Below are positions 1-64,000 of a stretch of DNA of 64,000 nucleotides, piece by piece. A program made the translations under genes and the position numbers. A model generated the notes under the pieces. It was given only the letters and a program-made list of their open reading frames with translations, had not been told where the DNA came from and made no database searches. Each line of letters begins with the position of its first letter. The stretch's first letter is position 1. The DNA is from a candidate division LCP-89 bacterium B3_LCP. Its GTDB lineage: Bacteria > Electryoneota > B3-LCP. Location: positions 117,993-181,992 of the forward strand of contig NJBN01000008.1 in the NCBI GenBank assembly GCA_005223185.1. The letters are read 5' to 3'.

Positions 1-1058
1 TCGTTACCGTTCTCACGGCGCTGGGTGCATTTCGCGTAGAAATAGATACCAATCCCAGTAACTACTATTCAGGCGGATCGCCTGTAGTCTATGCCAATGA
101 CTTAGCCAATGAGAAGTTTGGAGGTTCCACTAACATATCGGTTGTTTTGAAAGGAGATATAAAACAACCAGAATTAATGGACAAAATCCACAACCTTGAA
201 AAAAAATTGGAGGAATTGCCGGAAGTTGGTAATACCGTTTCCATAGCCCGCGTTGTCCGCCAGATGAGCCGAGCACTGAACGATGAAGATGAATCCGGAT
301 ATGATCAGATTCCTCAGAGCCGGAATGCCGTTGCCCAATATTTCGAGCTATATTCCATGAGCGGCGATCCGGATGATTTTGAAAAGTTAGTGGATTTTCC
401 TTACGAACATGCTCAGGTTACCGCCCGCATCAGAGAGGTCAGCACAAAGCAGATTAACCGGGTGGTGGATTACGTTTCAGAATTGACGCAGGATGATGAG
501 AATGTGCAACTGGTCGGTGGTTTTGCCACTATATTGAGGGAACTTGCTGAACTCGTCGTCCGCGGTCAGATCATCTCTCTGATTTCGGCAGTGATAATCG
601 TTGGGCTGCTGATAGCCCTGGTGTTCCGTTCCCCGACTGCTGGTTTGGTATCGGCAATACCGCTGGCTATTTCTATGACTATTCTCTTTGGATTGATGGG
701 CTTCTTCGGAATTGAACTCAACGTAGCCACCGCTCTATTGTCTTCCATTATGATAGGCGTGGGTATTGATTATACCATCCATTTTCTCTGGCGTTACAGA
801 GAGGAGAAAAGATCAGGTTTGAGATCACCGGAAGCTGTTAAAAAAACGCTGACAACAACAGGAAGAGGCATCGTATTTAACGCACTTTCGGTAATCATAG
901 GTTTTTCTGCCTTGCTGGTATCGAATTTCCTGCCGGTGAGGTTTTTCGGCTTTCTAGTGGTGGTATCGATCAGTTCGTGTCTGGTAGGAGCGTTGGTGCT
1001 CATCCCTGCGCTGTGCATAGTGTTCAAACCGAAGTTCTTAGAAGCGAATAATAAATGA
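1..1058 (+). CDS. RND/MMPL-family exporter, C-terminal part (5' end outside window)
   Basis: Partial gene: the frame is open from the first bases (codons from position 3) to a TGA at 1056-1058, about 351 visible residues. The start of the visible part reads as the region just after the first membrane helix of RND exporters, with a recognisable NPSNYY/SP..YANDL..EKFGGSTN stretch that begins the first periplasmic porter domain. The C-terminal third is a membrane block of about five helices containing SIMIGVGIDYTIHFLWRYRE, the signature of the MMPL/sterol-sensing-like membrane domain. This class (distinct from AcrB) exports lipids or hydrophobic compounds using the proton gradient. The next gene encodes a LolA-like protein, a pairing that is common for this exporter class and suggests lipid or lipoprotein traffic to the outer membrane. 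Substrate unknown. Confidence 0.88.
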   Translation, partial: VTVLTALGAFRVEIDTNPSNYYSGGSPVVYANDLANEKFGGSTNISVVLKGDIKQPELMDKIHNLEKKLEELPEVGNTVSIARVVRQMSRALNDEDESGYDQIPQSRNAVAQYFELYSMSGDPDDFEKLVDFPYEHAQVTARIREVSTKQINRVVDYVSELTQDDENVQLVGGFATILRELAELVVRGQIISLISAVIIVGLLIALVFRSPTAGLVSAIPLAISMTILFGLMGFFGIELNVATALLSSIMIGVGIDYTIHFLWRYREEKRSGLRSPEAVKKTLTTTGRGIVFNALSVIIGFSALLVSNFLPVRFFGFLVVVSISSCLVGALVLIPALCIVFKPKFLEANNK

Positions 1059-1080
1059 TATACGATTGACGTCTTACCGC

Positions 1081-1205
1081 CATAGGATTAAAATCCTATG
1101 CCCGAATTTTACGTAAATTGGTTGAAACCAATGGTAACATCCATAATCTCAACAGTCGCTTCAGCGACTTTACCTGAAATTTGGGCATCCGAATTTATTC
1201 GGGTG
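1081..1205. repeat. array of four mini-hairpins with 2-nt loops
   Basis: Four perfect short palindromes in a row, each with a different stem: CATAGGATT-AA-AATCCTATG (1081-1100), ATTGGTT-GA-AACCAAT (1117-1132), AGTCGCT-TC-AGCGACT (1154-1169) and CCGAAT-TT-ATTCGG (1189-1202). Their centres are 34, 37 and 34 bases apart. Similar groups occur at 2100-2152, 26150-26189, 29367-29419, 49385-49430 and 50530-50593. They sit between genes. I cannot name the family; the array could also act as a transcriptional attenuator between the exporter and the LolA-like gene. Confidence 0.75.
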
Positions 1206-1297
1206 GCAAAAGATCATCACTATTGGAAAGTTTTACATAATAAGAGGGGGTGGCTCGCAATCTCGAGACTATCTTATTCAACCTAAATGAGGAAATC

Positions 1298-2098
1298 ATG
1301 AAACGAATCCTATCACTTACGATTACTATACTCGTGCTTTGCACGTCCCATACTTTGATGGCACAGGATAAAATGACAGCGCGAGAAATCGTGGATAATT
1401 CCTACGAAACGACTAAGTTAGCTGGTGCGGAAGCTACTTCAACCATGACCATAATGGATAGTAAGGGCAGGGAGAGGGTGCGCAAGATAGCTATGGTAAC
1501 GAAACTCTTCGATGGCGGCGAAACTGAGAAGAAATTGGTGCGTTTCCTGGCGCCCGCTGATGTGAAGGGAACGGGTCTGTTGACCTTCGATTACGAAGTA
1601 GAAGACGATGACATGTGGTTGTATATGCCCGCGCTACGCAAAACCCGCCGCATCGTGAGCAGTGAAAAAGCGAAAAGTTTCATGGGCAGTGAATTCTCCT
1701 ATGCCGATATGACGCCACCAAATTTGGATGATTTCGGATATAATATCCTTAGCGAAATTGAGGTCAATGGCACTTTATGCTGGGAGATTGAGATCATACC
1801 CAATGATGAAGATATAGCCGATGAAAATGGCTTCTCTAAGAAGATATCCTATATTGGTAAAGAGGATTTCGTCATCAGGAAAGCTGTCTATTACGATTTG
1901 GACGAAACGTTGCTGAAAGAACTGACCGTTCACGAGTTTAGACTGCTTGATCCGGAGAATATGAAATACAGACCCGTCAACATGGAGATGGTGAATATCC
2001 AGAACGACCGCAAATCGTTTTTAGTAGTCAATAATATTCAGTTTAATCCTGATGTGAAGGATGAGTATTTTACGACCAGGTACCTGGAGAGAGAGTAG
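1298..2098 (+). CDS. outer membrane lipoprotein-sorting protein (LolA-like family)
   Basis: Encodes 266 residues. A signal peptide is visible at the N-terminus (MKRILSLTITILVL followed by LMAQ), so the protein is periplasmic. The body matches the LolA-like 'outer membrane lipoprotein-sorting protein' family often found beside MMPL/RND exporters: residues about 75-130 carry the family phrases VRFLAPADVKGTGLL, DDMWLYMPALRKTRRI and KSFMGSEFSYADM. The ATG at 1298 is preferred over an in-frame ATG at 1250 because the signal peptide starts exactly there and GAGG lies just upstream. It follows the exporter on the same strand and probably works with it, accepting a lipid-like cargo in the periplasm; that role is inferred from family and context. 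Confidence 0.85.
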   Translation: MKRILSLTITILVLCTSHTLMAQDKMTAREIVDNSYETTKLAGAEATSTMTIMDSKGRERVRKIAMVTKLFDGGETEKKLVRFLAPADVKGTGLLTFDYEVEDDDMWLYMPALRKTRRIVSSEKAKSFMGSEFSYADMTPPNLDDFGYNILSEIEVNGTLCWEIEIIPNDEDIADENGFSKKISYIGKEDFVIRKAVYYDLDETLLKELTVHEFRLLDPENMKYRPVNMEMVNIQNDRKSFLVVNNIQFNPDVKDEYFTTRYLERE

Positions 2099-2099
2099 C

Positions 2100-2152
2100 G
2101 CGGGGGCTTGCCCCCGCCTGGATGCTTGGGTGCCCCACAGCTCTGCTGTGGG
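2100..2152. repeat. pair of mini-hairpins after the LolA-like gene
   Basis: Two perfect palindromes: GCGGGGGC-TT-GCCCCCGC (2100-2117), directly after the stop codon, and CCCACAGC-TCT-GCTGTGGG (2134-2152). Centres are about 35 bases apart, the same spacing as in the array at 1081-1205. The first could terminate transcription but has no T-run. Confidence 0.7.
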
Positions 2153-2269
2153 TATGCTAAGTGACTGGAGATAGTCAGTGTCATTTCGGTAAGCGAAGTT
2201 GATGCGGTGCGTAGCACTCTCTGAAGGAGTCCTTCGGACCTACGGAGAATCCAGTGAAAGGGGATAATT

Positions 2270-2295
2270 GTCATCCCTGCGAACGCAGGGATGAC
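2270..2295. repeat. perfect 12-bp-stem hairpin, intergenic
   Basis: GTCATCCCTGCG-AA-CGCAGGGATGAC, a perfect 12-bp inverted repeat with a 2-nt loop, about 30 bases from the end of the minus-strand gene at 2324. The wording resembles dispersed intergenic hairpins of many environmental genomes. It could serve as a terminator between the convergent genes; there is no T-run. Confidence 0.7.
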
Positions 2296-2323
2296 TATTG
2301 ATCCATTCAGGAAGGCAGGCACC

Positions 2324-2848
2324 TCACTTCTTCGTCAATCCCATTATCAAGCCCAGTACTACCGACCACACCGCCGCTAAACCGATCTGGTACTCTTTAG
2401 GCAGGCTGAAAGTAACCGTATGGGCAGGGATCCAGAACCAGATCAGCGTCCACCAGGCTCTGGTTAGTCCAGTAAGATCCCACTTCCAGGATATCAGGTT
2501 ATCTTCCAGCCGGTGAAAGAACATCATCTGCGGCCCGAAAAAAAGATTGGTCAGCACCGATACCGCAAATGCCCACCCTATTCCAGCATTCATGAAAACC
2601 GGCAGCATCTGGTGATCCAGAAGTGCCAGGGTAAATCCCTTCATTCCGGCGAAGCCGTATTTGATGATTATCCCCAAAAGCGCCCAGGCTAATACCTTTC
2701 CCGCCAATTGCGCAAGGTTGCACGGTAAAGCTATCCTCTTCTTCTGTATACAGGATGAAAGCACTTCCCCCAAAGTCCCCAGAACTGCAAATTGCACTGC
2801 CGCCGAAAACAGAGGATTGGCAGATACCCAATTGACATACGATTCCAT
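2324..2848 (-). CDS. small multi-pass membrane protein, possibly Mpv17/PMP22-like
   Basis: 174 residues with about four hydrophobic segments (roughly 10-30, 48-68, 82-108, 128-170). Spacing of the helices and a tryptophan-rich stretch (ARAWWTLIWFWIPAHTVTFS, about 128-148) followed by a polar linker and a last helix recall the Mpv17/PMP22 family of inner-membrane channel-like proteins, but the match is by eye and weak. Its ATG overlaps the stop of the acyl-CoA ligase by one base (TAATG), so the two are translationally coupled. It is the last gene of the fetA-fetB-ligase operon. Function unknown. Confidence 0.55.
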   Translation of the reverse strand: MESYVNWVSANPLFSAAVQFAVLGTLGEVLSSCIQKKRIALPCNLAQLAGKVLAWALLGIIIKYGFAGMKGFTLALLDHQMLPVFMNAGIGWAFAVSVLTNLFFGPQMMFFHRLEDNLISWKWDLTGLTRAWWTLIWFWIPAHTVTFSLPKEYQIGLAAVWSVVLGLIMGLTKK

Positions 2849-4416
2849 TAAGAATCAACCTCGCCGCAGAAAATATCCCGCAGCCCCTTCTTGTATATCT
2901 TTCCTGATCCGGTTTTAGGTAGTTCCTGCAGGAGTATCACCCGCTTTGGTACCTTAAACGACGACAGGTTGTCTTTACAGAAACGGATCAATTCCTTGCC
3001 CGACGTCTTCGATTCTATCTTCAATACTACGAACGCTCCCACAATCTCGCCCCAGGTTTCGTCAGGGATACCGACCACCGCAGCTTCGATAACGTCCGGA
3101 TGTTCGTAAAGAAGGCTTTCCACTTCGATTGAATAGATGTTCTCACCACCGCTGATAATCATATCCTTTTTGCGATCCACGATGTTAAGGTACCCTTCAG
3201 AATCGATCACGGCCAGATCACCTGTGCGCAGCCAGCCGTCGGAAAATACTTCTTTAGTCTCATCCGGTCTGTTCCAGTAACCGGGCGTTATCGTATCCCC
3301 CTTCACCCAGATTTCGCCAACTTCCCGGTCGTTTCTAACTACCTCTTCTGGATCGTCTTCCCTGACCACCTTAAGATCCACCGTTTTAAAAGGTCTCCCC
3401 GTGCGCGCTCTATAACTTATCTGTTCCTCTTCTGGAAGTGCTTTTAGATGTTCTTTCAGTAAACTCAGGGTCAGATAGGGGCTGGTTTCGGTCATGCCGT
3501 ATGTCTGCACGTATTCGCATCTGAAGGCTTCGATTGTGCGCCGCACCACATCGATAGCGATGGGCGCGCCTCCACTCAGAATCATCCTTAAGGAGGAAAG
3601 GTCAGTTGTGTGAACGTCAGGATTTTTCACCATCAGGTTGAGCATAGTTGGAATCAGGTTACTGATGGTGATTCGCTCATTTTCGATCAACTTCAGGGCG
3701 CTCTCCGCATCGAAGGCGGGAAGCATCACGTGCCTGCCGCCCACAGCCGTTATTGCGAAGGTTGCCCAGGCGTCAGCAAGGTGAAACATGGGCGCGATAT
3801 GTCCCCAGACGTCATCGCTGGAAAGCTGCAGTTCATCTATGGTACCCTGTGCATGACAGCAGATGTTTTTGTGCGTTAATATCACACCTTTGGGTTTGCC
3901 GGTAGTGCCGCTGGTGTAATACAGGTGTGCAATCGCATCGTTCTGAACAGAGGCAGGAAGGAAATCCGCTGCACATTGAAGCGCTTCATTATAGGAAAAC
4001 TGATCACCATCCATGACATCCGGTTTTTCCCCTAGCCACAGTGTGCCTCTTAAGTTGTTTATGCTTTTCAGGATACTCTCGACCTCTGTCTTAAAGCACG
4101 GTGACGCCAGCAGCCAGCGCGATCCGGCATCGTTCAGGATGTAAACCAGCTCCTTTACCGATAGCCGGTAATTGAGCGGATTTAAGATGGTACCCAGTCC
4201 AGCGGCAGTATAATATGCTTCATAGAAATGAACTGAATTTACGTCCAGAATGGATATCCTGTCACCCTGTCCGATCCCCTGTGACCGCAGGAAATTCCCC
4301 AGACTGCTAATCCGGCGGTGAACCTCACCGTAAGTCAGGCGTACTGCCCCGTCAACCACCGCGATGCTATCGGGCGCCCCTTCTAGTGCTTCGGTTAGTG
4401 TATCCCAGATTGTCAT
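2848..4416 (-). CDS. AMP-dependent acyl-CoA synthetase (fatty-acid-CoA ligase type)
   Basis: 522 residues, normal for the ANL adenylate-forming superfamily. It activates a carboxylic acid as acyl-AMP and transfers it to CoA. Visible motifs: P-loop-like YYTSGTTGKPKGVILTHK (about 166-183), the ATP-binding YGMTETSP around 315, GWLRTGDLAVID with DRKKDMIISGGENIYS (hinge, about 395-430) and PKTGSGKIYKKGLRD near the C-terminus with the catalytic lysine. The sequence style is that of medium/long-chain FadD/AlkK-like ligases rather than acetyl-CoA synthetase; the substrate is not readable. Its ATG overlaps the stop of fetB by four bases (ATGA), an odd partner for a metal transporter operon. Confidence 0.85.
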   Translation of the reverse strand: MTIWDTLTEALEGAPDSIAVVDGAVRLTYGEVHRRISSLGNFLRSQGIGQGDRISILDVNSVHFYEAYYTAAGLGTILNPLNYRLSVKELVYILNDAGSRWLLASPCFKTEVESILKSINNLRGTLWLGEKPDVMDGDQFSYNEALQCAADFLPASVQNDAIAHLYYTSGTTGKPKGVILTHKNICCHAQGTIDELQLSSDDVWGHIAPMFHLADAWATFAITAVGGRHVMLPAFDAESALKLIENERITISNLIPTMLNLMVKNPDVHTTDLSSLRMILSGGAPIAIDVVRRTIEAFRCEYVQTYGMTETSPYLTLSLLKEHLKALPEEEQISYRARTGRPFKTVDLKVVREDDPEEVVRNDREVGEIWVKGDTITPGYWNRPDETKEVFSDGWLRTGDLAVIDSEGYLNIVDRKKDMIISGGENIYSIEVESLLYEHPDVIEAAVVGIPDETWGEIVGAFVVLKIESKTSGKELIRFCKDNLSSFKVPKRVILLQELPKTGSGKIYKKGLRDIFCGEVDS

Positions 4417-5207
4417 GGGTTTAGTTTAAACATCCCTCGATCCAAATTTCCATAAGTATCAAAACTACTCTTTAAGGTCATACGAACGGCTAAGAACAGA
4501 GTGATTGCTGTACCCGTAAATATTGCTATCATAATAGCAATCTGGTACTTTATGGCAGTCATGGGATCAGCGCCGCCTAAAATTACTCCAGTCATCATAC
4601 CGGGCAGAGATACCAAACCCACTGTCGCCATGGTCGCAATAAAAGGCGCCAGCGCCGCCTGAAAGGCGTCCTTCATAAAGGGACGGCAGGCTTCCTGTAA
4701 CTTAGCGCCCTGAGCTAAAGCATGTTGAAAAGCTTTGTCATTGTCTCGCAGAGACCGATAAAATCCGCCAATGCCGATAATATCAGCTCGCAGGCAGTTG
4801 CCTAATATCATCCCGGCGATCGGTATGGCATACTGTGCATCCAGCAACTGGGGACGGTGTAGGATCGGCCCCAGGAAGAAGAGAGTGGGGATTGCTGTTC
4901 CGATTAAGATTGAAGCGAACAGAGGATAAATTAACCGCTTCATTTTCAATCGGCAGTGCCGCAGCACCGATACGTCCGCAACAACGACCATTGCTATCAG
5001 CCAGGCGGCGTTCAGCAAGAAGTTGTTGAGATTGAACACTACCTGCAGGTAGAATCCCACGAAGAGAAGCTGCACCGACATGCGAATTACGGCAATGATC
5101 GCCGTGCTTACAATAGGAATGCGGTACCAAAGCAGGATGCTAAGCGGGAAAATCAGCAGGGCGTAACTACCGATTACGCTTAAAATGGGGATATCAATGG
5201 CGTTCAT
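4413..5207 (-). CDS. fetB: ABC transporter permease, FetB/UPF0014 family
   Basis: 264 residues with about six membrane helices. The C-terminal half carries the family signature VGLVSLPGMMTGVILGGADP (about 200-219), preceded by RPFMKDAFQAALAP. FetB is the membrane subunit of the FetAB (YbbL/YbbM) exporter, linked in E. coli to iron efflux and oxidative-stress resistance. The start overlaps the stop of fetA by four bases. The presence of both subunits in order makes the assignment firm; the transported ion in this organism is inferred from the family. Confidence 0.88.
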   Translation of the reverse strand: MNAIDIPILSVIGSYALLIFPLSILLWYRIPIVSTAIIAVIRMSVQLLFVGFYLQVVFNLNNFLLNAAWLIAMVVVADVSVLRHCRLKMKRLIYPLFASILIGTAIPTLFFLGPILHRPQLLDAQYAIPIAGMILGNCLRADIIGIGGFYRSLRDNDKAFQHALAQGAKLQEACRPFMKDAFQAALAPFIATMATVGLVSLPGMMTGVILGGADPMTAIKYQIAIMIAIFTGTAITLFLAVRMTLKSSFDTYGNLDRGMFKLNP

Positions 5208-5854
5208 GATCGTTCCCCATCTGGTCGATTGAGAGTGACTACCCGGTCTCTGCAGAAGAAGTTCTCCGGATCGTGAGATACCGAGAGAACTGACAAATCC
5301 AGGCGTTCGATAAAGAACTCGTTTACGGCATGCTTGCTGTCCTCATCCAACGCGGATGAGGCTTCGTCCAACAGGTAGATCCTGCGATCCAGTAGATCAG
5401 CAGAAATGATGGCGATCCTCTGTTTTTCTCCACCTGATACTAAACTGACGTCTTGATCCAAAAGGTCGCGGGGAAGCAGCAAACGGTCGAAGAGGTTCGG
5501 TATTCGCGACAGATTGTCGCATTTATCCGCATTGGTACGATAGCTGAACGGCCGCTGCAATATTTCGCTCACCGTGCCGGATCCCAGAAGTGGTTCCTGA
5601 GCTACGTATGCCATGTGCGTGCGCAGTTCCCAAACGGATGATCCTGTCAGTTCTCTACCGCCGATATGTATGCTGCCCCTTTCCGGTACGACGAAACCCA
5701 AAATACTCTTCAGCAGGGTTGACTTACCCGATCCGGAACGCCCTGTCAAGGTGATTTTCTCGCCAGGTTCCAGATGAAGGGCGAAGTCCGATAGGACGAT
5801 CTTACCGTCAAACTGTACGGTCAGGTTATCTATTTGAATTGCAGGAGGCATCAC
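5204..5854 (-). CDS. fetA: ABC transporter ATP-binding protein, FetA-like
   Basis: 216 residues, a single ABC ATPase domain. Walker A is GRSGSGKSTLLKS (about 38-50), Q-loop AYVAQEPLLG, signature SGGEKQRIAI (the first residue of the usual LSGGQ is V), Walker B IYLLDEASSALD, H-loop VSHD. It powers the FetB permease encoded downstream with a 4-base overlap. It is the first gene of a four-gene minus-strand operon (fetA, fetB, acyl-CoA ligase, small membrane protein). Family placement rests mainly on the fetB neighbour. Confidence 0.87.
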   Translation of the reverse strand: MMPPAIQIDNLTVQFDGKIVLSDFALHLEPGEKITLTGRSGSGKSTLLKSILGFVVPERGSIHIGGRELTGSSVWELRTHMAYVAQEPLLGSGTVSEILQRPFSYRTNADKCDNLSRIPNLFDRLLLPRDLLDQDVSLVSGGEKQRIAIISADLLDRRIYLLDEASSALDEDSKHAVNEFFIERLDLSVLSVSHDPENFFCRDRVVTLNRPDGERS

Positions 5855-5950
5855 AAAAATGATTTACTGTTGCGTCAGGTCCTTAACGAAGTGGAGACCT
5901 GACGCTATTATGCCACAGGATTATTCGTAAGTTAATTGTCAACATCAACT

Positions 5951-6403
5951 TCACGAACGGATTTCCTTAAGTACTTTGAGTTTGGCGTTGATCATTTCCT
6001 TATGCGAGAGATTGAGGAGATTGGACAACTTGCGCACTAAATAGTCTTCGTGGGAATCCAGGGTGCCATCAGCGTATATCACCCGCCAGATCTCTTCCAT
6101 TATAAGAAGCTTTTGACCCCTGTCAAATTCCTGATTCAGCTTGTTGGTGAACTGCCAGAGATCCAAACTCTCTTCACGCGTCCCCTGAGCTTCTTCGATC
6201 AACTCGTGAGTTTCAGTCTCACTCAGTGAAAAGCGCTCCTGCAGCGTCCTGACGACATGTGTCCGCTCATCAGGCGTGAATTCATCGTCTGCCTGAGCTA
6301 TTTCTAAGAGCATGACACATAACGAAAGCGTCAGATCAGGTGAATTTACTACAGTGCTCTTTACCTGTGTATCAGCCATTAATTTCTTGATTCTTTGAAG
6401 CAT
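5951..6403 (-). CDS. TerB-family protein
   Basis: 150 residues, all-helical. Two acidic helix-turn elements typical of TerB (Pfam tellurite resistance TerB) are visible: QADDEFTPDE (about 35-44) and YADGTLDSHEDYLVRKLSNL (about 109-128). These acidic residues bind a divalent metal in the family. No ter operon partners are nearby; stand-alone TerB proteins of this type are common and of unknown function, possibly stress or envelope related. Cytoplasmic, single gene with about 100 bp on either side. Confidence 0.8.
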   Translation of the reverse strand: MLQRIKKLMADTQVKSTVVNSPDLTLSLCVMLLEIAQADDEFTPDERTHVVRTLQERFSLSETETHELIEEAQGTREESLDLWQFTNKLNQEFDRGQKLLIMEEIWRVIYADGTLDSHEDYLVRKLSNLLNLSHKEMINAKLKVLKEIRS

Positions 6404-6514
6404 ATATTTTATTTCCTGGAATTATATCTGGTTGCATTAGTAATGTGTCTTGTCGGGGTCAAGGGCACCATAGGCGCAGGCAATCCCGACTATGGGATAT
6501 CGATTAGGACAAGC

Positions 6515-8152
6515 TCAATCCACTAACCTCGTTTCAGGCGTCTCCTCTTCCTTTTCCGGTAATTTGAAATGCTCTGGTTGAGATTCGATCACCCGATCCA
6601 GCCAGCCATCTGGATAACCGACCTGATGTGTACGACCCTCTTCATCCCTGACGTATCCGTCATTGTACTTGCAGATCAAGAATTCGCCCAATTCACGCCA
6701 TTTGTCCACTACCTCGACGCCCCGCATTACAGAGTACTGGGTAAGTTCGGATATTGCAACTTTAGGATCTTTATCATACAGCTTCTGAATCGAATTTTCA
6801 AATGTCGTTTGCCCTGAGATCATATCATTTTCGAGTTCAAATTGCACGGCTTGTATGTCCTCTATCATGTAAGAGTACTTAAGGTTGGCGAAGTTAGCCA
6901 CAAAGTTGAATGCCCACCAGGCTGAATCCCAGGAAAACTGTCTGATTGAACCTGTCGAATACGGTTCAGGGACTTCATCTATACAGCAGTACAAGGGCAC
7001 GTAACAGGTTGTGTAGGTGTCATCTACGCCGTACCAGAGCACGCCTCCGATGGGGTCAGGCAGCCAGGAACGCGATTGCGATACAATCGAATATCCCGTC
7101 TGCTGCGTGGAAACGGGGCGTTCCCAGGCGTATTCAACGCTATCGATTTCCCAGTTTAAAGGCCGCCAGCGGTAAGGCGAACCGTACTGTCCCGCATCCA
7201 GTCCGTCTGTCATATCGAAATCAGTCCCTTCGAAGTGATCCCGCATGATGGAGAAAACATCGGACAGAGACAGCTTTTCATCCGGCTTGACCCAGAGGGG
7301 ATAGGGTTCTGATCCTTCTACTGATCTATGGTAATCCGGCGATAGATTCAAAGAAGGCGCCGCACGGCGAAGGATACTCCATACCCGCGTATCACCCCAC
7401 TTCCTGTTACTGGGAGTGGAAGGGCAGTAGCTTTCAGCAAAGTTGAACGGTTCGCCGGAGTTGGGATCATAATACCCTCTCTCAACGGCAAAGGAGATAA
7501 TGTTTTCGGAATAGAGGCAATTTTCAGGATCATTTAGTGGGAAAGTGCCGATTCTGGCTTTATTGGCATGACAGGAAACGTACCCATCGGGTACTTTGAC
7601 GGCAACCCATATCGCTCCATCGCCACCCGGTCCCGGACCGATAATCTCCAGTAACCACGCTTCTTGGGTATCGGCAATAGAGATGGATTCGCCGGTAGAT
7701 CCGTAACCGTAGGTGTCCACCAGTTCGGTTATCAATTCTATGGCTTGACGAGCGGTTTTGGTTCGCTGCAATGCTAATTGCATCAGATCCCAGTAGCGCA
7801 TTGTGCCGTCAGGATTATGAAGTTCAGCGCGTCCATCGAAAGTAGATTCTCCCATCGCCAGCTGGTGTTCGTTCATCAAGCGAATGACTGAGTATGTATG
7901 CGGTATCTGGGCGATTTTCCCCCGGAAGTTTCCACCCCAATCTCTTATTTCCAGTGAATCACATGGTTCATGGTCTGCTGCGGGCGTGTGTCTGAGTATA
8001 GGGTGGAACACGCCATCGCAGGTGTAGGTGATCATCACCGAACCATCTTCGGAGGCTCCTTTAGTTACTATGAAATTTGTACAGGCTGGGATGGACGTTA
8101 CTAATGAAAACCATAACGATGTGATGCCGATATAAGTTGCTATCAATCTCAT
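6515..8152 (-). CDS. secreted dipeptidase, peptidase family C69
   Basis: 545 residues. A signal peptide ends at ...VTSIPA, immediately followed by CTNFIVTKGASEDGS. In C69 (PepD-type) N-terminal nucleophile hydrolases this cysteine becomes residue 1 of the mature enzyme and is the catalytic nucleophile, so cleavage and catalysis coincide here. The family cleaves dipeptides. Further family features: ESTFDGRAEL, a GYGSTGESISIAD stretch and SCHANKARIG. The start at 8152 is chosen because an upstream in-frame start would put 14 polar residues in front of the signal peptide; with it the gene overlaps the preceding one by four bases (ATGA). Probably exported and acting in the periplasm or outside the cell. 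Confidence 0.85.
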   Translation of the reverse strand: MRLIATYIGITSLWFSLVTSIPACTNFIVTKGASEDGSVMITYTCDGVFHPILRHTPAADHEPCDSLEIRDWGGNFRGKIAQIPHTYSVIRLMNEHQLAMGESTFDGRAELHNPDGTMRYWDLMQLALQRTKTARQAIELITELVDTYGYGSTGESISIADTQEAWLLEIIGPGPGGDGAIWVAVKVPDGYVSCHANKARIGTFPLNDPENCLYSENIISFAVERGYYDPNSGEPFNFAESYCPSTPSNRKWGDTRVWSILRRAAPSLNLSPDYHRSVEGSEPYPLWVKPDEKLSLSDVFSIMRDHFEGTDFDMTDGLDAGQYGSPYRWRPLNWEIDSVEYAWERPVSTQQTGYSIVSQSRSWLPDPIGGVLWYGVDDTYTTCYVPLYCCIDEVPEPYSTGSIRQFSWDSAWWAFNFVANFANLKYSYMIEDIQAVQFELENDMISGQTTFENSIQKLYDKDPKVAISELTQYSVMRGVEVVDKWRELGEFLICKYNDGYVRDEEGRTHQVGYPDGWLDRVIESQPEHFKLPEKEEETPETRLVD

Positions 8153-8997
8153 TTGGAAACCTCTGTTGCACTGTGATCCTTGCCCATGAACCATCTCTTG
8201 GTGTGATGAACTTCATCTCCGAAGCTGTGCATGAATTTCATCTCATCTTCAGTTAAAGGACCCTGTTGCAGTGCTTCCAAGTTTTCATTAAGTTGTTTGA
8301 TATTGCTGGGAGCGGTCATACATACGTGAATGTTCGGATTGGTGAGCACGAAACGGTAACATTGTCCTGCTGTTGGTATCTGCTCTTCCTGGGGCCAATT
8401 TTTAGGCCGCTTTAAAAGATAACGCCAGCGGGTCGCCGTATAACCCACAACTCCGGGATTATGTTCTTTCAGGTAAGGAAAGACGTCCTCTTCAGCGCCG
8501 CGGTGAGCTGCGTTATATCTAATCATGAACAGGTCCAACAGACCTTTACTGGCTAATTCACCTGCAAATTTGCGGTTATGAGTGGATATCCCTGTCGCTC
8601 GTATTTTACCTTCCTGACGAAATTTATTCAACTCCTCAAGGACGTGATCGGTCAGGTGTTTGGGCTTAGTAATACCTAAAAATAAAAACACGTCAATGTA
8701 ATCTGTGGAAAATTGCCTGAGCCGCTTTTCCAGCGTGCGCCGGAGGTTGGGATGACCTAGTAAGAGATTGTAAGCGCCTGTCGCTATCACTACCTTATCA
8801 CGTCCGGACTTTATTACATCGCGCACGACTTTGACCACCTGCGTATCAAATCCGTAACCGAAAAAGTAATTGATACCGGCATCAAGAGCGCGGTATATGG
8901 TTTCCTTTCCCGGTCGGTAGGTCCCGGAAAACCCCAACCGGTGTACGTTAATACCGGTATTTCCCAAAACTGTCTGGGTAAAATCAGATTCTGTCAT
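8149..8997 (-). CDS. aldo/keto reductase-fold protein lacking catalytic residues
   Basis: 282 residues from the ATG at 8997 (AAGGA upstream; another in-frame ATG at 9039 has no ribosome site). The fold is clear: LGNTGINVHRLGFSGT at the N-terminus, then STDYIDVFLFLGI and EGKIRATGISTHN. However, three residues of the catalytic tetrad are changed: the Asp of the usual N(F/Y)FD motif is Phe (INYFFGYG), the Lys of VVIATK is Gly (VVIATGAY), and the His of the usual D(L/V)Y..H is Leu (DVFLFLGI). Only Tyr seems kept. It may be a non-reductase member that binds a nucleotide or another ligand. Overlaps the C69 peptidase gene by 4 bases. Confidence 0.75.
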   Translation of the reverse strand: MTESDFTQTVLGNTGINVHRLGFSGTYRPGKETIYRALDAGINYFFGYGFDTQVVKVVRDVIKSGRDKVVIATGAYNLLLGHPNLRRTLEKRLRQFSTDYIDVFLFLGITKPKHLTDHVLEELNKFRQEGKIRATGISTHNRKFAGELASKGLLDLFMIRYNAAHRGAEEDVFPYLKEHNPGVVGYTATRWRYLLKRPKNWPQEEQIPTAGQCYRFVLTNPNIHVCMTAPSNIKQLNENLEALQQGPLTEDEMKFMHSFGDEVHHTKRWFMGKDHSATEVSK

Positions 8998-9151
8998 GAC
9001 AATCCTTGCTTTAAGCGGTTGTTCATGCTGCCTCTGCATAAATTACCACATTTCATGGTCTTTTTCAAATGAAAATTCTGCTGATGTTTGTGATAATACA
9101 CTTTCAAGCTTAAAAGGAAAACCCCGAACTGACCATTGGAAAACAAACGGG

Positions 9152-9180
9152 TTGACAAATTGATAAAAATTCGCTATATT
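9152..9180 (+). promoter_or_regulatory. sigma-70 promoter for the cyclophilin gene
   Basis: TTGACA (9152-9157), a 17-base spacer and TATATT (9175-9180), near consensus. The ATG of the cyclophilin lipoprotein gene is 63 bases downstream of the -10 box, with GGAG before it. Confidence 0.75.
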
Positions 9181-9242
9181 GCTTCCCGTTGTCTGGTTGA
9201 ACGGAAAGAGATCTTATAGAAGCCTGAAGGGGAGAGTAGGAT

Positions 9243-9845
9243 ATGCGAAGGATATTATTTGTTTTAGCTATGACTTGCATAATAGCCGGCTGCGGAGATA
9301 AAAAACAGGAACGTGATACGCAGAAAGGTGATGATCTGATGAAGAATGAAGTCGCAGTGATAGAGACACGTTTGGGAAAAATTGTTTTGGAGTTCTTCCC
9401 TGAGGTAGCGCCCAAGCATGTAGCCAATTTTAAAAAGCTGGCCGAGAGTGGTTTTTATGACAGTACTACCTTCCACCGTGTTATACCAGGCTTTATAATA
9501 CAGGGTGGAGACCCGCTATCGAAGGATGATAATCGTGCCAATGATGGCACGGGAGGTCCCGGTTACACTATTGTAGCGGAACCCAACGAACACCAGCATC
9601 TGCGTGGAGCGGTTTCCATGGCGCGCAAGGGAGAAGATTCCGAAAGCAATGGATCGCAGTTCTATATATGCGTGGCTACCCAGCCTCATTTAGATAAACT
9701 GGGATTCACCGTTTTTGCCAATGTCTTATCAGGGATGGATACTGTTGACAAAATCGTCAACCTGCCTCGGGATCAGCGGGATAATCCGCTTGAACCAATA
9801 TCTATAGAGAAGGTATCGATCATTCTTAAAACAGATTTGAATTAA
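9243..9845 (+). CDS. cyclophilin-type peptidyl-prolyl isomerase, lipoprotein
   Basis: 200 residues. The N-terminus is a lipoprotein signal peptide with lipobox IIAGC (cysteine about residue 17), so it is anchored to a membrane on the periplasmic side. From about residue 38 it is a full bacterial cyclophilin: VIETRLGKIVLEFFPE, FHRVIPGFIIQGGDP (with the catalytic Arg), GSQFYICVATQPHLD and FGNV-like FANVLSGMDTVDKI. It catalyses proline cis-trans isomerisation and likely helps fold exported proteins. A near-consensus promoter lies at 9152-9180 and it appears monocistronic, although the next gene starts 31 bases later on the same strand. Confidence 0.9.
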   Translation: MRRILFVLAMTCIIAGCGDKKQERDTQKGDDLMKNEVAVIETRLGKIVLEFFPEVAPKHVANFKKLAESGFYDSTTFHRVIPGFIIQGGDPLSKDDNRANDGTGGPGYTIVAEPNEHQHLRGAVSMARKGEDSESNGSQFYICVATQPHLDKLGFTVFANVLSGMDTVDKIVNLPRDQRDNPLEPISIEKVSIILKTDLN

Positions 9846-9876
9846 CCCATATAATTGATAATAACGTGCTTGAATA

Positions 9877-10617
9877 GTGACAGTCTCAGTTCAATTAGGT
9901 GAAATTCCACAAGACCTGATTAACAGACAGCTCTGCATGGACAATCGGGATTTATTCGCGCGTCTTCCGAATGAGTCCATCGATCTGATCTTAACTGATC
10001 CCCCTTATAAAACCTATCGCAGTAACAGACCGGTTGCTCACGAGAAGCTCAAGACAGTCGATGCTGGATTGTTCGATATTGATATTTTCGCCGCGCAAAG
10101 TCATCGGGTGCTAAAGCAAGGAGCTCATCTGTATTGCTTCTGTGACCACCAGACTTTCCCTGATATTCGCCAAAAACTGATTGATAAGGAGTTCAAGTAT
10201 AAAAACTGCCTGGTCTGGGTTAAGAACAATCATGGCAGTGGAGATCTGAAAGGTAACTGGGCGCCGCAGCACGAATTCATCATCTTCGCCACCAAGGGAC
10301 AGGGAAAACCCCTTCAGGGGAAGCGTAAATCAAATGTACTCCTGAAGCGAGCAGATAACGGTGGCTTCGAGTTCTTCAATAAGGTATCCAACTATAAATA
10401 CCATCACGGGACTACCAAACCGGTGGAACTGCTGAGGTTACTGATTAGCGCTTCCAGCAGAGAGGGAGACGTCGTTTTAGACCCCTACGGCGGCAGCGGT
10501 TCCACGGCCGAAGCCTGCTTGCTGGAGAACAGGCGCTTCATCCTGGCGGAAATAGATTCGGAATATGTAGAACGGGCAAAGAATCGTATAGCAAAGTTAG
10601 AAGAAAATTCAATATAA
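9877..10617 (+). CDS. solitary DNA methyltransferase (N6-adenine/N4-cytosine, beta-type order)
   Basis: 246 residues from a GTG at 9877; an internal ATG at 9937 is a possible alternative start. Catalytic motif IV DPPY is at residues 41-44 (LILTDPPYKT) and the SAM-binding motif I is near the C-terminus (VVLDPYGGSGST, about 199-210), the motif order of beta-class amino-methyltransferases. TTKPVELL (about 179) is the segment that leads into motif I. It transfers a methyl group to adenine N6 or cytosine N4. No restriction enzyme gene is adjacent, so it is either an orphan regulatory methylase or a prophage-type remnant. The recognition site cannot be read. Confidence 0.85.
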   Translation: MTVSVQLGEIPQDLINRQLCMDNRDLFARLPNESIDLILTDPPYKTYRSNRPVAHEKLKTVDAGLFDIDIFAAQSHRVLKQGAHLYCFCDHQTFPDIRQKLIDKEFKYKNCLVWVKNNHGSGDLKGNWAPQHEFIIFATKGQGKPLQGKRKSNVLLKRADNGGFEFFNKVSNYKYHHGTTKPVELLRLLISASSREGDVVLDPYGGSGSTAEACLLENRRFILAEIDSEYVERAKNRIAKLEENSI

Positions 10618-10631
10618 ATTCAGGATAGACT

Positions 10632-11774
10632 ATGAAAGTCGCAACCCAAGAGAAGATCGCCGCGATATTGGCGAATTTAAAGACGAGAAATGTAAGCGCG
10701 GTGTTGATTTCTGACTTTGAAACCGGCCGCAACAAGAACCTGCGCTATCTAAGTGGTCAGCCTTCTGATGCTCAACTGCTGCTTTTCGCAGATGGCAGTA
10801 CCAGTCTGGTAGTCTGGGATATGATAGTTGCCAAACAGATGTCGGAAGTGGACAGGCTAATTGACGTTTCCGATTTCGACCGCTCCTATCGAGCGGCGGT
10901 TTCACATGCCCTGCGAGAGAAGTTAGGTGAAGAATTTACCTTAGAAGTGCTGCCCACCGAAGGGCATTTCTTAGTGCTGCAGCTCCAGAAGGAATTTCCT
11001 CAAGCCGAGTTCATCTGCCAGCCTGATGGAGCCGCTGATCTGTTTATCAAAGCGCGTTCGGTCAAGAGTGATGCTGAAATCGAGACTCTGCGGGAAGGCG
11101 CTAACGTTACCAATGAAATCATTAAAATGATCAGACCGTTCGTAGAATCGAACCCGGGACTGCGGGAACTGGACTTAGCCATCTTCCTCGAAAATGAGAT
11201 GAAGAAGCGCGGCGCTGAAGGTCCCAGCTTCGAAACGCTGGTGGCTAACGTCGATCGTAGCGGTATGATCCACCAGGTGCCTTCTGCTTCAGAAGCGCAA
11301 CTTGATAAACCGGGTATTGGACTGACGGATTTCGGATTGATGTGGAAGGGCTATGCCACGGACGTTACCGTTCCCATGGCGTTCGGAAAGATCAGCGCTG
11401 ATCAGCAGAAGATAATCGACGTCAACCGCGAGGCCTACGATCTGGCTATCGGCATGCTGGAACCGGGTATTCCTGCGCATGTGGTGGCGGAAGCAGCCAT
11501 AGGGCACATCAAATCGAAAGGGCTGAACATGCCATACGGTTTGGGGCATGGTATCGGTCTGGAAGTGCATGATCCTCCACGGTTGGCTCCCAAACCCACT
11601 GATCCCGAAATGCTGAAATACTGGCAGGAAACTCCGCTGCTGCCCGGTATGGTATTCACCATCGAACCGGGAATAACTTCCGACATCGGCGGTTTCCGCA
11701 TCGAAAATGACGTCCTCATGACCGATTCTGGCCCGGAAGTACTGACGATTTCGGAGCCGATAATTTTCGGATGA
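10632..11774 (+). CDS. M24 family metallopeptidase (Xaa-Pro peptidase type)
   Basis: 380 residues. An N-terminal creatinase-like domain (about 1-145) precedes the pita-bread catalytic domain. All five metal ligands are present: Asp233, Asp244 (GYATDVTV), His306 (GLGHGIGLEVHDPP), Glu345 (FTIEPGI) and Glu358 (GGFRIENDVLM). It would release amino acids from peptides with proline in the second position, in the cytoplasm. It starts 14 bases after the methyltransferase stop, with AGGAT upstream. A strong hairpin at 11784-11813 ends the unit. Confidence 0.9.
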   Translation: MKVATQEKIAAILANLKTRNVSAVLISDFETGRNKNLRYLSGQPSDAQLLLFADGSTSLVVWDMIVAKQMSEVDRLIDVSDFDRSYRAAVSHALREKLGEEFTLEVLPTEGHFLVLQLQKEFPQAEFICQPDGAADLFIKARSVKSDAEIETLREGANVTNEIIKMIRPFVESNPGLRELDLAIFLENEMKKRGAEGPSFETLVANVDRSGMIHQVPSASEAQLDKPGIGLTDFGLMWKGYATDVTVPMAFGKISADQQKIIDVNREAYDLAIGMLEPGIPAHVVAEAAIGHIKSKGLNMPYGLGHGIGLEVHDPPRLAPKPTDPEMLKYWQETPLLPGMVFTIEPGITSDIGGFRIENDVLMTDSGPEVLTISEPIIFG

Positions 11775-11783
11775 TGTCAATTC

Positions 11784-11813
11784 ATAGTCGGGGTCGCCTA
11801 TGACCCCGGCTAT
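11784..11813 (+). terminator. hairpin after the M24 peptidase gene
   Basis: A 12-bp stem (one G-T pair) ATAGTCGGGGTC / GACCCCGGCTAT with a 6-nt loop starts 9 bases after the stop. There is only an AT-rich tail (TAAATAATA), not a T-run. The core CGGGGTC-GCC..T-GACCCCG recurs at 20976-20995. Confidence 0.6.
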
Positions 11814-11904
11814 TAAATAATACAGGAATCCACACCTTTGGAAGGTTCGGAAAGCACACGCAACCGCTTTTAGAAGTGGAATATATAATATTGCGGAGAT
11901 AATC

Positions 11905-13113
11905 GTGAGTCCATTTCACAACCCAAATCGTCAAGTTAGTTCTATCAGACAGGCTCTAGCGCAAGATAAAAAACCTCTTGGCCTATTTCTTGGGGCGGGG
12001 TGTCCGCTATCAATAAAAAATAATACTAGTGAAACTCAGAAACCTCTTATTCCAGATATTGTAGGATTAACCAAGATTGTTTGTGAGCGCATGGAATCCT
12101 CACACAAGATGAAAAAACCTTTTGAGGTGTTGTTAGAACATTTTAACATTGATGAGCACAAAAACACCAATATTGAAGATATTCTAAGTCACATTCGTTC
12201 ACTTCGCGTAGTAGCGGGAAAAGATTCAGTGAGAGGTCTTACGGCAGAGAACCTCGATTCACTTGACCAGGAAGTATGTAGCATCATAGTTATGGTAATG
12301 AAAGAAGAGTTACCTGAAAATGCCACAGCTTATCATAGAATCGCTACCTGGATTGGAGCAACGCAAAGAAGCATTCCGGTTGAATTATTCACTACGAATT
12401 ACGACCTTCTGCTTGAGCAAGCCCTAGAAAGACAAAGAGTACCTTATTTTGATGGGTTTGTGGGTTCTTATCGAGCATTTTTCGATCCATACGCTATGGA
12501 AGAAGACAAGCTACCCCCAAGATGGTCAAGATTATGGAAGCTTCACGGCTCAATAAATTGGTACTTGGACAACAGCGGTTTGGTTTATCGAAGTCTGAAC
12601 GATGCTATCGGACAGAGACGTGTTATTCACCCGTCACATCTCAAGTATGAACAGAGTAGAAAAATGCCTTATCTTGCGATGATAGATCGTCTAAGGGCGT
12701 TTTTAAAGGAGCCGTCCCCATTTCTAATTGTTTGTGGGTACTCTTTTCGTGACGATCACTTAAATGAAGTTTTAGTCCAAGGCTTAGAGGGTAACCCTAA
12801 TGGGGTTGTATTTGCTCTCATTTACAAAAGTCTTAAAGACTATCCGAAGGCTATAAGTCTTGCGGAGAAAAGGCCAAATTTAAATATTCTAGCAGAAGAT
12901 GAAGCTGTGATAGGAACGAGAAGGGCTGGTTGGACAGAAAAACAGGACTTAAGTGATTTTGATAGAAGTCCAGGCGTTGAATGGGTTTTAAAAGAAAAGC
13001 AAGGGGGTGAAGGGCTAAGACAATCGCATTTTAAACTTGGAGACTTTACGGCCTTTGGGGATTTTCTATTAGATATTACTGGTGTCAAAGAGGATACGAA
13101 GAGTGCGAAGTAA
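11905..13113 (+). CDS. SIR2-domain NADase of a SIR2-HerA defense system
   Basis: 402 residues from a GTG with GGAG upstream. SIR2-like motifs: LFLGAGCP (27-34), FTTNYDLLLE (TTNYD 163-167), KLHGSINW (212-219, with the catalytic-type His) and CGYSFRDDH (278-285). In defense systems such SIR2 proteins hydrolyse NAD+ when a phage infects, together with the HerA ATPase. The next gene is HerA and overlaps this one, which fixes the assignment. The gene is visibly more AT-rich than its neighbours (rows near 12,001 are only about one third GC), as expected for a transferred defense island. Asn and His positions appear intact, so it is likely active. Confidence 0.88.
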   Translation: MSPFHNPNRQVSSIRQALAQDKKPLGLFLGAGCPLSIKNNTSETQKPLIPDIVGLTKIVCERMESSHKMKKPFEVLLEHFNIDEHKNTNIEDILSHIRSLRVVAGKDSVRGLTAENLDSLDQEVCSIIVMVMKEELPENATAYHRIATWIGATQRSIPVELFTTNYDLLLEQALERQRVPYFDGFVGSYRAFFDPYAMEEDKLPPRWSRLWKLHGSINWYLDNSGLVYRSLNDAIGQRRVIHPSHLKYEQSRKMPYLAMIDRLRAFLKEPSPFLIVCGYSFRDDHLNEVLVQGLEGNPNGVVFALIYKSLKDYPKAISLAEKRPNLNILAEDEAVIGTRRAGWTEKQDLSDFDRSPGVEWVLKEKQGGEGLRQSHFKLGDFTAFGDFLLDITGVKEDTKSAK

Positions 13114-14959
13114 TCCTACTTTTTTAGGGACAGTTCAGGATGTAAAGGGGTCCACGATCAGTGTTGCTCTTGATTCTGACACTATTTCCGGTTTAACCTT
13201 TGTGGACGGTTTTGGTTACCGTATAGGCCAGATTGGCAGTTTCGTTCGCGTCCCTATGGGCTACCTTGATTTATTTGGCATCGTTTCACAGGTGGGAGCA
13301 GGGGCAGTGCCGGAGAGACTTGCTGAGCTTGAACCGCACGGCTACCGCTGGATGACGGTGCAGCTAATAGGTGAAGGTCAGCATGGGGATGAATTCAAGC
13401 GCGGCATTTCACAGTACCCTACTATTGGAGACCAAGTTCATCTAGTTACAGAACAAGACCTTGCCAGAATTTACGGACGGCCGGAATCAGCAAATTATGT
13501 TCGTGTTGGAGGTTTGGCAAGCGCTGAATCTATCCCAGCTTTACTTAATATCGATAAGTTAATTACGCGTCATAGTGCTGTAGTGGGTACAACCGGGGCA
13601 GGAAAATCTACTACAATAGCAGGACTTTTAGTTACTCTTTCAGATATGGCAAGGTATCCTTCTGCCCGCATTATCGTGTTGGACATTCACGGCGAATATG
13701 CTGCAGCTTTAAAGGACCGTGCAACCGTGTTTCGCGTTAATCCAAGCAAAGACCACAATGAGCAGCCACTTTATGTTCCGTACTGGGCGATGACATTTGA
13801 CGAGTTGCTTTCTGTAAGTCTAGGTTCATTAGACGATACAAGCCGTGGCGCAGTTCTTGAAAAAATCACCGACTTAAAATTATCGTCTCTTGAAAAAAGT
13901 ACAAGAGAGGGTGTTACTGCCGATAATTTGACTGTTGATACACCAATCCCATTCAGTATACACAAATTATGGTTTGATCTGCATAGGCTTGTTAATTCGA
14001 CCCATACTTCAAGTGGGGGACAATCCGAAGAAACGGAAGCCCTACTCAAAGATGCAAATGGTCAAATAGTAGAAGCAGGCGATCCGATTAGGGTTATTCC
14101 ACCTAAATATGAACCTCATACACAAGCCTCTGGTGCAGAAAAAATCTATCTTAGCAGATCGTCTTTGAATATTAGGAGACCACTTGAATCCTTGGCTTCG
14201 AGGCTCCGCGATCCGCGCTTTGATTTTCTCTTTCGTCCAGGACCCTGGTGTCCTGATGAGGAAGGATTGCCAGAGCAAGACCTTGACACTCTTTTGGAGC
14301 AATGGATTGGTAGCCCACAGTCAATTGTTATTCTTGACCTTTCAGGTATCCCCATTTCCATATTGACTAATCTTGTTGGTACTCTTCTTAGGATAATTTA
14401 TGACGCACTCTTCTGGTCGAGAAACCTGTCGGAAGGTGGGCGAGAGCGACCACTTTTAGTTGTTTTAGAAGAGGCGCATTCCTATTTGGGGCAAGAAGAT
14501 ACTGGACCGGCTGCTATGGCTGTTAAAAGAATTGTAAAGGAAGGACGTAAGTACGGTATCGGTGCTATGATTGTGAGTCAACGGCCAGCGGAGATTAATA
14601 CAACCATTCTCTCTCAATGCGGTACTATTTTCTCAATGCGTCTTTCTAATACAACGGATCGTTCACACGTTACTGGAGCGGTAACGGATAATCTTGAAGG
14701 GCTTCTCAGTATGTTACCAGCACTGCGCACTGGTGAAGCGATTATTATAGGTGAAGCCGTTCACTTGCCATTAAGAACGCTTATTGATCCTCCAAGCAAG
14801 GATAGACGCCCTGATAGCAGCGATCCGCTAGTATATAATGACTCAGGCCCTGGCGGTTGGAACCGAAACAAAGAGAAGAGCGATTATTCTGAAGTGGTAG
14901 CTGTTTGGCGAAAACAGGATCCCAGATCATACAAAATAATCAAGGAAAACGAGGAGTAG
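13103..14959 (+). CDS. herA: HerA-family ATPase/helicase of the SIR2-HerA system
   Basis: 618 residues from GTG 13103, chosen because AAAGAGG sits 9 bases upstream; GTG 13082 in the same frame is an alternative without a ribosome site. An N-terminal HAS-barrel (about 1-130) is followed by Walker A GTTGAGKST (162-170), a long middle insertion (about 250-390), Walker B LLVVLEEAH (about 451-459) and IVSQRPAEINTTILSQC with TTDRSHV (arginine-finger region). HerA forms a hexameric DNA-translocating ring; in the known SIR2-HerA system it assembles with SIR2 into an NAD-depleting complex. It overlaps the SIR2 gene by 11 bases and is followed 7 bases later by a KTSC gene. Confidence 0.88.
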   Translation: MRSNPTFLGTVQDVKGSTISVALDSDTISGLTFVDGFGYRIGQIGSFVRVPMGYLDLFGIVSQVGAGAVPERLAELEPHGYRWMTVQLIGEGQHGDEFKRGISQYPTIGDQVHLVTEQDLARIYGRPESANYVRVGGLASAESIPALLNIDKLITRHSAVVGTTGAGKSTTIAGLLVTLSDMARYPSARIIVLDIHGEYAAALKDRATVFRVNPSKDHNEQPLYVPYWAMTFDELLSVSLGSLDDTSRGAVLEKITDLKLSSLEKSTREGVTADNLTVDTPIPFSIHKLWFDLHRLVNSTHTSSGGQSEETEALLKDANGQIVEAGDPIRVIPPKYEPHTQASGAEKIYLSRSSLNIRRPLESLASRLRDPRFDFLFRPGPWCPDEEGLPEQDLDTLLEQWIGSPQSIVILDLSGIPISILTNLVGTLLRIIYDALFWSRNLSEGGRERPLLVVLEEAHSYLGQEDTGPAAMAVKRIVKEGRKYGIGAMIVSQRPAEINTTILSQCGTIFSMRLSNTTDRSHVTGAVTDNLEGLLSMLPALRTGEAIIIGEAVHLPLRTLIDPPSKDRRPDSSDPLVYNDSGPGGWNRNKEKSDYSEVVAVWRKQDPRSYKIIKENEE

Positions 14960-14966
14960 CTCGGCG

Positions 14967-15176
14967 ATGAAACGTATACCTGTTGATTCCACAAATGTTG
15001 CGTCGGTAGGGTACGATCCTCCAACGCAGACGCTTGAAATTGAATTTCACAGCGGCGGTATTTATCAGTATTTTGACATACCACAAACTGTTTACGATGA
15101 ATTATTAAAAGCTGGGTCAGTTGGAAAATTTTTAAACGCTCATATAAAGGGCTCATATCGGTACGCTAGAGTTTGA
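14967..15176 (+). CDS. KTSC-domain small protein, third gene of the SIR2-HerA operon
   Basis: 69 residues; a single KTSC domain covering nearly the whole protein: M..I.VDSTNVASVGYDPPTQ, LEIEFHSGGIYQYFDIP, VYDELLKAGSVGKFLNAHIK and YRYARV. GAGGAG lies upstream of the ATG, which comes 7 bases after the HerA stop. KTSC domains occur alone or attached to lysyl-tRNA synthetases and are thought to bind nucleic acid; no enzymatic role is established. Its place in the operon suggests an accessory, sensor or antitoxin-like role in the defense system; that is inference. Confidence 0.82.
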   Translation: MKRIPVDSTNVASVGYDPPTQTLEIEFHSGGIYQYFDIPQTVYDELLKAGSVGKFLNAHIKGSYRYARV

Positions 15177-15234
15177 GTATAATCTTCGTTGTCAAGACGA
15201 ACTCTAAAATGGTATGTGCCATAGGAGTAAGTTC

Positions 15235-16404
15235 TCACCTCTTCACCCTTCCAGCAATCTCTTTCACAGCTTCGATAGCCGTGTCAATATCAGATTCAAC
15301 GTTGAAGGCGCCGACGGAAAATCGCACTCCACCGTGCACCGGTATGAGTCCCAACTGTTCGTGTACCAACGGAGCACAGTGCAATCCGGTACGCGTGGCG
15401 ACGTCGAAATCCACGTCCAGCATGATTCCCACGTCTCCGGCTTCCATCCCTTCGATATTGATGGTAACGGTGGAAAGCCGGTTATCGAAATTCTCCCAGC
15501 AGTATATTATAACGCCGTCTATCTGGCGGAACCCTTCCACCAACTTGCGCGCTAATTTCATCTCGCGGGCATGTATGTTCGCCATGCCTTCTTCTTCGAT
15601 GAAATCCTGTCCAGCTAACAAGGAAGCCACGCCTATCATATTCGGTGTACCGTATTCCATCCTGAACGGATATTCTGCTAAGTGATATGGATAGGCAGAC
15701 CGAACACCCGTACCTCCCGCTCTGATCTGCTTGATCTCGAGATGTTCACGTACACACAGACCACCGATTCCCGTAAATCCCATAAGCGATTTATGTCCCG
15801 TAAAGGCCAAAACGTCTATGTTCATGTCCTTCATGTCGATGGGCACCACACCCGCTGTCTGTGAAGAATCAATAGCGAAAAGAACGCCTTTATCCCTGCA
15901 TATTTGTCCGATTTCTTTTAACGGCTGCACCGTCCCTAAAACGTTCGATCCATGATTTACTATCACCAACTTTGTATTGGGTTTCAGGGCATATTTTATG
16001 TCGTCCGGATCGACGTAGCCCTGTTTATTGAAGGGCACATAAGTCGCTTCTACACCCTGGTCGCGAACCATACAGTTTATCGGCCGGATAACTGAGTTGT
16101 GTTCCACGTTGGTTGAAATAACATGATCTCCTGATACCAGTAACCCGGGAATTATCAGGTTCAGGGCATCTGTGGCGTTGTATGAAAAGCAGAGACGTTC
16201 GGGTACGTTCTCATCACCACCGAAGAATTTGGTTAGCCGAACGCGCAAATCTTCGATGATATTACCAGCTTCAATCGCCATATCAAACCCGCTGCGACCG
16301 GGATTGACGCCCGTTTTGCGGTAAAAATCGATGGCGAATTCATATACGTTCGGTGGTTTGGGCCAGGCAGTAGCGGCGTTATCTAAGTAAATCAGGTCTT
16401 CCAT
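15235..16404 (-). CDS. cysteine desulfurase family protein (class V aminotransferase)
   Basis: 389 residues, PLP-dependent. Key residues: YLDNAAT (about 6-12), His102 in NVEHNS, Asp179 in FAIDSSQTAG, PLP lysine 205 in FTGHKSLMGF and a cysteine at 343 in RTGLHCAP, the place of the persulfide-forming cysteine. It would take sulfur from cysteine to make a protein persulfide for Fe-S or thiolation pathways; the GHKSLMGF and GLHCAPLVH wording is that of the 'cysteine desulfurase family protein' group rather than classic IscS. ATG with GGAG upstream. Convergent with the defense operon, 58 bases apart. No iscU or suf genes nearby. Confidence 0.87.
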   Translation of the reverse strand: MEDLIYLDNAATAWPKPPNVYEFAIDFYRKTGVNPGRSGFDMAIEAGNIIEDLRVRLTKFFGGDENVPERLCFSYNATDALNLIIPGLLVSGDHVISTNVEHNSVIRPINCMVRDQGVEATYVPFNKQGYVDPDDIKYALKPNTKLVIVNHGSNVLGTVQPLKEIGQICRDKGVLFAIDSSQTAGVVPIDMKDMNIDVLAFTGHKSLMGFTGIGGLCVREHLEIKQIRAGGTGVRSAYPYHLAEYPFRMEYGTPNMIGVASLLAGQDFIEEEGMANIHAREMKLARKLVEGFRQIDGVIIYCWENFDNRLSTVTINIEGMEAGDVGIMLDVDFDVATRTGLHCAPLVHEQLGLIPVHGGVRFSVGAFNVESDIDTAIEAVKEIAGRVKR

Positions 16405-16609
16405 TAAACACTCCGTGGATCGATTGGTTTTATGCCTCGTTTAACATGAACCACAAATTTAATAACTTTAGCTTTCAATTTCAAGCTCTTCGTGATGAAT
16501 ATGATAAGCCAGTTATCGGAAATCCCAGAAATCTCGAAAACGTTGAAAATAATATCCTCAAGAAAATATTGCATAGTCAGAAAAAATGATGTATATTTCA
16601 GTTTCAATT

Positions 16610-16683
16610 GCGCCCTTAGCTCAACTGGATAGAGCGTCTGGCTACGGACCAGGAGGTTGGGGGTTCGAATCCCTTAGGGCGTA
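16610..16683 (+). tRNA. tRNA-Arg (anticodon ACG)
   Basis: A 74-base cloverleaf: acceptor GCGCCCT (16610-16616) with AGGGCGT (16676-16682, a G-T first pair), D-arm GCTC/GAGC, anticodon stem TCTGG/CCAGG, loop CTACGGA giving anticodon ACG (16644-16646), T-arm loop TTCGAAT and discriminator A16683. CCA is not encoded. The ACG anticodon reads CGU/CGC/CGA after A-to-I editing. Confidence 0.92.
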
Positions 16684-16879
16684 CTATCAGACCCAGCCGC
16701 GGATGAACTTCTGCGGCTTTTTAATTACCTGTTGGCAGTGAGCAATTGGTGTATGTAACTTTTTAATCACTGAAGCGTCTATAAATCAGAAGGGCGCCAT
16801 CAGCAGGTAAGAGAACAATTTGAAATCACTTGTAGATAGTGTCGGCATCTGTAAGATGGTAGGAATTTAACCTATATTT

Positions 16880-17386
16880 ATGGACTGGGAATCTATTTAT
16901 CAAAAGCATTCGCGAGGCATTTACCAGTACCTGCTGAATATGTCTGGCAACAGCCATGATGCTGAAGACCTGCTGCAGGAGACCTTCATCAAGGCTATGA
17001 AATCTGAAGCTGCCTTGCGCGAACCTGACAGGATTCATTCCTGGTTAATGACCATTTCCCGCAATCTGTTTTTGGATCTGTACAAGAAGAAGATGCGTAG
17101 AAACACATCCACCGCAGGTAACTTTTCCGATGGAATGATGGAAATTCCCGCAGAGCAAGTCAACCCTGAACGGAATGCTGTGCTGAGTGATTTCCGCAGT
17201 AAACTACTGCAAGCAATGGGGGAACTTTCGGAAACATATCGCACGGCATTTACGCTGAGTATTCTGCAGAAACATTCGTACCGGGAGATAGGCGAAATAA
17301 CCGGCTGGACGCCTGCCATGGTCAAGATAAACGTTTTTAGAGCTCGCAGGAAAATAGCGACAGTTTTAGTGGAATTTCGAGGATAA
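16880..17386 (+). CDS. ECF-subfamily RNA polymerase sigma factor
   Basis: 168 residues with the two ECF parts: region 2 (about 5-75; YQYLLNMSGNSHDAEDLLQE, then LMTISRNLFLDLYKKKMR) and region 4 (about 110-160; LSETYRTAFTLSILQKHSYR, GWTPAMVKINVFRARRKI). It directs RNA polymerase to a specific stress or envelope regulon. An anti-sigma gene follows 4 bases later and a secreted repeat protein next, so the three most likely form one autoregulated unit. No strong Shine-Dalgarno is seen before the ATG. Confidence 0.9.
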   Translation: MDWESIYQKHSRGIYQYLLNMSGNSHDAEDLLQETFIKAMKSEAALREPDRIHSWLMTISRNLFLDLYKKKMRRNTSTAGNFSDGMMEIPAEQVNPERNAVLSDFRSKLLQAMGELSETYRTAFTLSILQKHSYREIGEITGWTPAMVKINVFRARRKIATVLVEFRG

Positions 17387-17390
17387 TGAG

Positions 17391-17996
17391 ATGATGAACT
17401 GCGAAGAACGCCAGGTAAACATTTCTGCAATGCTGGACGGTGAGTTGAGCGGTCAAGAACTGATAGAAACCGTTTCGCATCTGTCTGAATGCCAGGCCTG
17501 CATGAAGGAATTCAGGAGATTTCAATCTCTACAATCCTTAATTGAGGAGGAGACTTCTATTCCTGAAGCTCCGCCAGGACTGTGGGATAGAATATCTCAA
17601 GCCGTTCCCCAGAAACCGGTGGCGAAGATTATACCTTTAAGAACGAAATTCATCAAAATAGCCAGTATAGCGGCGGCTTTGCTGATCTTTTTCGGATTGG
17701 GCTATTTTATGCGTAAGCCTACTTTGACCATATTGGAAGATCCCAACTCACCAATTGTCTTAGCTAGCGACAGGGGTAGTATGGATGATGATCAGTTCTT
17801 AACTCTGACGCGTGAATTGCTGAGTTCCGATCCGGAATACCACCGCAGGATGTATTTCATCCTGCACACTCTGCAGGCGGATTACTGGGAAGGTACATAC
17901 GAACCGCCCGAAACTAACGAACAGGGCAATTCACCACAGCTCATGCAGACGGATGCTACCAACGACAATAACGACCGCAATATATACAGATTCTAA
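17391..17996 (+). CDS. anti-sigma factor, membrane-anchored zinc-finger type
   Basis: 201 residues. The N-terminus carries a ZAS-like element (MNCEERQ ... HLSECQACMKEF, Cys/His zinc ligands around residues 4-40), followed by one membrane helix (about 88-106, IASIAAALLIFFGLGYF) and a periplasmic tail of about 90 residues. It would hold the upstream ECF sigma factor at the membrane until a signal arrives. Two consecutive ATGs (17391, 17394) are possible starts. The tail resembles no domain I know; its C-terminal 40 residues are Asn/Gln/Asp-rich. Confidence 0.85.
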   Translation: MMNCEERQVNISAMLDGELSGQELIETVSHLSECQACMKEFRRFQSLQSLIEEETSIPEAPPGLWDRISQAVPQKPVAKIIPLRTKFIKIASIAAALLIFFGLGYFMRKPTLTILEDPNSPIVLASDRGSMDDDQFLTLTRELLSSDPEYHRRMYFILHTLQADYWEGTYEPPETNEQGNSPQLMQTDATNDNNDRNIYRF

Positions 17997-18020
17997 AGAT
18001 CCAAACCGGAGGTAAATACG

Positions 18021-19238
18021 ATGATGAAGAAGTCCTTAGTCAGCATTATGACGTTCGTTATCATCGCAGGTTCAGGCGATGCACAAGCAGGAAATCAGGG
18101 CTTCATTTACGGCCAGGTGTTGACGCGAGAGGGTAATACCTATACCGGCACTATGCGCTGGGGGAAGCAGGAGTATTTCTGGGATGATATCTTCAATGCC
18201 ACCAAGGATGACAATCCCTGGCGGAAATACGCCTCTAAGAAGGGAAGAGATGACTCCAAAAGTAGTAAAAAGTTCGTCATTTTCGGCATGCCCATAGTTG
18301 AAACCAGTTTCGGCGGCAGTGATCATCTTTTCATCACCAAGTTCGGTGAAATCGAATCGATAAAGGTGCGTCGCAGCAGCCGTCAGACCATCTACATGAA
18401 GAATGGATCTGAATATGACGTGGCAGGCGGCGGTGACGTGGACGTTACCGTCAAGATGTGGGATGAAAATTTAGGTAAGATAAATCTGAAGTGGAAGGAC
18501 ATCAAGACCATTAAATTCCTGCCCACGCCCAAAACCGCGAAAGCGGGGGGATACAGACTGCACGGGAAGCTTAAAACCTACGAGATGGATTTCGAAGGGT
18601 ACATCATGTGGGATGCAGAAGAAAGCATTTCAACCGATATATTAGATGGTGATACCGACGAAGGCGACATGGAGATTGAATTCGGGAACATCCGTAAGAT
18701 TAAACGCATAAACAGCCGTTCTTGTGAAGTAACATTAAAGGATGGCAGGGAATTCGATCTGCGCGGTACCAACGATGTCAACAGCGGGAATCGCGGTATA
18801 TACATCGAAGATCCAAGATATGGCAAAATCGAAGTGCAGTGGGATGAGTTCCGCGAGATAACCTACGATGATAGTGAAGATTCCGGTAAACCCTACAAAA
18901 GCTACGATTCCGGTAAGGAATTAAAGGGAACCGTTTTCACCGATGATGGAGACGAATATACCGGAAAGATCGTTTACGACCTGGATGAGAGCGAAGGGTT
19001 CGAAATCCTGAATGGCGATCTCGATGAGATGGAATTCTACATTCCTTTTGCCAATATCGTATCCATCACTCCCAAGGGAAGGCATTCCAGCATAGTCAAG
19101 CTGAAGAATGGGGAAGAGCTGCGCCTTGAAGATGCTCAGGATGTGAGCAAGAAAAACGACGGAATATTGGTCTTCGAAAAAGGTGAAGACGTGGAATACA
19201 TCTCCTGGGAAGAGATAGAGAAGATTAAGTTTAAGTAG
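18021..19238 (+). CDS. secreted repeat protein of the ECF operon, function unknown
   Basis: 405 residues with a signal peptide (MMKKSLVSIMTFVIIAGSGDAQA). The mature part has about three diverged copies of a roughly 100-residue beta-rich unit with the pattern G-x-x-Y-x-G-x-(I/M)-x-W-D near its start, 'I-x-x-I' with a following VxLK(D/N)GxExxL, and a closing W-x-(E/D)-(I/F)-x-x-I-x-(F/Y): see GNTYTGTMRWGKQE, DFEGYIMWDAEES, GDEYTGKIVYDLDE and LKDGREFDLRG, LKNGEELRLED. I do not recognise the family. GGAGG precedes the ATG. Its place after sigma and anti-sigma genes suggests it is a target or sensor partner of the regulon. A terminator follows. Confidence 0.75.
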   Translation: MMKKSLVSIMTFVIIAGSGDAQAGNQGFIYGQVLTREGNTYTGTMRWGKQEYFWDDIFNATKDDNPWRKYASKKGRDDSKSSKKFVIFGMPIVETSFGGSDHLFITKFGEIESIKVRRSSRQTIYMKNGSEYDVAGGGDVDVTVKMWDENLGKINLKWKDIKTIKFLPTPKTAKAGGYRLHGKLKTYEMDFEGYIMWDAEESISTDILDGDTDEGDMEIEFGNIRKIKRINSRSCEVTLKDGREFDLRGTNDVNSGNRGIYIEDPRYGKIEVQWDEFREITYDDSEDSGKPYKSYDSGKELKGTVFTDDGDEYTGKIVYDLDESEGFEILNGDLDEMEFYIPFANIVSITPKGRHSSIVKLKNGEELRLEDAQDVSKKNDGILVFEKGEDVEYISWEEIEKIKFK

Positions 19239-19259
19239 TCATTTTTCCCACCACAATCG

Positions 19260-19290
19260 AAGAGGCTGACCCCTGGGGGGACAGCCTCTT
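19260..19290 (+). terminator. hairpin terminator after the ECF operon
   Basis: Perfect 9-bp stem AAGAGGCTG / CAGCCTCTT enclosing a CCCC-TG-GGGG inner stem, 22 bases after the stop codon, followed by AT-rich TTATTATTATAA. Confidence 0.7.
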
Positions 19291-19347
19291 ATTATTATAA
19301 GTTATCTGTAAAAAATGAGGATTTTAGTCAAATTTGACTTAAAAACT

Positions 19348-20007
19348 TTACTTTTTGTCCCCTCGTTTCCGATACTCATTAATTCGGTGAGGAAGGGTAT
19401 ACAAATACTCAAGCAGAAAGTCGAGGAAGTTTACAATATCACTAGCGTCCTGTGGGTTTGTTGGTGGTTGATCAGGTAAGGGATGTGCAGAAACATTCCC
19501 GAGTTCCCGCAAAGCATCTGACCACTCTTTCATTATAGGGGGAAGGATACCTTCCCTCGCCAAATACTCAATTTCTTGTTTTAGATTATTACCTTCAGCC
19601 TTACTATCTCTTATAGCAGCTTGGAGAGCGCTTCTAGCCATTAGAGATGCTGCATCCCAATTTTCTTGTATTAGATTTCTTTTGGCTTGGATCCAAAAAC
19701 GGCCTACTGATTCGGGCCAATAATTGGGATATGTGTCAATCCTAAGGGGCCAAGGTAACACATGGTAGTTGTGAAATCCTGAGCCAAACTCACTCGCAGA
19801 CCAAAGAACCAGAACATATCCTTTACAATTCCCACATTCATAAGTGTCAAAATTTAGTATTTTTTGGGAATTAGGCTTAGACTTTTCTCTGTGATGTGCA
19901 AGTTTATAATTGCCCTGCTCCAGACAAAATGGACAAGTAATTTGGTTAACCGCCAGTTCATTTCCATGATATCCATCATTCTCACCTAAACGCCACCAAC
20001 TATCCAT
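19348..20007 (-). CDS. DUF4145-domain protein with zinc ribbon
   Basis: 219 residues. N-terminal zinc ribbon with CPFC (about 24-27) and CGNC (about 58-61); C-terminal helical DUF4145 domain (about 105-205): SLMARSALQAAIRD, LKQEIEYLAREGILPPIM, WSDALRELGNVSAHP, DASDIVNFLDFLLEYLY. DUF4145 proteins are often found near restriction and other defense genes and resemble HEPN folds, but no function is proven. The gene and the following one are AT-rich relative to flanks and lie on the strand opposite the ECF operon, which suggests acquisition. Confidence 0.8.
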   Translation of the reverse strand: MDSWWRLGENDGYHGNELAVNQITCPFCLEQGNYKLAHHREKSKPNSQKILNFDTYECGNCKGYVLVLWSASEFGSGFHNYHVLPWPLRIDTYPNYWPESVGRFWIQAKRNLIQENWDAASLMARSALQAAIRDSKAEGNNLKQEIEYLAREGILPPIMKEWSDALRELGNVSAHPLPDQPPTNPQDASDIVNFLDFLLEYLYTLPHRINEYRKRGDKK

Positions 20008-20048
20008 CGTTCACTTCCTGTAATTTATAGACAATGATATTCCTGTTC

Positions 20049-20645
20049 TCATAATTGAATCTTATAAAACTCAAGGATAGTACTACCATACTTATCTAAC
20101 ACATTCACTCCCCAAATATCACTCTCTTCGGTCTTTATGAAGAATTTATCCCCCTCATCGACTTTTATTGAATACCCTTCATATAAGCCATCCTCTGTTA
20201 GCGAGATTCCAGATATACCGCGAAATTTTATCCCACGAACAGTCCTTGTTATTAATATTTTCCCTCCAAGGATTGATTTCGCCTTGTTCCCGACTTTTAC
20301 AGTGAAAATATTATGCTTATTGAAAGGTGAACCTGCATGCTCTCTAAGAAAATCATTTTCCTTTTTAAGTTGCTCAATTTCAAGAGTTAATTCATTTAAT
20401 GTCTCTCTTTGTCCATAAGTTCCATCAATCCATACAATAGCAACTACCAGAAGTATAGCTAATACCCCATAAGTTAAACCGATCGGGGCTTTCCATCTAA
20501 AGAATTTTGTTTGTAAAGATGAATCAGATTGCATCCCCATTTTTTCTGGATTGAAAATACGTACAAGCGATAGGACTATTGCGGTTCCCCCACTAAACAA
20601 TAAAAATATTAGAATGAAGACTAAAGCAGCATTATTAGAAATCAT
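20049..20645 (-). CDS. small membrane protein with coiled coil, unknown
   Basis: 198 residues: two membrane helices (about 7-28 and 54-73), a short coiled coil (about 80-100, LNELTLEIEQLKKENDFLRE) and a C-terminal beta-rich region of about 95 residues. No recognisable family. It lies 41 bases upstream of the DUF4145 gene on the same strand and has similar AT-rich composition, so the two may be an acquired pair. Confidence 0.6.
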   Translation of the reverse strand: MISNNAALVFILIFLLFSGGTAIVLSLVRIFNPEKMGMQSDSSLQTKFFRWKAPIGLTYGVLAILLVVAIVWIDGTYGQRETLNELTLEIEQLKKENDFLREHAGSPFNKHNIFTVKVGNKAKSILGGKILITRTVRGIKFRGISGISLTEDGLYEGYSIKVDEGDKFFIKTEESDIWGVNVLDKYGSTILEFYKIQL

Positions 20646-21415
20646 TTCTCGATTCGTTTCTCTTAGTTTTATTTTTTACAATATAACCCGATTGATCTTT
20701 GCATGCAGTATGTTGTAAAATAGCATTCCTTAGTCCTAAAAACAAGTTCTAATTTAGCCAATTACCTTGACTAAAAAGTCTCAAACATGTAATATATTAA
20801 TAAAGAGGGTGTTCCATTTGCGTGGAAACGGACGTGTAACCGTTACACCAGACTTGCCTGCCTTTTTGGCATGGCTCACCTTCGCTGTCCAACTCTGCTT
20901 TATCCTTTATCCTTCATCATTTATCCTTTCATAATTCCCTCACTTCCCCCTTGCATTTTCCTCTAAATCCATAGTCGGGGTCGCCCCTGACCCCGCCACC
21001 TTTATCACCTCCCTTTAGATTTCCCGCACTTTTCCCTTGCTTTTCCCCAATAATTGTTGTATATTATATACAGGAGCCCTCCATTCGTGCGTCATCCTGA
21101 GCACAGCGAAAGATCTCATACCCTTCCACCGTCATTGCGAGGACGGCGCAGCCGGACGAAGCAATCTCACACTTCCTCCACCAATCCCTAATCCCCAACC
21201 CCTAATCCCTGAAACCATCTTCTTGACAACGACACATCTGTCATAGGCGACAAAAATGTCGGACTACCTAAACCACTTGAAAATCAATCAAATAACCCCC
21301 AAAAACGACAGATTTGACGCAATTTCAGATTTCGTGCGGGGGAGTCAAAAATATTGTCACTTTCGTGCTGAAGAATCAAATCACCCGCGACACATCTGTC
21401 GCCAACCGGAAATGT
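20646..21415. other. long intergenic region with dispersed repeats
   Basis: No convincing gene. It contains a CGGGGTC-GCCCCT-GACCCCG hairpin (20976-20995; also at 11784-11813), a stretch at about 21090-21175 with the common environmental phrases GTCATCCTGAGCACAGCGAA and CGTCATTGCGAGG, and a 13-base direct repeat CGACACATCTGTC at 21230-21242 and 21388-21400; the second copy is a perfect hairpin GCGACA-CATC-TGTCGC (21387-21402). A related CGACA-AAAA-TGTCG hairpin lies at 21248-21261. Confidence 0.65.
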
Positions 21416-21440
21416 AAAAAAACGCCCCCTTGCGGGGGCG
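21416..21440 (-). terminator. rho-independent terminator of the C25 protease gene
   Basis: On the minus strand: CGCCCCC-GCAA-GGGGGCG followed directly by seven T residues, 40 bases after the stop codon. A textbook terminator. Confidence 0.85.
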
Positions 21441-21480
21441 CCTGATTCACAATTGGAAACACGAAACTCGCAACTCGAAA

Positions 21481-24400
21481 CTACTTCACTAGCACCATCT
21501 TCCTTACAGCGGTGAAGTCGCCTGCTTCAATACGGTAGAGGTACATACCTGAAGACAGTTCGTGCGCATCGAAGGTTACATCCTGCAAGCCAGCCTCTCT
21601 ATGCCCGTCAACCAGCAGCGCTACTTGACGTCCTAACAGATCATAGACTGCCAACTTCACGTAACCCGCTTCCGGCAGACCGAAACTGATCGAGGTTACC
21701 GGGTTGAAGGGGTTGGGGTAGTTCTGATCCAGTGTGTATTCTTCCGGAACTACCACATTGGTAGCCACTGTGAACCAATCTTCGAAAGGTTCGCCGTAGT
21801 TGTACCATTCATCCACTGTGGCGCCATCACCGGTTGCCAGTTTCTCGAAGGGGAAACTATCCTCAACCAACACCACGCTGGGATAAGTACCCAGGTAAGC
21901 GTTGTAAGTATAGTCACCTATCGGTGCGGCACCTGGTACATTTTGCGTACGGTCACGGTCCGCCGTAAATCCAGCAGGCATGGTTAGATTTAGCGGTCCG
22001 ATGGTCGGTCCGAAGCTGCTGCCGTTCGGTAGAGTTACATCACACCAGAAGTCAGCGTTCGTTTGTGATGCGCCATTGTTTGCCACGGCAACGTTGAAGT
22101 CGAAACTTCCGCCCGCCACCGGGATCTGGATTGGTAAGCCCACCGGAGTCAGCGTAACTTCCAGATCAGGCGTAGTTGCCGGTGTGGTGAACAGTATGGC
22201 AAACTCATTTTCTATGTGATGGGCGTGAATGTCATACGTTCCATCGAAGAAGTACTGAATCCCGATGGTCTGCGTACTATTCTCTATACCAACCGTTCCT
22301 TCTGCATTGACGGCAGTGGTGGACATATCCTTGTATTGGAAGAGGATACGGCCGTCGCCGGTTCCAGTCTGATAGTACTCAGGATCTAACAGTATCACCT
22401 GGAAAGTTTCGAATGCGCCTGTTGGTAAATACTGTTCAACGTGATTCCACTCGATGATAACACGATGATCAGTTACGTTTTCCCATATCCATACTTTACC
22501 TGAGTTCGGTCTCTGTGGAGATAAATCTTCCCAGTAAGGAGCTATCATGTTGGGTGGACCATCAGCGTTTGGAATGCCTGAATTTGAGTAATCATCTTCA
22601 GCTATTCTTCCCATGCCAACCCAGCCGTTCGCAGCAACAGTAAAGGTATCGTAATCAGCGCCGTAGTATTGGAACGTAAACGGCAACTCATATTGGATGG
22701 TCTGATCATCATTGATGATGGGGACTTGGGTACCTGGTCCACCCGAATCGGCAGAAATTTCCACCCAATCATAAACCGGATTTTCAGGAGCATCGAACGG
22801 GTCGTAGGCGCTGTATCCGTAGGTATCAGGTCCAGTGGGATCGTAGAGCATATTTCCTATCATCACCTGGAAGCCAATTTCGCTGGAATACCCATGATCG
22901 CCAGTCATAGCCATATTGACGTCCGCTAAATGCTCCTGTGGCGTTAGAGGATCGGCAGTAACGTTGAAAGTCGCCGATACAACCGCATCAGGATCAATCG
23001 TTCCGTACGTGCCCACAGCCGAATTGACTGACAGGAAGGGATCCAGACTGGTGAGCGTACCTTGCAGCAGTGCACCCGGAGCGGAACCTTCATTGATAAG
23101 GTACACGTCCATATCAGCCGTTTCACCGGGATCCAACCAGCCGTTATTATTACCGCCGGGATCATCAAAAGTGAGGCGGTCGACATTCAACACCGGAGCG
23201 TGTCCGTAAAGTGCAAAGCTGGATTCCCAGTCGAGAAATTCGGACGAGGCCACTACATCGACTATGAAGACATGCTCATCCGGTGTATCCGGACTGGCGG
23301 TGACCTCGAAACCTTCGGCTACTGTAGCGCTCGAACTGGCTGCGATGTTCCCGTAAAATTCACTGCCGTCGACGATAGTCAGCAGCGGATCATCTGTCGA
23401 AATCGTAACGGTAACGTCAATAGCCTCCTCTACACCGATATTCTGTACGGTCATCGTCAGCTTGGCAGTCTCATCGTAGTCCAATTGCCCGTTTGGATTC
23501 CAGCCCAAATCATCGACTACCGTTACTTCGTCAGCAATGACATAAGGTCCTGAAGGAGGAATGACGTTTACATCACCCATATAACGGTAATAATTAGCTT
23601 TAGTTACAGTTACTTTCAGAACTTGTCCCGGAGTAAGTGGATCGAACGTCATCGTTACCGGGCCGCCTGTGCCTTCTGCCGCAGTGAGCCATTGGCCGTC
23701 GACACTTAGACCTATCAAGGAACCGTCGTCAGCCGTCACCGTGAATTCACCAAAACCACCCAGTAGGGCATCAGCATGCAGTACTGTCATATTCTGAGGT
23801 ATCTCAGAGTAAAGTGTTGTGAAAGCGCCGCCATGATGGTGGAAGAGGTGATAGGTGATGACCTTGTTACCGGTATTGTAGGGCCAGTTCGATGCTTCCA
23901 GGTAGTACTTGCCGCTGGCATTGGCGAAACCGGGTCGCAGATTCCATTCACCGACTGGATCAGCTCCGTAACCGGGATCGAAATCAGGGAACATACTGTC
24001 GTACATACCCCAGACGAAAGTGTCGTTAACGAAAGAGTAGGACGTGCCGGAAGCCGCAAGGACGCCTAAAGCTCCGTAAGTCGATCTATGAAATGCTTCT
24101 GCGAAACACTCCCCACCACTATCGTACTGACCGGTGCTGCAGTTAATTGAGAAGACGTAGGGGTACATGTCGTTCGTCAACTGGTTTATGTTGCCGATGT
24201 TGTAGGCGGGGTCGCCCCAACTGGTCGGTGAGCCGTGGTCGCGATGCTGCACGATAAACGTGCCGTTGTTAATGGCGTTGCTGATGCCAGTTGCATTGCC
24301 AGACCAATTGGTGAGATGCGAAGGAGTATCCGGGATGTAACCCAAACCGCTCTGACCGAAATAATCAATGATCATGTAGGTGTTCTGGTTAGTTGACCAC

Positions 24401-25734
24401 TGTGGCGGAGCTTGACCTTGAGTGTATCCTGCATATAGCCTCTCGGGATTCTTCTCTTGTACGTAGTTGAAATATCCCCAGAGGACGTCGCAGCAGATAA
24501 TAAACCAGCGATCTGTTTGCCAGCCACCCGCGATCAATGGATCATTGTAAAAGCCGGGATCGATGTACGGCTCCCGCTCGTACGATAACATCTTGCCGAC
24601 CATTGTCTGGAGATGCTGCGGAGTTTGCGCACAGATACGAGCGATGTTCAATTCCGGCAGGTTGTTTGCGTTAATGTCAGCGTAAGTGTTATCCGAAGCG
24701 ACTCCGCTGTAAGATGGTGAAGTGATCCCGTATTCGTCTCCGGTGCCCTGGTAGTCTGATAAAAGCAGTACCGCCACCGGTGGGATATCCCAGTTGTTGT
24801 AAGCATTGTTGATGTAATTTTCGATCAGGGTGGCATTGTTACCGCCGATCTCGGATAGCGTAGTAACACCCGTTATAATTCCCTGTTCGCTACGCCATTG
24901 CTTGATGGTGTCCGCCCATGCTTCGAACCAGGGATCGTCCGGAACGATGATCAGATATTCTACATTGTCCTCGTCGGTCGCTGGTCTTTCTGGATGAAGG
25001 TTCACTTCTGGCAGGGATTCGTAGTTTATGAGGTTCTGCTGCAGCACTGGTTCCCACCAGCGGCTGCGCAAACGATCCTCGCCGAAATAACCGTTACCAC
25101 CGTAGAAATTCACCCGGATGCGGATATCTTTGTAAACAGTCAGATCACGGCTTACCGGATTATACTGGAAAGGCGTAATACCTACCTTTACCACGTCTAC
25201 GCCTCGCATGTCGGTCGTTTCGCTGATTATGACGGGTTCGGATGGGTAATTAGCATCCAGATTGTAAATATCCAGGTCTTTCTCATAATGCAATGGCCCA
25301 TCATAAGTACCCAGCGGGATTTCAAACGCCGGTGCGATGTTTATATCGTGAAATACCTCGGTACGGTAGTCAACAACTACCAGTTCCGCCCAGGACCCTT
25401 GCGGTATCGCCACGAATCTCCCCATACCCGGGAGGTTGGGTGCGCCCGCGTTGTTCGGCAGAATAACACCGGGAATCATCACGTTTTGCATTCGTTCCCC
25501 GTTGATATCCATGTCCTCAAGCTGTATGCCGGGGACGGAAAAGACGATCTCAACGCTTCCGCCATCGTGTCCGATGAGGTTGAAACCGGCTGATCCCCAG
25601 TTGTCTTGGAATGTGATGACCTCCGCATTGGCTCCGTTCGTCAGAAATGGAATTAAACAGAGTGCCAAGCTTAAGATCACGGGTACAAACCCTTTTGGGA
25701 ATGTTGTTAGAAACTCTCCTTGTTTGCTGCTCAT
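21481..25734 (-). CDS. gingipain-like C25 cysteine protease with T9SS sorting domain
   Basis: 1417 residues. Order: signal peptide (1-37), C25-type propeptide (to about 240), C25 catalytic domain (about 250-620), Ig/CARDB-like beta domains (about 680-1335) and a type IX C-terminal sorting domain (about 1338-1417; [46 protein letters not shown]). The catalytic dyad is visible: His in VQHRDHGSP (about 497) and Cys in [10 protein letters not shown] (about 530), both as in gingipains. It would be exported by Sec, carried across the outer membrane by the T9SS and act as a cell-surface protease. ATG with GGAGG upstream; ends in a strong terminator. Single gene. Confidence 0.9.
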
Positions 25735-26338
25735 AACGCCTCCATGCTTTTGTTAAGTGCTAACTAACATTGAACTTTATCTTTATGGTTTTATTATTAT
25801 CTGTTAAATGAAATGGAGTAAAACCCCCACCCATTAACTGACTACGTAAATCTCCAACTAATAATATACTAAATATTTTGGTCAAAGTCAAGAGAGAATT
25901 AAAATCGCATCAAAAAAATCTGGCGGAACATTAACATCGCCAAGCCATGTCTGATTCTGGACACAGCCAGAATGACATGGCTTTTTCAGGCTAAGGAACG
26001 CTCCCATTCATAATTTATCCTTCATCCTTTATACTTCCAGAAATTCCCCATTCCCAGCTTGCAATTTCTGGAACTGTACCTTAAATTTACCATCCATCGT
26101 GCCCCCCTTTTTCAAGGGGGGATTAAGGGGGGATCAGTAATTATACGTGCCGCTGACTCCCCGCAGTCAGCGGGATAGAGGCTATCCCGCCTCCTATACC
26201 ATGATAATCAGCGATTTAGAAGGAAATGACTGAACCACGGATGGACACAGATAGCACTGATGACGCGGATAATTATCCGTGCAATCCGCGGCATCCGCGT
26301 GTATCCGCGGTTCAGACAACCCCCCCGGAGACACACCC
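25735..26338. other. intergenic region rich in hairpin repeats
   Basis: No gene. Holds the terminator-like hairpin at 25942-25986, a CCCCCCTT..AAGGGGGG repeat (about 26103-26120), two linked hairpins CCGCTGACT/AGTCAGCGG (26150-26173) and CGGGATAG-AGG-CTATCCCG (26171-26189), and a block at about 26235-26320 of overlapping 'CACGGAT', 'GCGGAT', 'ATCCGCG' words ending in GGTTCAGACAA. A shorter related piece (CAATCCGCGG..ATCCG.G..TTCAGACAA) occurs at 48667-48697. Confidence 0.65.
25942..25986 (+). terminator. orphan terminator-like hairpin
   Basis: Ten-base outer stem AAGCCATGTC/GACATGGCTT, a 2-nt bulge, inner stem ATTCTGG/CCAGAAT and a following T5. It points in the plus direction although no plus-strand gene lies upstream, so it is more likely a dispersed repeat than a terminator of a known gene. 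Confidence 0.55.
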
Positions 26339-29245
26339 ATGAAAAGGAAAGAACTAATTGAAATAATAGAAAAAGCTGCCAGAGATAAGGTAACTGAACT
26401 CGACCTTTCAGGAAAAGGAATACCCGAACTCCCTCCTGAAATAGGAAATCTGACCAATTTAACTCATCTTGATCTACATGTTAATCGACTCCCAAACCTT
26501 CCCCTGGAGATCGGCCACCTGACCAATTTAACTGATCTTAACCTATCTGGTAATCAATTACCTAGCCTCCCCCCCGAAATCGGCAATCTGACCAATTTAA
26601 CTAATCTTAACCTATCTGGTAATCAATTACCTAGCCTTCCCCCAGAAATTGGCAATCTGACCAATATAACTGGGCTTTTTCTCTATAATGATCAACTAAC
26701 CAGTGTACCTGAAGAAATTGGCAATCTGACTAATCTAACTACTCTTGACCTCTCTCATAATCAACTAACCAGCCTACCTGCAGAGATCGGCAATCTGAGC
26801 AATATAATTGGGCTTTTTCTCTATAATAATCAACTAACCAGTGTACCTGAAGAAATCGGCAATCTAACCAATTTAAATTGGCTTTCCCTCGATCGCAATC
26901 AACTAACCAGTGTACCTGAAGAAATCGGCAATCTGACCGGTTTAACTGAGCTTTACCTCCAACGCAATCAACTAACCAGCCTTCCTTCTGAGATCGGTAA
27001 TCTGACCAGTTTATCTTTACTTGACATCTCTAATAATCCACTTGCCGATCCGCCGCCTGATATCATAGAGCAGGGAACTAAAGCTGTTCTAACCTACCTG
27101 CGCGGGAAATTGGTTTCCGAAAAACAGCAGTGGCTTTCCAAACTGCTGTTAGTAGGAGAGGGAGGGGTGGGCAAAACCTCGCTCCTGCGCGCTTTAAGAG
27201 GTAAATCTTTTGACATACAGGAATCAAAGACTGAGGGGATAGACATACTTCCCTTGGAATTACTGCATCCTGAGCAAGATATTATTACCATGACTTTGAA
27301 CTGCTGGGACTTCGGGGGTCAGGTGATCTATCACGCCACGCACCAGTTCTTCCTGACCAACCGTTCGCTGTTTCTGTTAGTCTGGAACGCTCGTCTGGGC
27401 TGGGAACAGGGTAAGCTGTACAAATGGCTGGATACCATCAAAGCCAAAGCTCCTGATTCACCCGTGATGATCGTCGCAGCCCATATAGATCAGCACGACG
27501 CCGAATTGCCCTTACAAGACCTGAAGGCGAAATACCCGCAGATAGTAGGACATTGGGAAGTCAGCAATAAGGACAGTATCGGCATCGAAGAGATAAAGAG
27601 AGCGGTCACCAAACAGGCAGCCCAATTACCGCTAATGGGAGAGAATTGGCCCTCAAAATGGTTAAATGCCGCTGATGCTGTGCGCAGCAGGAATGAGAAA
27701 CAGATCACCACCAAACAATTCTTTGAAATCCTTGGGGAACATGAGCTATCAAATCAAGATGCCGGAATCCTGGCGCGTTGGCTGCATGAATTAGGCGATA
27801 TTCTCTACTTCCCGGAAGATGGCGAGCTCAAGGATTTAGTGATATTGAAACCCAAATGGGTAACCGATTATATCAGCAAAGTTCTCAAGAGTGATGAAGT
27901 TAAAGTTGGTTTGGGCGTCCTCAGGCGAAAACACATGGAAGTACTCTGGGATGATTTAGATCAACCCATGCAGAACCATTTCCTGCGCCTGATGGAGAAG
28001 TTCGACCTGTCCTACCGCACCCTGGATAACAGAGACATCAGCATAGTCGTGGAACGCTTGCCCGAAGATCCGAAGACTAATTACCAGCAGAGTTGGGAAG
28101 GAATCCGCCAGAGCGGCAGTTGCCGGGAAATTTCCATGAAGTACCATCTGGATACTACTATGCCTGCAGGTATTCCAACATGGTTCATAGCTCGCACGCA
28201 TCGTTTTACTACCTACAACCACTGGCGTTCGGGAGCGCTCTTTGCCGATGGTAAAGAAGGCAGACATCTGGGTCTGATCCAATCTTTTCCCCACCAGCGT
28301 TACCTACAGTTGAGCGCTCGTGGTCAGGTACCCCACAATTTTTTCGCCCTGCTCTGTGACGGTCTGGATTTGACCTTAGACCGCTTTCCCGGTTTGGAGA
28401 TAAAACGAACTATTCCCTGTCCGGGTCATAAAGACAAAAAATGTTCATACGAATTCAGTCTTGAGGCGATAAATAATGCCATCAAAGAAAATGTCAAGGG
28501 TATTCAATGCCAGGTGGCATTTAAAAACGTTCCCGTATCCAACCTACTTCTAGGAATTCGTCTTAAAACAAAGGGGGCGGATCCACTAACTCTTGCGACA
28601 GTCTTAAGTGAGGTCAAAAGAATTGGTGCTACCGGGCAGAAAACACTGGAAGCATTGCAGAACCTGACCGAATATGCACAGCGCGAATTCACCAACCTGT
28701 TCCTCCGAGAACAGCGCTTGATAGAATCTCACTGTCCCAATGTCTTCGTGCTCCGCCCGGTAGAATCTAAAATCTGGCTCAAGAACATTACAGGTCAGAA
28801 GATGGAACTGCAGCTCTTTTGTCAGGCTCCGGGGCAGTGGCATCCGACGGTCGAGGGAGGCAAATATCCCGTCAAACAAACACCGGAATGGTTTACCGAA
28901 GTGGCACCGTTCGTTAGTAAATTAGCATCTGTGTTGAAGTACACTATTCCTCTGGTGGGCCCCTGGCTGGGTGCTCTCGCTCCCGATTTTGAGAAGGTAT
29001 TCCACAACGACATTGAGTTGATGCAGGCTCTGGTGGATAAACTTCCTGAAATTTCCACATCCCAAGAAAGCAGGTTCGCTGAGGGCGATTTTCCCGAACG
29101 TATTGCGGGCTCAGCCCTACGCGCCCTGAGGACGCTTTTGGATGAAAAAGATCCCCAGCAGCACTGGGGTGGTCTCAAGAAGATACTGACCCCTGAAGGT
29201 CACTACCTCTGGCTATGTGATTATCACGCCAAGGAATATGATTAA
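26339..29245 (+). CDS. Roco protein: LRR - Roc GTPase - COR
   Basis: 968 residues; ATG chosen for the GGAG 10 bases upstream. Order: leucine-rich repeats (about 18-245, nine 23-residue units), Roc GTPase (about 265-430) with P-loop LLVGEGGVGKTSLLRAL, G3 WDFGGQ (about 323) and a G4-like AAHID; then COR (about 450-640). The remaining 330 residues are not a domain I can name; they include a hydrophobic patch around 865-885 (SKLASVLKYTIPLVGPWLGA). No kinase is present. Bacterial Roco proteins are dimerising GTPases of unknown biology, related to human LRRK2. Cytoplasmic, single gene between long repeat-rich spacers. Confidence 0.9.
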   Translation: MKRKELIEIIEKAARDKVTELDLSGKGIPELPPEIGNLTNLTHLDLHVNRLPNLPLEIGHLTNLTDLNLSGNQLPSLPPEIGNLTNLTNLNLSGNQLPSLPPEIGNLTNITGLFLYNDQLTSVPEEIGNLTNLTTLDLSHNQLTSLPAEIGNLSNIIGLFLYNNQLTSVPEEIGNLTNLNWLSLDRNQLTSVPEEIGNLTGLTELYLQRNQLTSLPSEIGNLTSLSLLDISNNPLADPPPDIIEQGTKAVLTYLRGKLVSEKQQWLSKLLLVGEGGVGKTSLLRALRGKSFDIQESKTEGIDILPLELLHPEQDIITMTLNCWDFGGQVIYHATHQFFLTNRSLFLLVWNARLGWEQGKLYKWLDTIKAKAPDSPVMIVAAHIDQHDAELPLQDLKAKYPQIVGHWEVSNKDSIGIEEIKRAVTKQAAQLPLMGENWPSKWLNAADAVRSRNEKQITTKQFFEILGEHELSNQDAGILARWLHELGDILYFPEDGELKDLVILKPKWVTDYISKVLKSDEVKVGLGVLRRKHMEVLWDDLDQPMQNHFLRLMEKFDLSYRTLDNRDISIVVERLPEDPKTNYQQSWEGIRQSGSCREISMKYHLDTTMPAGIPTWFIARTHRFTTYNHWRSGALFADGKEGRHLGLIQSFPHQRYLQLSARGQVPHNFFALLCDGLDLTLDRFPGLEIKRTIPCPGHKDKKCSYEFSLEAINNAIKENVKGIQCQVAFKNVPVSNLLLGIRLKTKGADPLTLATVLSEVKRIGATGQKTLEALQNLTEYAQREFTNLFLREQRLIESHCPNVFVLRPVESKIWLKNITGQKMELQLFCQAPGQWHPTVEGGKYPVKQTPEWFTEVAPFVSKLASVLKYTIPLVGPWLGALAPDFEKVFHNDIELMQALVDKLPEISTSQESRFAEGDFPERIAGSALRALRTLLDEKDPQQHWGGLKKILTPEGHYLWLCDYHAKEYD
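26450..27060 (+). repeat. tandem 69-bp LRR-coding repeats
   Basis: Nine 69-base units encode GNLTNLxxLxLxxNQLxSLPxEI. Neighbouring units are nearly identical at DNA level, for example the 'CTGGTAATCAATTACCTAGC' stretch at 26550 and 26619. Such similarity allows in-frame gain or loss of units by slippage or recombination. Confidence 0.85.
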
Positions 29246-29626
29246 TGGGGTGTTTTAAGCGTCAGGTCATCCGTCGGTTGACGGACAGGATCTGAAGGCA
29301 ATGCCTGATGCAACGGTTAACGAACCATGTCCTTCCGGGCTACGACCCGGAATCCAGTGATAATAACCAGCGCTAAAGCACTGGCCTACGGATAAATAAA
29401 CCCCCCCTGTCCCGAAGGGGCGCCTACGGCAAAGGGGGCTAATGCCCATGCCACCCGTCGATTCTGGGTGGGATGGACCATTTGATGTTACCAATTTAAA
29501 AGTGGTCATGGAGTGGTCCATGACCGCCTAGTGAAATAGCTCTGATATTTTTCGGATAATCTCCGGTTCAGCTTTGGAAAACAGCTTTGTGGCAGAAGGC
29601 TAAAGTTGAGATTCAACCATAAAGGT
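29246..29626. other. intergenic region with mini-hairpins
   Basis: Convergent spacer between the Roco and sulfatase-like genes; no supported gene. Contains CCAGCGC-TAAA-GCACTGG (29367-29384, one mismatch) and TCCC-GAA-GGGG-type hairpin (about 29410-29420), the same style as the array at 1081-1205. The text CCGGAATCCAGTGATAA recalls 2248-2260. Confidence 0.55.
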
Positions 29627-31765
29627 TCAATTTATATAGCCTAAAGCTCTGAGTCTCTCCTTCGAATTTTTGGAAGGTTCTTTACTCCTTGTGGTAGCAT
29701 AATAATTCTTAGCCAACTGAATTTGTAAATATGTTGCTAGTGAATCAGCAATGTGGGTCTCTATTTTTAGGAGATTAATAGTTTCCAAGCTATCCTCAGA
29801 AATGTTAAACAAATACTTATTGGAGGTTCCCTCATTAATGTTAGTAACCTGTATGTATTTGTAAGAACCAAATTGTATTGATCGCCACTGCTTCACCCAC
29901 TGTTTAACACCTCCAGCCCCTGCATCTAACATGCTATATAAAGGGGAAAGACTATCTTTTGGTTGTTCCAGGAGAGATCTGCCATCTGCTTCTGGCATTT
30001 CTTCTTCAATCCCCATGATATCTAAAATCGTCGGTGGTAGATCTAAAAGAGAAACAGAATAGGTTCTCTCCGGAAAATTATCTGAAAGTGATTCAGGTAA
30101 TAGAATCAACAAAGGGACGCGCAGTGATTCTTGGAAGAGAGATTTTCTATGACCCAGCCGGTTATGCTCACAGAATCCCTCCCCATGGTCACTGGTTACT
30201 ATTATAACTGTGTTCTTATCCAATCCCATCTTCTTCAATGATTTTACTAAATCTAGTATCGCAAGTTCAATAGTTTCAATACCTCCATGGTATCGTTCAC
30301 GCTCTGAAATAATAAATTTGTCCATCTCCCTGGTTTTAGTGTCCTTTTGAATAGCCGCCCGGCGGTATTTGCGGGGTGCGGTGGTTTGCAAATATCCCAT
30401 CCTTAATCTTTCATAATCAAGTATTTTACCGGAAAAAGGCTTTGCCCAATATGGTTCGTGTGTGTCCATATAATGGATGTAAAGAAAGAACGGTTCATCT
30501 TGATAGGATTTCAGAAAACGTTTTCCCGCTTTATTTGCCGATTGCCAGTTGCCAACCATAAAACTACTATTGATGAATCCCAATTGAAAGGCGAGTTCAT
30601 TTTCAAAATCCGTATTTCCGAAGAAAGATTGAAAAGGGAGAAATAGCTGAGTGCGACCTCGCGGTCCAAGTTCAATATGATCCTCAAAACCTTGTGTAAG
30701 GTTCCTGTTTTTACTCACATAGAAGTTGGTACTGACCATACCTGTATGATAGCTATTTTTCTGGATGATCTCCGCAACTGTCACAAATTCATTGGCAAGC
30801 TTGGAGTAGGTTTCGTCCCTGCCTACGCAGAATCCTATTTCATTTGGAAATCTGGAGGTCAACAGTGCGGCTACCGAAGGCAGTGTCCATGAGGAAGTTG
30901 CATAACAACTGTAATCTTCACTAACTTTCTTGTATCCCTGCAAAGAGGAAAGTTCTTTAGTTTGATTGTAAAAATCATAAAATGAATCATACCGGACTGC
31001 ATCAAAGATTAAAAGTATAACATTTGTGTGTTCCGCAGTCAAACTAGAAGAATATTGTTCAGGAGCATTTCCTGATAGCGAAACCATTCTGAAACTTGTG
31101 ATCAGCACTGTTATGCACAGGGGGATCAGCAATATCGAAATGGTTATGTTCTTCTTTGAGGGAAAAAATAGGATAAGAAATGCAGATATGGCGTAAGAGA
31201 CAATTGCTAACAGAGGCAGTGCGATGAGTACAATAAGAGGGACTTCAGTTATGAATTGTGATATGCACTTGGTGCTGAGCATCAGATAGAGTACTGCTGC
31301 CATAAAATATTTAAGAAGTTTCCGTGAATCCGGTAGTTTGTGGTTGCGTTCTTTCCGGCTAAAATATGAATTAATCAGCCAAGCGAAAAATATCCAGCCA
31401 AAAATCCAGAGTATCGTCAGGGCATAGTGTGCTTCTGACGAACTAATGCTTGCGAGATTTAGGAATCTTGGTACGATGAAACCCCAGAGAATTACTAATA
31501 TCAAAAATAACAAATATACATAGCTCTGTTTCTGCCAGCTATGCCGGGGAGTAACAAACCTGAAAAGGAAATCTAAGAGTTTTGCCACCCCGCCCAACAG
31601 GAGGAAAACGATTATGTAGTAGATGAATCCCCATACAGTTCTGCGTAGTTCCAGATCATAGATTCCCAATAGGCTATTACAGAGATTTTCCCATAATAAA
31701 AAGGCTATACTGATGAAAATACAGATGGAAATACTCAAGCGATATTTAGTTCCTGTAGTGGGCAT
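29627..31765 (-). CDS. membrane-anchored sulfatase-fold enzyme (alkaline phosphatase superfamily)
   Basis: 712 residues. Five to six membrane helices fill residues about 10-235, followed by a sulfatase-like domain (about 248-690). Metal-binding and catalytic elements: NVILLIFDAVRYD (about 247-259), SSWTLPSVAALLTSRFP (Thr or Ser at the nucleophile place, no Cys, so no formylglycine), VIIVTSDHGEGFCEHNRLGH (about 520-539). The layout is like LtaS/phosphoethanolamine-transferase or other membrane sulfatase-fold enzymes acting on envelope sugars or lipids; the exact reaction is not readable. The gene is AT-rich compared with its flanks, which hints at transfer together with surface-structure variation. 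Confidence 0.82.
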   Translation of the reverse strand: MPTTGTKYRLSISICIFISIAFLLWENLCNSLLGIYDLELRRTVWGFIYYIIVFLLLGGVAKLLDFLFRFVTPRHSWQKQSYVYLLFLILVILWGFIVPRFLNLASISSSEAHYALTILWIFGWIFFAWLINSYFSRKERNHKLPDSRKLLKYFMAAVLYLMLSTKCISQFITEVPLIVLIALPLLAIVSYAISAFLILFFPSKKNITISILLIPLCITVLITSFRMVSLSGNAPEQYSSSLTAEHTNVILLIFDAVRYDSFYDFYNQTKELSSLQGYKKVSEDYSCYATSSWTLPSVAALLTSRFPNEIGFCVGRDETYSKLANEFVTVAEIIQKNSYHTGMVSTNFYVSKNRNLTQGFEDHIELGPRGRTQLFLPFQSFFGNTDFENELAFQLGFINSSFMVGNWQSANKAGKRFLKSYQDEPFFLYIHYMDTHEPYWAKPFSGKILDYERLRMGYLQTTAPRKYRRAAIQKDTKTREMDKFIISERERYHGGIETIELAILDLVKSLKKMGLDKNTVIIVTSDHGEGFCEHNRLGHRKSLFQESLRVPLLILLPESLSDNFPERTYSVSLLDLPPTILDIMGIEEEMPEADGRSLLEQPKDSLSPLYSMLDAGAGGVKQWVKQWRSIQFGSYKYIQVTNINEGTSNKYLFNISEDSLETINLLKIETHIADSLATYLQIQLAKNYYATTRSKEPSKNSKERLRALGYIN

Positions 31766-32021
31766 GTTAATGCGCTAGGATTAGAGTCTTACTAAAGTGG
31801 GCGAAATGTGAATGTGATACTGACAATGTAGTAAATTATTTTATAAAAAGCAAGTGTAATATTAACTGGTAGGCGCCTTTTTATGTGTAATTGTTCATTG
31901 GCTGAGTAACTTTGTTGGGTTTCAAGTAGAAAAATAGTAAGAATAGAAGAAACCTGATTCTGAAGAGCCAGGTCAACCATCGTAAAAGTAGAAACGTCCT
32001 ATTTTCCTTCTTCCTTCAGTT

Positions 32022-32939
32022 TTATACTTCTAATACCTCTATCCTGTCATCATCCACTTCACCGACGCCAAGTTCAGCCGCTTTAGCCAGATGCAGTATA
32101 TTACTGCCGGTCTGGATTCTTCCTCCCCAGCGAGCCAATCCCACCCCCACAGCATCCACCGCCACCGGATCGAAACCGGCTAAGTAGGTGTTGGTCTCTT
32201 CCACCTGCCCGGGACCTGTGGGCCCGTTGGTCAGCAGTGAATATCGCGCGTCTAAAAAGGTCAACTGCGGTCTGATCAAGGTTGACAGGTCTGCTACCGC
32301 CTGATGCAGGTCCAGTTCTTCGTGGAAGGGCACCCTGTCCCAGATCAAACCCATGAGGTTTTTAAGCCCTAAGCTCACGCCTGTCGCCGTGTGGTGTTTC
32401 GCCGTAGGGACGTTGATGAACAGGTCGATTTTCTCCAGCAGTTTCAGCATCCGGGTTGCTTTTAGGGAACGTCCTACCGGAATGGGGACTTCACGGAAGG
32501 ACTTTTCCGCAGTCGCCATCATCAGCGTTACTTTAGCGCGCCCTTCGCAGATTGCTCCGATGCCACTCCTCTTGAGGTTTTTCTCTGGAGAAGTTCCCAC
32601 CGGATGGTCAATTACGTAAATCCTGCGAGCCCCTGCTTCTATGCACAAATCCAGAACAGCGTCTAAAAATTCGGGATCGGTGGTGGCGCCCCAGGTTGGC
32701 GGCGCGGGAAAAGCGATATTAGGCTTGACCAGCACTGTTCCACCCCTGATAGCAAATTGATCCATGCCACCCAGCGCTTCTGTTAGAGTTCTGGCGGCGT
32801 TGACAGGATCACCCACAGCTTTCCATACTTGTGCTTTGGGATTCGATGACTCATCTGATCCGAATATCCGTTTCGGCAGAGGCAGCGTCATGCTGCCTAT
32901 TGCTCCCATACCAGATTTTATGAACCCTCGCCTGTCCAT
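32022..32939 (-). CDS. Tat-exported DUF362 protein (short paralog)
   Basis: 305 residues. N-terminal MDRRGFIKSGMGAIG is a twin-arginine signal. The body is a DUF362 domain: RGGTVLVKPNIAFPAP, AGARRIYVIDHPVG, FINVPTAKHHTATGVSLGLK, NLMGLIWDR, LLTNGPTGPGQVEE and FDPVAVDAVG. DUF362 proteins often pair with iron-sulfur proteins, but this copy has no Cys cluster motif. It is the last of six minus-strand genes and its start abuts the lipoprotein gene. Function unknown; the other three paralogs at 33505, 36757 and 38146 are longer. Confidence 0.82.
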   Translation of the reverse strand: MDRRGFIKSGMGAIGSMTLPLPKRIFGSDESSNPKAQVWKAVGDPVNAARTLTEALGGMDQFAIRGGTVLVKPNIAFPAPPTWGATTDPEFLDAVLDLCIEAGARRIYVIDHPVGTSPEKNLKRSGIGAICEGRAKVTLMMATAEKSFREVPIPVGRSLKATRMLKLLEKIDLFINVPTAKHHTATGVSLGLKNLMGLIWDRVPFHEELDLHQAVADLSTLIRPQLTFLDARYSLLTNGPTGPGQVEETNTYLAGFDPVAVDAVGVGLARWGGRIQTGSNILHLAKAAELGVGEVDDDRIEVLEV

Positions 32940-33500
32940 CTATTGAATCTCTGCTACGACCGTCTGTGCGAACCCCTGAGCGATGCTTTTTGCTTCTTCC
33001 TCTGCGTTGTTCTTTTCCACTGTAACTCTGGTGTAAAACCGGTCCGCTCGTACATGGATGGTTATATGAAAAGGCAGTGTTTCATCTATGTACGCTTCGT
33101 CACCCAGATCCCAGGGCGTAAGTCCGGTGGGCACGACCTCTGTCTCATCGAACAGGGCTTCTACGTCCGCTGGACTGCTTTGATCCGAGATGAACAATCC
33201 CAGATTAGCTGCTTCCCCGCCAATGGTACCATCGTAATCCTGCAGCACTCCTTCCACAAAGCCGTGCTGCAGGTAAAGCTCCGAGGCGCCGTTGATAAGG
33301 CTGTATAATTGATCGTTGGTTTGAGCTACGCCAGGACTGCCGGATCTATCCCAACCGGTAATCGCACCTGATGCGGGCAGCAGATCCACTACCAGTATGG
33401 AATCCGCATTCTGGGGATTTTCTGCACAACTGAAAAAGCCTGTGAATACAAAAGCCGCAATGATTGATATAGTGCTTATGATGTATTTTCTTCTATTCAT
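32940..33500 (-). CDS. lipoprotein with DUF6599-like domain
   Basis: 186 residues. Signal peptide with lipobox FFSC (cysteine about 25). The rest is one domain with LLPASGAITGW, QLYSLINGASELYLQHGF, YDGTIGGEAANLGLFISDQ and a VTVEKNN strand near the end, the pattern of DUF6599-type proteins (a GW...LY..INGGAE.Y signature). The same domain occurs in the 610-residue protein at 34842. It is adjacent to DUF362 genes on both sides, with 4 bases to the preceding stop region, so co-expressed. No known activity. Confidence 0.7.
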   Translation of the reverse strand: MNRRKYIISTISIIAAFVFTGFFSCAENPQNADSILVVDLLPASGAITGWDRSGSPGVAQTNDQLYSLINGASELYLQHGFVEGVLQDYDGTIGGEAANLGLFISDQSSPADVEALFDETEVVPTGLTPWDLGDEAYIDETLPFHITIHVRADRFYTRVTVEKNNAEEEAKSIAQGFAQTVVAEIQ

Positions 33501-33504
33501 TATT

Positions 33505-34845
33505 TTATCTAACTAAAGTTATAGCTCTGCTGTGTACCTTGCCATCAACGTGCAACCTGCTGAAGTAGCGTCCGGATGCCAATGGCTGCCCACTAGTGCC
33601 TGTTCCATTCCAGTTTATCGCATGTTTGCCGACACTAAGCGTTCCCTGATACAGCATGTCGATCCGGCGCCCTTTGACGTCATAAATTTCCAAACGCACT
33701 TCGCCAGGTCTCCCTAAAGTAATAGGAATGGCTGTGCCTGCATTGAACGGTTCCGGATAGTTCTTACCCAGGGATATTTCCGATGGCTGCGCACCGTTCT
33801 TACCAGGTTGGATTCCTGTCGATGAGGGATTGTTGATGTTGATTATCTCTATGTCCGCAGGATCAGCTATACCTAAGTTATAAGTCGCACCCGCCGAAGT
33901 TTCGATATGAGTTGCCTGTGATATTGTTGTACAGGGATAACCGGAAATTATATCTCTACACACGTAATCTAATGCTACAGCATCCTGTGACAGGATGATT
34001 TTATTCTCGATGAACTGAGGTGGACCCGTAGGACCGCCGGTATGTATTCCGAAGATGCCATCGCATACGATCAGCTTCTCCCTCTCGCCGTAAGTTTCTC
34101 GCAGAGCTAAGTTCAAAGCAGGTATATAGGGATCGCAATCGTAGGGATGCATATTCCCAGGGGAGCTTATGGTCCCATAATGGTTTTTCAGGCTCAAAGT
34201 AACCCCTGAAATCGTGTGATTTCTCAAAGAACACAGGTTAATCAAGCGGTCGGAATGGCCGGTGAAACAACCGCTGAACGCCTGGTATGCTCCATAAATA
34301 GTTTGAGGATACCCATACCCGCCGCTGGCGGCATTATTAGTTCCGAAACACCTCACTCCAGCAGAAGAAGTGTTTAAATCATAACCAGAATTGATGAGTT
34401 CCCAGTCTTCACGATCCCATATCAGGATCTGGTTTTCAGGATAGTTGGAAGCACCTACGGGGGTGGAAGAAAGGCTTTCTGCCAGGGGATAAGCTATTTC
34501 AGGGTGGGTGGGGAGTGTCTGGTTCAAGCAGGCTATTTTTATCCCCATGCTCATGCTTGCCGTCAGTTCGGGGAATAGGGCCAGCCAGGCATCTTGAGGT
34601 GTGGCTGTTTCGGTCAGCTCTTTTAGACCCGCATCTAGCATGATACGAGCTATCTCAGGATCTATTTGGCTTCCACTGCTCGCTTGTTCATCGAAGACGA
34701 CGACCACGCGGCTGGTGTCGTCTGTCGCGGCTCTGATGGTCTTGGGCATCCACAGTGAACCGGTTGCCAGCCCCAAAGATGCAGCCGTACTTATTTTGAT
34801 AAACTCTCTTCTCTCTAAGTTTCCTCTCTGTTTTTTCTCACTCAC
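33505..34845 (-). CDS. DUF362 protein with Tat signal and T9SS sorting domain
   Basis: 446 residues. N-terminus ERREFIKISTAASLGLA is a twin-arginine signal; residues about 45-345 are the DUF362 domain (IKIACLNQTLPTHPEIAYP, ILIWDREDWELINSGYDL, VRCFGTNN, LSLKNHYGTISSPGNMH, GIHTGGPTGPPQF, ALDYVCRDII); residues about 365-446 are a T9SS sorting domain (SLGKNYPEPFNAGTAIPITL, YDVKGRRIDMLYQG, ASGRYFSRLHVDG). The combination implies folded export through Tat before outer-membrane export, unusual for T9SS cargo. Start overlaps the stop of the 34842 gene by four bases. Confidence 0.83.
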   Translation of the reverse strand: MSEKKQRGNLERREFIKISTAASLGLATGSLWMPKTIRAATDDTSRVVVVFDEQASSGSQIDPEIARIMLDAGLKELTETATPQDAWLALFPELTASMSMGIKIACLNQTLPTHPEIAYPLAESLSSTPVGASNYPENQILIWDREDWELINSGYDLNTSSAGVRCFGTNNAASGGYGYPQTIYGAYQAFSGCFTGHSDRLINLCSLRNHTISGVTLSLKNHYGTISSPGNMHPYDCDPYIPALNLALRETYGEREKLIVCDGIFGIHTGGPTGPPQFIENKIILSQDAVALDYVCRDIISGYPCTTISQATHIETSAGATYNLGIADPADIEIININNPSSTGIQPGKNGAQPSEISLGKNYPEPFNAGTAIPITLGRPGEVRLEIYDVKGRRIDMLYQGTLSVGKHAINWNGTGTSGQPLASGRYFSRLHVDGKVHSRAITLVR

Positions 34846-36674
34846 TTTATCAACACCGCCTTTTGGACCAACCTTACTGTTCCAGCGTCCAGAGTAATCA
34901 GATAAATGCCGGACGGCAGATGGTCAGCCTTCATGGTTATATGGTGTCTGCCCGAACTCTTTATTCCTTCATAGATTGTATTAACCTCACGACCGGAAAG
35001 ATCCCACATGGTGATCTTAACATCAGATTGACTGGGGAGATCATAGGTAATACGCATTGATGCGTTGAAGGGATTGGGGTGGGGAGAATGTAGAACCACA
35101 GAATGGGGAACACCAGGATAAGTTTCACTGCCTATCCCGGTAACCTCTTCGAATCTGATAAATCGGTAACCACCCACTGCTAATCCACTGCCGGAAGTTA
35201 GCGAGTCAGAGTTGGGGGTTAAGGTATCCCCATTTGCCAGAGTGGGTTCGCCACCATTCAGGGATAGTGCTATCAGTAGAGTGTCCAGACCGCCGCTCCA
35301 GGTAGCCGCACCCATTTCCCCGCTGCCTGAGAGCCAGCTATGGCCTCCGGACAACGTCAGAGCTTCATCTATATTATCGGCGCTTATTTCAATTGGATCA
35401 ACGGCTTCAGAGAAAGTAACCCGCACCGTATCGTCATCATCTATAGCGCCGCTCTGAATGACACCTTCTAAGAGTTCCGCTGAGGTAACGTACATCACCG
35501 GTTCGTGCCAGATTGTAAATGACCAGGCGGGACTTTGCAGTGTACCATCGAAGCCATGTCCGGTGGCATCATAGAATGTGGAACCTATCCCCTCATCGAA
35601 TTTCCATAACGCTGCTATATTATCAAATCTGGTGATGATATTATTGTCAACGATAGAACAGAACTGCGCTGCGACTTGTTCAGCTTCAGCTTGCGCTTGA
35701 GGATTTTCAAATTCAAATCCCACAGTTACCTTACAGTAGTAATTATCCTGCCAGAAATCGATATATAAATCCCAGAGAAGAACGACCAACCTGGCTTGAA
35801 CGCCAATGGTGTCAATCGGTGTGAAAACACCAGGAGCTATCAACGGATCATCGAAGACTGCTCTGGCATCAGCTCCTGTTCCCTGATCTGTCATTAATAG
35901 TTCTGCTTCCTCATCAAAACCATAAACCTGTCCATCATAATTCTGGGTGAGAAAATACTGAAAATTATTCTCCATGTATGGGATACCTGCCCCGTTGATA
36001 AGATCCCATAAGCTCGAATCATCCCATGCCTGTCCGTAATCCCAGGGATCAATGCCGGCAGTCCAGCCCGGAATCTCGTCATCATCCACTATCAACTGGA
36101 ACAGAGGAACCTTGAAGGGGTCAAATTCTTCTGTGAAGCGCAGACCGCCTATGCTGACGTCATCGATAAGTCCGTTCAACTGCTCACCGGGATCACCACT
36201 GCCTCCGAACAGGATCGGTCCCGGCACTTCTGAAGGACTTCCTGTGCCCGCTGCGAAGGCGTCTTCCATGCCGTTTAAAAACAGGTGGATACCGTCTATC
36301 CCATAAGAGCAGGCAAGATGCGCCCACGCGCCTAATGGCAACGGAGTCGCACCGGTTGCTTCCAATAGTCCCAAACCATCTATGGTGAGTTCGAAAACAG
36401 CATGACCGTTTACGATTTTTAACGCGTAATCACCGGGATAGGTGGTAGAGTTAGACCTGAAAATGGTCTGCTCAGGCTGGGCATCATCATGCAGGAATAC
36501 CCAGGCTTCTCCGGAAAGCGAATCAGGTGGGTCTAAATTGGGATCGGCAGGAACTTCACCCCAGCAGCCCTGACTGGCGTCAAGGGCATAACGTTCCTGT
36601 GCATTGAGGCTGGAGAACTGAAATAGCGTAATTGCAATAATTACGACAAGCCGGTATGTTATCGTCAGGGTCAT
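34842..36674 (-). CDS. LamG + DUF6599-like protein with T9SS sorting domain
   Basis: 610 residues: Sec signal peptide (1-25), LamG/concanavalin-like domain (about 27-195; LDASQGCWGEVPADP, GAWAHLACSYGIDGIHLFLN), DUF6599-like domain (about 200-350; IPGWTAGIDPW, SLWDLINGAGIPYMENNFQY, AELLMTDQGTGADARAVFDD), a second short LamG-like start (IAALWKFDEGIGSTFYDATG), a Big-like domain (about 395-520) and a T9SS domain (about 528-610; HSPHPNPFNASMRITYDLPS). It is a secreted surface protein, probably binding a polysaccharide or a partner protein. In the DUF362 operon. Confidence 0.78.
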   Translation of the reverse strand: MTLTITYRLVVIIAITLFQFSSLNAQERYALDASQGCWGEVPADPNLDPPDSLSGEAWVFLHDDAQPEQTIFRSNSTTYPGDYALKIVNGHAVFELTIDGLGLLEATGATPLPLGAWAHLACSYGIDGIHLFLNGMEDAFAAGTGSPSEVPGPILFGGSGDPGEQLNGLIDDVSIGGLRFTEEFDPFKVPLFQLIVDDDEIPGWTAGIDPWDYGQAWDDSSLWDLINGAGIPYMENNFQYFLTQNYDGQVYGFDEEAELLMTDQGTGADARAVFDDPLIAPGVFTPIDTIGVQARLVVLLWDLYIDFWQDNYYCKVTVGFEFENPQAQAEAEQVAAQFCSIVDNNIITRFDNIAALWKFDEGIGSTFYDATGHGFDGTLQSPAWSFTIWHEPVMYVTSAELLEGVIQSGAIDDDDTVRVTFSEAVDPIEISADNIDEALTLSGGHSWLSGSGEMGAATWSGGLDTLLIALSLNGGEPTLANGDTLTPNSDSLTSGSGLAVGGYRFIRFEEVTGIGSETYPGVPHSVVLHSPHPNPFNASMRITYDLPSQSDVKITMWDLSGREVNTIYEGIKSSGRHHITMKADHLPSGIYLITLDAGTVRLVQKAVLIK

Positions 36675-36756
36675 CTTTTTAGCTTCCTTATTTGCTTTAT
36701 TTTTTGAATTGTGGAGTTTAAATCTGTTGACGATCCCCGGCTATATTACGTGCAGT

Positions 36757-38034
36757 TTACCAGGTTTTCACAACACGATAGAAGTATCGCCGCGACTCGC
36801 GCAGAGCGCGACGGTCGATATACTGGTGGGCTTGGGTTTTGGCGATCTCTTGATAGGCGGAAAAACTAGGCTCGGTACTTCTGCGCACACTGAAATGACC
36901 GGTATATTCCGGTGCAGACCACAACAGAACTGAATCTTGATCAGCCGTGTTCACCCGGAGATCACCTACGGACATAGATGGATTATCCACGTCCACCCGG
37001 ATTATTTCATTGAGGTTATTAGTGCCTAAGTTGTAGGGCGGTTCTGCAGCAGTATCGACGTGAACCGAATTTTCCAGGGTGGAGCATCCGTATTCCTCTA
37101 AAATGGTACGTCCTATACTGTCAACGGCAACGCGGTCTTGACCTAAGATGATTCCATCATAAATCATGTTGGGCGGCCCCATTGGCCCACCACTGGTACA
37201 GCCGAATATACCGTCAACTATAAAGAGCGATTCCACCACGTTCAGTTCGTCGCGAATCTGCTGATTGACGGCAGGAATGCCGGGATTGCAGTTGTTGCCA
37301 TGTAGATCCCCGGGCATGTCGATACAACCGTAATTATTCTTAAGTGCCATGGTCAGACCTGCGCCAACCGCATTCTTAAGTACGGAGAAGTTGATGTGGT
37401 AGTTTATGTAATCGGTAAGAATTCTCGAAGGGTGCTGAATGGTCTCGGCGCAGTAAAGATTGATATTGGTATTGAATCCGACTTCATTGGTGCCAAAACA
37501 GCGCACTCCGGTAGGCCCGGTGTTTACTGTATAACCCGCTGCCTGCAGTTCAGTTGTATCTCTGTCCCAGATGATTATATTATTGGCAGGAAAGGGATTA
37601 CCGCCGACGATCATATTCTGCAAACCGTTCACCAGTGCTTCCACCACCCCCGGCTGAGTGGACAGATCGGTGTTGATGCTGTTCACTTTGATACCAATAG
37701 TACTTTCCGAATTGATCCCTGGAAATAGAATTTTGTAAGCATCACTTAAATCTAACATCCCGGTATATCTGCGGATAGCCTCATCCATCATCACCTGAGT
37801 AATGTCGGTTGAAATCACCGAACCCTGATGGGCAGAGGTATCCTTTACGACTACCACCCTGTAAGGATTCAAATTGGGGGGTTGGGCTTGGGCTTTTTTG
37901 GTGATGATGCTGAAGGGACCGAAAGCTACGGGCAGCGTGATCGCTGCTGCGGTGGCAATTGAGGTCGATTTCAGGAAATCTCTTCGCGTTAATCGGTTTT
38001 GATCTTTGGGGGAAGCATTTTTGGGTTTGCGCAT
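36757..38034 (-). CDS. Tat-exported DUF362 protein with C-terminal Fn3-like domain
   Basis: 425 residues from the ATG at 38034 (AAGG upstream; an in-frame ATG at 38082 would add 16 residues). The Tat motif is LTRRDFLKSTSIATAAAITL. DUF362 domain about 45-345: RVVVVKDTSAHQGS, IGIKVNSINTDLSTQPGVVE, IIIWDRDTTELQAAGYTVN, LTMALKNNYGCIDMPGDLHG, FGCTSGGPMGPPNMIYDGI. A short Fn3-like beta domain closes the protein (LLWSAPEYTGHFSVRRST, YFYRVVKTW). No T9SS domain. Close paralog of the gene at 38146; the pair probably arose by duplication. Confidence 0.82.
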   Translation of the reverse strand: MRKPKNASPKDQNRLTRRDFLKSTSIATAAAITLPVAFGPFSIITKKAQAQPPNLNPYRVVVVKDTSAHQGSVISTDITQVMMDEAIRRYTGMLDLSDAYKILFPGINSESTIGIKVNSINTDLSTQPGVVEALVNGLQNMIVGGNPFPANNIIIWDRDTTELQAAGYTVNTGPTGVRCFGTNEVGFNTNINLYCAETIQHPSRILTDYINYHINFSVLKNAVGAGLTMALKNNYGCIDMPGDLHGNNCNPGIPAVNQQIRDELNVVESLFIVDGIFGCTSGGPMGPPNMIYDGIILGQDRVAVDSIGRTILEEYGCSTLENSVHVDTAAEPPYNLGTNNLNEIIRVDVDNPSMSVGDLRVNTADQDSVLLWSAPEYTGHFSVRRSTEPSFSAYQEIAKTQAHQYIDRRALRESRRYFYRVVKTW

Positions 38035-38145
38035 ATTACCAGCCTTTTTATCCGTCACACATAGTCCACTAACCAGAGTCATCAGGTCGAAGCGCAGGTA
38101 TTCTGGACAGTTTATCCTTAAGGTTACTTAAGGAACATTTTTTGA

Positions 38146-39396
38146 TTAGCCCCAGGTTTTTACTACACGGTAAAAGTATTTATCATTCGACGTCAGTATG
38201 CCTGCATCGATATAACTATTCTCATTTAAAGTAGCTATTTCATCATAAGTCCCGAATTCCGGATCGATGCTGCGTTGTACTTTATAAACGCCGGAGTATT
38301 CAGGAGTTGACCAGTCTAAGGTAACGTCCGGGTAGTTTTTTGTCACCTGTAAGTTGCGCACCTTGGTTGAAGGATCTTCTACAACTATTTGTTCGATGCT
38401 GCTTAGATTTGCAACGCCTAAGCTGTATGGCGGGTTTGCAGCAGTGTCAACATGCGTTGCTCTGTAAATGGTGGAACAACCTGCGTCGTCCAGAATGTCC
38501 CTGCCCACAGCATCGATGGCAACGCGGTCTTCGCCCATTATTATTCCTTCATAAACCATATTGGGAGAACCGCCTGGACCACCAGAATAACAGCCGAATA
38601 CGGCGTCAATAATGTGCAGGGTTTCCTCTACGGCTAAAACGTCGCGTATCTGTTGATTGAGAGCGGGAATGTAAGGATCACAGTAACCCGGGTGTAAAGA
38701 GCCTGGACTTTGAATGGACCCCAGATGGTTTTTCATGGCCAGGGTTATGCCGGCAGTACTATGGTTTTTCAAAACGGCGAAATCAATTAAATAATTGCAG
38801 TAGTCAGTAAGGATGTTGGACGGATGCTGATAGGAACCGGCGCAGTTTAGGTACAGGCTATTGTATCCCACCGAATTGGTTCCCATGCAGCGTACCCCGG
38901 TTGCTCCTGAATTTAGTGTATAACCAGAATTGGACAGTTCCCATGAAGAACGATCCCAGATAATGACGTTATTTTCCGGGAATGGTGAACCTCCGACGTC
39001 CATCTGGGTAAGTCCATTTATCAGGGCGTTTACCATTTCCGGATGAGTGGGCAGCGAACTATTGATACAGTTGACCTTGATACCTATGACGTCATCTGTG
39101 GTAATGTTCGGAAATATCGCGTGATAAGCCTCGCCGATGTTGTTTATCTCCGTATAGCGGCGGATGGCTTCATCCATCATCACCTGGACAATGGATTGAT
39201 CTAATTGCGATCCCTGGTGAGAAGCCACATCCTTGATGGTAACCACGCGGGGATCACGCCATAAGTCAGTAGCTTCCGATTTCCGGCTCAGAATGTGGAA
39301 CGCTCCCGTAGGGATACTAAAAGCAGCAGCAGCGCCGGTAGCCGTTTTGATGAAAGTACGCCTGTTTATCCCCTTAGACTCTCGCCCCTTCTTCAT
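38146..39396 (-). CDS. Tat-exported DUF362 protein with C-terminal Fn3-like domain (paralog)
   Basis: 416 residues. Tat motif INRRTFIKTATGAAAAFSI. Same domain order and wording as the downstream paralog: VVTIKDVASHQGSQLDQSI, IGIKVNCINSSLPTHPEMV, VIIWDRSSWELSNSGYTLN, LAMKNHLGSIQSPGSLH, FGCYSGGPGGSPNMVYEGI, and a C-terminal LDWSTPEYSGVYKVQRSID with YFYRVVKTWG. First gene of the six-gene minus-strand group. The mature protein is periplasmic; no cofactor motif is evident. Role unknown, but the repeated SxxxHPG(Y/N)CDPYIPALN stretch (about 245-262 in both) looks like an active or binding site. Confidence 0.82.
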   Translation of the reverse strand: MKKGRESKGINRRTFIKTATGAAAAFSIPTGAFHILSRKSEATDLWRDPRVVTIKDVASHQGSQLDQSIVQVMMDEAIRRYTEINNIGEAYHAIFPNITTDDVIGIKVNCINSSLPTHPEMVNALINGLTQMDVGGSPFPENNVIIWDRSSWELSNSGYTLNSGATGVRCMGTNSVGYNSLYLNCAGSYQHPSNILTDYCNYLIDFAVLKNHSTAGITLAMKNHLGSIQSPGSLHPGYCDPYIPALNQQIRDVLAVEETLHIIDAVFGCYSGGPGGSPNMVYEGIIMGEDRVAIDAVGRDILDDAGCSTIYRATHVDTAANPPYSLGVANLSSIEQIVVEDPSTKVRNLQVTKNYPDVTLDWSTPEYSGVYKVQRSIDPEFGTYDEIATLNENSYIDAGILTSNDKYFYRVVKTWG

Positions 39397-39543
39397 CTAA
39401 AAACCTCATGCTGTGGTTAGCTCACGATCCTATCCTAACGGTTACCTGAGAGCTGAATGGGAAATATAAACCTAAATATACGAAAATTTGTGATACAGAT
39501 CAAGTAAAAAGTTATTATTCACTGTTTTGCCTCTGCCTGATTA

Positions 39544-42500
39544 TCAGAAGTGAGCGTTGAGAAGGAATTCCAGGCTCCAATTGAGGTCTTCACTTGCATC
39601 GGTTATGGAATAGGTGTAATCCTCATCGAAGCGGATTCTGAAAGTAAGCTTTTGCTGGATATTCCAGCCTATTCTGAAATATCCATCAATTGAAATAAGC
39701 TCTTCTGAAGCAGGAAGACTCTGCCGTGAATACATCCCGGAAATATCGATGCGAACGGTATTGTCCCCCAGTCCTCCGGGCAGTCTTATCCTCCGTTCAA
39801 TATAGCCACCTGGTCTCAAATCAAATCTGCTGTAATTGGGTTCATCCACGATGGTAACGAACAACTGCCCGCGAGTGAAGGTATGTTTGGACCAGCGTCG
39901 GTACCATTCAATTCCCGGTTCATATTCGTATTCAGCACCGCTACCTGCTAATTTTCGTGATAGACGATATTTCCAGTAAATCTGATCGTACGAATTAGGC
40001 TTCCATTCGAGTCTGGTGGAAAAGTACTGTTCTTCCGCTTGTCCCGTGTTCCTTACGCTGGAAACTGTCTGATAAAGCAGCCATTTTGAGTGCATAGCCC
40101 AGGTTACCTGTATCGCATCCGAATCAAACCTGTAACTGCCTTGATTGGAAGGGAAAGCCGTCCAATCCATACCTAAATCAAAAAGACCTTCTTCATTATC
40201 GACCGCTAATAGCGAATCCCGAGCATCTCTAGCCAGATTAAGACGAAATGAGATTGGATTTAAGGTTGATATATAAACCCCCGGCGCAAGGTCTATCTGT
40301 GCTATACCCTGGCGGGTTAATTCCAGGTCACGGACGCCATTTTCATCGTCGTAGTTAATCTGCGAATAGTTCATATCACCATAGAAATATGTAGTCATGC
40401 CGGGGATTAAGTTCTGGGAATAGAGGGTCACCCGTGGAGTAAGTTCCTCATTATCAGGGAAAAAACTACCGTTGCCGTAAGCCCGCTTTCCAGCCGACCA
40501 TCGAATTTCCGGGAATAGGCTGATACTGGGTCCCGGGATGATGGACCATCTGGTTAGAACCGATTGAGTCAGCAGTTTTGTCAGGGATGAATCCGCATAT
40601 TGCAGGGAATCCAATTTAACCTGTGATGTTCTCGCGATTACTTCCAAACGACTGCTGCGCAATTTCAGAAAATCGAGCATACCGGGGGTGAAAGTGGTCT
40701 CGAATCCCACCGTTGCGATCTGACGTTCCCGTAATAGTGAATCCGTCGAAGCATCGAAATAGTCCGCAGTGCAGTGCAATGAAGTCCCCTGAACCGGCGA
40801 TATTGAACCGCCCCAATGGTAGTTCTTTTCAGAACCGTATTGTCCCTTGCGTTCGCCAGTACTTCCTTCCAACCACAGTTTCCCGCTGGGCTCATATTTA
40901 AAACCTAAGGCATATTCTCCTTTCAAACTTCCAAATTCGGTGGAACGATCTTCCAGCGTGGGAAGGTCATCGGTTATAGCCAGCCAGTTAGCGTCCAGTG
41001 TCCAAGCATCCCGTTTCACATGTCCCTCTATGAAGCCTGCGCGCGCAGCGTCTTCATTTAATTCGCCGCCGCCAATTCCGGCGCCAGTAGTTATTTTCCC
41101 CTCGGCGCCCCATAATTTTCCTGTAGCCTCAGCAGTCAACTGAGCGCCTGAAAAACTACTCTGATCTATAGGAGAAGGCGCTGGTATATTGGCGTTATTT
41201 TCTCCCTTCTTAAAAGCGGAAGCGGTAATCTGAAAGGAGTCGCTTCCGGATATGATGACCTCTCCGGCAGTCAGCGTTTCCCCAATTTCATCTTCTTCCA
41301 GGCGGTACTGATATTCCACCTCGATTATATCGCCCTCGTTTAGCAATTCCCAGCCGGTAAAGTTCAGAATAAGTTTTCCCAATGAAGTGTAGAGCGTGTA
41401 TTCTTCGGTTGAAAGAACTTCTCCGTTCAGAATTACTTCAGCACTGCCGATCAACACATCATCGTGCGATAGGCTATATTCAGGACCATCTGCACCGGAA
41501 AAGAAATCCTTTGCCGATCTGGTTAACCTCTCACCCGCGGTCAGGTTACCACGGAAAAGACTCCGCTTTTTCAGTTGGCTGCGCCCTCCAGCTTCGAACA
41601 CAGCCGTTCCCCCCCGCAAGGTAGCGCGTCCGAAGAGGTGGTCGTGCGTCTGCACGAACTGTACGCGGTTACCGGCATCGATGCGGCGCAGGAAATCAGC
41701 GTCATTTCCCCGGTATGTGGCGCCATACAGGATCCTGTCAGGATCGGTATTATCATACAGACTGTTTACCGTTCTGCCTGATCTGTGTCTATAGTATGGC
41801 TGCAATCTCCCCCAATATCGTTCAGTCGTCCGGTCAGCATCGGTTTGCAGGCGATATGAATATTGACCCTGCAACCCCAAGGTCGATCCTGATAAGTTGG
41901 AAAAAGTCAATCCATCATCGTCCCAGCGTAAACGATGGACATTGTTTCCTGTGCTCTGGATTTCAGCCTGTTCAGGAAAAATTAACGGCCGTCTGAAACT
42001 TTCATTCTCAATTTCAAAGACGTCCAACCCATCATCCCAAAGTGCGAAGATATGATTACCGCTGCTGAATATCCCCTTGTATTCGGCGGCTGTACCACCG
42101 TACGCCTGATCGTATCCAATCCAGGATTCGGTGGTGCCTGTTTGGGGGTTTTCTGCTCTGTACCGGACTAAACCTCCATCTGTGGCAAACCAGATTTCAT
42201 TGGTGGTTCCTAAAAGATCATAGGTCTCACATTCGGCTAACTGATCTTCACGCAAGAATGGGAAAATCCTCCTCGAAGATGGTTCACAGACGTCAATCCC
42301 ATCTGCATGCAGGAAGTATAGATCGCCAGAAATACTCTGGACGTCAATCCATTCATTATTGCGGAATCCTTCATCTTCACCGATATATGACCAACTCTGC
42401 TGTCCGATAGATAAAATATCTATCCCGTCATCCCCGAAACACCAGAGGTTATCTCCTATGCGCAGCATATCCTGATAAGATCCTGCCAATAATCCATCAG

Positions 42501-43077
42501 ATCGGTCATATAATACGAACGTTTCCGTGCGTGTGTCGAAACGTAAGATACCTCCGGCTGTCGCCATGAATAGGTAGTGATCCACCAAGTTTATGCGCCT
42601 CACATGGTTAGTGCCGGCGGGCCAGTCTTCATTAGTCAAAGGCAGGTATTCCCACTGCTCAATAAGCAAGTCAAAGCGTGCTGCGCCGCTATCGCTTCCC
42701 ACCCAGACATAGTCGCCTTGGGAAGCCATGCAGGTTAATCGTCCGGGCGGCAAGCCATCCATTCTGGAAAATGTATAATTTCCGCTAATCTGAAGGTTGA
42801 TGTATGCCGCAACGGAATCCGAAATAGCCCAGAGTTGATCCTCATCAGCGACTATCTCAAATGGTGAAAAAACGTTAATCTCGGGGAAGTTATAGCGCTG
42901 GTAGGTCTCGCCTTCAGCATTGTACTGAAAAAGTCCGGCGGGGGTTGCCAGCCAGATGGTAGATTCGGTGGTGATCATCCATTGAGGTCTTCTCGTCCAG
43001 GATAGAGCATCCTGGCACAGGAGAAGACTGGCAAAGCAGACAAAAATCGTGAATTTCAGCAAGTTGATTTGAGGCAT
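39544..43077 (-). CDS. giant beta-propeller plus outer-membrane barrel protein, unknown
   Basis: 1177 residues with a signal peptide (1-25). Residues about 30-370 form a beta-propeller of 'two-component-regulator-propeller' style, with repeats such as IWLATPAGLFQYNAEG, VWVGSDSGAARFDLL, LWCFGDDGIDILS and IWFATDGGLVRYRAEN. From about 400 to the end alternating amphipathic strands and a terminal Phe (LEFLLNAHF) indicate an outer-membrane beta-barrel with many strands; a middle part (about 500-570) has a VILNGEVLSTEEYTLY/ GKLILNF motif seen in surface-layer or transport proteins. No TonB plug is visible. It is divergent from the MarR/sulfur operon, separated by about 190 bases. Confidence 0.65.
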   Translation of the reverse strand: MPQINLLKFTIFVCFASLLLCQDALSWTRRPQWMITTESTIWLATPAGLFQYNAEGETYQRYNFPEINVFSPFEIVADEDQLWAISDSVAAYINLQISGNYTFSRMDGLPPGRLTCMASQGDYVWVGSDSGAARFDLLIEQWEYLPLTNEDWPAGTNHVRRINLVDHYLFMATAGGILRFDTRTETFVLYDRSDGLLAGSYQDMLRIGDNLWCFGDDGIDILSIGQQSWSYIGEDEGFRNNEWIDVQSISGDLYFLHADGIDVCEPSSRRIFPFLREDQLAECETYDLLGTTNEIWFATDGGLVRYRAENPQTGTTESWIGYDQAYGGTAAEYKGIFSSGNHIFALWDDGLDVFEIENESFRRPLIFPEQAEIQSTGNNVHRLRWDDDGLTFSNLSGSTLGLQGQYSYRLQTDADRTTERYWGRLQPYYRHRSGRTVNSLYDNTDPDRILYGATYRGNDADFLRRIDAGNRVQFVQTHDHLFGRATLRGGTAVFEAGGRSQLKKRSLFRGNLTAGERLTRSAKDFFSGADGPEYSLSHDDVLIGSAEVILNGEVLSTEEYTLYTSLGKLILNFTGWELLNEGDIIEVEYQYRLEEDEIGETLTAGEVIISGSDSFQITASAFKKGENNANIPAPSPIDQSSFSGAQLTAEATGKLWGAEGKITTGAGIGGGELNEDAARAGFIEGHVKRDAWTLDANWLAITDDLPTLEDRSTEFGSLKGEYALGFKYEPSGKLWLEGSTGERKGQYGSEKNYHWGGSISPVQGTSLHCTADYFDASTDSLLRERQIATVGFETTFTPGMLDFLKLRSSRLEVIARTSQVKLDSLQYADSSLTKLLTQSVLTRWSIIPGPSISLFPEIRWSAGKRAYGNGSFFPDNEELTPRVTLYSQNLIPGMTTYFYGDMNYSQINYDDENGVRDLELTRQGIAQIDLAPGVYISTLNPISFRLNLARDARDSLLAVDNEEGLFDLGMDWTAFPSNQGSYRFDSDAIQVTWAMHSKWLLYQTVSSVRNTGQAEEQYFSTRLEWKPNSYDQIYWKYRLSRKLAGSGAEYEYEPGIEWYRRWSKHTFTRGQLFVTIVDEPNYSRFDLRPGGYIERRIRLPGGLGDNTVRIDISGMYSRQSLPASEELISIDGYFRIGWNIQQKLTFRIRFDEDYTYSITDASEDLNWSLEFLLNAHF

Positions 43078-43192
43078 AAGTAGCGTTTCGTTCGGCTGGA
43101 ATAAAATAATGATGAAAATTCACTCAAGCAAGCCTTTCAGGGAATAAACTTGATATAGACAACAAAAGATTGAAAAATAATTCACTTGAGGC

Positions 43193-43221
43193 TTGACAAA
43201 GACGATCTTATCCATTATATT
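43193..43221 (+). promoter_or_regulatory. sigma-70 promoter of the MarR/sulfur operon
   Basis: TTGACA (43193-43198), a 17-base spacer and TATATT (43216-43221): same boxes and spacing as the promoter at 9152-9180. It lies 46 bases upstream of the marR ATG. Confidence 0.75.
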
Positions 43222-43249
43222 AGTTCATACCATTAAACGTTAACACTAT

Positions 43250-43263
43250 CAACAGTATTGTTG
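43250..43263. promoter_or_regulatory. possible MarR operator
   Basis: Inverted repeat CAACA-GTAT-TGTTG just downstream of the promoter and next to the marR start, a usual place for autoregulation. Proposed from position and symmetry only. Confidence 0.35.
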
Positions 43264-43266
43264 AAT

Positions 43267-43713
43267 ATGAATGATCGGGCTTTTCAGTTTTATGAACTTC
43301 TGAAGGATATAACGTCCTGCTGCCAGGAACGCGAAATCCTGCAGGCTGCAAAATACAATCTGACAATATCTGAGGCGAGATGTCTCATATCTCTTGAATT
43401 GAATGCATGCAAGACCACAGCGGATTTAGCCGATAATATGCTTGTTGCTAAAAGCCGGGTAACGAGAGTGGTGGACGGTCTGGTAAAAAAAGGATTAGTG
43501 GGACGTTGTGAAGATAAGGATGACAGGAGAATTTGTCAGGTTTCTTTGACTAACGAAGGCAACCGGATTGCGGTTGATCTTTTCGGATTTATCCTTTCAT
43601 TGCATGAGGAAGTTTTAGGTAAGCTGCCTGATGATTTAAGAGACGATACCATAACCAATCTTTCCCTGCTCAGAGATGCTATGCATCATGTGAAGGATCG
43701 GCTGATAGCTTAA
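43267..43713 (+). CDS. MarR-family transcriptional regulator
   Basis: 148 residues from ATG 43267 (a TTG at 43258 is an alternative; no clear Shine-Dalgarno for either). Winged-helix MarR features: LTISEARCLISLELNACKTT, ADLADNMLVAKSRVTRVVDG (recognition helix), LVKKGLVGRCEDKDDRRICQ (wing with the DxRxx motif). It is the first gene of the plus-strand polysulfide/thiosulfate operon, with a near-consensus promoter and a palindrome at its start, so it probably represses its own operon until a sulfur or redox ligand is sensed. Several Cys (about 15, 16, 40, 48, 79, 86) could sense redox or reactive sulfur; this is conjecture. Confidence 0.88.
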   Translation: MNDRAFQFYELLKDITSCCQEREILQAAKYNLTISEARCLISLELNACKTTADLADNMLVAKSRVTRVVDGLVKKGLVGRCEDKDDRRICQVSLTNEGNRIAVDLFGFILSLHEEVLGKLPDDLRDDTITNLSLLRDAMHHVKDRLIA

Positions 43714-43729
43714 TAAACAGATAACAAAC

Positions 43730-45928
43730 ATGACAAACGGAATAAACCGGCGACAATTTATAAGACTTGCGGGTTTCGGCGCCGCGGGCGCAGGATTGGC
43801 CTATAGCGGCTTGAATCCCTGGGGATTATCGGCGCATGCAGATCTGACACACACTGGATCAGGCGTCAGAGAGATTCCAACTTTCTGCGAACTATGTTTC
43901 TGGAAGTGCGGCGTAATAGCCAAAGTCAAAGATGGTCGTATCATCAAGCTTGAAGGTCATCCAGGTCACCCTCTGTCAAACGGAAGGTTATGTCCCCGCG
44001 GTAACGGCGGCACGGGCTTAACATATGATAAGGATCGTCTCAGGCAACCACTGATACGCGCTAAGAAGCGTGGTGAAGACGTCTTCCGGGAAGTCACCTG
44101 GGATGATGCTTTGGATCATATAGCCGAAAAGATGATCTACATCCGCGATGAATGGAGTGCAGACTGCTTTGCGCTCTTCAACCATGGATATGGCGCAACA
44201 TTCATCAAACATCTCATCAAGGCTTATGGATCACACAGTATCGCGGCTCCATCATACGCTCAGTGCCGGGGACCGCGGGAAGTCGGTTTTGATCTAACTT
44301 TCGGTGAAGAGGTGTTGTCTCCTGAACGAACGGACATCGTCAATACGCGTATGTTAGTGCTGATAGGTAGTCATTTAGGCGAGAACATGCACAATACTCA
44401 GGTGCAGGAATTCGCCGATGCCATCTCTAACGGCGCCAAGTTAGTGGTTGTCGATCCCCGCCATTCGGTCGCTGCCGGTAAAGCTGATTGGTATCTTCCC
44501 ATAAAACCCGCTACAGATATAGCTCTGCTGTTAGCCTGGATGAACGTCATTATAAATGAAGATCTCTACGATAAAGAATACGTCGATAAATACACTGTGG
44601 GGTTTGAACAGTTGGTTCAACATGTCAAGTCCTACTCACCTGAAAAAGTCTGGACGATAACTGGCATAAAACCCGAACTGATCAGGCGCACCGCACGTGA
44701 GATGGGGCATCAGAAGCCCGCAGTGCTGATCCACCCCGGCAGGCATGTAACCTGGTATGGCGATGATACCCAGCGTTCACGCGCCATAGCGATTTTAAAT
44801 GCGCTTTTAGGCAGTTGGGGCAGGAAAGGTGGTTTCTTCTATCCCGGAGAATTGGACGTGCCCAAACCGGAAACGCCGCCTTATCCAAAACCTTCCTTCG
44901 ATCGCGTCGATCTGCAGATTAAGAACTACCCGCTGGCTTATAATACTTTGGCTTCAGGATTGTGTGACGCCACTTTCCCCGCCCCGCAGACCAATTGCCA
45001 GTTGAAAGCGTGGTTTGTTTATGGAACCAACCTGGTGCACAGCCTCCCCAAACCTCAGCAGACCATGGAAGCTATGCAGCATTTGAAATTCCTCGTGGTA
45101 TCAGACGTCCTGCCCATGGAGATAGTGGGCTGGGCGGATGTTGTCCTTCCGGATGCTACTTATTTAGAACGTTACGACGATCTGCATGTGGGACGTTTCC
45201 GCGAACCCTTCGTGGCTTTACGGCAGCCGGTCATCGAACCCATGTATGACACTCGCCCCCCTTGGTGGGTTGCCAAAGAACTGGCGAAGAGGCTGAACTT
45301 AGATTCCTATTTCCCCTGGGATAACATCGAACAATATCTCGATAACCGGTTAGCCACAGTTGGATTGAAACTTTCCGATCTCAAGCGCGATGGTGTAAAG
45401 GTATTCCCCCGTCAACCGCTGTACTTCGAAGACGGGATTCAGCCGGAATTCTTCACCAATTCGGGAAAGATCGAACTCTATTCCAGCAGTTTGGCTGCTC
45501 ATGGATATGATCCTATTCCCGTTTATACCGAACATGGTGAACCGCCGCAAGGTTACTACCGGCTGCTCTTTGGGCGCGCTCCGGTTCACACTTTTGGCCG
45601 TACAACCAACAATCCCGTGCTGAATCGTGTGATAGATTCCAATGAAGTCTGGGTCAATCGCCGCGTTGCCGAAGAGTGGAGCCTAGAGAATGGGGGAGAC
45701 GTGATTTTAAAAAATCAGGATGGTGTGGAATCATCACCTGTGCGCATCAAAGTAACCGAGAGAATTCGAAGCGATTGCGTGTATATGGTTCACGGTTTCG
45801 GGCATAAAGCTAAGCGTCTGACCAACAAGAAGGGCGCCAATGATAGCGATTTGATCACTCGGTACAACACCGATCCCATTATGGGTGGCACGGGGATGAA
45901 CGTCAATTTCGTTACTTTTGTTACTTAA
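43730..45928 (+). CDS. psrA: molybdopterin oxidoreductase, PsrA/PhsA type (polysulfide or thiosulfate reductase)
   Basis: 732 residues. Tat signal INRRQFIRLAGFGAAGAG. [4Fe-4S] ligands Cys53, Cys56, Cys60, Cys88 in CELCFWKC and LCPRGN; then molybdopterin domains and a molybdenum-ligating Cys179 in YAQCRGPRE, the place used by polysulfide/thiosulfate reductases. Further motifs: IGSHLGENMH, VVDPRHS, RHVTWYGDDTQRSRAIAI, SDVLPMEIVGWADVVLPDAT and the C-terminal MVHGFGHKAKR. It catalyses S-S bond reduction with electrons from quinol, or the reverse. The B and C subunits follow directly, 15 and 7 bases apart. Thiosulfate versus polysulfide cannot be told from sequence. Confidence 0.88.
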   Translation: MTNGINRRQFIRLAGFGAAGAGLAYSGLNPWGLSAHADLTHTGSGVREIPTFCELCFWKCGVIAKVKDGRIIKLEGHPGHPLSNGRLCPRGNGGTGLTYDKDRLRQPLIRAKKRGEDVFREVTWDDALDHIAEKMIYIRDEWSADCFALFNHGYGATFIKHLIKAYGSHSIAAPSYAQCRGPREVGFDLTFGEEVLSPERTDIVNTRMLVLIGSHLGENMHNTQVQEFADAISNGAKLVVVDPRHSVAAGKADWYLPIKPATDIALLLAWMNVIINEDLYDKEYVDKYTVGFEQLVQHVKSYSPEKVWTITGIKPELIRRTAREMGHQKPAVLIHPGRHVTWYGDDTQRSRAIAILNALLGSWGRKGGFFYPGELDVPKPETPPYPKPSFDRVDLQIKNYPLAYNTLASGLCDATFPAPQTNCQLKAWFVYGTNLVHSLPKPQQTMEAMQHLKFLVVSDVLPMEIVGWADVVLPDATYLERYDDLHVGRFREPFVALRQPVIEPMYDTRPPWWVAKELAKRLNLDSYFPWDNIEQYLDNRLATVGLKLSDLKRDGVKVFPRQPLYFEDGIQPEFFTNSGKIELYSSSLAAHGYDPIPVYTEHGEPPQGYYRLLFGRAPVHTFGRTTNNPVLNRVIDSNEVWVNRRVAEEWSLENGGDVILKNQDGVESSPVRIKVTERIRSDCVYMVHGFGHKAKRLTNKKGANDSDLITRYNTDPIMGGTGMNVNFVTFVT

Positions 45929-45943
45929 ATACTGAGGATACCA

Positions 45944-46483
45944 GTGGCAAGATACGGTATGGTAATAGATACGCACCGCTGTGTGGGATGTCATTCATGT
46001 GTGATTTCCTGCTTCATGGAAAACAGCGTTCCTGAAGGCTACAAGCGAGATTGGATTGTGGAAGTTGTCTCGGGCGAATTTCCCAACTTCAGGAGCGAGA
46101 TTCGTTCCGAACGGTGCAACCACTGTGATAATCCTCCATGTGTGTTCGTTTGCCCTTGCGGCGCTTCTTATGTTGAAGAGGGAACCGGTACTGTTCTGGT
46201 CCACAACGAAAAGTGCACCGGCTGTAAAGCTTGCATTGCTGCCTGTCCTTATGATGCCCGTTTCATCAATCCCGCTGGTTTCGCTGATAAATGCACTTTC
46301 TGTGATCATCGCGTCAAGGATGGGTTGCTGCCCGGCTGTGCTACCACCTGCCCCACCAAAGCGATCAATTTCGGTGACCTGGATCAACCCGGCAGCCATC
46401 TGCATAAATTGATGCATGACCGTTCGGTGAAATCACTTAAACCTTCTGCCGGCACCGGTCCCAACGTCTATTACCTGCTGTGA
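45944..46483 (+). CDS. psrB: four-cluster ferredoxin subunit, PsrB/PhsB type
   Basis: 179 residues, electron-transfer subunit with four [4Fe-4S] binding sets: CVGCHSCVISC (about 12-22), CNHCDNPPCVFVCPCG (about 58-73), CTGCKACIAACPYDA (about 92-106) and CTFCDHRVKDG with CATTCPTKAI. It carries electrons between the membrane quinol site of the C subunit and the molybdenum subunit. GTG or alternative start near 45944; the N-terminus MARYGMVIDTHRCVGC fits the family. No Tat signal; it would ride with PsrA. Confidence 0.9.
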   Translation: MARYGMVIDTHRCVGCHSCVISCFMENSVPEGYKRDWIVEVVSGEFPNFRSEIRSERCNHCDNPPCVFVCPCGASYVEEGTGTVLVHNEKCTGCKACIAACPYDARFINPAGFADKCTFCDHRVKDGLLPGCATTCPTKAINFGDLDQPGSHLHKLMHDRSVKSLKPSAGTGPNVYYLL

Positions 46484-46490
46484 GGCAACT

Positions 46491-47462
46491 ATGATTGAAG
46501 TTACCAATTATAGAGATAATCCACTGATCGATCCCCATCTGGAAATCTGGGAATGGCAGATATCCGTCTATCTGTTCTTAGGCGGTCTAGTGGCAGGACT
46601 GATGATTTTAAACGGTCTCTGGCGAATCCGGGATCGTGAACATGAGACAAAGGCTATTACCAATTCAGCAGTGTTATGGGCTCCGGTTCTGATTTCACTT
46701 GGTATGTTCTGTTTATGGTTAGATTTAGTCAATAAGCTAAACGTATACCGTTTCTACATGACCTTTCAAATTAAATCACCCATGTCGTGGGGATCATGGA
46801 TTTTATTTCTAGTCTATCCCGCCCAAATTTTAGCCGTCGCGGTTGCCAAAGGATCTGATGTGTTTGGAGGCGTTCTCAAGGGTCTGAATCCGTTGCTACA
46901 GATCTTAAAGAGTATAACCAACGGACGGGAGAAGCAGATCGCCTGGCTGAACGTTGTGCTGGGGGTTATGCTGGGAATTTATACGGGAATATTATTATCT
47001 GCCACTGCAGCCAGACCCTTGTGGAATACCGCATTGCTGGGACCTCTGTTTTTAGTAAGTGGTCTTTCCACAGCCACTGCCTGGAATATGTTATCCAGAC
47101 CTACTAAAATCGAACATTCATCTCTGGCGAAATGGGATTTTTCGCTGATTATTACAGAAATGTTTCTCCTGCTCCTCATCTTGATTGGTTTCTTAAGCGG
47201 GACTGAAGGACATCAATCAGCGGGTATGTTGCTACTTGGCGGTGGTTTTACCGCTGTTTTTTGGATCTTCGTGATCATTTTAGGGCTTTTGTTCCCATTG
47301 TGGTTAGAACTACGGGAGATGCGGGGGCATTCTACACCTGCCTGGGTTGCACCTGCATTAGTGCTTTTAGGCGGATTAGCGCTGCGTTTTGTGATGGTAC
47401 AGGCAGGTCAGGTCAGTCACCTTCCGGATACAGAACTACTATTTGGCGCTGTTGGGCACTGA
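46491..47462 (+). CDS. psrC: NrfD/PsrC-family membrane quinol-binding subunit
   Basis: 323 residues, about eight membrane helices. N-terminus IEVTNYRDNPLIDPHLEIWEW, then YLFLGGLVAGLMILNGLWR typical of NrfD/PsrC. It anchors the A and B subunits and exchanges quinones. A Glu-rich helix-flank (TEMFLLLLILIGFLSG, about 222-237) contains the family's quinone-site acidic residue. Starts 7 bases after psrB. Confidence 0.88.
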   Translation: MIEVTNYRDNPLIDPHLEIWEWQISVYLFLGGLVAGLMILNGLWRIRDREHETKAITNSAVLWAPVLISLGMFCLWLDLVNKLNVYRFYMTFQIKSPMSWGSWILFLVYPAQILAVAVAKGSDVFGGVLKGLNPLLQILKSITNGREKQIAWLNVVLGVMLGIYTGILLSATAARPLWNTALLGPLFLVSGLSTATAWNMLSRPTKIEHSSLAKWDFSLIITEMFLLLLILIGFLSGTEGHQSAGMLLLGGGFTAVFWIFVIILGLLFPLWLELREMRGHSTPAWVAPALVLLGGLALRFVMVQAGQVSHLPDTELLFGAVGH

Positions 47463-47513
47463 CCCATTACTTACAACAGGAGCATAATAAACTTTAGAAT
47501 ATAAAGGAACATC

Positions 47514-48035
47514 ATGTCGAACGAAAAACCAAAACCCTACTGGTCGCCTTACATGGCAGGTCTGGGATTGGGATTGGTTCTGCTCCTTGCATTTGTCATC
47601 ATGGGGCAGGGACTGGGGTCTTCCGGGGCGTTTGCCCGACTGGAATATACGCTGCTTCACACAGTGGTTCCAGAACACATCGAATCCAATCCATACATGG
47701 CGCACTACTTTGAAGATGGCGCCAATCCGTTGTCAAATTACCTGGTTTTCCTGGTTGTTGGAGTTTTAGCGGGTGGTTTCATCAGTGGTATCACGGCGAA
47801 CCGGTTTAAAAAGAGCGTCGATAAGGGACCCCGTATTTCGGTCAAAGCGCGATTCTTCCTGGCTTTCTTCGGGGGTTCCTTGATGGGATTTGGAGCGCGA
47901 CTGGCGAGGGGTTGTACGTCAGGTCAGGCTCTATCAGGCGGAGCCACTCTGGCTTTAGGAAGCTGGGCGTTCATGATGATGTTCTTCGCAGGTGGTTTTC
48001 TGGGAGCGTACTTTTTAAGGAGGCAATGGCTATGA
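47514..48035 (+). CDS. YeeE/YedE (thiosulfate transporter-like), N-terminal half protein
   Basis: 173 residues with about four membrane helices. Contains ARLARGCTSGQALSGGATLA (about 136-155), the conserved cysteine motif of the YeeE/YedE (TsuA) sulfur-transport family, in which Cys residues line the thiosulfate path. Many homologs are a single protein of about 350 residues with two such halves; here each half is its own gene. The next gene overlaps by four bases (ATGA). Its place after psrABC suggests it imports thiosulfate or another sulfur compound for, or releases a product of, the reductase. Confidence 0.87.
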   Translation: MSNEKPKPYWSPYMAGLGLGLVLLLAFVIMGQGLGSSGAFARLEYTLLHTVVPEHIESNPYMAHYFEDGANPLSNYLVFLVVGVLAGGFISGITANRFKKSVDKGPRISVKARFFLAFFGGSLMGFGARLARGCTSGQALSGGATLALGSWAFMMMFFAGGFLGAYFLRRQWL

Positions 48036-48631
48036 ATTTCCCCATAGAATCGACAGGCGCATTCTCATTTAGCACAGGGATGCTGATGACATTTCTGATC
48101 GGTGTAGGGTTCGGGTTCTTTCTGGAAAAGGGTGGTTTTTCCAGCGCCAGAAAGCTGACCGCCCAGTTCTACCTGCGCGACTTTGCCGTCCTGAAAGTGA
48201 TGTTCACAGCCGTCGTCGTTGCTGGAATCGGATTCTGGGGGCTGGTGCATCTGGGCATGCTCGATCTGGAATTCACCTTCATCAATCTGACTTACATCTG
48301 GCCTCAAATTGTCGGGGGCTTGATTTTAGGCATAGGTTTCATCGTCGGAGGATATTGTCCGGGAACCGCCTGCGTGGCGGCTACCACCGGAAAGCTTGAT
48401 GCTTTATGGTGCATCGCTGGCATATTCTTCGGAATATTCGTGTTCAGCGAGCTTCAACCTGCATTGAAGGCTTTCCAGAATTCAGGCGAGATGGGCGAAG
48501 TGTTCGTCTGGCAGTGGTTGGGAGTATCACCCGGTATAGTCCTTCTTGGCGCTGTTCTTATGGCAATCGGAGCATTTTCGCTGGGCACTATAGTTGAAAA
48601 CAAGAAGGGATCGGTCGTTCAGCCGGACTAA
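48032..48631 (+). CDS. YeeE/YedE (thiosulfate transporter-like), C-terminal half protein
   Basis: 199 residues, about five membrane helices. Contains the second cysteine motif GGYCPGTACVAATTGKLDAL (about 107-126) of the YeeE/YedE family. Start: ATG at 48032 with AAGGAGG 8 bases upstream, overlapping the stop of the first half by four bases; the in-frame ATG at 48026 is too close to the ribosome site. The two halves probably assemble into one transporter. Residue count and motif order match the C-terminal part of TsuA. Confidence 0.87.
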   Translation: MNFPIESTGAFSFSTGMLMTFLIGVGFGFFLEKGGFSSARKLTAQFYLRDFAVLKVMFTAVVVAGIGFWGLVHLGMLDLEFTFINLTYIWPQIVGGLILGIGFIVGGYCPGTACVAATTGKLDALWCIAGIFFGIFVFSELQPALKAFQNSGEMGEVFVWQWLGVSPGIVLLGAVLMAIGAFSLGTIVENKKGSVVQPD

Positions 48632-48737
48632 CTGAATTCCGCATTGACTGGACTTCTCAAAGGTTATGCAATCCGCGGAAATCCGTGATTCAGACAATTT
48701 CTTACCACCTTAATCTGTATAAGCTATCGAGATAACA

Positions 48738-49373
48738 ATGGACACAAAAATAATAAACAGAATAAGCGCCGCCGTCCTTCTAGTCGCCGCTATCATCCTG
48801 GTGTTGATGGGAAATCCGTCCAGGGTGATCCTTCTGAAAGCATCGGATGACTTAGGCGCCATCGCCATGTACGGCGAGGATATGATCGATCCGTTAGTAT
48901 TGATCGACTGGATCATCGGCGAAACGGGTGATTTTATCGTAGTGGATCTACGCAACCCGTCAGATTATACCGACTTCAGCATCAACGGATCGGTGAACAT
49001 CCCCTTCGCTTCGCTGTTCACCAGTGAAGGTTTCGATCAAGTCCCCACACACCTTAAAACGGTACTGGTCTGCGAAGATGGAACTCGCTCCGGGCAAGCC
49101 TGGTCTGTGCTCAGGATACAGGGATATGAAGCTTATATCTTAAAAGGTGGGATAAAAGGTTGGTGGCGCAAGATTATGACGCCGCTTTCAGCTAAAGAGT
49201 TGCTTTTAGCGGACCTTGATCCTGCGGAATTGTCTGCGAAGCTGAAAGCTGCCAGAGAACACCTTGTGGGAGGGGGCGCCATCATGGATACACCTTCCGA
49301 AAAAAACGGCACACCACCACCGCCACAGATAAAATCCAAACCTAAGAAGAAAAAGAAGAGTGGTGGGTGTTAA
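48738..49373 (+). CDS. membrane-anchored rhodanese with Lys-rich, Cys-ending tail
   Basis: 211 residues: one N-terminal membrane helix (about 9-25), a rhodanese domain (about 45-150) with active loop VCEDGTRSGQAW (Cys112, Arg117; Cys intact), and a C-terminal region with PPPPQIKSKPKKKKKSGGC. It moves sulfane sulfur as a persulfide. Last plus-strand gene of the sulfur cluster, about 105 bases after the YedE half. The Lys tail ending in Gly-Gly-Cys is unusual: a terminal cysteine could carry or pass sulfur, or attach the protein to a partner. The domain is on the periplasmic side if the helix is an uncleaved signal anchor. Confidence 0.83.
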   Translation: MDTKIINRISAAVLLVAAIILVLMGNPSRVILLKASDDLGAIAMYGEDMIDPLVLIDWIIGETGDFIVVDLRNPSDYTDFSINGSVNIPFASLFTSEGFDQVPTHLKTVLVCEDGTRSGQAWSVLRIQGYEAYILKGGIKGWWRKIMTPLSAKELLLADLDPAELSAKLKAAREHLVGGGAIMDTPSEKNGTPPPPQIKSKPKKKKKSGGC

Positions 49374-49384
49374 AGTCGGGGTGG

Positions 49385-49430
49385 CCGGGACAGCTTCCCC
49401 GAAGGGGCTAACGAAGTTAGGATGTCCCGG
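49385..49430. terminator. branched (three-way) hairpin between convergent genes
   Basis: Outer perfect 8-bp stem CCGGGACA (49385-49392) / TGTCCCGG (49423-49430) encloses two GAA-loop hairpins, CCCC-GAA-GGGG (49397-49407) and CTAAC-GAA-GTTAG (49408-49420). It lies between the rhodanese stop and the end of the MsrBA gene, 9 bases away, so it may act on both. Belongs to the same style of repeats as at 1081. Confidence 0.65.
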
Positions 49431-49439
49431 TAGTGGACT

Positions 49440-50426
49440 TTAAAATCTCTTAACATACCCATGACAATACGGCATTTGGCCGTTGTTCAAGTAGTAATCC
49501 TGATGATATTTTTCAGCTTCCCAGAATTTGTCAGCTTTAGTTAGTTCTGTAGCTATGCTATAACCCTTGCTCTTCAGGATTTCAATTAACCTTTCCGCCG
49601 TCTCTCTCTGCTTCTCATCCACGTAAAAGATTTCCGATCGATACTGCTTACCAATGTCCGGTCCCTGGCAATTGATCTGAATTGGATCGTGTATTTCAAA
49701 GAATAGCCTGGTCAATGTCTCATAATCAGTTTTGGCTGGATCAAACAGTACTTCCATAGCTTCGGCATGACCGGTATTCTCAGAACAGACCTCTTCGTAG
49801 GTGGGGTCTTTCATATCCCCACCCATGTAGCCTACTGTTGTTGAAATTACGCCGTCCGATTTCTGGAAGAAATATTCCACTCCCCAGAAACATCCTCCTG
49901 CGAAGTAGGCTATTTCGCTCTTGATATCTTCGCTATGCGCAATGAAATTCAGCGAGATGGAATTGACGCAGTGCCGGATGCTCTTCTCAGTAAAATCTTC
50001 CCCGGTGAAAACGTGACCCAAATGCCCTCCGCAGTTACTGCAGACTATTTCCGTGCGGTTGCCATCAGGATCAGGCAGCCGTTTGACCGCGCCCGGGATC
50101 TCATCATCGAAGCTGGGCCACCCGCAATGTGAATCGAACTTTGATTCAGAACGATAGAGTGGTGCATCGCACCTTTTACATGAATAAATGCCCGTTTCCT
50201 TATGGTCATTATATTCACCGGTAAAGGGTTTTTCTGTCCCCTTTTGAACGATTACCATCTCTTCTTCGGGTGTAAGTTTATTGTACTCCATTTCCTCTCC
50301 CCTTGTTGAATCGCTGGAACTCTGCACCGTACTACCGAAACACTTTTGATATAGCGGTTCTCCTGCAACTAAACATAGGCTGAACCCTAAAATCCAGAGA
50401 ATGTTTCGTAATCTTATTTTTAGCAT
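49440..50426 (-). CDS. msrBA: methionine sulfoxide reductase MsrB-MsrA fusion, exported
   Basis: 328 residues in the order signal peptide/anchor (about 1-30), MsrB (about 48-165), MsrA (about 168-328). MsrB: zinc cysteines Cys83/86 and Cys129/132, catalytic Cys153 in SIRHCVNS. MsrA: GGCFWG with catalytic Cys179 and a resolving Cys in PYCHGY near the end. It reduces both stereoisomers of methionine sulfoxide in exported proteins. The B-then-A order is less common than A-then-B. Faces the sulfur operon, convergent. Confidence 0.9.
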   Translation of the reverse strand: MLKIRLRNILWILGFSLCLVAGEPLYQKCFGSTVQSSSDSTRGEEMEYNKLTPEEEMVIVQKGTEKPFTGEYNDHKETGIYSCKRCDAPLYRSESKFDSHCGWPSFDDEIPGAVKRLPDPDGNRTEIVCSNCGGHLGHVFTGEDFTEKSIRHCVNSISLNFIAHSEDIKSEIAYFAGGCFWGVEYFFQKSDGVISTTVGYMGGDMKDPTYEEVCSENTGHAEAMEVLFDPAKTDYETLTRLFFEIHDPIQINCQGPDIGKQYRSEIFYVDEKQRETAERLIEILKSKGYSIATELTKADKFWEAEKYHQDYYLNNGQMPYCHGYVKRF

Positions 50427-51038
50427 GCGACTACCCTGATTGATACCATATGCTTTTCCTGAAACGCTATCAATATGTTATTCGTTTATAAAGTGATTTT
50501 GTGGGCGTCTTTCGTTACGACAAATTCTTCCGCAGGTTTCACCTGCGGCTACTATAGTGTATCCCCTTCGGGGATTTAATATCTATCCGGATAATCATAA
50601 AATAATCTGCAAAATCCGATAAACTTGTCCATTATCTGACGGATGCGACCTGTATGCTTTTCTAACCCCGACACTGCCTATACCACAATTTAACCCCATC
50701 CACCGGCACATACTAATCTAAAAATTAAAAAAACACTTTCAATTGCCTGCTTTTATTTGTACATTATATAGAACTTGTCTGAAGATCCCATCAATTCAGC
50801 AATTATCGACCAAATATAAATAAAGGAACGAAGATCAATGATAGCATGCCTTTGATCAGATGATGACGCCCGCAGATCGCGGGTGTTCCGGACCGGTGCG
50901 GTGATTGCGTGCGCCAGGGAGGTCTCTATGTAAACAGTATATACTTCCTCCTCTGTTGCTCACCTCTCACTGTTCCCCAAGAATCAAATACTCATTATAC
51001 TACTTAATTTCATACCAACCCAAATCAACGGAGGAAGA
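50427..51038. other. intergenic region before the methyl-transfer operon
   Basis: No gene. Contains mini-hairpins CCGCAGGT-TTC-ACCTGCGG (50530-50548), ATCCCC-TTC-GGGGAT (50561-50575) and TATCCGGATA (50584-50593), then about 220 AT-rich bases, then the GC-rich candidate leader RNA at 50833-50919. A GGAGGAAG ribosome site precedes the ATG at 51039. Confidence 0.65.
50833..50919 (+). ncRNA. candidate structured leader RNA upstream of the methyltransferase operon
   Basis: Three hairpins in a row in otherwise AT-rich DNA: GATCAA...TTGATC (50833-50857), ACGCCCGC-AGATC-GCGGGTGT (about 50866-50886) and GGTGCG...CGTGCGCC (about 50895-50916). The last is followed by an AGGGAGG purine box. It resembles no riboswitch I can recall (no B12 box, no S-box core). 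Role as leader is inferred from position, about 120 bases before the operon start. Confidence 0.35.
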
Positions 51039-51836
51039 ATGGAACGGTTGAACATCTCACTTGAAGACGTTAAAGTTGTTTACGACGGTCCCGAAGGCGT
51101 ACTCTGGGAACTCATCATGGGTGAACAGATACACGTCGGTGGATTCAAGTCATCGATGGAATTGGTTCAGAAAGCGGGCATCCAGCAAGGCTGGAAGGGC
51201 TTGGATCTATGCAGCGCCTTGGGCGCAGGCTGCCGCTTTTTAGTCAAAAACTGCGGCGTTACCATGTGCGGCTTGGATGGCACTCAGACCATGCACCAGA
51301 AGGCTCAGGAACGCTCCCAGGCGGAAGGATTAGCCGACAAGATCGAGTTACGCCTGGGTGATGTGACGGAAATCCCCTGGCCCGACAACACCTTCGATTT
51401 CGTCTGGGGCGAAGACGCCTGGTGTTATGTGGTTGATAAGGATAAGTTAGTATCCGAAGCCGCCAGAGTACTAAAACCCGGCGGTACTTTAGCCTTCACC
51501 GACTGGATTGAAGGACCGGCAGGTCTTTCGGATGATGAAGCCAAGCGCATAAATACCTTCATGAAGTTCCCTTACATGGAAAATCTCGAAGGCTACAAGA
51601 CTCTAATTCAGAATACCGGTTTAACGCTGGTCTCAGCAGAAGACTTGACCCCTGAATACGCATCTTACGTGGATTTTTACATTAAAATGCTCACCGACCA
51701 GCTCTCCTACGATGCCCTGAAGATTATCGGAGATGACATGGAACTGTTCCAGGCTATGGGCGGTGAAATGGCTTTCATGGGGCAGAAAGCTCATGAAGGC
51801 AAAATGGGTCGCGGTAGATTCATTGCAAGGAAATAA
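51039..51836 (+). CDS. SAM-dependent methyltransferase (UbiE/glycine-sarcosine methyltransferase-like)
   Basis: 265 residues, class I SAM fold. Motif I GLDLCSALGAGCRFL (about 54-68), motif II GLDGTQ, post-motif GDVTEIPWPDNTFDFVWGED (about 109-128) and RVLKPGGTLAFTDWIEGP. The wording WPD..FD.VW.EDAW is like sarcosine/dimethylglycine and related small-molecule methyltransferases. First gene of the operon, GGAGG upstream. It may methylate the substrate or product of the corrinoid pathway; the direction and substrate are not known. Confidence 0.82.
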   Translation: MERLNISLEDVKVVYDGPEGVLWELIMGEQIHVGGFKSSMELVQKAGIQQGWKGLDLCSALGAGCRFLVKNCGVTMCGLDGTQTMHQKAQERSQAEGLADKIELRLGDVTEIPWPDNTFDFVWGEDAWCYVVDKDKLVSEAARVLKPGGTLAFTDWIEGPAGLSDDEAKRINTFMKFPYMENLEGYKTLIQNTGLTLVSAEDLTPEYASYVDFYIKMLTDQLSYDALKIIGDDMELFQAMGGEMAFMGQKAHEGKMGRGRFIARK

Positions 51837-51842
51837 CCGATT

Positions 51843-52259
51843 ATGATGGAAATACTTACAGGGGGAGGGTGGTTAAAACCCTCCCTCTTAGCCCTGTTCT
51901 TCTGGGGTCTGTGGGGTTTCTTAACCAAGTTAGGAGCCGAAAAAGTCCCCTGGCAGACCATGATGATCTTCTTCGCAGTTTGTACGCTGGCAGGAGGACT
52001 CGCCACAGGACCTGTTAAAATGAAGATGGACGTTTGGCATCTAATCGGTTTAGGTGCAGGAATAGCTGGAGCGCTGGGATTTATCTACTTCTTTCTGGCT
52101 ATCTCCCGAGGTGAAGCTTCGGTTGTCATTCCGATCACCTCACTTTATGTGGCGGTGGCGTCTGTACTGGCGTTCATCATCCTATCGGAACCGATTACGC
52201 TGAAGAAAATGCTGGGTATTTTATGCGCGGTAATTGCTGTGGTGTTGTTGGCAGGGTGA
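51843..52259 (+). CDS. half-size EamA/DMT-superfamily transporter
   Basis: 138 residues, about five hydrophobic helices, i.e. one EamA repeat rather than the usual two (about 300 residues). Motifs: LLALFFWGLWGFLTKLGAE, GALGFIYFFLAISRGEAS and VVIPITSLYVAVASVLAFII, with the LSEPIT..K..GI end typical of EamA repeats. Probably works as a homodimer. Six bases after the methyltransferase stop; may import the methylated substrate or export the product. Confidence 0.83.
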   Translation: MMEILTGGGWLKPSLLALFFWGLWGFLTKLGAEKVPWQTMMIFFAVCTLAGGLATGPVKMKMDVWHLIGLGAGIAGALGFIYFFLAISRGEASVVIPITSLYVAVASVLAFIILSEPITLKKMLGILCAVIAVVLLAG

Positions 52260-52309
52260 TATAATATCTTATTAGCATCTTATAAATGTGAAATCAGGAA
52301 TTATGAGTA

Positions 52310-52948
52310 ATGCATGAACTATACAAACAGATAGCCGATGCCGTCGTCGCCATGCAGAAAGACGATGTCAAACGGCTGGCAGAACAGGCGCTAAACGAAG
52401 GATTGCCGCCCGAAGAAGCTATCGAAAAAGGTCTGGCAGCAGGAATGACCCGGGTCGGCGAACTGTTCGCCAGCAAGGAATATTTCGTGCCCGAATTATT
52501 GGTATGCTCACGGGCTATGAACGCTGGTTTCGATATTCTAAAAAGCAAGGTCGTTGAGGGTAAAATCATCAGTAAAGGGACCGTCGTCATCGGCGTTGTG
52601 GACGGAGACTACCACGACATCGGCAAGAACATCGTAAAACTTATGCTGGAAGCAGCCGGGTTCCGCCTTGTCGATCTGGGGAGAAACGTTACAGCCCAAA
52701 AATTTACTTCAGCCGTTATAACGGAGAAGCCAGACATTGCTGCCCTGTCCACCCTGATGACCACCACTATGGACAGCATGGCGGATATTGTGTTAGCTTT
52801 ACAGCGGGAGAACTCAGACGTTAAAATCATGGTCGGCGGAGCACCCGTTAATGAAGATTTCGCCAAATCCATAGATGCGCACTTTTACGGGGACAACGCT
52901 AGGGAAGCAGTTATAGGCGCCCATGAACTACTCGGCATCACCATCTAA
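52310..52948 (+). CDS. corrinoid-binding methyltransferase protein (MtbC/MttC-like)
   Basis: 212 residues. N-terminal four-helix cap (about 1-85) and C-terminal B12-binding Rossmann domain (about 88-212) with Asp100-x-His102-x-x-Gly105 (GDYHDIGKNIV), whose His ligates cobalt, then LSTLMTTTMDSM and the GGAP glycine loop. It carries a methyl group on Co(III)/Co(I) between two methyltransferases. The UroD-like gene overlaps its end by 26 bases. Confidence 0.9.
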   Translation: MHELYKQIADAVVAMQKDDVKRLAEQALNEGLPPEEAIEKGLAAGMTRVGELFASKEYFVPELLVCSRAMNAGFDILKSKVVEGKIISKGTVVIGVVDGDYHDIGKNIVKLMLEAAGFRLVDLGRNVTAQKFTSAVITEKPDIAALSTLMTTTMDSMADIVLALQRENSDVKIMVGGAPVNEDFAKSIDAHFYGDNAREAVIGAHELLGITI

Positions 52949-53909
52949 AAGAGAGACCTTTGACCGCCTGTTCCCCCTTCTTAAGGGAGCCACGTCGGCA
53001 GCAGCACCGATGATCGCCGCGGATCACTTAGCGCATATCCTGAAATTACCTCTGATCGAGGTATGCCGCAATGGAAAGCTATTAGCCGAGGGATTTCTCA
53101 AAGCGCGCCAACTGTATGATTCGGATTTTATAATTGTCTTTGCGGACGTTTCGGTGGAATCAGAAGCTATGGGAATCAAACTCGAATATTTCCACAATCG
53201 GAATCCGCAACCGGTAAAACATCTCGCATGGAATGAGCTTGAACAAGTGGATATGGTGTCCAGGGGAAGGCTGCCCCAACTACTGCGCGCAGCCGAAATC
53301 TGCAGAGAGGAATCGGACGCAGGTTTTCCTATCTTCTTCTCCATGAAGGACCCATTCAGTTTGGCGGCTATGGCGCTGGGTACGGAAACGTTTCTGGAAA
53401 AGCTGCTTTTAGATCCTGATCGGATTACCGAGGCGCTGGAAATCTGCTGCAGCAACCAACAGCAATTGATCGCTGCTGTTATTTCTGAGGGTTTTATCCC
53501 CTTTGTGGGAGCTCCCATTGCTTCCGGTGGATTAATCGGCGCGGAGAACTTCAGACGTTTTGCTCTACCATATTTGGAAAGACTCTTTACCGAAGTGGAC
53601 CGAAAAAAATCCTTCCGCTGTCTGCACGTCTGTGGAGAAATCGGAATGCTGACGACAGAATTGGCGGATCTGAAATTGCACCTGCTGAGTTTTGAGGATT
53701 GGCACCCGGAGATGTGGAATCATCTGGCGAACACCATCCCCATGGGATTTGTACCCACGAATCTATTTCGTGCAGGTTCCGCTGAAACCGTTCGCGAGGC
53801 GACTTTGTCATGCCGACGCATCCTTCCTGAACCGTACGTACTTTCCACTGGATGCGATCTACCGGCAAACGCCAAACCGGAATTGGTTCAAGCAATGATG
53901 AACTGTTGA
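52923..53909 (+). CDS. UroD-family (MtaA-like) corrinoid methyltransferase 1
   Basis: 328 residues, uroporphyrinogen-decarboxylase fold. The zinc set of MtaA/MtbA-type methyltransferases is present: His235-x-Cys237 in LHVCGE and Cys311 in STGCDLP. Such enzymes move a methyl group between the corrinoid protein and a thiol or other acceptor (or demethylate the primary substrate, as in VdmB-type proteins). A true UroD is excluded: there is no RQAGRYLPEY N-terminal motif. It begins inside the corrinoid gene and is followed one base later by an Fe-S protein gene. Confidence 0.85.
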   Translation: MNYSASPSKRETFDRLFPLLKGATSAAAPMIAADHLAHILKLPLIEVCRNGKLLAEGFLKARQLYDSDFIIVFADVSVESEAMGIKLEYFHNRNPQPVKHLAWNELEQVDMVSRGRLPQLLRAAEICREESDAGFPIFFSMKDPFSLAAMALGTETFLEKLLLDPDRITEALEICCSNQQQLIAAVISEGFIPFVGAPIASGGLIGAENFRRFALPYLERLFTEVDRKKSFRCLHVCGEIGMLTTELADLKLHLLSFEDWHPEMWNHLANTIPMGFVPTNLFRAGSAETVREATLSCRRILPEPYVLSTGCDLPANAKPELVQAMMNC

Positions 53910-53910
53910 T

Positions 53911-54969
53911 ATGGATGTCATCACCGGATTTGATAGGCTCGAAAAACACTACCTGGCATCGGAATCGAGACCAAAGGTGGGCTATCTCTGTTTACGGGTT
54001 TCACCCGAATATATTGAAGCGTGTGGCGCTGACGCTTTGCGCATCGCCCCCCGACCCGGATACGACCTTTCAGCCTTCACGCCCATCCGTCCCGATGGCT
54101 GTTCCTTCTGCCGTTCGGTTCCTGCTATCCTCGAAACTGATGTCTATAGAAATCTAAATGCTATCATTGCCGGAACCTGCTGCGACCAGATGCGGCGCCT
54201 GATGGATACCCTGAACGACTTATTGGATATACCGGTAATTCTCTTCGGAGCGCCCCGCACCTGGAATGCCGATCCGGATTATTTCCGGGGAGAGATGATT
54301 GATGCCTTTGGCAAGATAGAAGAAATAACCGGTAATGCAGCGACCGAAACCGAACTATTGGAGCGCATCCGGGTTCATAACAACCTGAAAAACAGTGTCA
54401 ATCATCTGCGCAGGCAGGAAAAGCTTCCCACTGCGCTTCTGCAAAGAATCTCCTGCTCTATCCTGCCGCCAGAAGAAATTCTGTCCTTTTTAAGTAATTC
54501 CCGAGACTTGCCAGCCATACCAGCAGAAATTCGGCTGTTGTTAGCTGGCAGCATTCCGGGCGTTTGGGAACTTGACGTCATCGAAAGCAACGGGTCCCGC
54601 GTCGTCGCCGATGCCACCTGCCTCGGGGATCGTGTCTTCCATCGTCTGACTTCAGAGAAAGGCGATCCGGTACAGCAATTATATCAGACCTACGTGGAAG
54701 ATAATCTCTGTCCGCACCGGCGTCCGGTAACGTCGACTATAGACTACTTGAAGAACTTGATGGACGAACGACAGATCGATGGCGTGGTTTACCGCTCCGT
54801 AAAATATTGCCATCCCTGGGGGCTCCTGGCAGAACGGATGAAGAAAGAGTTGGAAGCGCCTCTGCTGATCGTCGATGACGATCTGACTTCTCCCGCCGTA
54901 GAAAATTTCCGCACCCGCGTAGGAGCTTTCACAGAAATGCTGAAGATGAAGTTGAGGCGGCGCGCATGA
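53911..54969 (+). CDS. HgdB/BcrC-type 2-hydroxyacyl-CoA-dehydratase-like protein, short subunit
   Basis: 352 residues. The domain is the one shared by 2-hydroxyacyl-CoA dehydratases, benzoyl-CoA reductases and double-cubane cluster proteins: GCSFCRS (about 68-74), IAGTCCDQMRRL (about 87-98), and near the end YRSVKYCHPWGLL with LLIVDDDLTSPAVENFRTR and AFTEML. These Cys motifs ligate a [4Fe-4S] or double-cubane cluster. It overlaps the next, longer homolog by four bases, so the two most likely form a heterodimer. With no CoA-ester gene nearby, the substrate is more likely the corrinoid protein or a small molecule. Confidence 0.8.
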   Translation: MDVITGFDRLEKHYLASESRPKVGYLCLRVSPEYIEACGADALRIAPRPGYDLSAFTPIRPDGCSFCRSVPAILETDVYRNLNAIIAGTCCDQMRRLMDTLNDLLDIPVILFGAPRTWNADPDYFRGEMIDAFGKIEEITGNAATETELLERIRVHNNLKNSVNHLRRQEKLPTALLQRISCSILPPEEILSFLSNSRDLPAIPAEIRLLLAGSIPGVWELDVIESNGSRVVADATCLGDRVFHRLTSEKGDPVQQLYQTYVEDNLCPHRRPVTSTIDYLKNLMDERQIDGVVYRSVKYCHPWGLLAERMKKELEAPLLIVDDDLTSPAVENFRTRVGAFTEMLKMKLRRRA

Positions 54970-56348
54970 CCGAACCGCGCCAGATAGATTTCCGCCAATG
55001 GCACCGTTTGTTCCAGCAGGTTCCGGATAGGTTGGTAGAAGAGATCCGCTACTACCGGCATCTACCCCAGGCAGAATGGTCTCAATATCTCTTTCCACCG
55101 TCAACCCACGTCGTTTACGGTAACCGACTTCTGCGCAAACTGAAATTCGACAATTCACAGGCAGCGCTGCGGTTATGGGGTTTCGTCATGTCTGAAGGGG
55201 AACGGATTTACCGTGCTCGCCAAGCAGGGATGAAGGTTATCGCCGTCATGGGAGATCTGGGTGCGGTTACTCCGCTGGTCTATTCCTTTCCCAATATTGT
55301 TGCATTCTACCCCGACTGCCTCTGGTGGACGCCTTTCCTGATGGAGAGCCGCGAACTGTTTGATGAAGCCGGACAGTTGGGTTTGGGTGAAGATTGCTGC
55401 TTCGTCAGAGCTTCTTTAGGAGCTTTTTCCCGCAAAGCCTACTTCCCCAAACCGGATCTCTGCGTGGGGACGGTCGGTGCTACCTGCGATGACATGGCAA
55501 CGGTCATGAGTGAAGCTGAGCAATTGGGCGTCGATATTCACTACTTCGAACTTCCTCACCGCCATGATGGGGATACCGACAAGACTGCTTTGTCTGGCTA
55601 CCTGGAAAATCAGTATCAGGAGTTGTGCCGAAGACTCGAACAAGCGACAGGAGAGACCTTTTCGCCTGACCGGTTCAGAGAGACTGTCCAAAAGGTCAAC
55701 CGAATGCGGTCTCTTATCGCCGAAATTAAAGATTTATCAGGCGCGCCCGCTGCCAGTCCCATGGGCGCGGTTGAAATGATGAACATGGAGTTCGCCGCTC
55801 TTTCCTATTACGGCGATCTAGACGAGTGTCTGGCTGTCCTGACAGAATTTCGAGACCTCATGAAGTTTCGGGCGAACAGCGGACAGGGATATCAGAATCA
55901 GGATCTTCGGCTGGTCTGGGTAACGCCTCCCGCAGACCCGCTGTTGATGAACTATATCGAGGAGTTGGGAGGACGGGTTGTCGGATCCGAATATTTGATC
56001 CATCAGACCACGCCGATTATAGATACTAAGAAAGATCCTTTCGAAGCATTGGCAGAAGCCCACCTGAAGGCGACTCTCATGGGTTCGTCCGCTTATAGAG
56101 TTAATCTGGTTATTGAACAGGTGGAACGAACCCACGCCGATGGCGTGATCATATCAGGCGTTTTCGGGTCTTCTCATTGCCCCTATGAAACTGCGCCCAT
56201 CATCTCTGCTCTGCGCCAGAAGGGCATCCCGGTGCTCTCCTTCGACGTCGTGGCCCCGGGGAAGCGGCGCCTGCAATCGCAGATCTTCAACCGGATGGAA
56301 GCGTTCTCAGAATCGCTAAAAGCCAGGAAGAAACGCCGTGCCGGGTAA
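54966..56348 (+). CDS. HgdB/BcrB-type 2-hydroxyacyl-CoA-dehydratase-like protein, long subunit
   Basis: 460 residues, same family as the preceding gene but longer by an N-terminal region. Cys in YPDCLWW, EDCCFVRASLGAF, PDLCVGTVGATCDDM and SSHCPYE (about residues 119, 139-140, 161-169 and 398) fit the cluster ligand pattern, including the CD pair (CDDM). The C-terminus is basic. It follows by a 4-base overlap and is followed by a second UroD-type gene with an 11-base overlap. Together with the ASKHA activase two genes on, it should form an ATP-driven low-potential reductase. Its exact target is inferred. Confidence 0.8.
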   Translation: MTEPRQIDFRQWHRLFQQVPDRLVEEIRYYRHLPQAEWSQYLFPPSTHVVYGNRLLRKLKFDNSQAALRLWGFVMSEGERIYRARQAGMKVIAVMGDLGAVTPLVYSFPNIVAFYPDCLWWTPFLMESRELFDEAGQLGLGEDCCFVRASLGAFSRKAYFPKPDLCVGTVGATCDDMATVMSEAEQLGVDIHYFELPHRHDGDTDKTALSGYLENQYQELCRRLEQATGETFSPDRFRETVQKVNRMRSLIAEIKDLSGAPAASPMGAVEMMNMEFAALSYYGDLDECLAVLTEFRDLMKFRANSGQGYQNQDLRLVWVTPPADPLLMNYIEELGGRVVGSEYLIHQTTPIIDTKKDPFEALAEAHLKATLMGSSAYRVNLVIEQVERTHADGVIISGVFGSSHCPYETAPIISALRQKGIPVLSFDVVAPGKRRLQSQIFNRMEAFSESLKARKKRRAG

Positions 56349-57375
56349 GATGAATCCTAGAGAACGCTGGTCGCTGCTGCTGATCGACGAGCTGCCCGAC
56401 CGCCCGCCGGTCTATCCGTTGGTGACCTGTCACGCAGCGCGAGTTTACAACTGTGATCTGATAGAATATTGCACGGACGGGCGGATTTTAGCAGAAGCAC
56501 AACTTGAGGCGCAGCGCCTTTATGGACATGAGGGGCTGTCGGTCTTTACCGATGTTGGTATCATCGCCGAAGCAATGGGCAGCAAGTATCACCTGAGGGA
56601 ATTCGAGGTTCCCATATTGGATAGCCCTCTTATCACCGATACAGCTATGATAGGTGAACTGGGACCACCCGATCCAACCACTCAGGGGCGGCTTCCGGTA
56701 TATTTGGAGGCAATAGACCGCATGTACAGTGCTGCGGGGGACGTCCTGCCGATCTTCGCTTTCATCCCCTGTCCGTTCACCACGGCGGCGGGTCTGCGCG
56801 GCGTTGACAATTTTCTGATGGATACTGTTTTAGAGCCTCAAGCAGCACATGATCTGCTGGACGTTTCCCTGAAAAGCGCCATTACATTCTGCGATGAGTG
56901 CATTTTAGCTGGCGCTCTGCCGATGCTGGTCGATCCGTTAGCTTCAGGCAGCGTAATTTCTCGAACGACCTACAGCCACTTTGCCAAAAGCTACCAGCAG
57001 AAGTTGATAGCACACTTACACCGCTACGATCTGGACGTTACTCTGCACATCTGTGGGGATACGTCAAACATGCTGGATCTCATCCCTCAAACCGGAGCTG
57101 ATCTCTTCAGCTTCGACCTGGCTGATGTTGATTCAGCCACCGACGCTATGGGAGATCGGGTGAGGTTGGTGGGAAACCTGCCACCGCACGGACTTTTACC
57201 ATCCAGCAACTTGTCCGTGACCCAGGGAACCAATTCCATCATGGAAATGGGCCTAAAGAATCCCAAAGGATTTGTGCTCTCCACCGGCTGCGAAGTACCT
57301 ATTCGCTGCGAAGCACAGAAACTGCACACACTGATAAATATAGGAAAAAATGCCAGGTATGAAGAAGTCTGGTGA
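56338..57375 (+). CDS. UroD-family (MtaA-like) corrinoid methyltransferase 2
   Basis: 345 residues. Zinc ligands His237-x-Cys239 in LHICGD and Cys318 in STGCEVP, as in gene 1 of this family (52923). N-terminal MNPRERWSLLLIDELPDRPP and the family phrase DPLASGSVISRTTYSHF. Sequence identity to the first copy is low, so the two are likely the two halves of a methyl relay (substrate-to-corrinoid and corrinoid-to-acceptor) rather than a recent duplication. Overlaps the preceding gene by 11 and the activase by up to 26 bases. Confidence 0.85.
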   Translation: MPGKMNPRERWSLLLIDELPDRPPVYPLVTCHAARVYNCDLIEYCTDGRILAEAQLEAQRLYGHEGLSVFTDVGIIAEAMGSKYHLREFEVPILDSPLITDTAMIGELGPPDPTTQGRLPVYLEAIDRMYSAAGDVLPIFAFIPCPFTTAAGLRGVDNFLMDTVLEPQAAHDLLDVSLKSAITFCDECILAGALPMLVDPLASGSVISRTTYSHFAKSYQQKLIAHLHRYDLDVTLHICGDTSNMLDLIPQTGADLFSFDLADVDSATDAMGDRVRLVGNLPPHGLLPSSNLSVTQGTNSIMEMGLKNPKGFVLSTGCEVPIRCEAQKLHTLINIGKNARYEEVW

Positions 57376-58144
57376 CATGACGGTTGGCATAGACATCGGG
57401 TCCCGCACTACTAAGGCTCTTGTCTGGAATGGGGAAGAGGTCTTAAGCCGAAGTATGCTAAGCACGGGCTGGACGCCGGAAAAGAGCGCTTCTGTGGCAT
57501 TCGAAAAAACGCTTCAAACTGCAGCGATAAGCCCGAGTGAGGTGAAGAGAACCATGGTTACCGGTTACGGGCGCGGTAGTATCTCCTTTGCCGATGAAAG
57601 CGTCACCGAAATCACTGCTCATGCGCGAGGGGTTAGCTATCTCCTACCGGAAACGAAAACACTGATTGACATCGGTGGTCAGGATTCCAAGGCGATCATC
57701 ATAGATGATGAAGCCCTGGTGCAGGACTTTGCCATGAACGACCGCTGTGCTGCTGGTAGTGGGAAGTTCCTGGAATTTCTGGCATTGACTATGGAGTTAT
57801 CAGTGCAGGATTTCTCAGAATTGGCATTCTCATCGAAGAATCCAATGCAGATTTCATCCATCTGTACGGTTTTCGCCGAAAGTGAAGTGCTTTCCATGCT
57901 GGCGGAGGGCGTCGCCCGTGAGGACGTTGCCAGCGGAGTACACCGTTCTATTGCTCTGCGAGTAGCGCAGATGGCTCATTCTCTCCATCCACAGGTTCCG
58001 ATTGCCTTTTCAGGCGGCGTCGCCAGAAACCGCTGTATGATTCGTGAAATAGGTGTGGCTTTAGGCGGTGATATTTCAGTACCGGAAATGCCGGAATACG
58101 CCGGAGCACTGGGCGCAGCTATTATCGCACGAGAATCGCTGTAG
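57350..58144 (+). CDS. ASKHA-type activator ATPase (HgdC/BcrD-like)
   Basis: 264 residues. Motifs of the CoA-dehydratase/benzoyl-CoA-reductase activators: GIDIGSRTTKALVW (about 13-26), GYGRGSI, LIDIGGQDSKAI (phosphate 2), MNDRCAAGSGKFLE with Cys133, and SSICTVFAESEV with Cys172. The two Cys per monomer form the [4Fe-4S] bridge of the homodimer that injects electrons with ATP hydrolysis. Start uncertain: ATG 57350 has AGGA close upstream; ATG 57377 lies 2 bases after the previous stop. Last gene of the operon; ends with a stop at 58144. Confidence 0.88.
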   Translation: MPGMKKSGDMTVGIDIGSRTTKALVWNGEEVLSRSMLSTGWTPEKSASVAFEKTLQTAAISPSEVKRTMVTGYGRGSISFADESVTEITAHARGVSYLLPETKTLIDIGGQDSKAIIIDDEALVQDFAMNDRCAAGSGKFLEFLALTMELSVQDFSELAFSSKNPMQISSICTVFAESEVLSMLAEGVAREDVASGVHRSIALRVAQMAHSLHPQVPIAFSGGVARNRCMIREIGVALGGDISVPEMPEYAGALGAAIIARESL

Positions 58145-58203
58145 GGGGAAAGTGATTCACCCTATTTAATATAACTGCTTTAAACGAAACTTCCAGAAAT
58201 AAC

Positions 58204-58232
58204 TTGACTTTTAGATCGGAATAGCGTAATTT
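58204..58232 (+). promoter_or_regulatory. sigma-70-like promoter of moaA
   Basis: TTGACT (58204-58209), 17-base spacer, TAATTT (58227-58232), 31 bases upstream of the moaA ATG. Confidence 0.6.
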
Positions 58233-58243
58233 GTGCAAAATTA
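58227..58243. promoter_or_regulatory. possible operator over the moaA promoter
   Basis: Inverted repeat TAATTT-GTGCA-AAATTA that overlaps the -10 box and the likely transcription start, so a bound regulator would block it. It is not an FNR consensus. Confidence 0.35.
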
Positions 58244-58262
58244 CACATTAGCCTGATCCTAA

Positions 58263-59264
58263 ATGGACAAACGGTCTAAATCAACGCCCTCCTCGCTTAC
58301 CGACCCAACTGGACGCCGAATCTCCTACCTGAGAATCTCTCTCACCGAACGATGCAATCTGCGTTGTGGCTACTGTTATAGTCCTAATACCTCTGATTTA
58401 TCAAGAAACGAACCCCTGACCAAACCGGAATTGTATCGCTTGATCGAAGCTTTTTCCCACCTGGGTATTGATAAGATTCGATTTACGGGTGGCGAACCGC
58501 TCCTTCGGAGTGATTTCGTAGAGATAGTGGAACAGACGACTAAGAATTTTCACGTTCCTATTATCGGTTTGACCACCAATGGAGTACTGCTTAAACCGAT
58601 CCTTCCCAAACTCATCGGATTGGGCTTGAACCGCCTGAATATCAGTCTGGATTCTCTAATACAGGAAACCTTTCAATCCATAACCGGATGTGATTCTCTG
58701 CATACAGTACTGGATGCAATCTCTATGGCAGAACAGTCCGGCGCTTTCCCATTTGTGAAAGTCAACACTGTAGTGATGAAGGATATCAATAGTGGCGAGA
58801 TCAATGATATGGCTCGTTGGGCGCTGCAGAAAAAAATCGACCTTCGCTTTATCGAATATATGCCCACTCAGAATAATGGTTGGGGAGAGGAGCGTTTTAT
58901 TCCTGAAGATGAGATGCGGCAACGCATTGAATTAGACCTGATACCGGTGAACAATTCCGGGGCTTCATCAGGTCCAGCCAGAACTTATCAGGTACCGGGA
59001 TATCCTGGTCGCCTGAGTTTTATTTCTGCCGTCAGCCACAAGTTCTGCCGCGATTGCAACCGGCTCAGGCTTACCAGTACCGGACAACTTATCGGCTGTC
59101 TCTTCAGAGAACAAAAAATTGACCTGAAAAAACTACTGAGAATGGGGAGTTCAATAGAAGACATTTCCGATTTTATCCAGAATGCAATAGCGTACGGGCA
59201 GTTCAGGAAGCCCTACGACAGCATGGTGGATTACCGACCATCAATGGTAGCGGTTGGCGGTTGA
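58263..59264 (+). CDS. moaA: MoaA, GTP 3',8-cyclase (radical SAM, molybdopterin synthesis)
   Basis: 333 residues. Radical-SAM cysteines Cys31, Cys35, Cys38 in CNLRCGYC; RFTGGEPLLR; a C-terminal [4Fe-4S] set in KFCRDCNRLRLTSTGQLIGC (about 262, 265, 279) that binds GTP; and the conserved Gly-Gly C-terminus (VAVGG). It makes the first intermediate of the molybdenum cofactor, needed by PsrA and NapA in this window. Own promoter at 58204. 49 bases to the napA ATG. Length normal. Confidence 0.9.
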   Translation: MDKRSKSTPSSLTDPTGRRISYLRISLTERCNLRCGYCYSPNTSDLSRNEPLTKPELYRLIEAFSHLGIDKIRFTGGEPLLRSDFVEIVEQTTKNFHVPIIGLTTNGVLLKPILPKLIGLGLNRLNISLDSLIQETFQSITGCDSLHTVLDAISMAEQSGAFPFVKVNTVVMKDINSGEINDMARWALQKKIDLRFIEYMPTQNNGWGEERFIPEDEMRQRIELDLIPVNNSGASSGPARTYQVPGYPGRLSFISAVSHKFCRDCNRLRLTSTGQLIGCLFREQKIDLKKLLRMGSSIEDISDFIQNAIAYGQFRKPYDSMVDYRPSMVAVGG

Positions 59265-59313
59265 AACAATCCTAAAAATAATAGTAAATCACTAAGATAC
59301 AGAGGAGATTAAC

Positions 59314-61914
59314 ATGACTGTCACAAGGAGAAACTTTCTCAAAGTTACCGCGGCGGCGAGTGCAGCGTCAGCCGTAGGGATGACAGTACCTCAGAGTGTT
59401 CTTGCGGTAAAAGATGACGTGGAAAAAGGCTGGCGATGGGACAAATCGGTATGCCGCTTCTGCGGGACAGGCTGCGGTATCATGATCGCCACAAAAAACG
59501 ACCGGATAGTCGCCGTCAAAGGTGATCCGGCAGCTCCGGTCAACAGAGGATTGAATTGTATCAAGGGCTACTTCAACGCCAAGATCATGTACGGCGAGGA
59601 TCGCCTCACGAAGCCGCTGCTCCGCAAGAAGAACGGAGTGTACGACAAGAACGGGAAGTTAACGCCGGTCAGCTGGGACGAGGCATTCGAGGTGATGAGC
59701 GCGAAGTTCAAGGAGTACTACGCGGAGCACGGCCCCGCCAGCGTCTCGATCTTCGGCTCTGGCCAGTACACCATCGACGAGGGTTACGCGGCCGCGAAGT
59801 TCATGAAGGCCGGCGTGCGTTCGAACAACATCGACCCCAATGCGCGGCACTGCATGGCTTCGGCCGTCGCGGGCTTCATCCAGACCTTCGGGATCGACGA
59901 GCCGCCCGGCTGCTACGACGACATCGAGCTGACCGACACGGTGATCTGCTGGGGCGCCAACATGGCGGAGTGCCACCCGATCCTCTGGGGCCGGGTGACG
60001 GCGCGCAAGCTCGAGAACAAGGACATGAAGGTCGTGAACCTCTCGACCTACCGGAATCGCTGCAGCGACCTGGCAGATCTGGAGATGATCTTCGAACCCC
60101 AGACGGACCTCGCGATCATGAACTTCATCGCGCGTCACATGGTCGAGAAAGGCGCCGTGAACACGAAGTTCGTCGAGAAGCACTGCATCTTCGCGACGGG
60201 CCCCGAGGACATCGGCTACGGCCTGACCGAAGATCATCCGCGGGAGCAGGGGCAGAGCATGCGCGGCAAGGCCGGCGCCCACTGGTCGATCTCCTTCGCG
60301 GAGTTTGTGAAGAAGCTCGAGCCCTACACGGCGAAATACGTTAGTGCACTCTCGGGCGTCCCCGAAAAGAAGCTATTGGCGCTGGCCGAGCTCTACGCGG
60401 ATCCGAAGCGCAAGATCATTTCCTTCTGGACCATGGGATTCAACCAGCACACGCGCGGCACCTGGGTGAACGAGCAGGCGTACATGCTGCACCTGCTCAG
60501 CGGAAAGTTCGCCAAGCCCGGCTCGAGCGCGTTCTCGCTGACCGGGCAGCCCTCGGCCTGCGGCACGGCGCGCGAGGTCGGAACCTTCGCCCACCGGCTT
60601 CCGGCCGACATGGTGGTTGTGAACGTGGCCCACCGCGACAAGTGCGAGAAGCTCTGGAAGCTCCCGACCGGGACGCTCAACCCCAAAGTGGGAACCCACG
60701 CGGTGCAGATGGTCCGCGACCTGCGCAGCGGGAAGGTCAAGTTCTTCTGGTCGATGGTGGCCAATCCCTTCCAGGATTTCGCCAATGCGAACGAGTGGAT
60801 CCGCGCGGCCCGCGAGGGTGACAACTTCATCGTGGTCTCCGACGCGTATCCGACGGTCTCGGCCAAGCTGGCGGACCTCGTGCTCCCGGTCGCCATGATC
60901 TACGAAAAGTGGGGCGCCTACGGCAACGCCGAGCGCCGCACGCAGCACTGGCGACAGCAGGTTCGGGCGCCGGGCGAGAGCAAGGGGGATCTGTGGCAGA
61001 TCCTGGAGTTCTCGAAGCGCTTTGTGTTGAATGAGGTGTGGAAGGCACAGCCGCTGCCCGGACTCGATGCGGAGGGCTTCGACAAGGGCGTACTGCCGGA
61101 CGTGCTGGCCGCGGCCCGCGGCATGGGATACGAGCCGGAGCAGACGCTCTACGAGGTGCTCTTCCACACCCCGACGCTCGCAAAGCACGCCTGGCCGGAC
61201 CCCATCGCGGACGGCCACCCGAACGACATCGCCTCGGACGTCGGATTCTTCGTGCAGAAGGCCCTGTGGGAGGAGTACCGCCTGTTCGGCCAGGACAACG
61301 GCCACGACCTGGCGCCCTTCGACACCTATCACCGCGTGCGCGGGCTGCGCTGGCCGGTGGTCGAGGGACGAGAGACCCAGTGGAGATTCCGCGAGGGCTA
61401 CGATCCCTACGTCAAGCCCGGCGAGGGCGTCAACTTCTACGGCAAGGCGCTCAAGAAGATTCCCTCGGGAGGCCCGAAGGGCGAGGCGGTCGCACACGCG
61501 GGCAAGGCGAAGATCTTCTTCCGGCCCTACGCCGAGCCCGCCGAGAGCCCGGATGCGGAGTACGACCTGTGGCTCTGCACCGGGCGCGTGCTCGAGCACT
61601 GGCACTCGGGCTCCATGACCAAGCGCGTGGCGGAGCTCAACCGCGCCGTGCCCTACGCCAAGTGCTACATGCACGCAGCGGACGCCGAGGCCCGCGGGCT
61701 CGAACGCCACGACGAGATCGTGCTCGAGTCGCGACGCGGCCGGGTGAAGGCGCGACTCGAGACGCAGGGGCGCAATCGCGTGCCGCGCGGCCTGATCTTC
61801 GTGCCGTGGTTCGACGAGAACGTCCTCATCAACAAGCTCACGCTCGACGCCACCTGCCCGATCTCCAAGGAGACGGACTACAAGAAGTGCGCCGTGAAGG
61901 TGAGCAAGGCCTGA
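59314..61914 (+). CDS. napA: periplasmic nitrate reductase-type NapA; composition switch at codon 83
   Basis: 866 residues in one open frame. Tat signal [18 protein letters not shown]; [4Fe-4S] Cys47, Cys50, Cys54 (CRFCGTGC) and Cys82; Mo-bis-MGD Cys180 in ARHCMASAV; then the standard NapA fold ([54 protein letters not shown]). It reduces nitrate in the periplasm with electrons from NapB. The first 82 codons use mixed third bases (10 of the last 20 are G/C), the next 20 have 19 of 20 G/C, and the rest remain high-GC. The join falls just after the conserved Cys82, in a family-conserved stretch (CIKGYF). Likely an assembly chimera of two napA genes, or a recombined gene. Confidence 0.85.
59560..59562. 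other. composition breakpoint inside napA
   Basis: Codon 83 of napA. By hand count, 60-base rows from 59341 to 59700 are about 52-58% GC and those after 59701 about 63-67%; the moaA region (row 58801) is about 43%. The change in third-position bases is abrupt at this codon. All genes downstream share the high-GC style. Confidence 0.75.
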
Positions 61915-61916
61915 GC

Positions 61917-62195
61917 GTGGGTCGGCGTAAACACATCAGCAGGCGCGACTTCCTGACGGGAGCCCTCCGCGGCCGCAACGGCGCCGCGGAAGATCCGAGC
62001 GCACGGCGTCCGCCGCACAGCCCCGGCAGAGACTTCGACCGCTACCCCCTCGGACGCGACGAAGAGGTCGCGACTCCCGGCGACCTCGCCGCGCCGGAGC
62101 GAACGCCCGAAACACCCGAGTGGGAGCGCAACCTCGCTGGCGCCATCGAACAACTGAACGATCTGACGGGAATCGAGGAACCACAAAATGGCTAG
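61917..62195 (+). CDS. 92-residue protein with Tat-like N-terminus between napA and napB
   Basis: Starts at GTG 61917, two bases after the napA stop. N-terminus has a twin-arginine-like ISRRDFLTGALRGR, but no hydrophobic run follows, so it is not a normal export signal; the rest is charged and Pro/Arg/Glu-rich (SPGRDFDRYPLGRDEEVATP). It could be a shortened relative of NapG or of a nap maturation protein. High-GC codon use like the rest of the tail. Confidence 0.6.
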   Translation: MGRRKHISRRDFLTGALRGRNGAAEDPSARRPPHSPGRDFDRYPLGRDEEVATPGDLAAPERTPETPEWERNLAGAIEQLNDLTGIEEPQNG

Positions 62196-62220
62196 ATGCA
62201 CATCGAAGAAGGAGATCGCC

Positions 62221-62760
62221 ATGCGAGGCAGGATGCGACCCAACCCGTGGCTCGCGGCACTCTTGCTCGTGGCACCCCTGGCGGTGGGAGCAGCTTCTGA
62301 GAAGGCTCGCCCCGAGGCCGACGACGGCATGGACGTCTACTTCCGCGACAGTGACCTGAGCGCGCTGAGCACGCAGGACCTCGAGACCTATACGGCGGAC
62401 GAGGCCGGCGAGTCGCAGCGGCTGGGTCGAGCCTTCCCGGACGCGCCGCCCCAGATTCCCCACAGCGTCGAGGACATGCTCCCCATCACCGCGAGCGACA
62501 ACGAGTGCATCAACTGCCACCACCCGGACAACGCCGCCAGCGAGGCGGACGCCCCGATCCCGAAGAGTCACTTCCAGCGGGCGGTGATGCGCGCGGGCAA
62601 GAAGAACGAAGCCATGGTCTGGAAGGTGGACAAGTACGTGGACGCCGGAGATCTGGCGGGAACGCGCTACGAGTGCACGATGTGCCACACGCCCCAGGCC
62701 ACTGACGTAAAGACGCCGGCCAGCGGGTTCGTGACGCTGAAGCGCGATTCCAGCAACTAA
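62221..62760 (+). CDS. napB: NapB, diheme cytochrome c of periplasmic nitrate reductase
   Basis: 179 residues from ATG 62221 (AAGGAG upstream; an in-frame ATG at 62188 is weaker). Signal peptide, then NapB wording (DVYFRDSDLSALSTQDLE, FPDAPPQIPHSVEDMLPI) and two heme-binding motifs, CINCHH and CTMCHT, plus an axial His in KSHFQRAVM. It passes electrons to NapA. In the high-GC tail. Confidence 0.87.
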   Translation: MRGRMRPNPWLAALLLVAPLAVGAASEKARPEADDGMDVYFRDSDLSALSTQDLETYTADEAGESQRLGRAFPDAPPQIPHSVEDMLPITASDNECINCHHPDNAASEADAPIPKSHFQRAVMRAGKKNEAMVWKVDKYVDAGDLAGTRYECTMCHTPQATDVKTPASGFVTLKRDSSN

Positions 62761-63117
62761 CGCCATCCTGCGCCCGCGGCTGACCACCGGCGCGGGCGCT
62801 CGGCCCTCTCGATCCCCAACCCGGCATGTGAAACGCAGCCTAGTACTTGAAGTGCACCTGCACGTAGCCGAACTGCACGTCGGGTTCATTGGGAAAAGCC
62901 GTTTCGCGAACGTCGCCACCCCACAGGTAGGCGTAGCCACCCTGCAGCGCGACGTGCTTGTGCAGCTTCCAGTCCACGACAATATCGATTTCGTCGCCGA
63001 CGTCCTTGTTGAATCCATGAGTTGCTGCGGGAATCGCACCGTAGCCGAAGGCGCCCGGCTTGTTGCCCTGCTTCGAGAACGCGCCCGTGCCGAAGTACTG
63101 ACCATCATCGTCGTTGA

Positions 63118-63287
63118 GCAGCCGGAAGTGGTGGTACATGAGGTTGAGACCCTCCTTTTCGTGCAGCTTGAGCTTGAGCTGCACGATCACGTCCTGATGG
63201 ACGTGATCGTGCAGCCGGAAGTGGTGGTACATGAGGTTGAGACCCACCTTTTCGTGCAGCTTGAGCTTGAGCTGCACGATCACGTCC
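63118..63287. repeat. 93-bp-period duplication inside the porin frame
   Basis: A 77-base block (63118-63194) is repeated at 63211-63287 with one mismatch, period 93 bases (31 codons, in frame). The connecting 16 bases complete a perfect palindrome (63179-63214). Confidence 0.85.
63179..63214. repeat. perfect 16-bp palindrome at the duplication joint
   Basis: CTGCACGATCACGTCC, loop TGAT, GGACGTGATCGTGCAG. One arm is the end of the first repeat copy, the other bridges to the second. Confidence 0.9.
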
Positions 63288-63568
63288 ATCAGGTTCTGGA
63301 ACGCCAACTGGTCGGCGAAGCCGTAGTACAGGTGGTTCGTGGGCATCAGGTTGAAGAAGGTATTGTGATCCTCGGTCGGGTCACCTCCCGAGGCCACGTT
63401 GATGCCCGCGCGCAGCCACGGCTTGGCGACCACATCGGGCAGCATGTAGCCCGCCTCGAAGATGCCGGCGCCGGCGGCGTGGTCGCGTCCATTTCGGGCG
63501 GTGTCGGCGGCGTCTTTTCCAGTTTGGTGATGGCGTGGAAGCCGATCGGGTCGGCTTCCGCCGGCCGA

Positions 63569-64000
63569 AAGCCGCGCCCCTTGCGGGTTCACACGGGTGT
63601 TGAAGGCGGCGCTCGTCATGGGGTCGTCGGCCTCGCAGCCGAAGTAGAAGCTGCTCGCGAAGAGCTCGCGGATGTCGTCTGCTGACTCGATCTCGCACGC
63701 TACCCACTCGTCGAGTGTGGTGGGGTCCTCGCTGTCCGTCAGGATGTGGATCTCATCGTAGATGGGTGTTTCGAGACGCTTGCGCAGCACTTCGGAGCCG
63801 TACTTCGCGTACAGCTTCTCGAAGAGCCCGCGGTCGAGCAGCGTCGGATCGTAGTTCTCGAGTGCCTTCCGGTTGCGCTTCTCCCAATGTCCGATGATGT
63901 CTGCGTAGAGTTGGCACGCCCAGGCGACCCCGCCCTCCAGGAAGGCGAACTTGAGCTCGGGAAAGCGCCGCGTGACTCCGCCCAGGAAGAGCGAGCGGCA
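63569..64000 (-). CDS. amidohydrolase (family 2) fragment, 5' end outside window
   Basis: About 144 residues open from the window edge. Family-typical text: FAFLEGGVAWACQLYADIIG, HWEKRN, GLFEKLY.KYG, FASSFYFGCEADDPM and AFNTRVNPQGARL. In complete enzymes NPQGARL is followed by a GSD(I/L)GHWDVPDM segment holding the metal Asp; here the frame goes into unrelated and then porin sequence. Cytoplasmic TIM-barrel hydrolase/decarboxylase family; truncated by the fusion. High-GC tail. Confidence 0.7.

Follow-up and report, generated by a model that had tools for sequence, protein, structure and literature searches.

Some type 1 mlp gene clusters (MGCs) combine corrinoid methyltransferases and the corrinoid reactivase RACE with the double-cubane protein DCCP and a DCCP reductase (PMC10418091, Kountz and Balskus), so that the pairing of corrinoid methyl transfer with a double-cubane reductase already has a precedent. 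A His-Cys-Cys zinc sphere is the mark of S- and Se-methyltransferases (PMC10418091). A corrinoid protein and two methyltransferases annotated as uroporphyrinogen decarboxylases also make up SdmABC, the three-component system of dimethylselenide demethylation in Methanococcus (PMC11097638). On the side of the reductases, the heterodimer BzdNO of class I benzoyl-CoA reductase (BCR) is built from a double-cubane subunit with six cysteines and a [4Fe-4S] subunit with three, and is fed by ASKHA ATPases (PMC11971306).

The operon described here lies in a stretch of 64,000 nucleotides, the window, from candidate division LCP-89 bacterium B3_LCP. It represents a gene set of uncultured anaerobic bacteria that joins B12-dependent methyl transfer to an ATP-powered iron-sulfur reductase; no paper with this combination, including a two-subunit reductase, was found in the literature searched. 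Like the mlp clusters, it encodes two or more UroD proteins that resemble MtaA and have His-Cys-Cys sites, along with one corrinoid protein; it has no tetrahydrofolate methyltransferase nearby and shares RACE with them in its sister operons. It differs from them in a two-subunit BzdNO-like reductase in place of the single-subunit DCCP, in the fixed order A-B-C-D-RACE-E-F-G-H (lettering as below), in the additional genes for a SAM methyltransferase and an EamA transporter, and in the displacement of RACE in the window genome. Type 1 clusters are recognized by at least two Mlps with >25% identity to the soluble CoM methyltransferase, a corrinoid protein, a Ram/RACE protein in the same cluster and the absence of an H4folate methylase within 20 kb. 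D and G exceed the identity threshold, in local alignments and at its borderline (27% identity to MtaA 4AY7 over 222 and 259 aligned residues, respectively), C is the corrinoid protein, and no H4folate methylase was found within 20 kb, of which the downstream side covers only the 5.9 kb from the operon to the contig end. RACE is part of the cluster in seven sister operons, but not in the window operon. The latter works like a type 1 MGC, yet is not filed as one because RACE is absent from it and because the type also calls for members of the Mlp2 and Mlp3 clades. SdmABC resembles the operon in its corrinoid protein and its two UroD-type methyltransferases, but is described without a double-cubane reductase or an activase.

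Methyl-transfer and reductase components of the operon

Eight open reading frames on the plus strand (51039-58144), here called A to H, are as tightly coupled as an earlier note on this DNA had stated: three junctions are gaps, of 6, 50 and 1 bases, and four are overlaps, of 26, 4, 11 and 26 bases. Pfam and NCBIfam scans of the eight proteins agreed with the families given in the earlier note, and the cysteines detailed below bore out its picture of corrinoid methyl transfer joined in one operon to an ATP-driven reductase of the double-cubane type. The first protein, A (51039-51836), is a class I SAM-dependent methyltransferase (Pfam Methyltransf_11, 1e-18; 2o57, 6e-25) whose closest solved structures are sarcosine/dimethylglycine and phosphoethanolamine N-methyltransferases. 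B (51843-52259) is a half-size EamA/DMT transporter of 138 amino acids (Pfam EamA, 7e-14). Both may be ancillary, A in the SAM-dependent methylation of the acceptor or substrate and B in transport. The corrinoid methyl-carrier protein C (52310-52948; Pfam B12-binding_2 and B12-binding; 1y80, 2e-43) contains the DxHxxG motif as GDYHDIGKN, and its match to the NCBIfam subfamily pyl_corrinoid (E 2e-55, 187 bits) stays below the cut-off of 215. A scan for promoters and terminators gave sites no more frequently than in shuffled sequence. Rfam at gathering scores returned nothing near the operon and one tRNA far off.

D (52923-53909; URO-D, 1e-42) and G (56338-57375; URO-D, 2e-61) are UroD-superfamily corrinoid methyltransferases, each with a His-x-Cys pair and a distal cysteine as zinc ligands: His235-x-Cys237 and a TGC motif in D, His237-x-Cys239 and Cys318 in G. 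His235 and Cys237 of D were invariant in eight sequences and the zinc ligands of G in ten, including those from candidate division WOR-3 where the reads span the sites. The zinc-site chemistry and the analogy to known systems suggest that the methyl-transfer system probably handles sulfur or selenium compounds. Pterin-binding methyltransferases (PF00809) were absent from the operon contig, the only two of the genome being located on contigs C6 and C14. Four of the ten genomes with the operon lack acetyl-CoA synthase, so that the Wood-Ljungdahl pathway does not generally serve as the methyl sink; a coupling to this pathway was rejected because acetyl-CoA synthase is not tied to the operon. The His-Cys-Cys sites, the contig free of pterin methyltransferases and the frequent absence of acetyl-CoA synthase make it likely that the methyl acceptor is another thiol or selenol, as proposed for mlp clusters.

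The double-cubane subunit E (53911-54969; HGD-D) possesses six cysteines, Cys27/64/91/237/267/300, that were invariant in ten orthologs with identities down to 20-24%; Cys27 was missing only from locus L051, whose listed frame begins after this residue. In a profile alignment they coincided with the double-cubane ligands Cys36/73/100/263/293/327 of BzdN, with spacings of 37/27/146/30/33 in E versus 37/27/163/30/34 in BzdN, and would thus provide all ligands of the predicted [8Fe-9S] cluster. The AlphaFold2 model of E (pLDDT 89) matched DCCP with a Z score of 37.1 and BzdN with 36.2. F (54966-56348; HGD-D) is the presumed catalytic [4Fe-4S] subunit. Its Cys145/174/405 correspond to BzdO Cys95/128/380, with an approximate register for Cys405, and were invariant in 12 orthologs together with Cys118, Trp120, Trp121 and Asp97; the distal-cubane cysteine set is absent. 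The model of F (pLDDT 77) showed the family fold over residues ~63-453 behind an N-terminal extension of ~60 residues, and Z scores of 31-36 to BCR, HAD and DCCP chains. The earlier note had made its reading depend on cluster-ligating cysteines in this HgdB-like pair; they are present in the alignments, six in E and three in F, and the AlphaFold2 models match the family fold. The ASKHA ATP-dependent activase H (57350-58144; BcrAD_BadFG; CoA_E_activ, 9e-76; 4eht, 4e-63) retains both activase cluster cysteines, in NDRCAAGSG and SSICTVFAESEV.

With its HGD-D fold, two subunits and ASKHA activase, E-F-H belongs to the BCR I/HAD family and, judged from its sequence, follows the BzdNO plan with a predicted electron-storing double cubane in E and an open [4Fe-4S] site in F. 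In contrast to BzdNO, it has one activase gene instead of two, is situated in a methyl-transfer operon and is accompanied by no benzoate genes; a CoA-ester pathway gene was not identified inside the operon, as the earlier note had observed. The acid/base pair Glu65/His131 of BzdO was not found in F: Glu65 was not recovered in the alignment, and the position of His131, three residues past Cys128, is occupied by an unconserved Met177. Because His131 is not conserved, E-F was not assigned as a benzoyl-CoA reductase. DCCP and DCCP-R (6eno, 7yyl) are close relatives as well, DCCP being the best match of E in sequence and structure and of F in sequence, and the DCCP activase a homolog of H. DCCP is, however, a homodimer with a double cubane in each monomer, whereas E and F are two different proteins, of which F has the ligands of one cubane only.

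Conservation across genomes

Relatives of F were detected in nine other genomes of the phylum with ~43-74% identity over the aligned pieces. The order A-(B)-C-D-...-E-F-G-H was common to four of these genomes (G003, G004, G019 and G033), and in two (G010 and G022) the operon version was split across contigs. When the F alignment was searched against 84,980 species genomes, a search that reaches only relatives with two short conserved motifs so that remoter versions may exist, 11 loci emerged in Cand. Tariuqbacter, Calditrichaeota, Zixibacteriota, unclassified MAGs and two candidate division WOR-3 MAGs. F of the WOR-3 MAGs was ~40% identical, and their loci were arranged as C-D-RACE-E-F-G-H in one and A-C-D-RACE-E-F-G in the other. 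The comparison of gene order across genomes that the earlier note had proposed thus revealed a conserved order in the relatives and in both WOR-3 MAGs.

Exactly the same 10 of the 39 genomes of the phylum contained E (at least 228 bits), F and G, and nine of these ten also D, which occurred besides as a contig-edge fragment in G016; the counts over the 39 genomes are inflated by shared ancestry. Chance does not account for the operon arrangement: the order repeats across independent genomes, among them those of a second phylum, and E, F and G share one set of ten genomes. Matches of G outside the phylum (E values of 1e-46 to 1e-61) had different gene neighbourhoods, with neither E nor F. The search for plasmid-borne copies gave one weak match only, a Rhizobium gene of the 2-hydroxyacyl-CoA dehydratase family.

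In G002 and G005, the genes form four loci on different contigs instead of one operon: B-C-D, E, F and G-H. All seven parts sought there (B to H; A does not adjoin B-C-D) were kept, and B still adjoins C-D. The retention of the parts after scattering argues for a joint function of B to H. BzdN-like and BzdO-like subunits are hence tied to corrinoid S/Se-methyl transfer by a link that held even where the operon is scattered. Both genomes are members of the window genome's own family.

Proposed function

On balance, the operon probably serves S/Se-methyl transfer via a RACE-activated corrinoid protein, while the ATP-driven reductase acts on the substrate or the product. One of the zinc UroD-type enzymes would transfer a methyl group from a methyl-thio or methyl-seleno compound to the Co(I) form of C, and the other would hand it on from C to a further thiol or selenol. 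An oxidation of Co(I) to Co(II) would be reversed by RACE, whose gene is part of the operon in most relatives but sits on a different contig in the window genome. H would hydrolyse ATP to drive electrons into the double cubane of E, where they would be stored and then delivered to the [4Fe-4S] site of F. There, a low-molecular-weight substrate tied to the methyl-transfer step, either precursor or product, would be reduced; this methylated or demethylated molecule is probably an organosulfur or selenium compound, and the tie to S/Se-methyl transfer offers concrete substrate candidates for E-F-H. Of the two roles that the earlier note had suggested for the reductase, we infer the reduction of a methylated substrate as the best reading, and discard the reactivation of the corrinoid on the evidence given in the next section.

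A salvage of selenium, in which methyl-selenides are demethylated for selenide use and an oxidised selenium species or a diselenide is the substrate of E-F-H, is conceivable but unlikely. Parallels exist in SdmABC of methanococci (PMC11097638) and in mlp clusters with DCCP/DCCPR that are tied to methyl-Se/S metabolism (PMC10418091), and SelD scored above the cut-off in 34 of the 39 genomes of the phylum. SelD was, however, equally present in genomes without the operon; being nearly ubiquitous in the phylum, it neither supports nor opposes a role of selenium and was rejected as a discriminating trait. Furthermore, no selenium gene was identified next to any of these operons, and the operon proteins of the window contain no in-frame TGA.

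We regard it as rather unlikely that E-F-H is a functional analogue of methylthio-alkane reductase, cleaving C-S or C-Se bonds to release methanethiol or methylselenol for corrinoid demethylation or methionine salvage. The methylthio-alkane reductase MarHDK reduces methylthio-ethanol, EMS and DMS with ATP (PMC12552129) and has homologs in or near non-selenium mlp clusters (PMC10418091), a slot which the double-cubane reductase could take here. Directly upstream of the operon are molybdopterin/NrfD (polysulfide-reductase-like), YeeE and rhodanese genes, but in the relatives whose loci were read by eye the operon had no such sulfur genes next to it, and a sequence relation to nitrogenase-like proteins was not detected. 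Improbable, too, is a double-cubane enzyme, rather than a nitrogenase, that reductively cleaves methyl-S or methyl-Se bonds and possibly releases methane or another hydrocarbon, with the remaining methyl-thiol taken by the corrinoid system of the same operon. If true, there would be two unrelated kinds of enzyme for the reaction of methylthio-alkane reductase.

The RACE gene and the task of E-F-H

In the window, D ends at 53909 and E starts at 53911 with no RACE gene in between. The absence of RACE reported in the earlier note thus held for the window, but neither for the genome nor for the operon family. Seven sister operons (L047, L048, L050, L052, L044, L055 and L056) have a RACE gene after D and before E. 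In L048 it is fused to D; in L044 the contig stops just past RACE, and E starts another contig of the same genome. At L042 in G010, RACE is found nearby, upstream and divergent. A family search identified the RACE of the window genome on a contig of ~229 kb (G000:C4, L031:7960-9513). In the RACE tree, this protein fell inside a clade of the phylum's operon RACEs with 100/99 support and did not group with the longer type of RACE that these genomes also encode; the two WOR-3 RACEs were long branches outside the operon clade. In the RACE of the window genome, the ferredoxin motif at the N terminus (CGGKGQCGHC) and the ATPase domain are both intact, and the presence of this protein fits a RACE-dependent corrinoid system. 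A selenocysteine in RACE was rejected, as the TGA flagged by the search reads as a terminator.

Since the sister operons carry RACE and the window genome keeps an ortholog, RACE is displaced from the operon in this genome and not replaced by E-F-H. That RACE adjoins the E-F pair in seven sister operons indicates different jobs for RACE and E-F-H. The earlier note's tempting picture of a genome that dispenses with RACE by means of an HgdC-type electron gun has therefore to be corrected; RACE is encoded in nearly all sister sets, close to the situation (RACE in every homologous cluster) which the note itself had held against its proposal. A re-reduction of the corrinoid by E-F-H, at least in the window genome with its RACE outside the operon, would agree with the abutting D and E, with the ASKHA ATPase nature of both H and RACE, and with G002 and G015, two MAGs (93% and 77% complete) in which operon parts were accompanied by a CFeSP-type RACE only. 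Against the intact operon-type RACE of the window genome and the neighbourhood of RACE and E-F in the sister operons, it is very improbable. In G005, RACE is present outside the operon clade; like the findings in G002 and G015, this weighs against the function proposed above. The common Pfam family and the Z score of 36 between the F model and HadC notwithstanding, a non-redox 2-hydroxyacyl-CoA dehydratase is hardly to be expected in E-F-H, given the full double-cubane ligand set in E, the loss of [8Fe-9S] clusters in HAD (PMC11971306) and another HGD-D pair of the window genome (G000:C4, L032) with acyl-CoA-type neighbours by eye.

Downstream, a MoaA gene starts 118 bases after the operon and more likely belongs with the next gene, which is molybdopterin oxidoreductase-like, than with the operon.

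Corrinoid reactivase and methyltransferase D in sister loci

In the sister locus L048 (L035), a single protein of 850 aa is a fusion of UroD1, the UroD-type methyltransferase D of the operon, with the corrinoid reactivase RACE (L048:2513-5065), and this fusion directly and physically links the reactivase to methyltransferase D. In genome G010, a cysteine-rich protein of 209 aa, DUF2284-like by eye, is encoded between a divergent RACE gene and the SAM methyltransferase gene A (L042:2120-2749).

Scattered and incomplete copies, and a second HGD-D pair

Genome G016 carries, at a contig edge (L095), the EamA half-transporter gene B, a fragment of D and the start of RACE. The corrinoid protein gene C is absent beside the D fragment, and E, F and G were not found in G016; this copy of the operon is degenerate or truncated. 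Directly upstream of B-C-D in both genomes with a scattered operon lies a gene for a 332-aa protein, which by eye resembles Gfo/Idh/MocA oxidoreductases (L091:2640-3638 and L093:10777-11775).

The window genome itself holds a second HGD-D pair together with two activases (L032, G000:C4:150000-167000). Beta-oxidation-type genes, assigned by eye, adjoin this pair, which is probably a CoA-dependent dehydratase/reductase.

Surroundings of the operon

A sulfur-metabolism island adjoins the operon directly upstream and on the same strand (window 43258-49373). It encodes a MarR regulator, a molybdopterin oxidoreductase with Fe4S4 and NrfD proteins (polysulfide/thiosulfate-reductase-like), two YeeE half-transporters and a rhodanese. 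At window 33505-39396 (-), three genes near one another code for DUF362 proteins that appear to carry Tat-type leaders.

Downstream, at about 59.3 kb of the window, the GC content climbs from some 50% to 62-67%, and the stretch 59314-64000, the end of contig C9, is possibly a chimeric contig end or foreign DNA. Within it, the ORF at 62840-64000 (-) seems by eye to be joined from two parts, amidohydrolase-like at its start and porin-like at its end, and contains an internal repeat (VQLKLKLHEK...).
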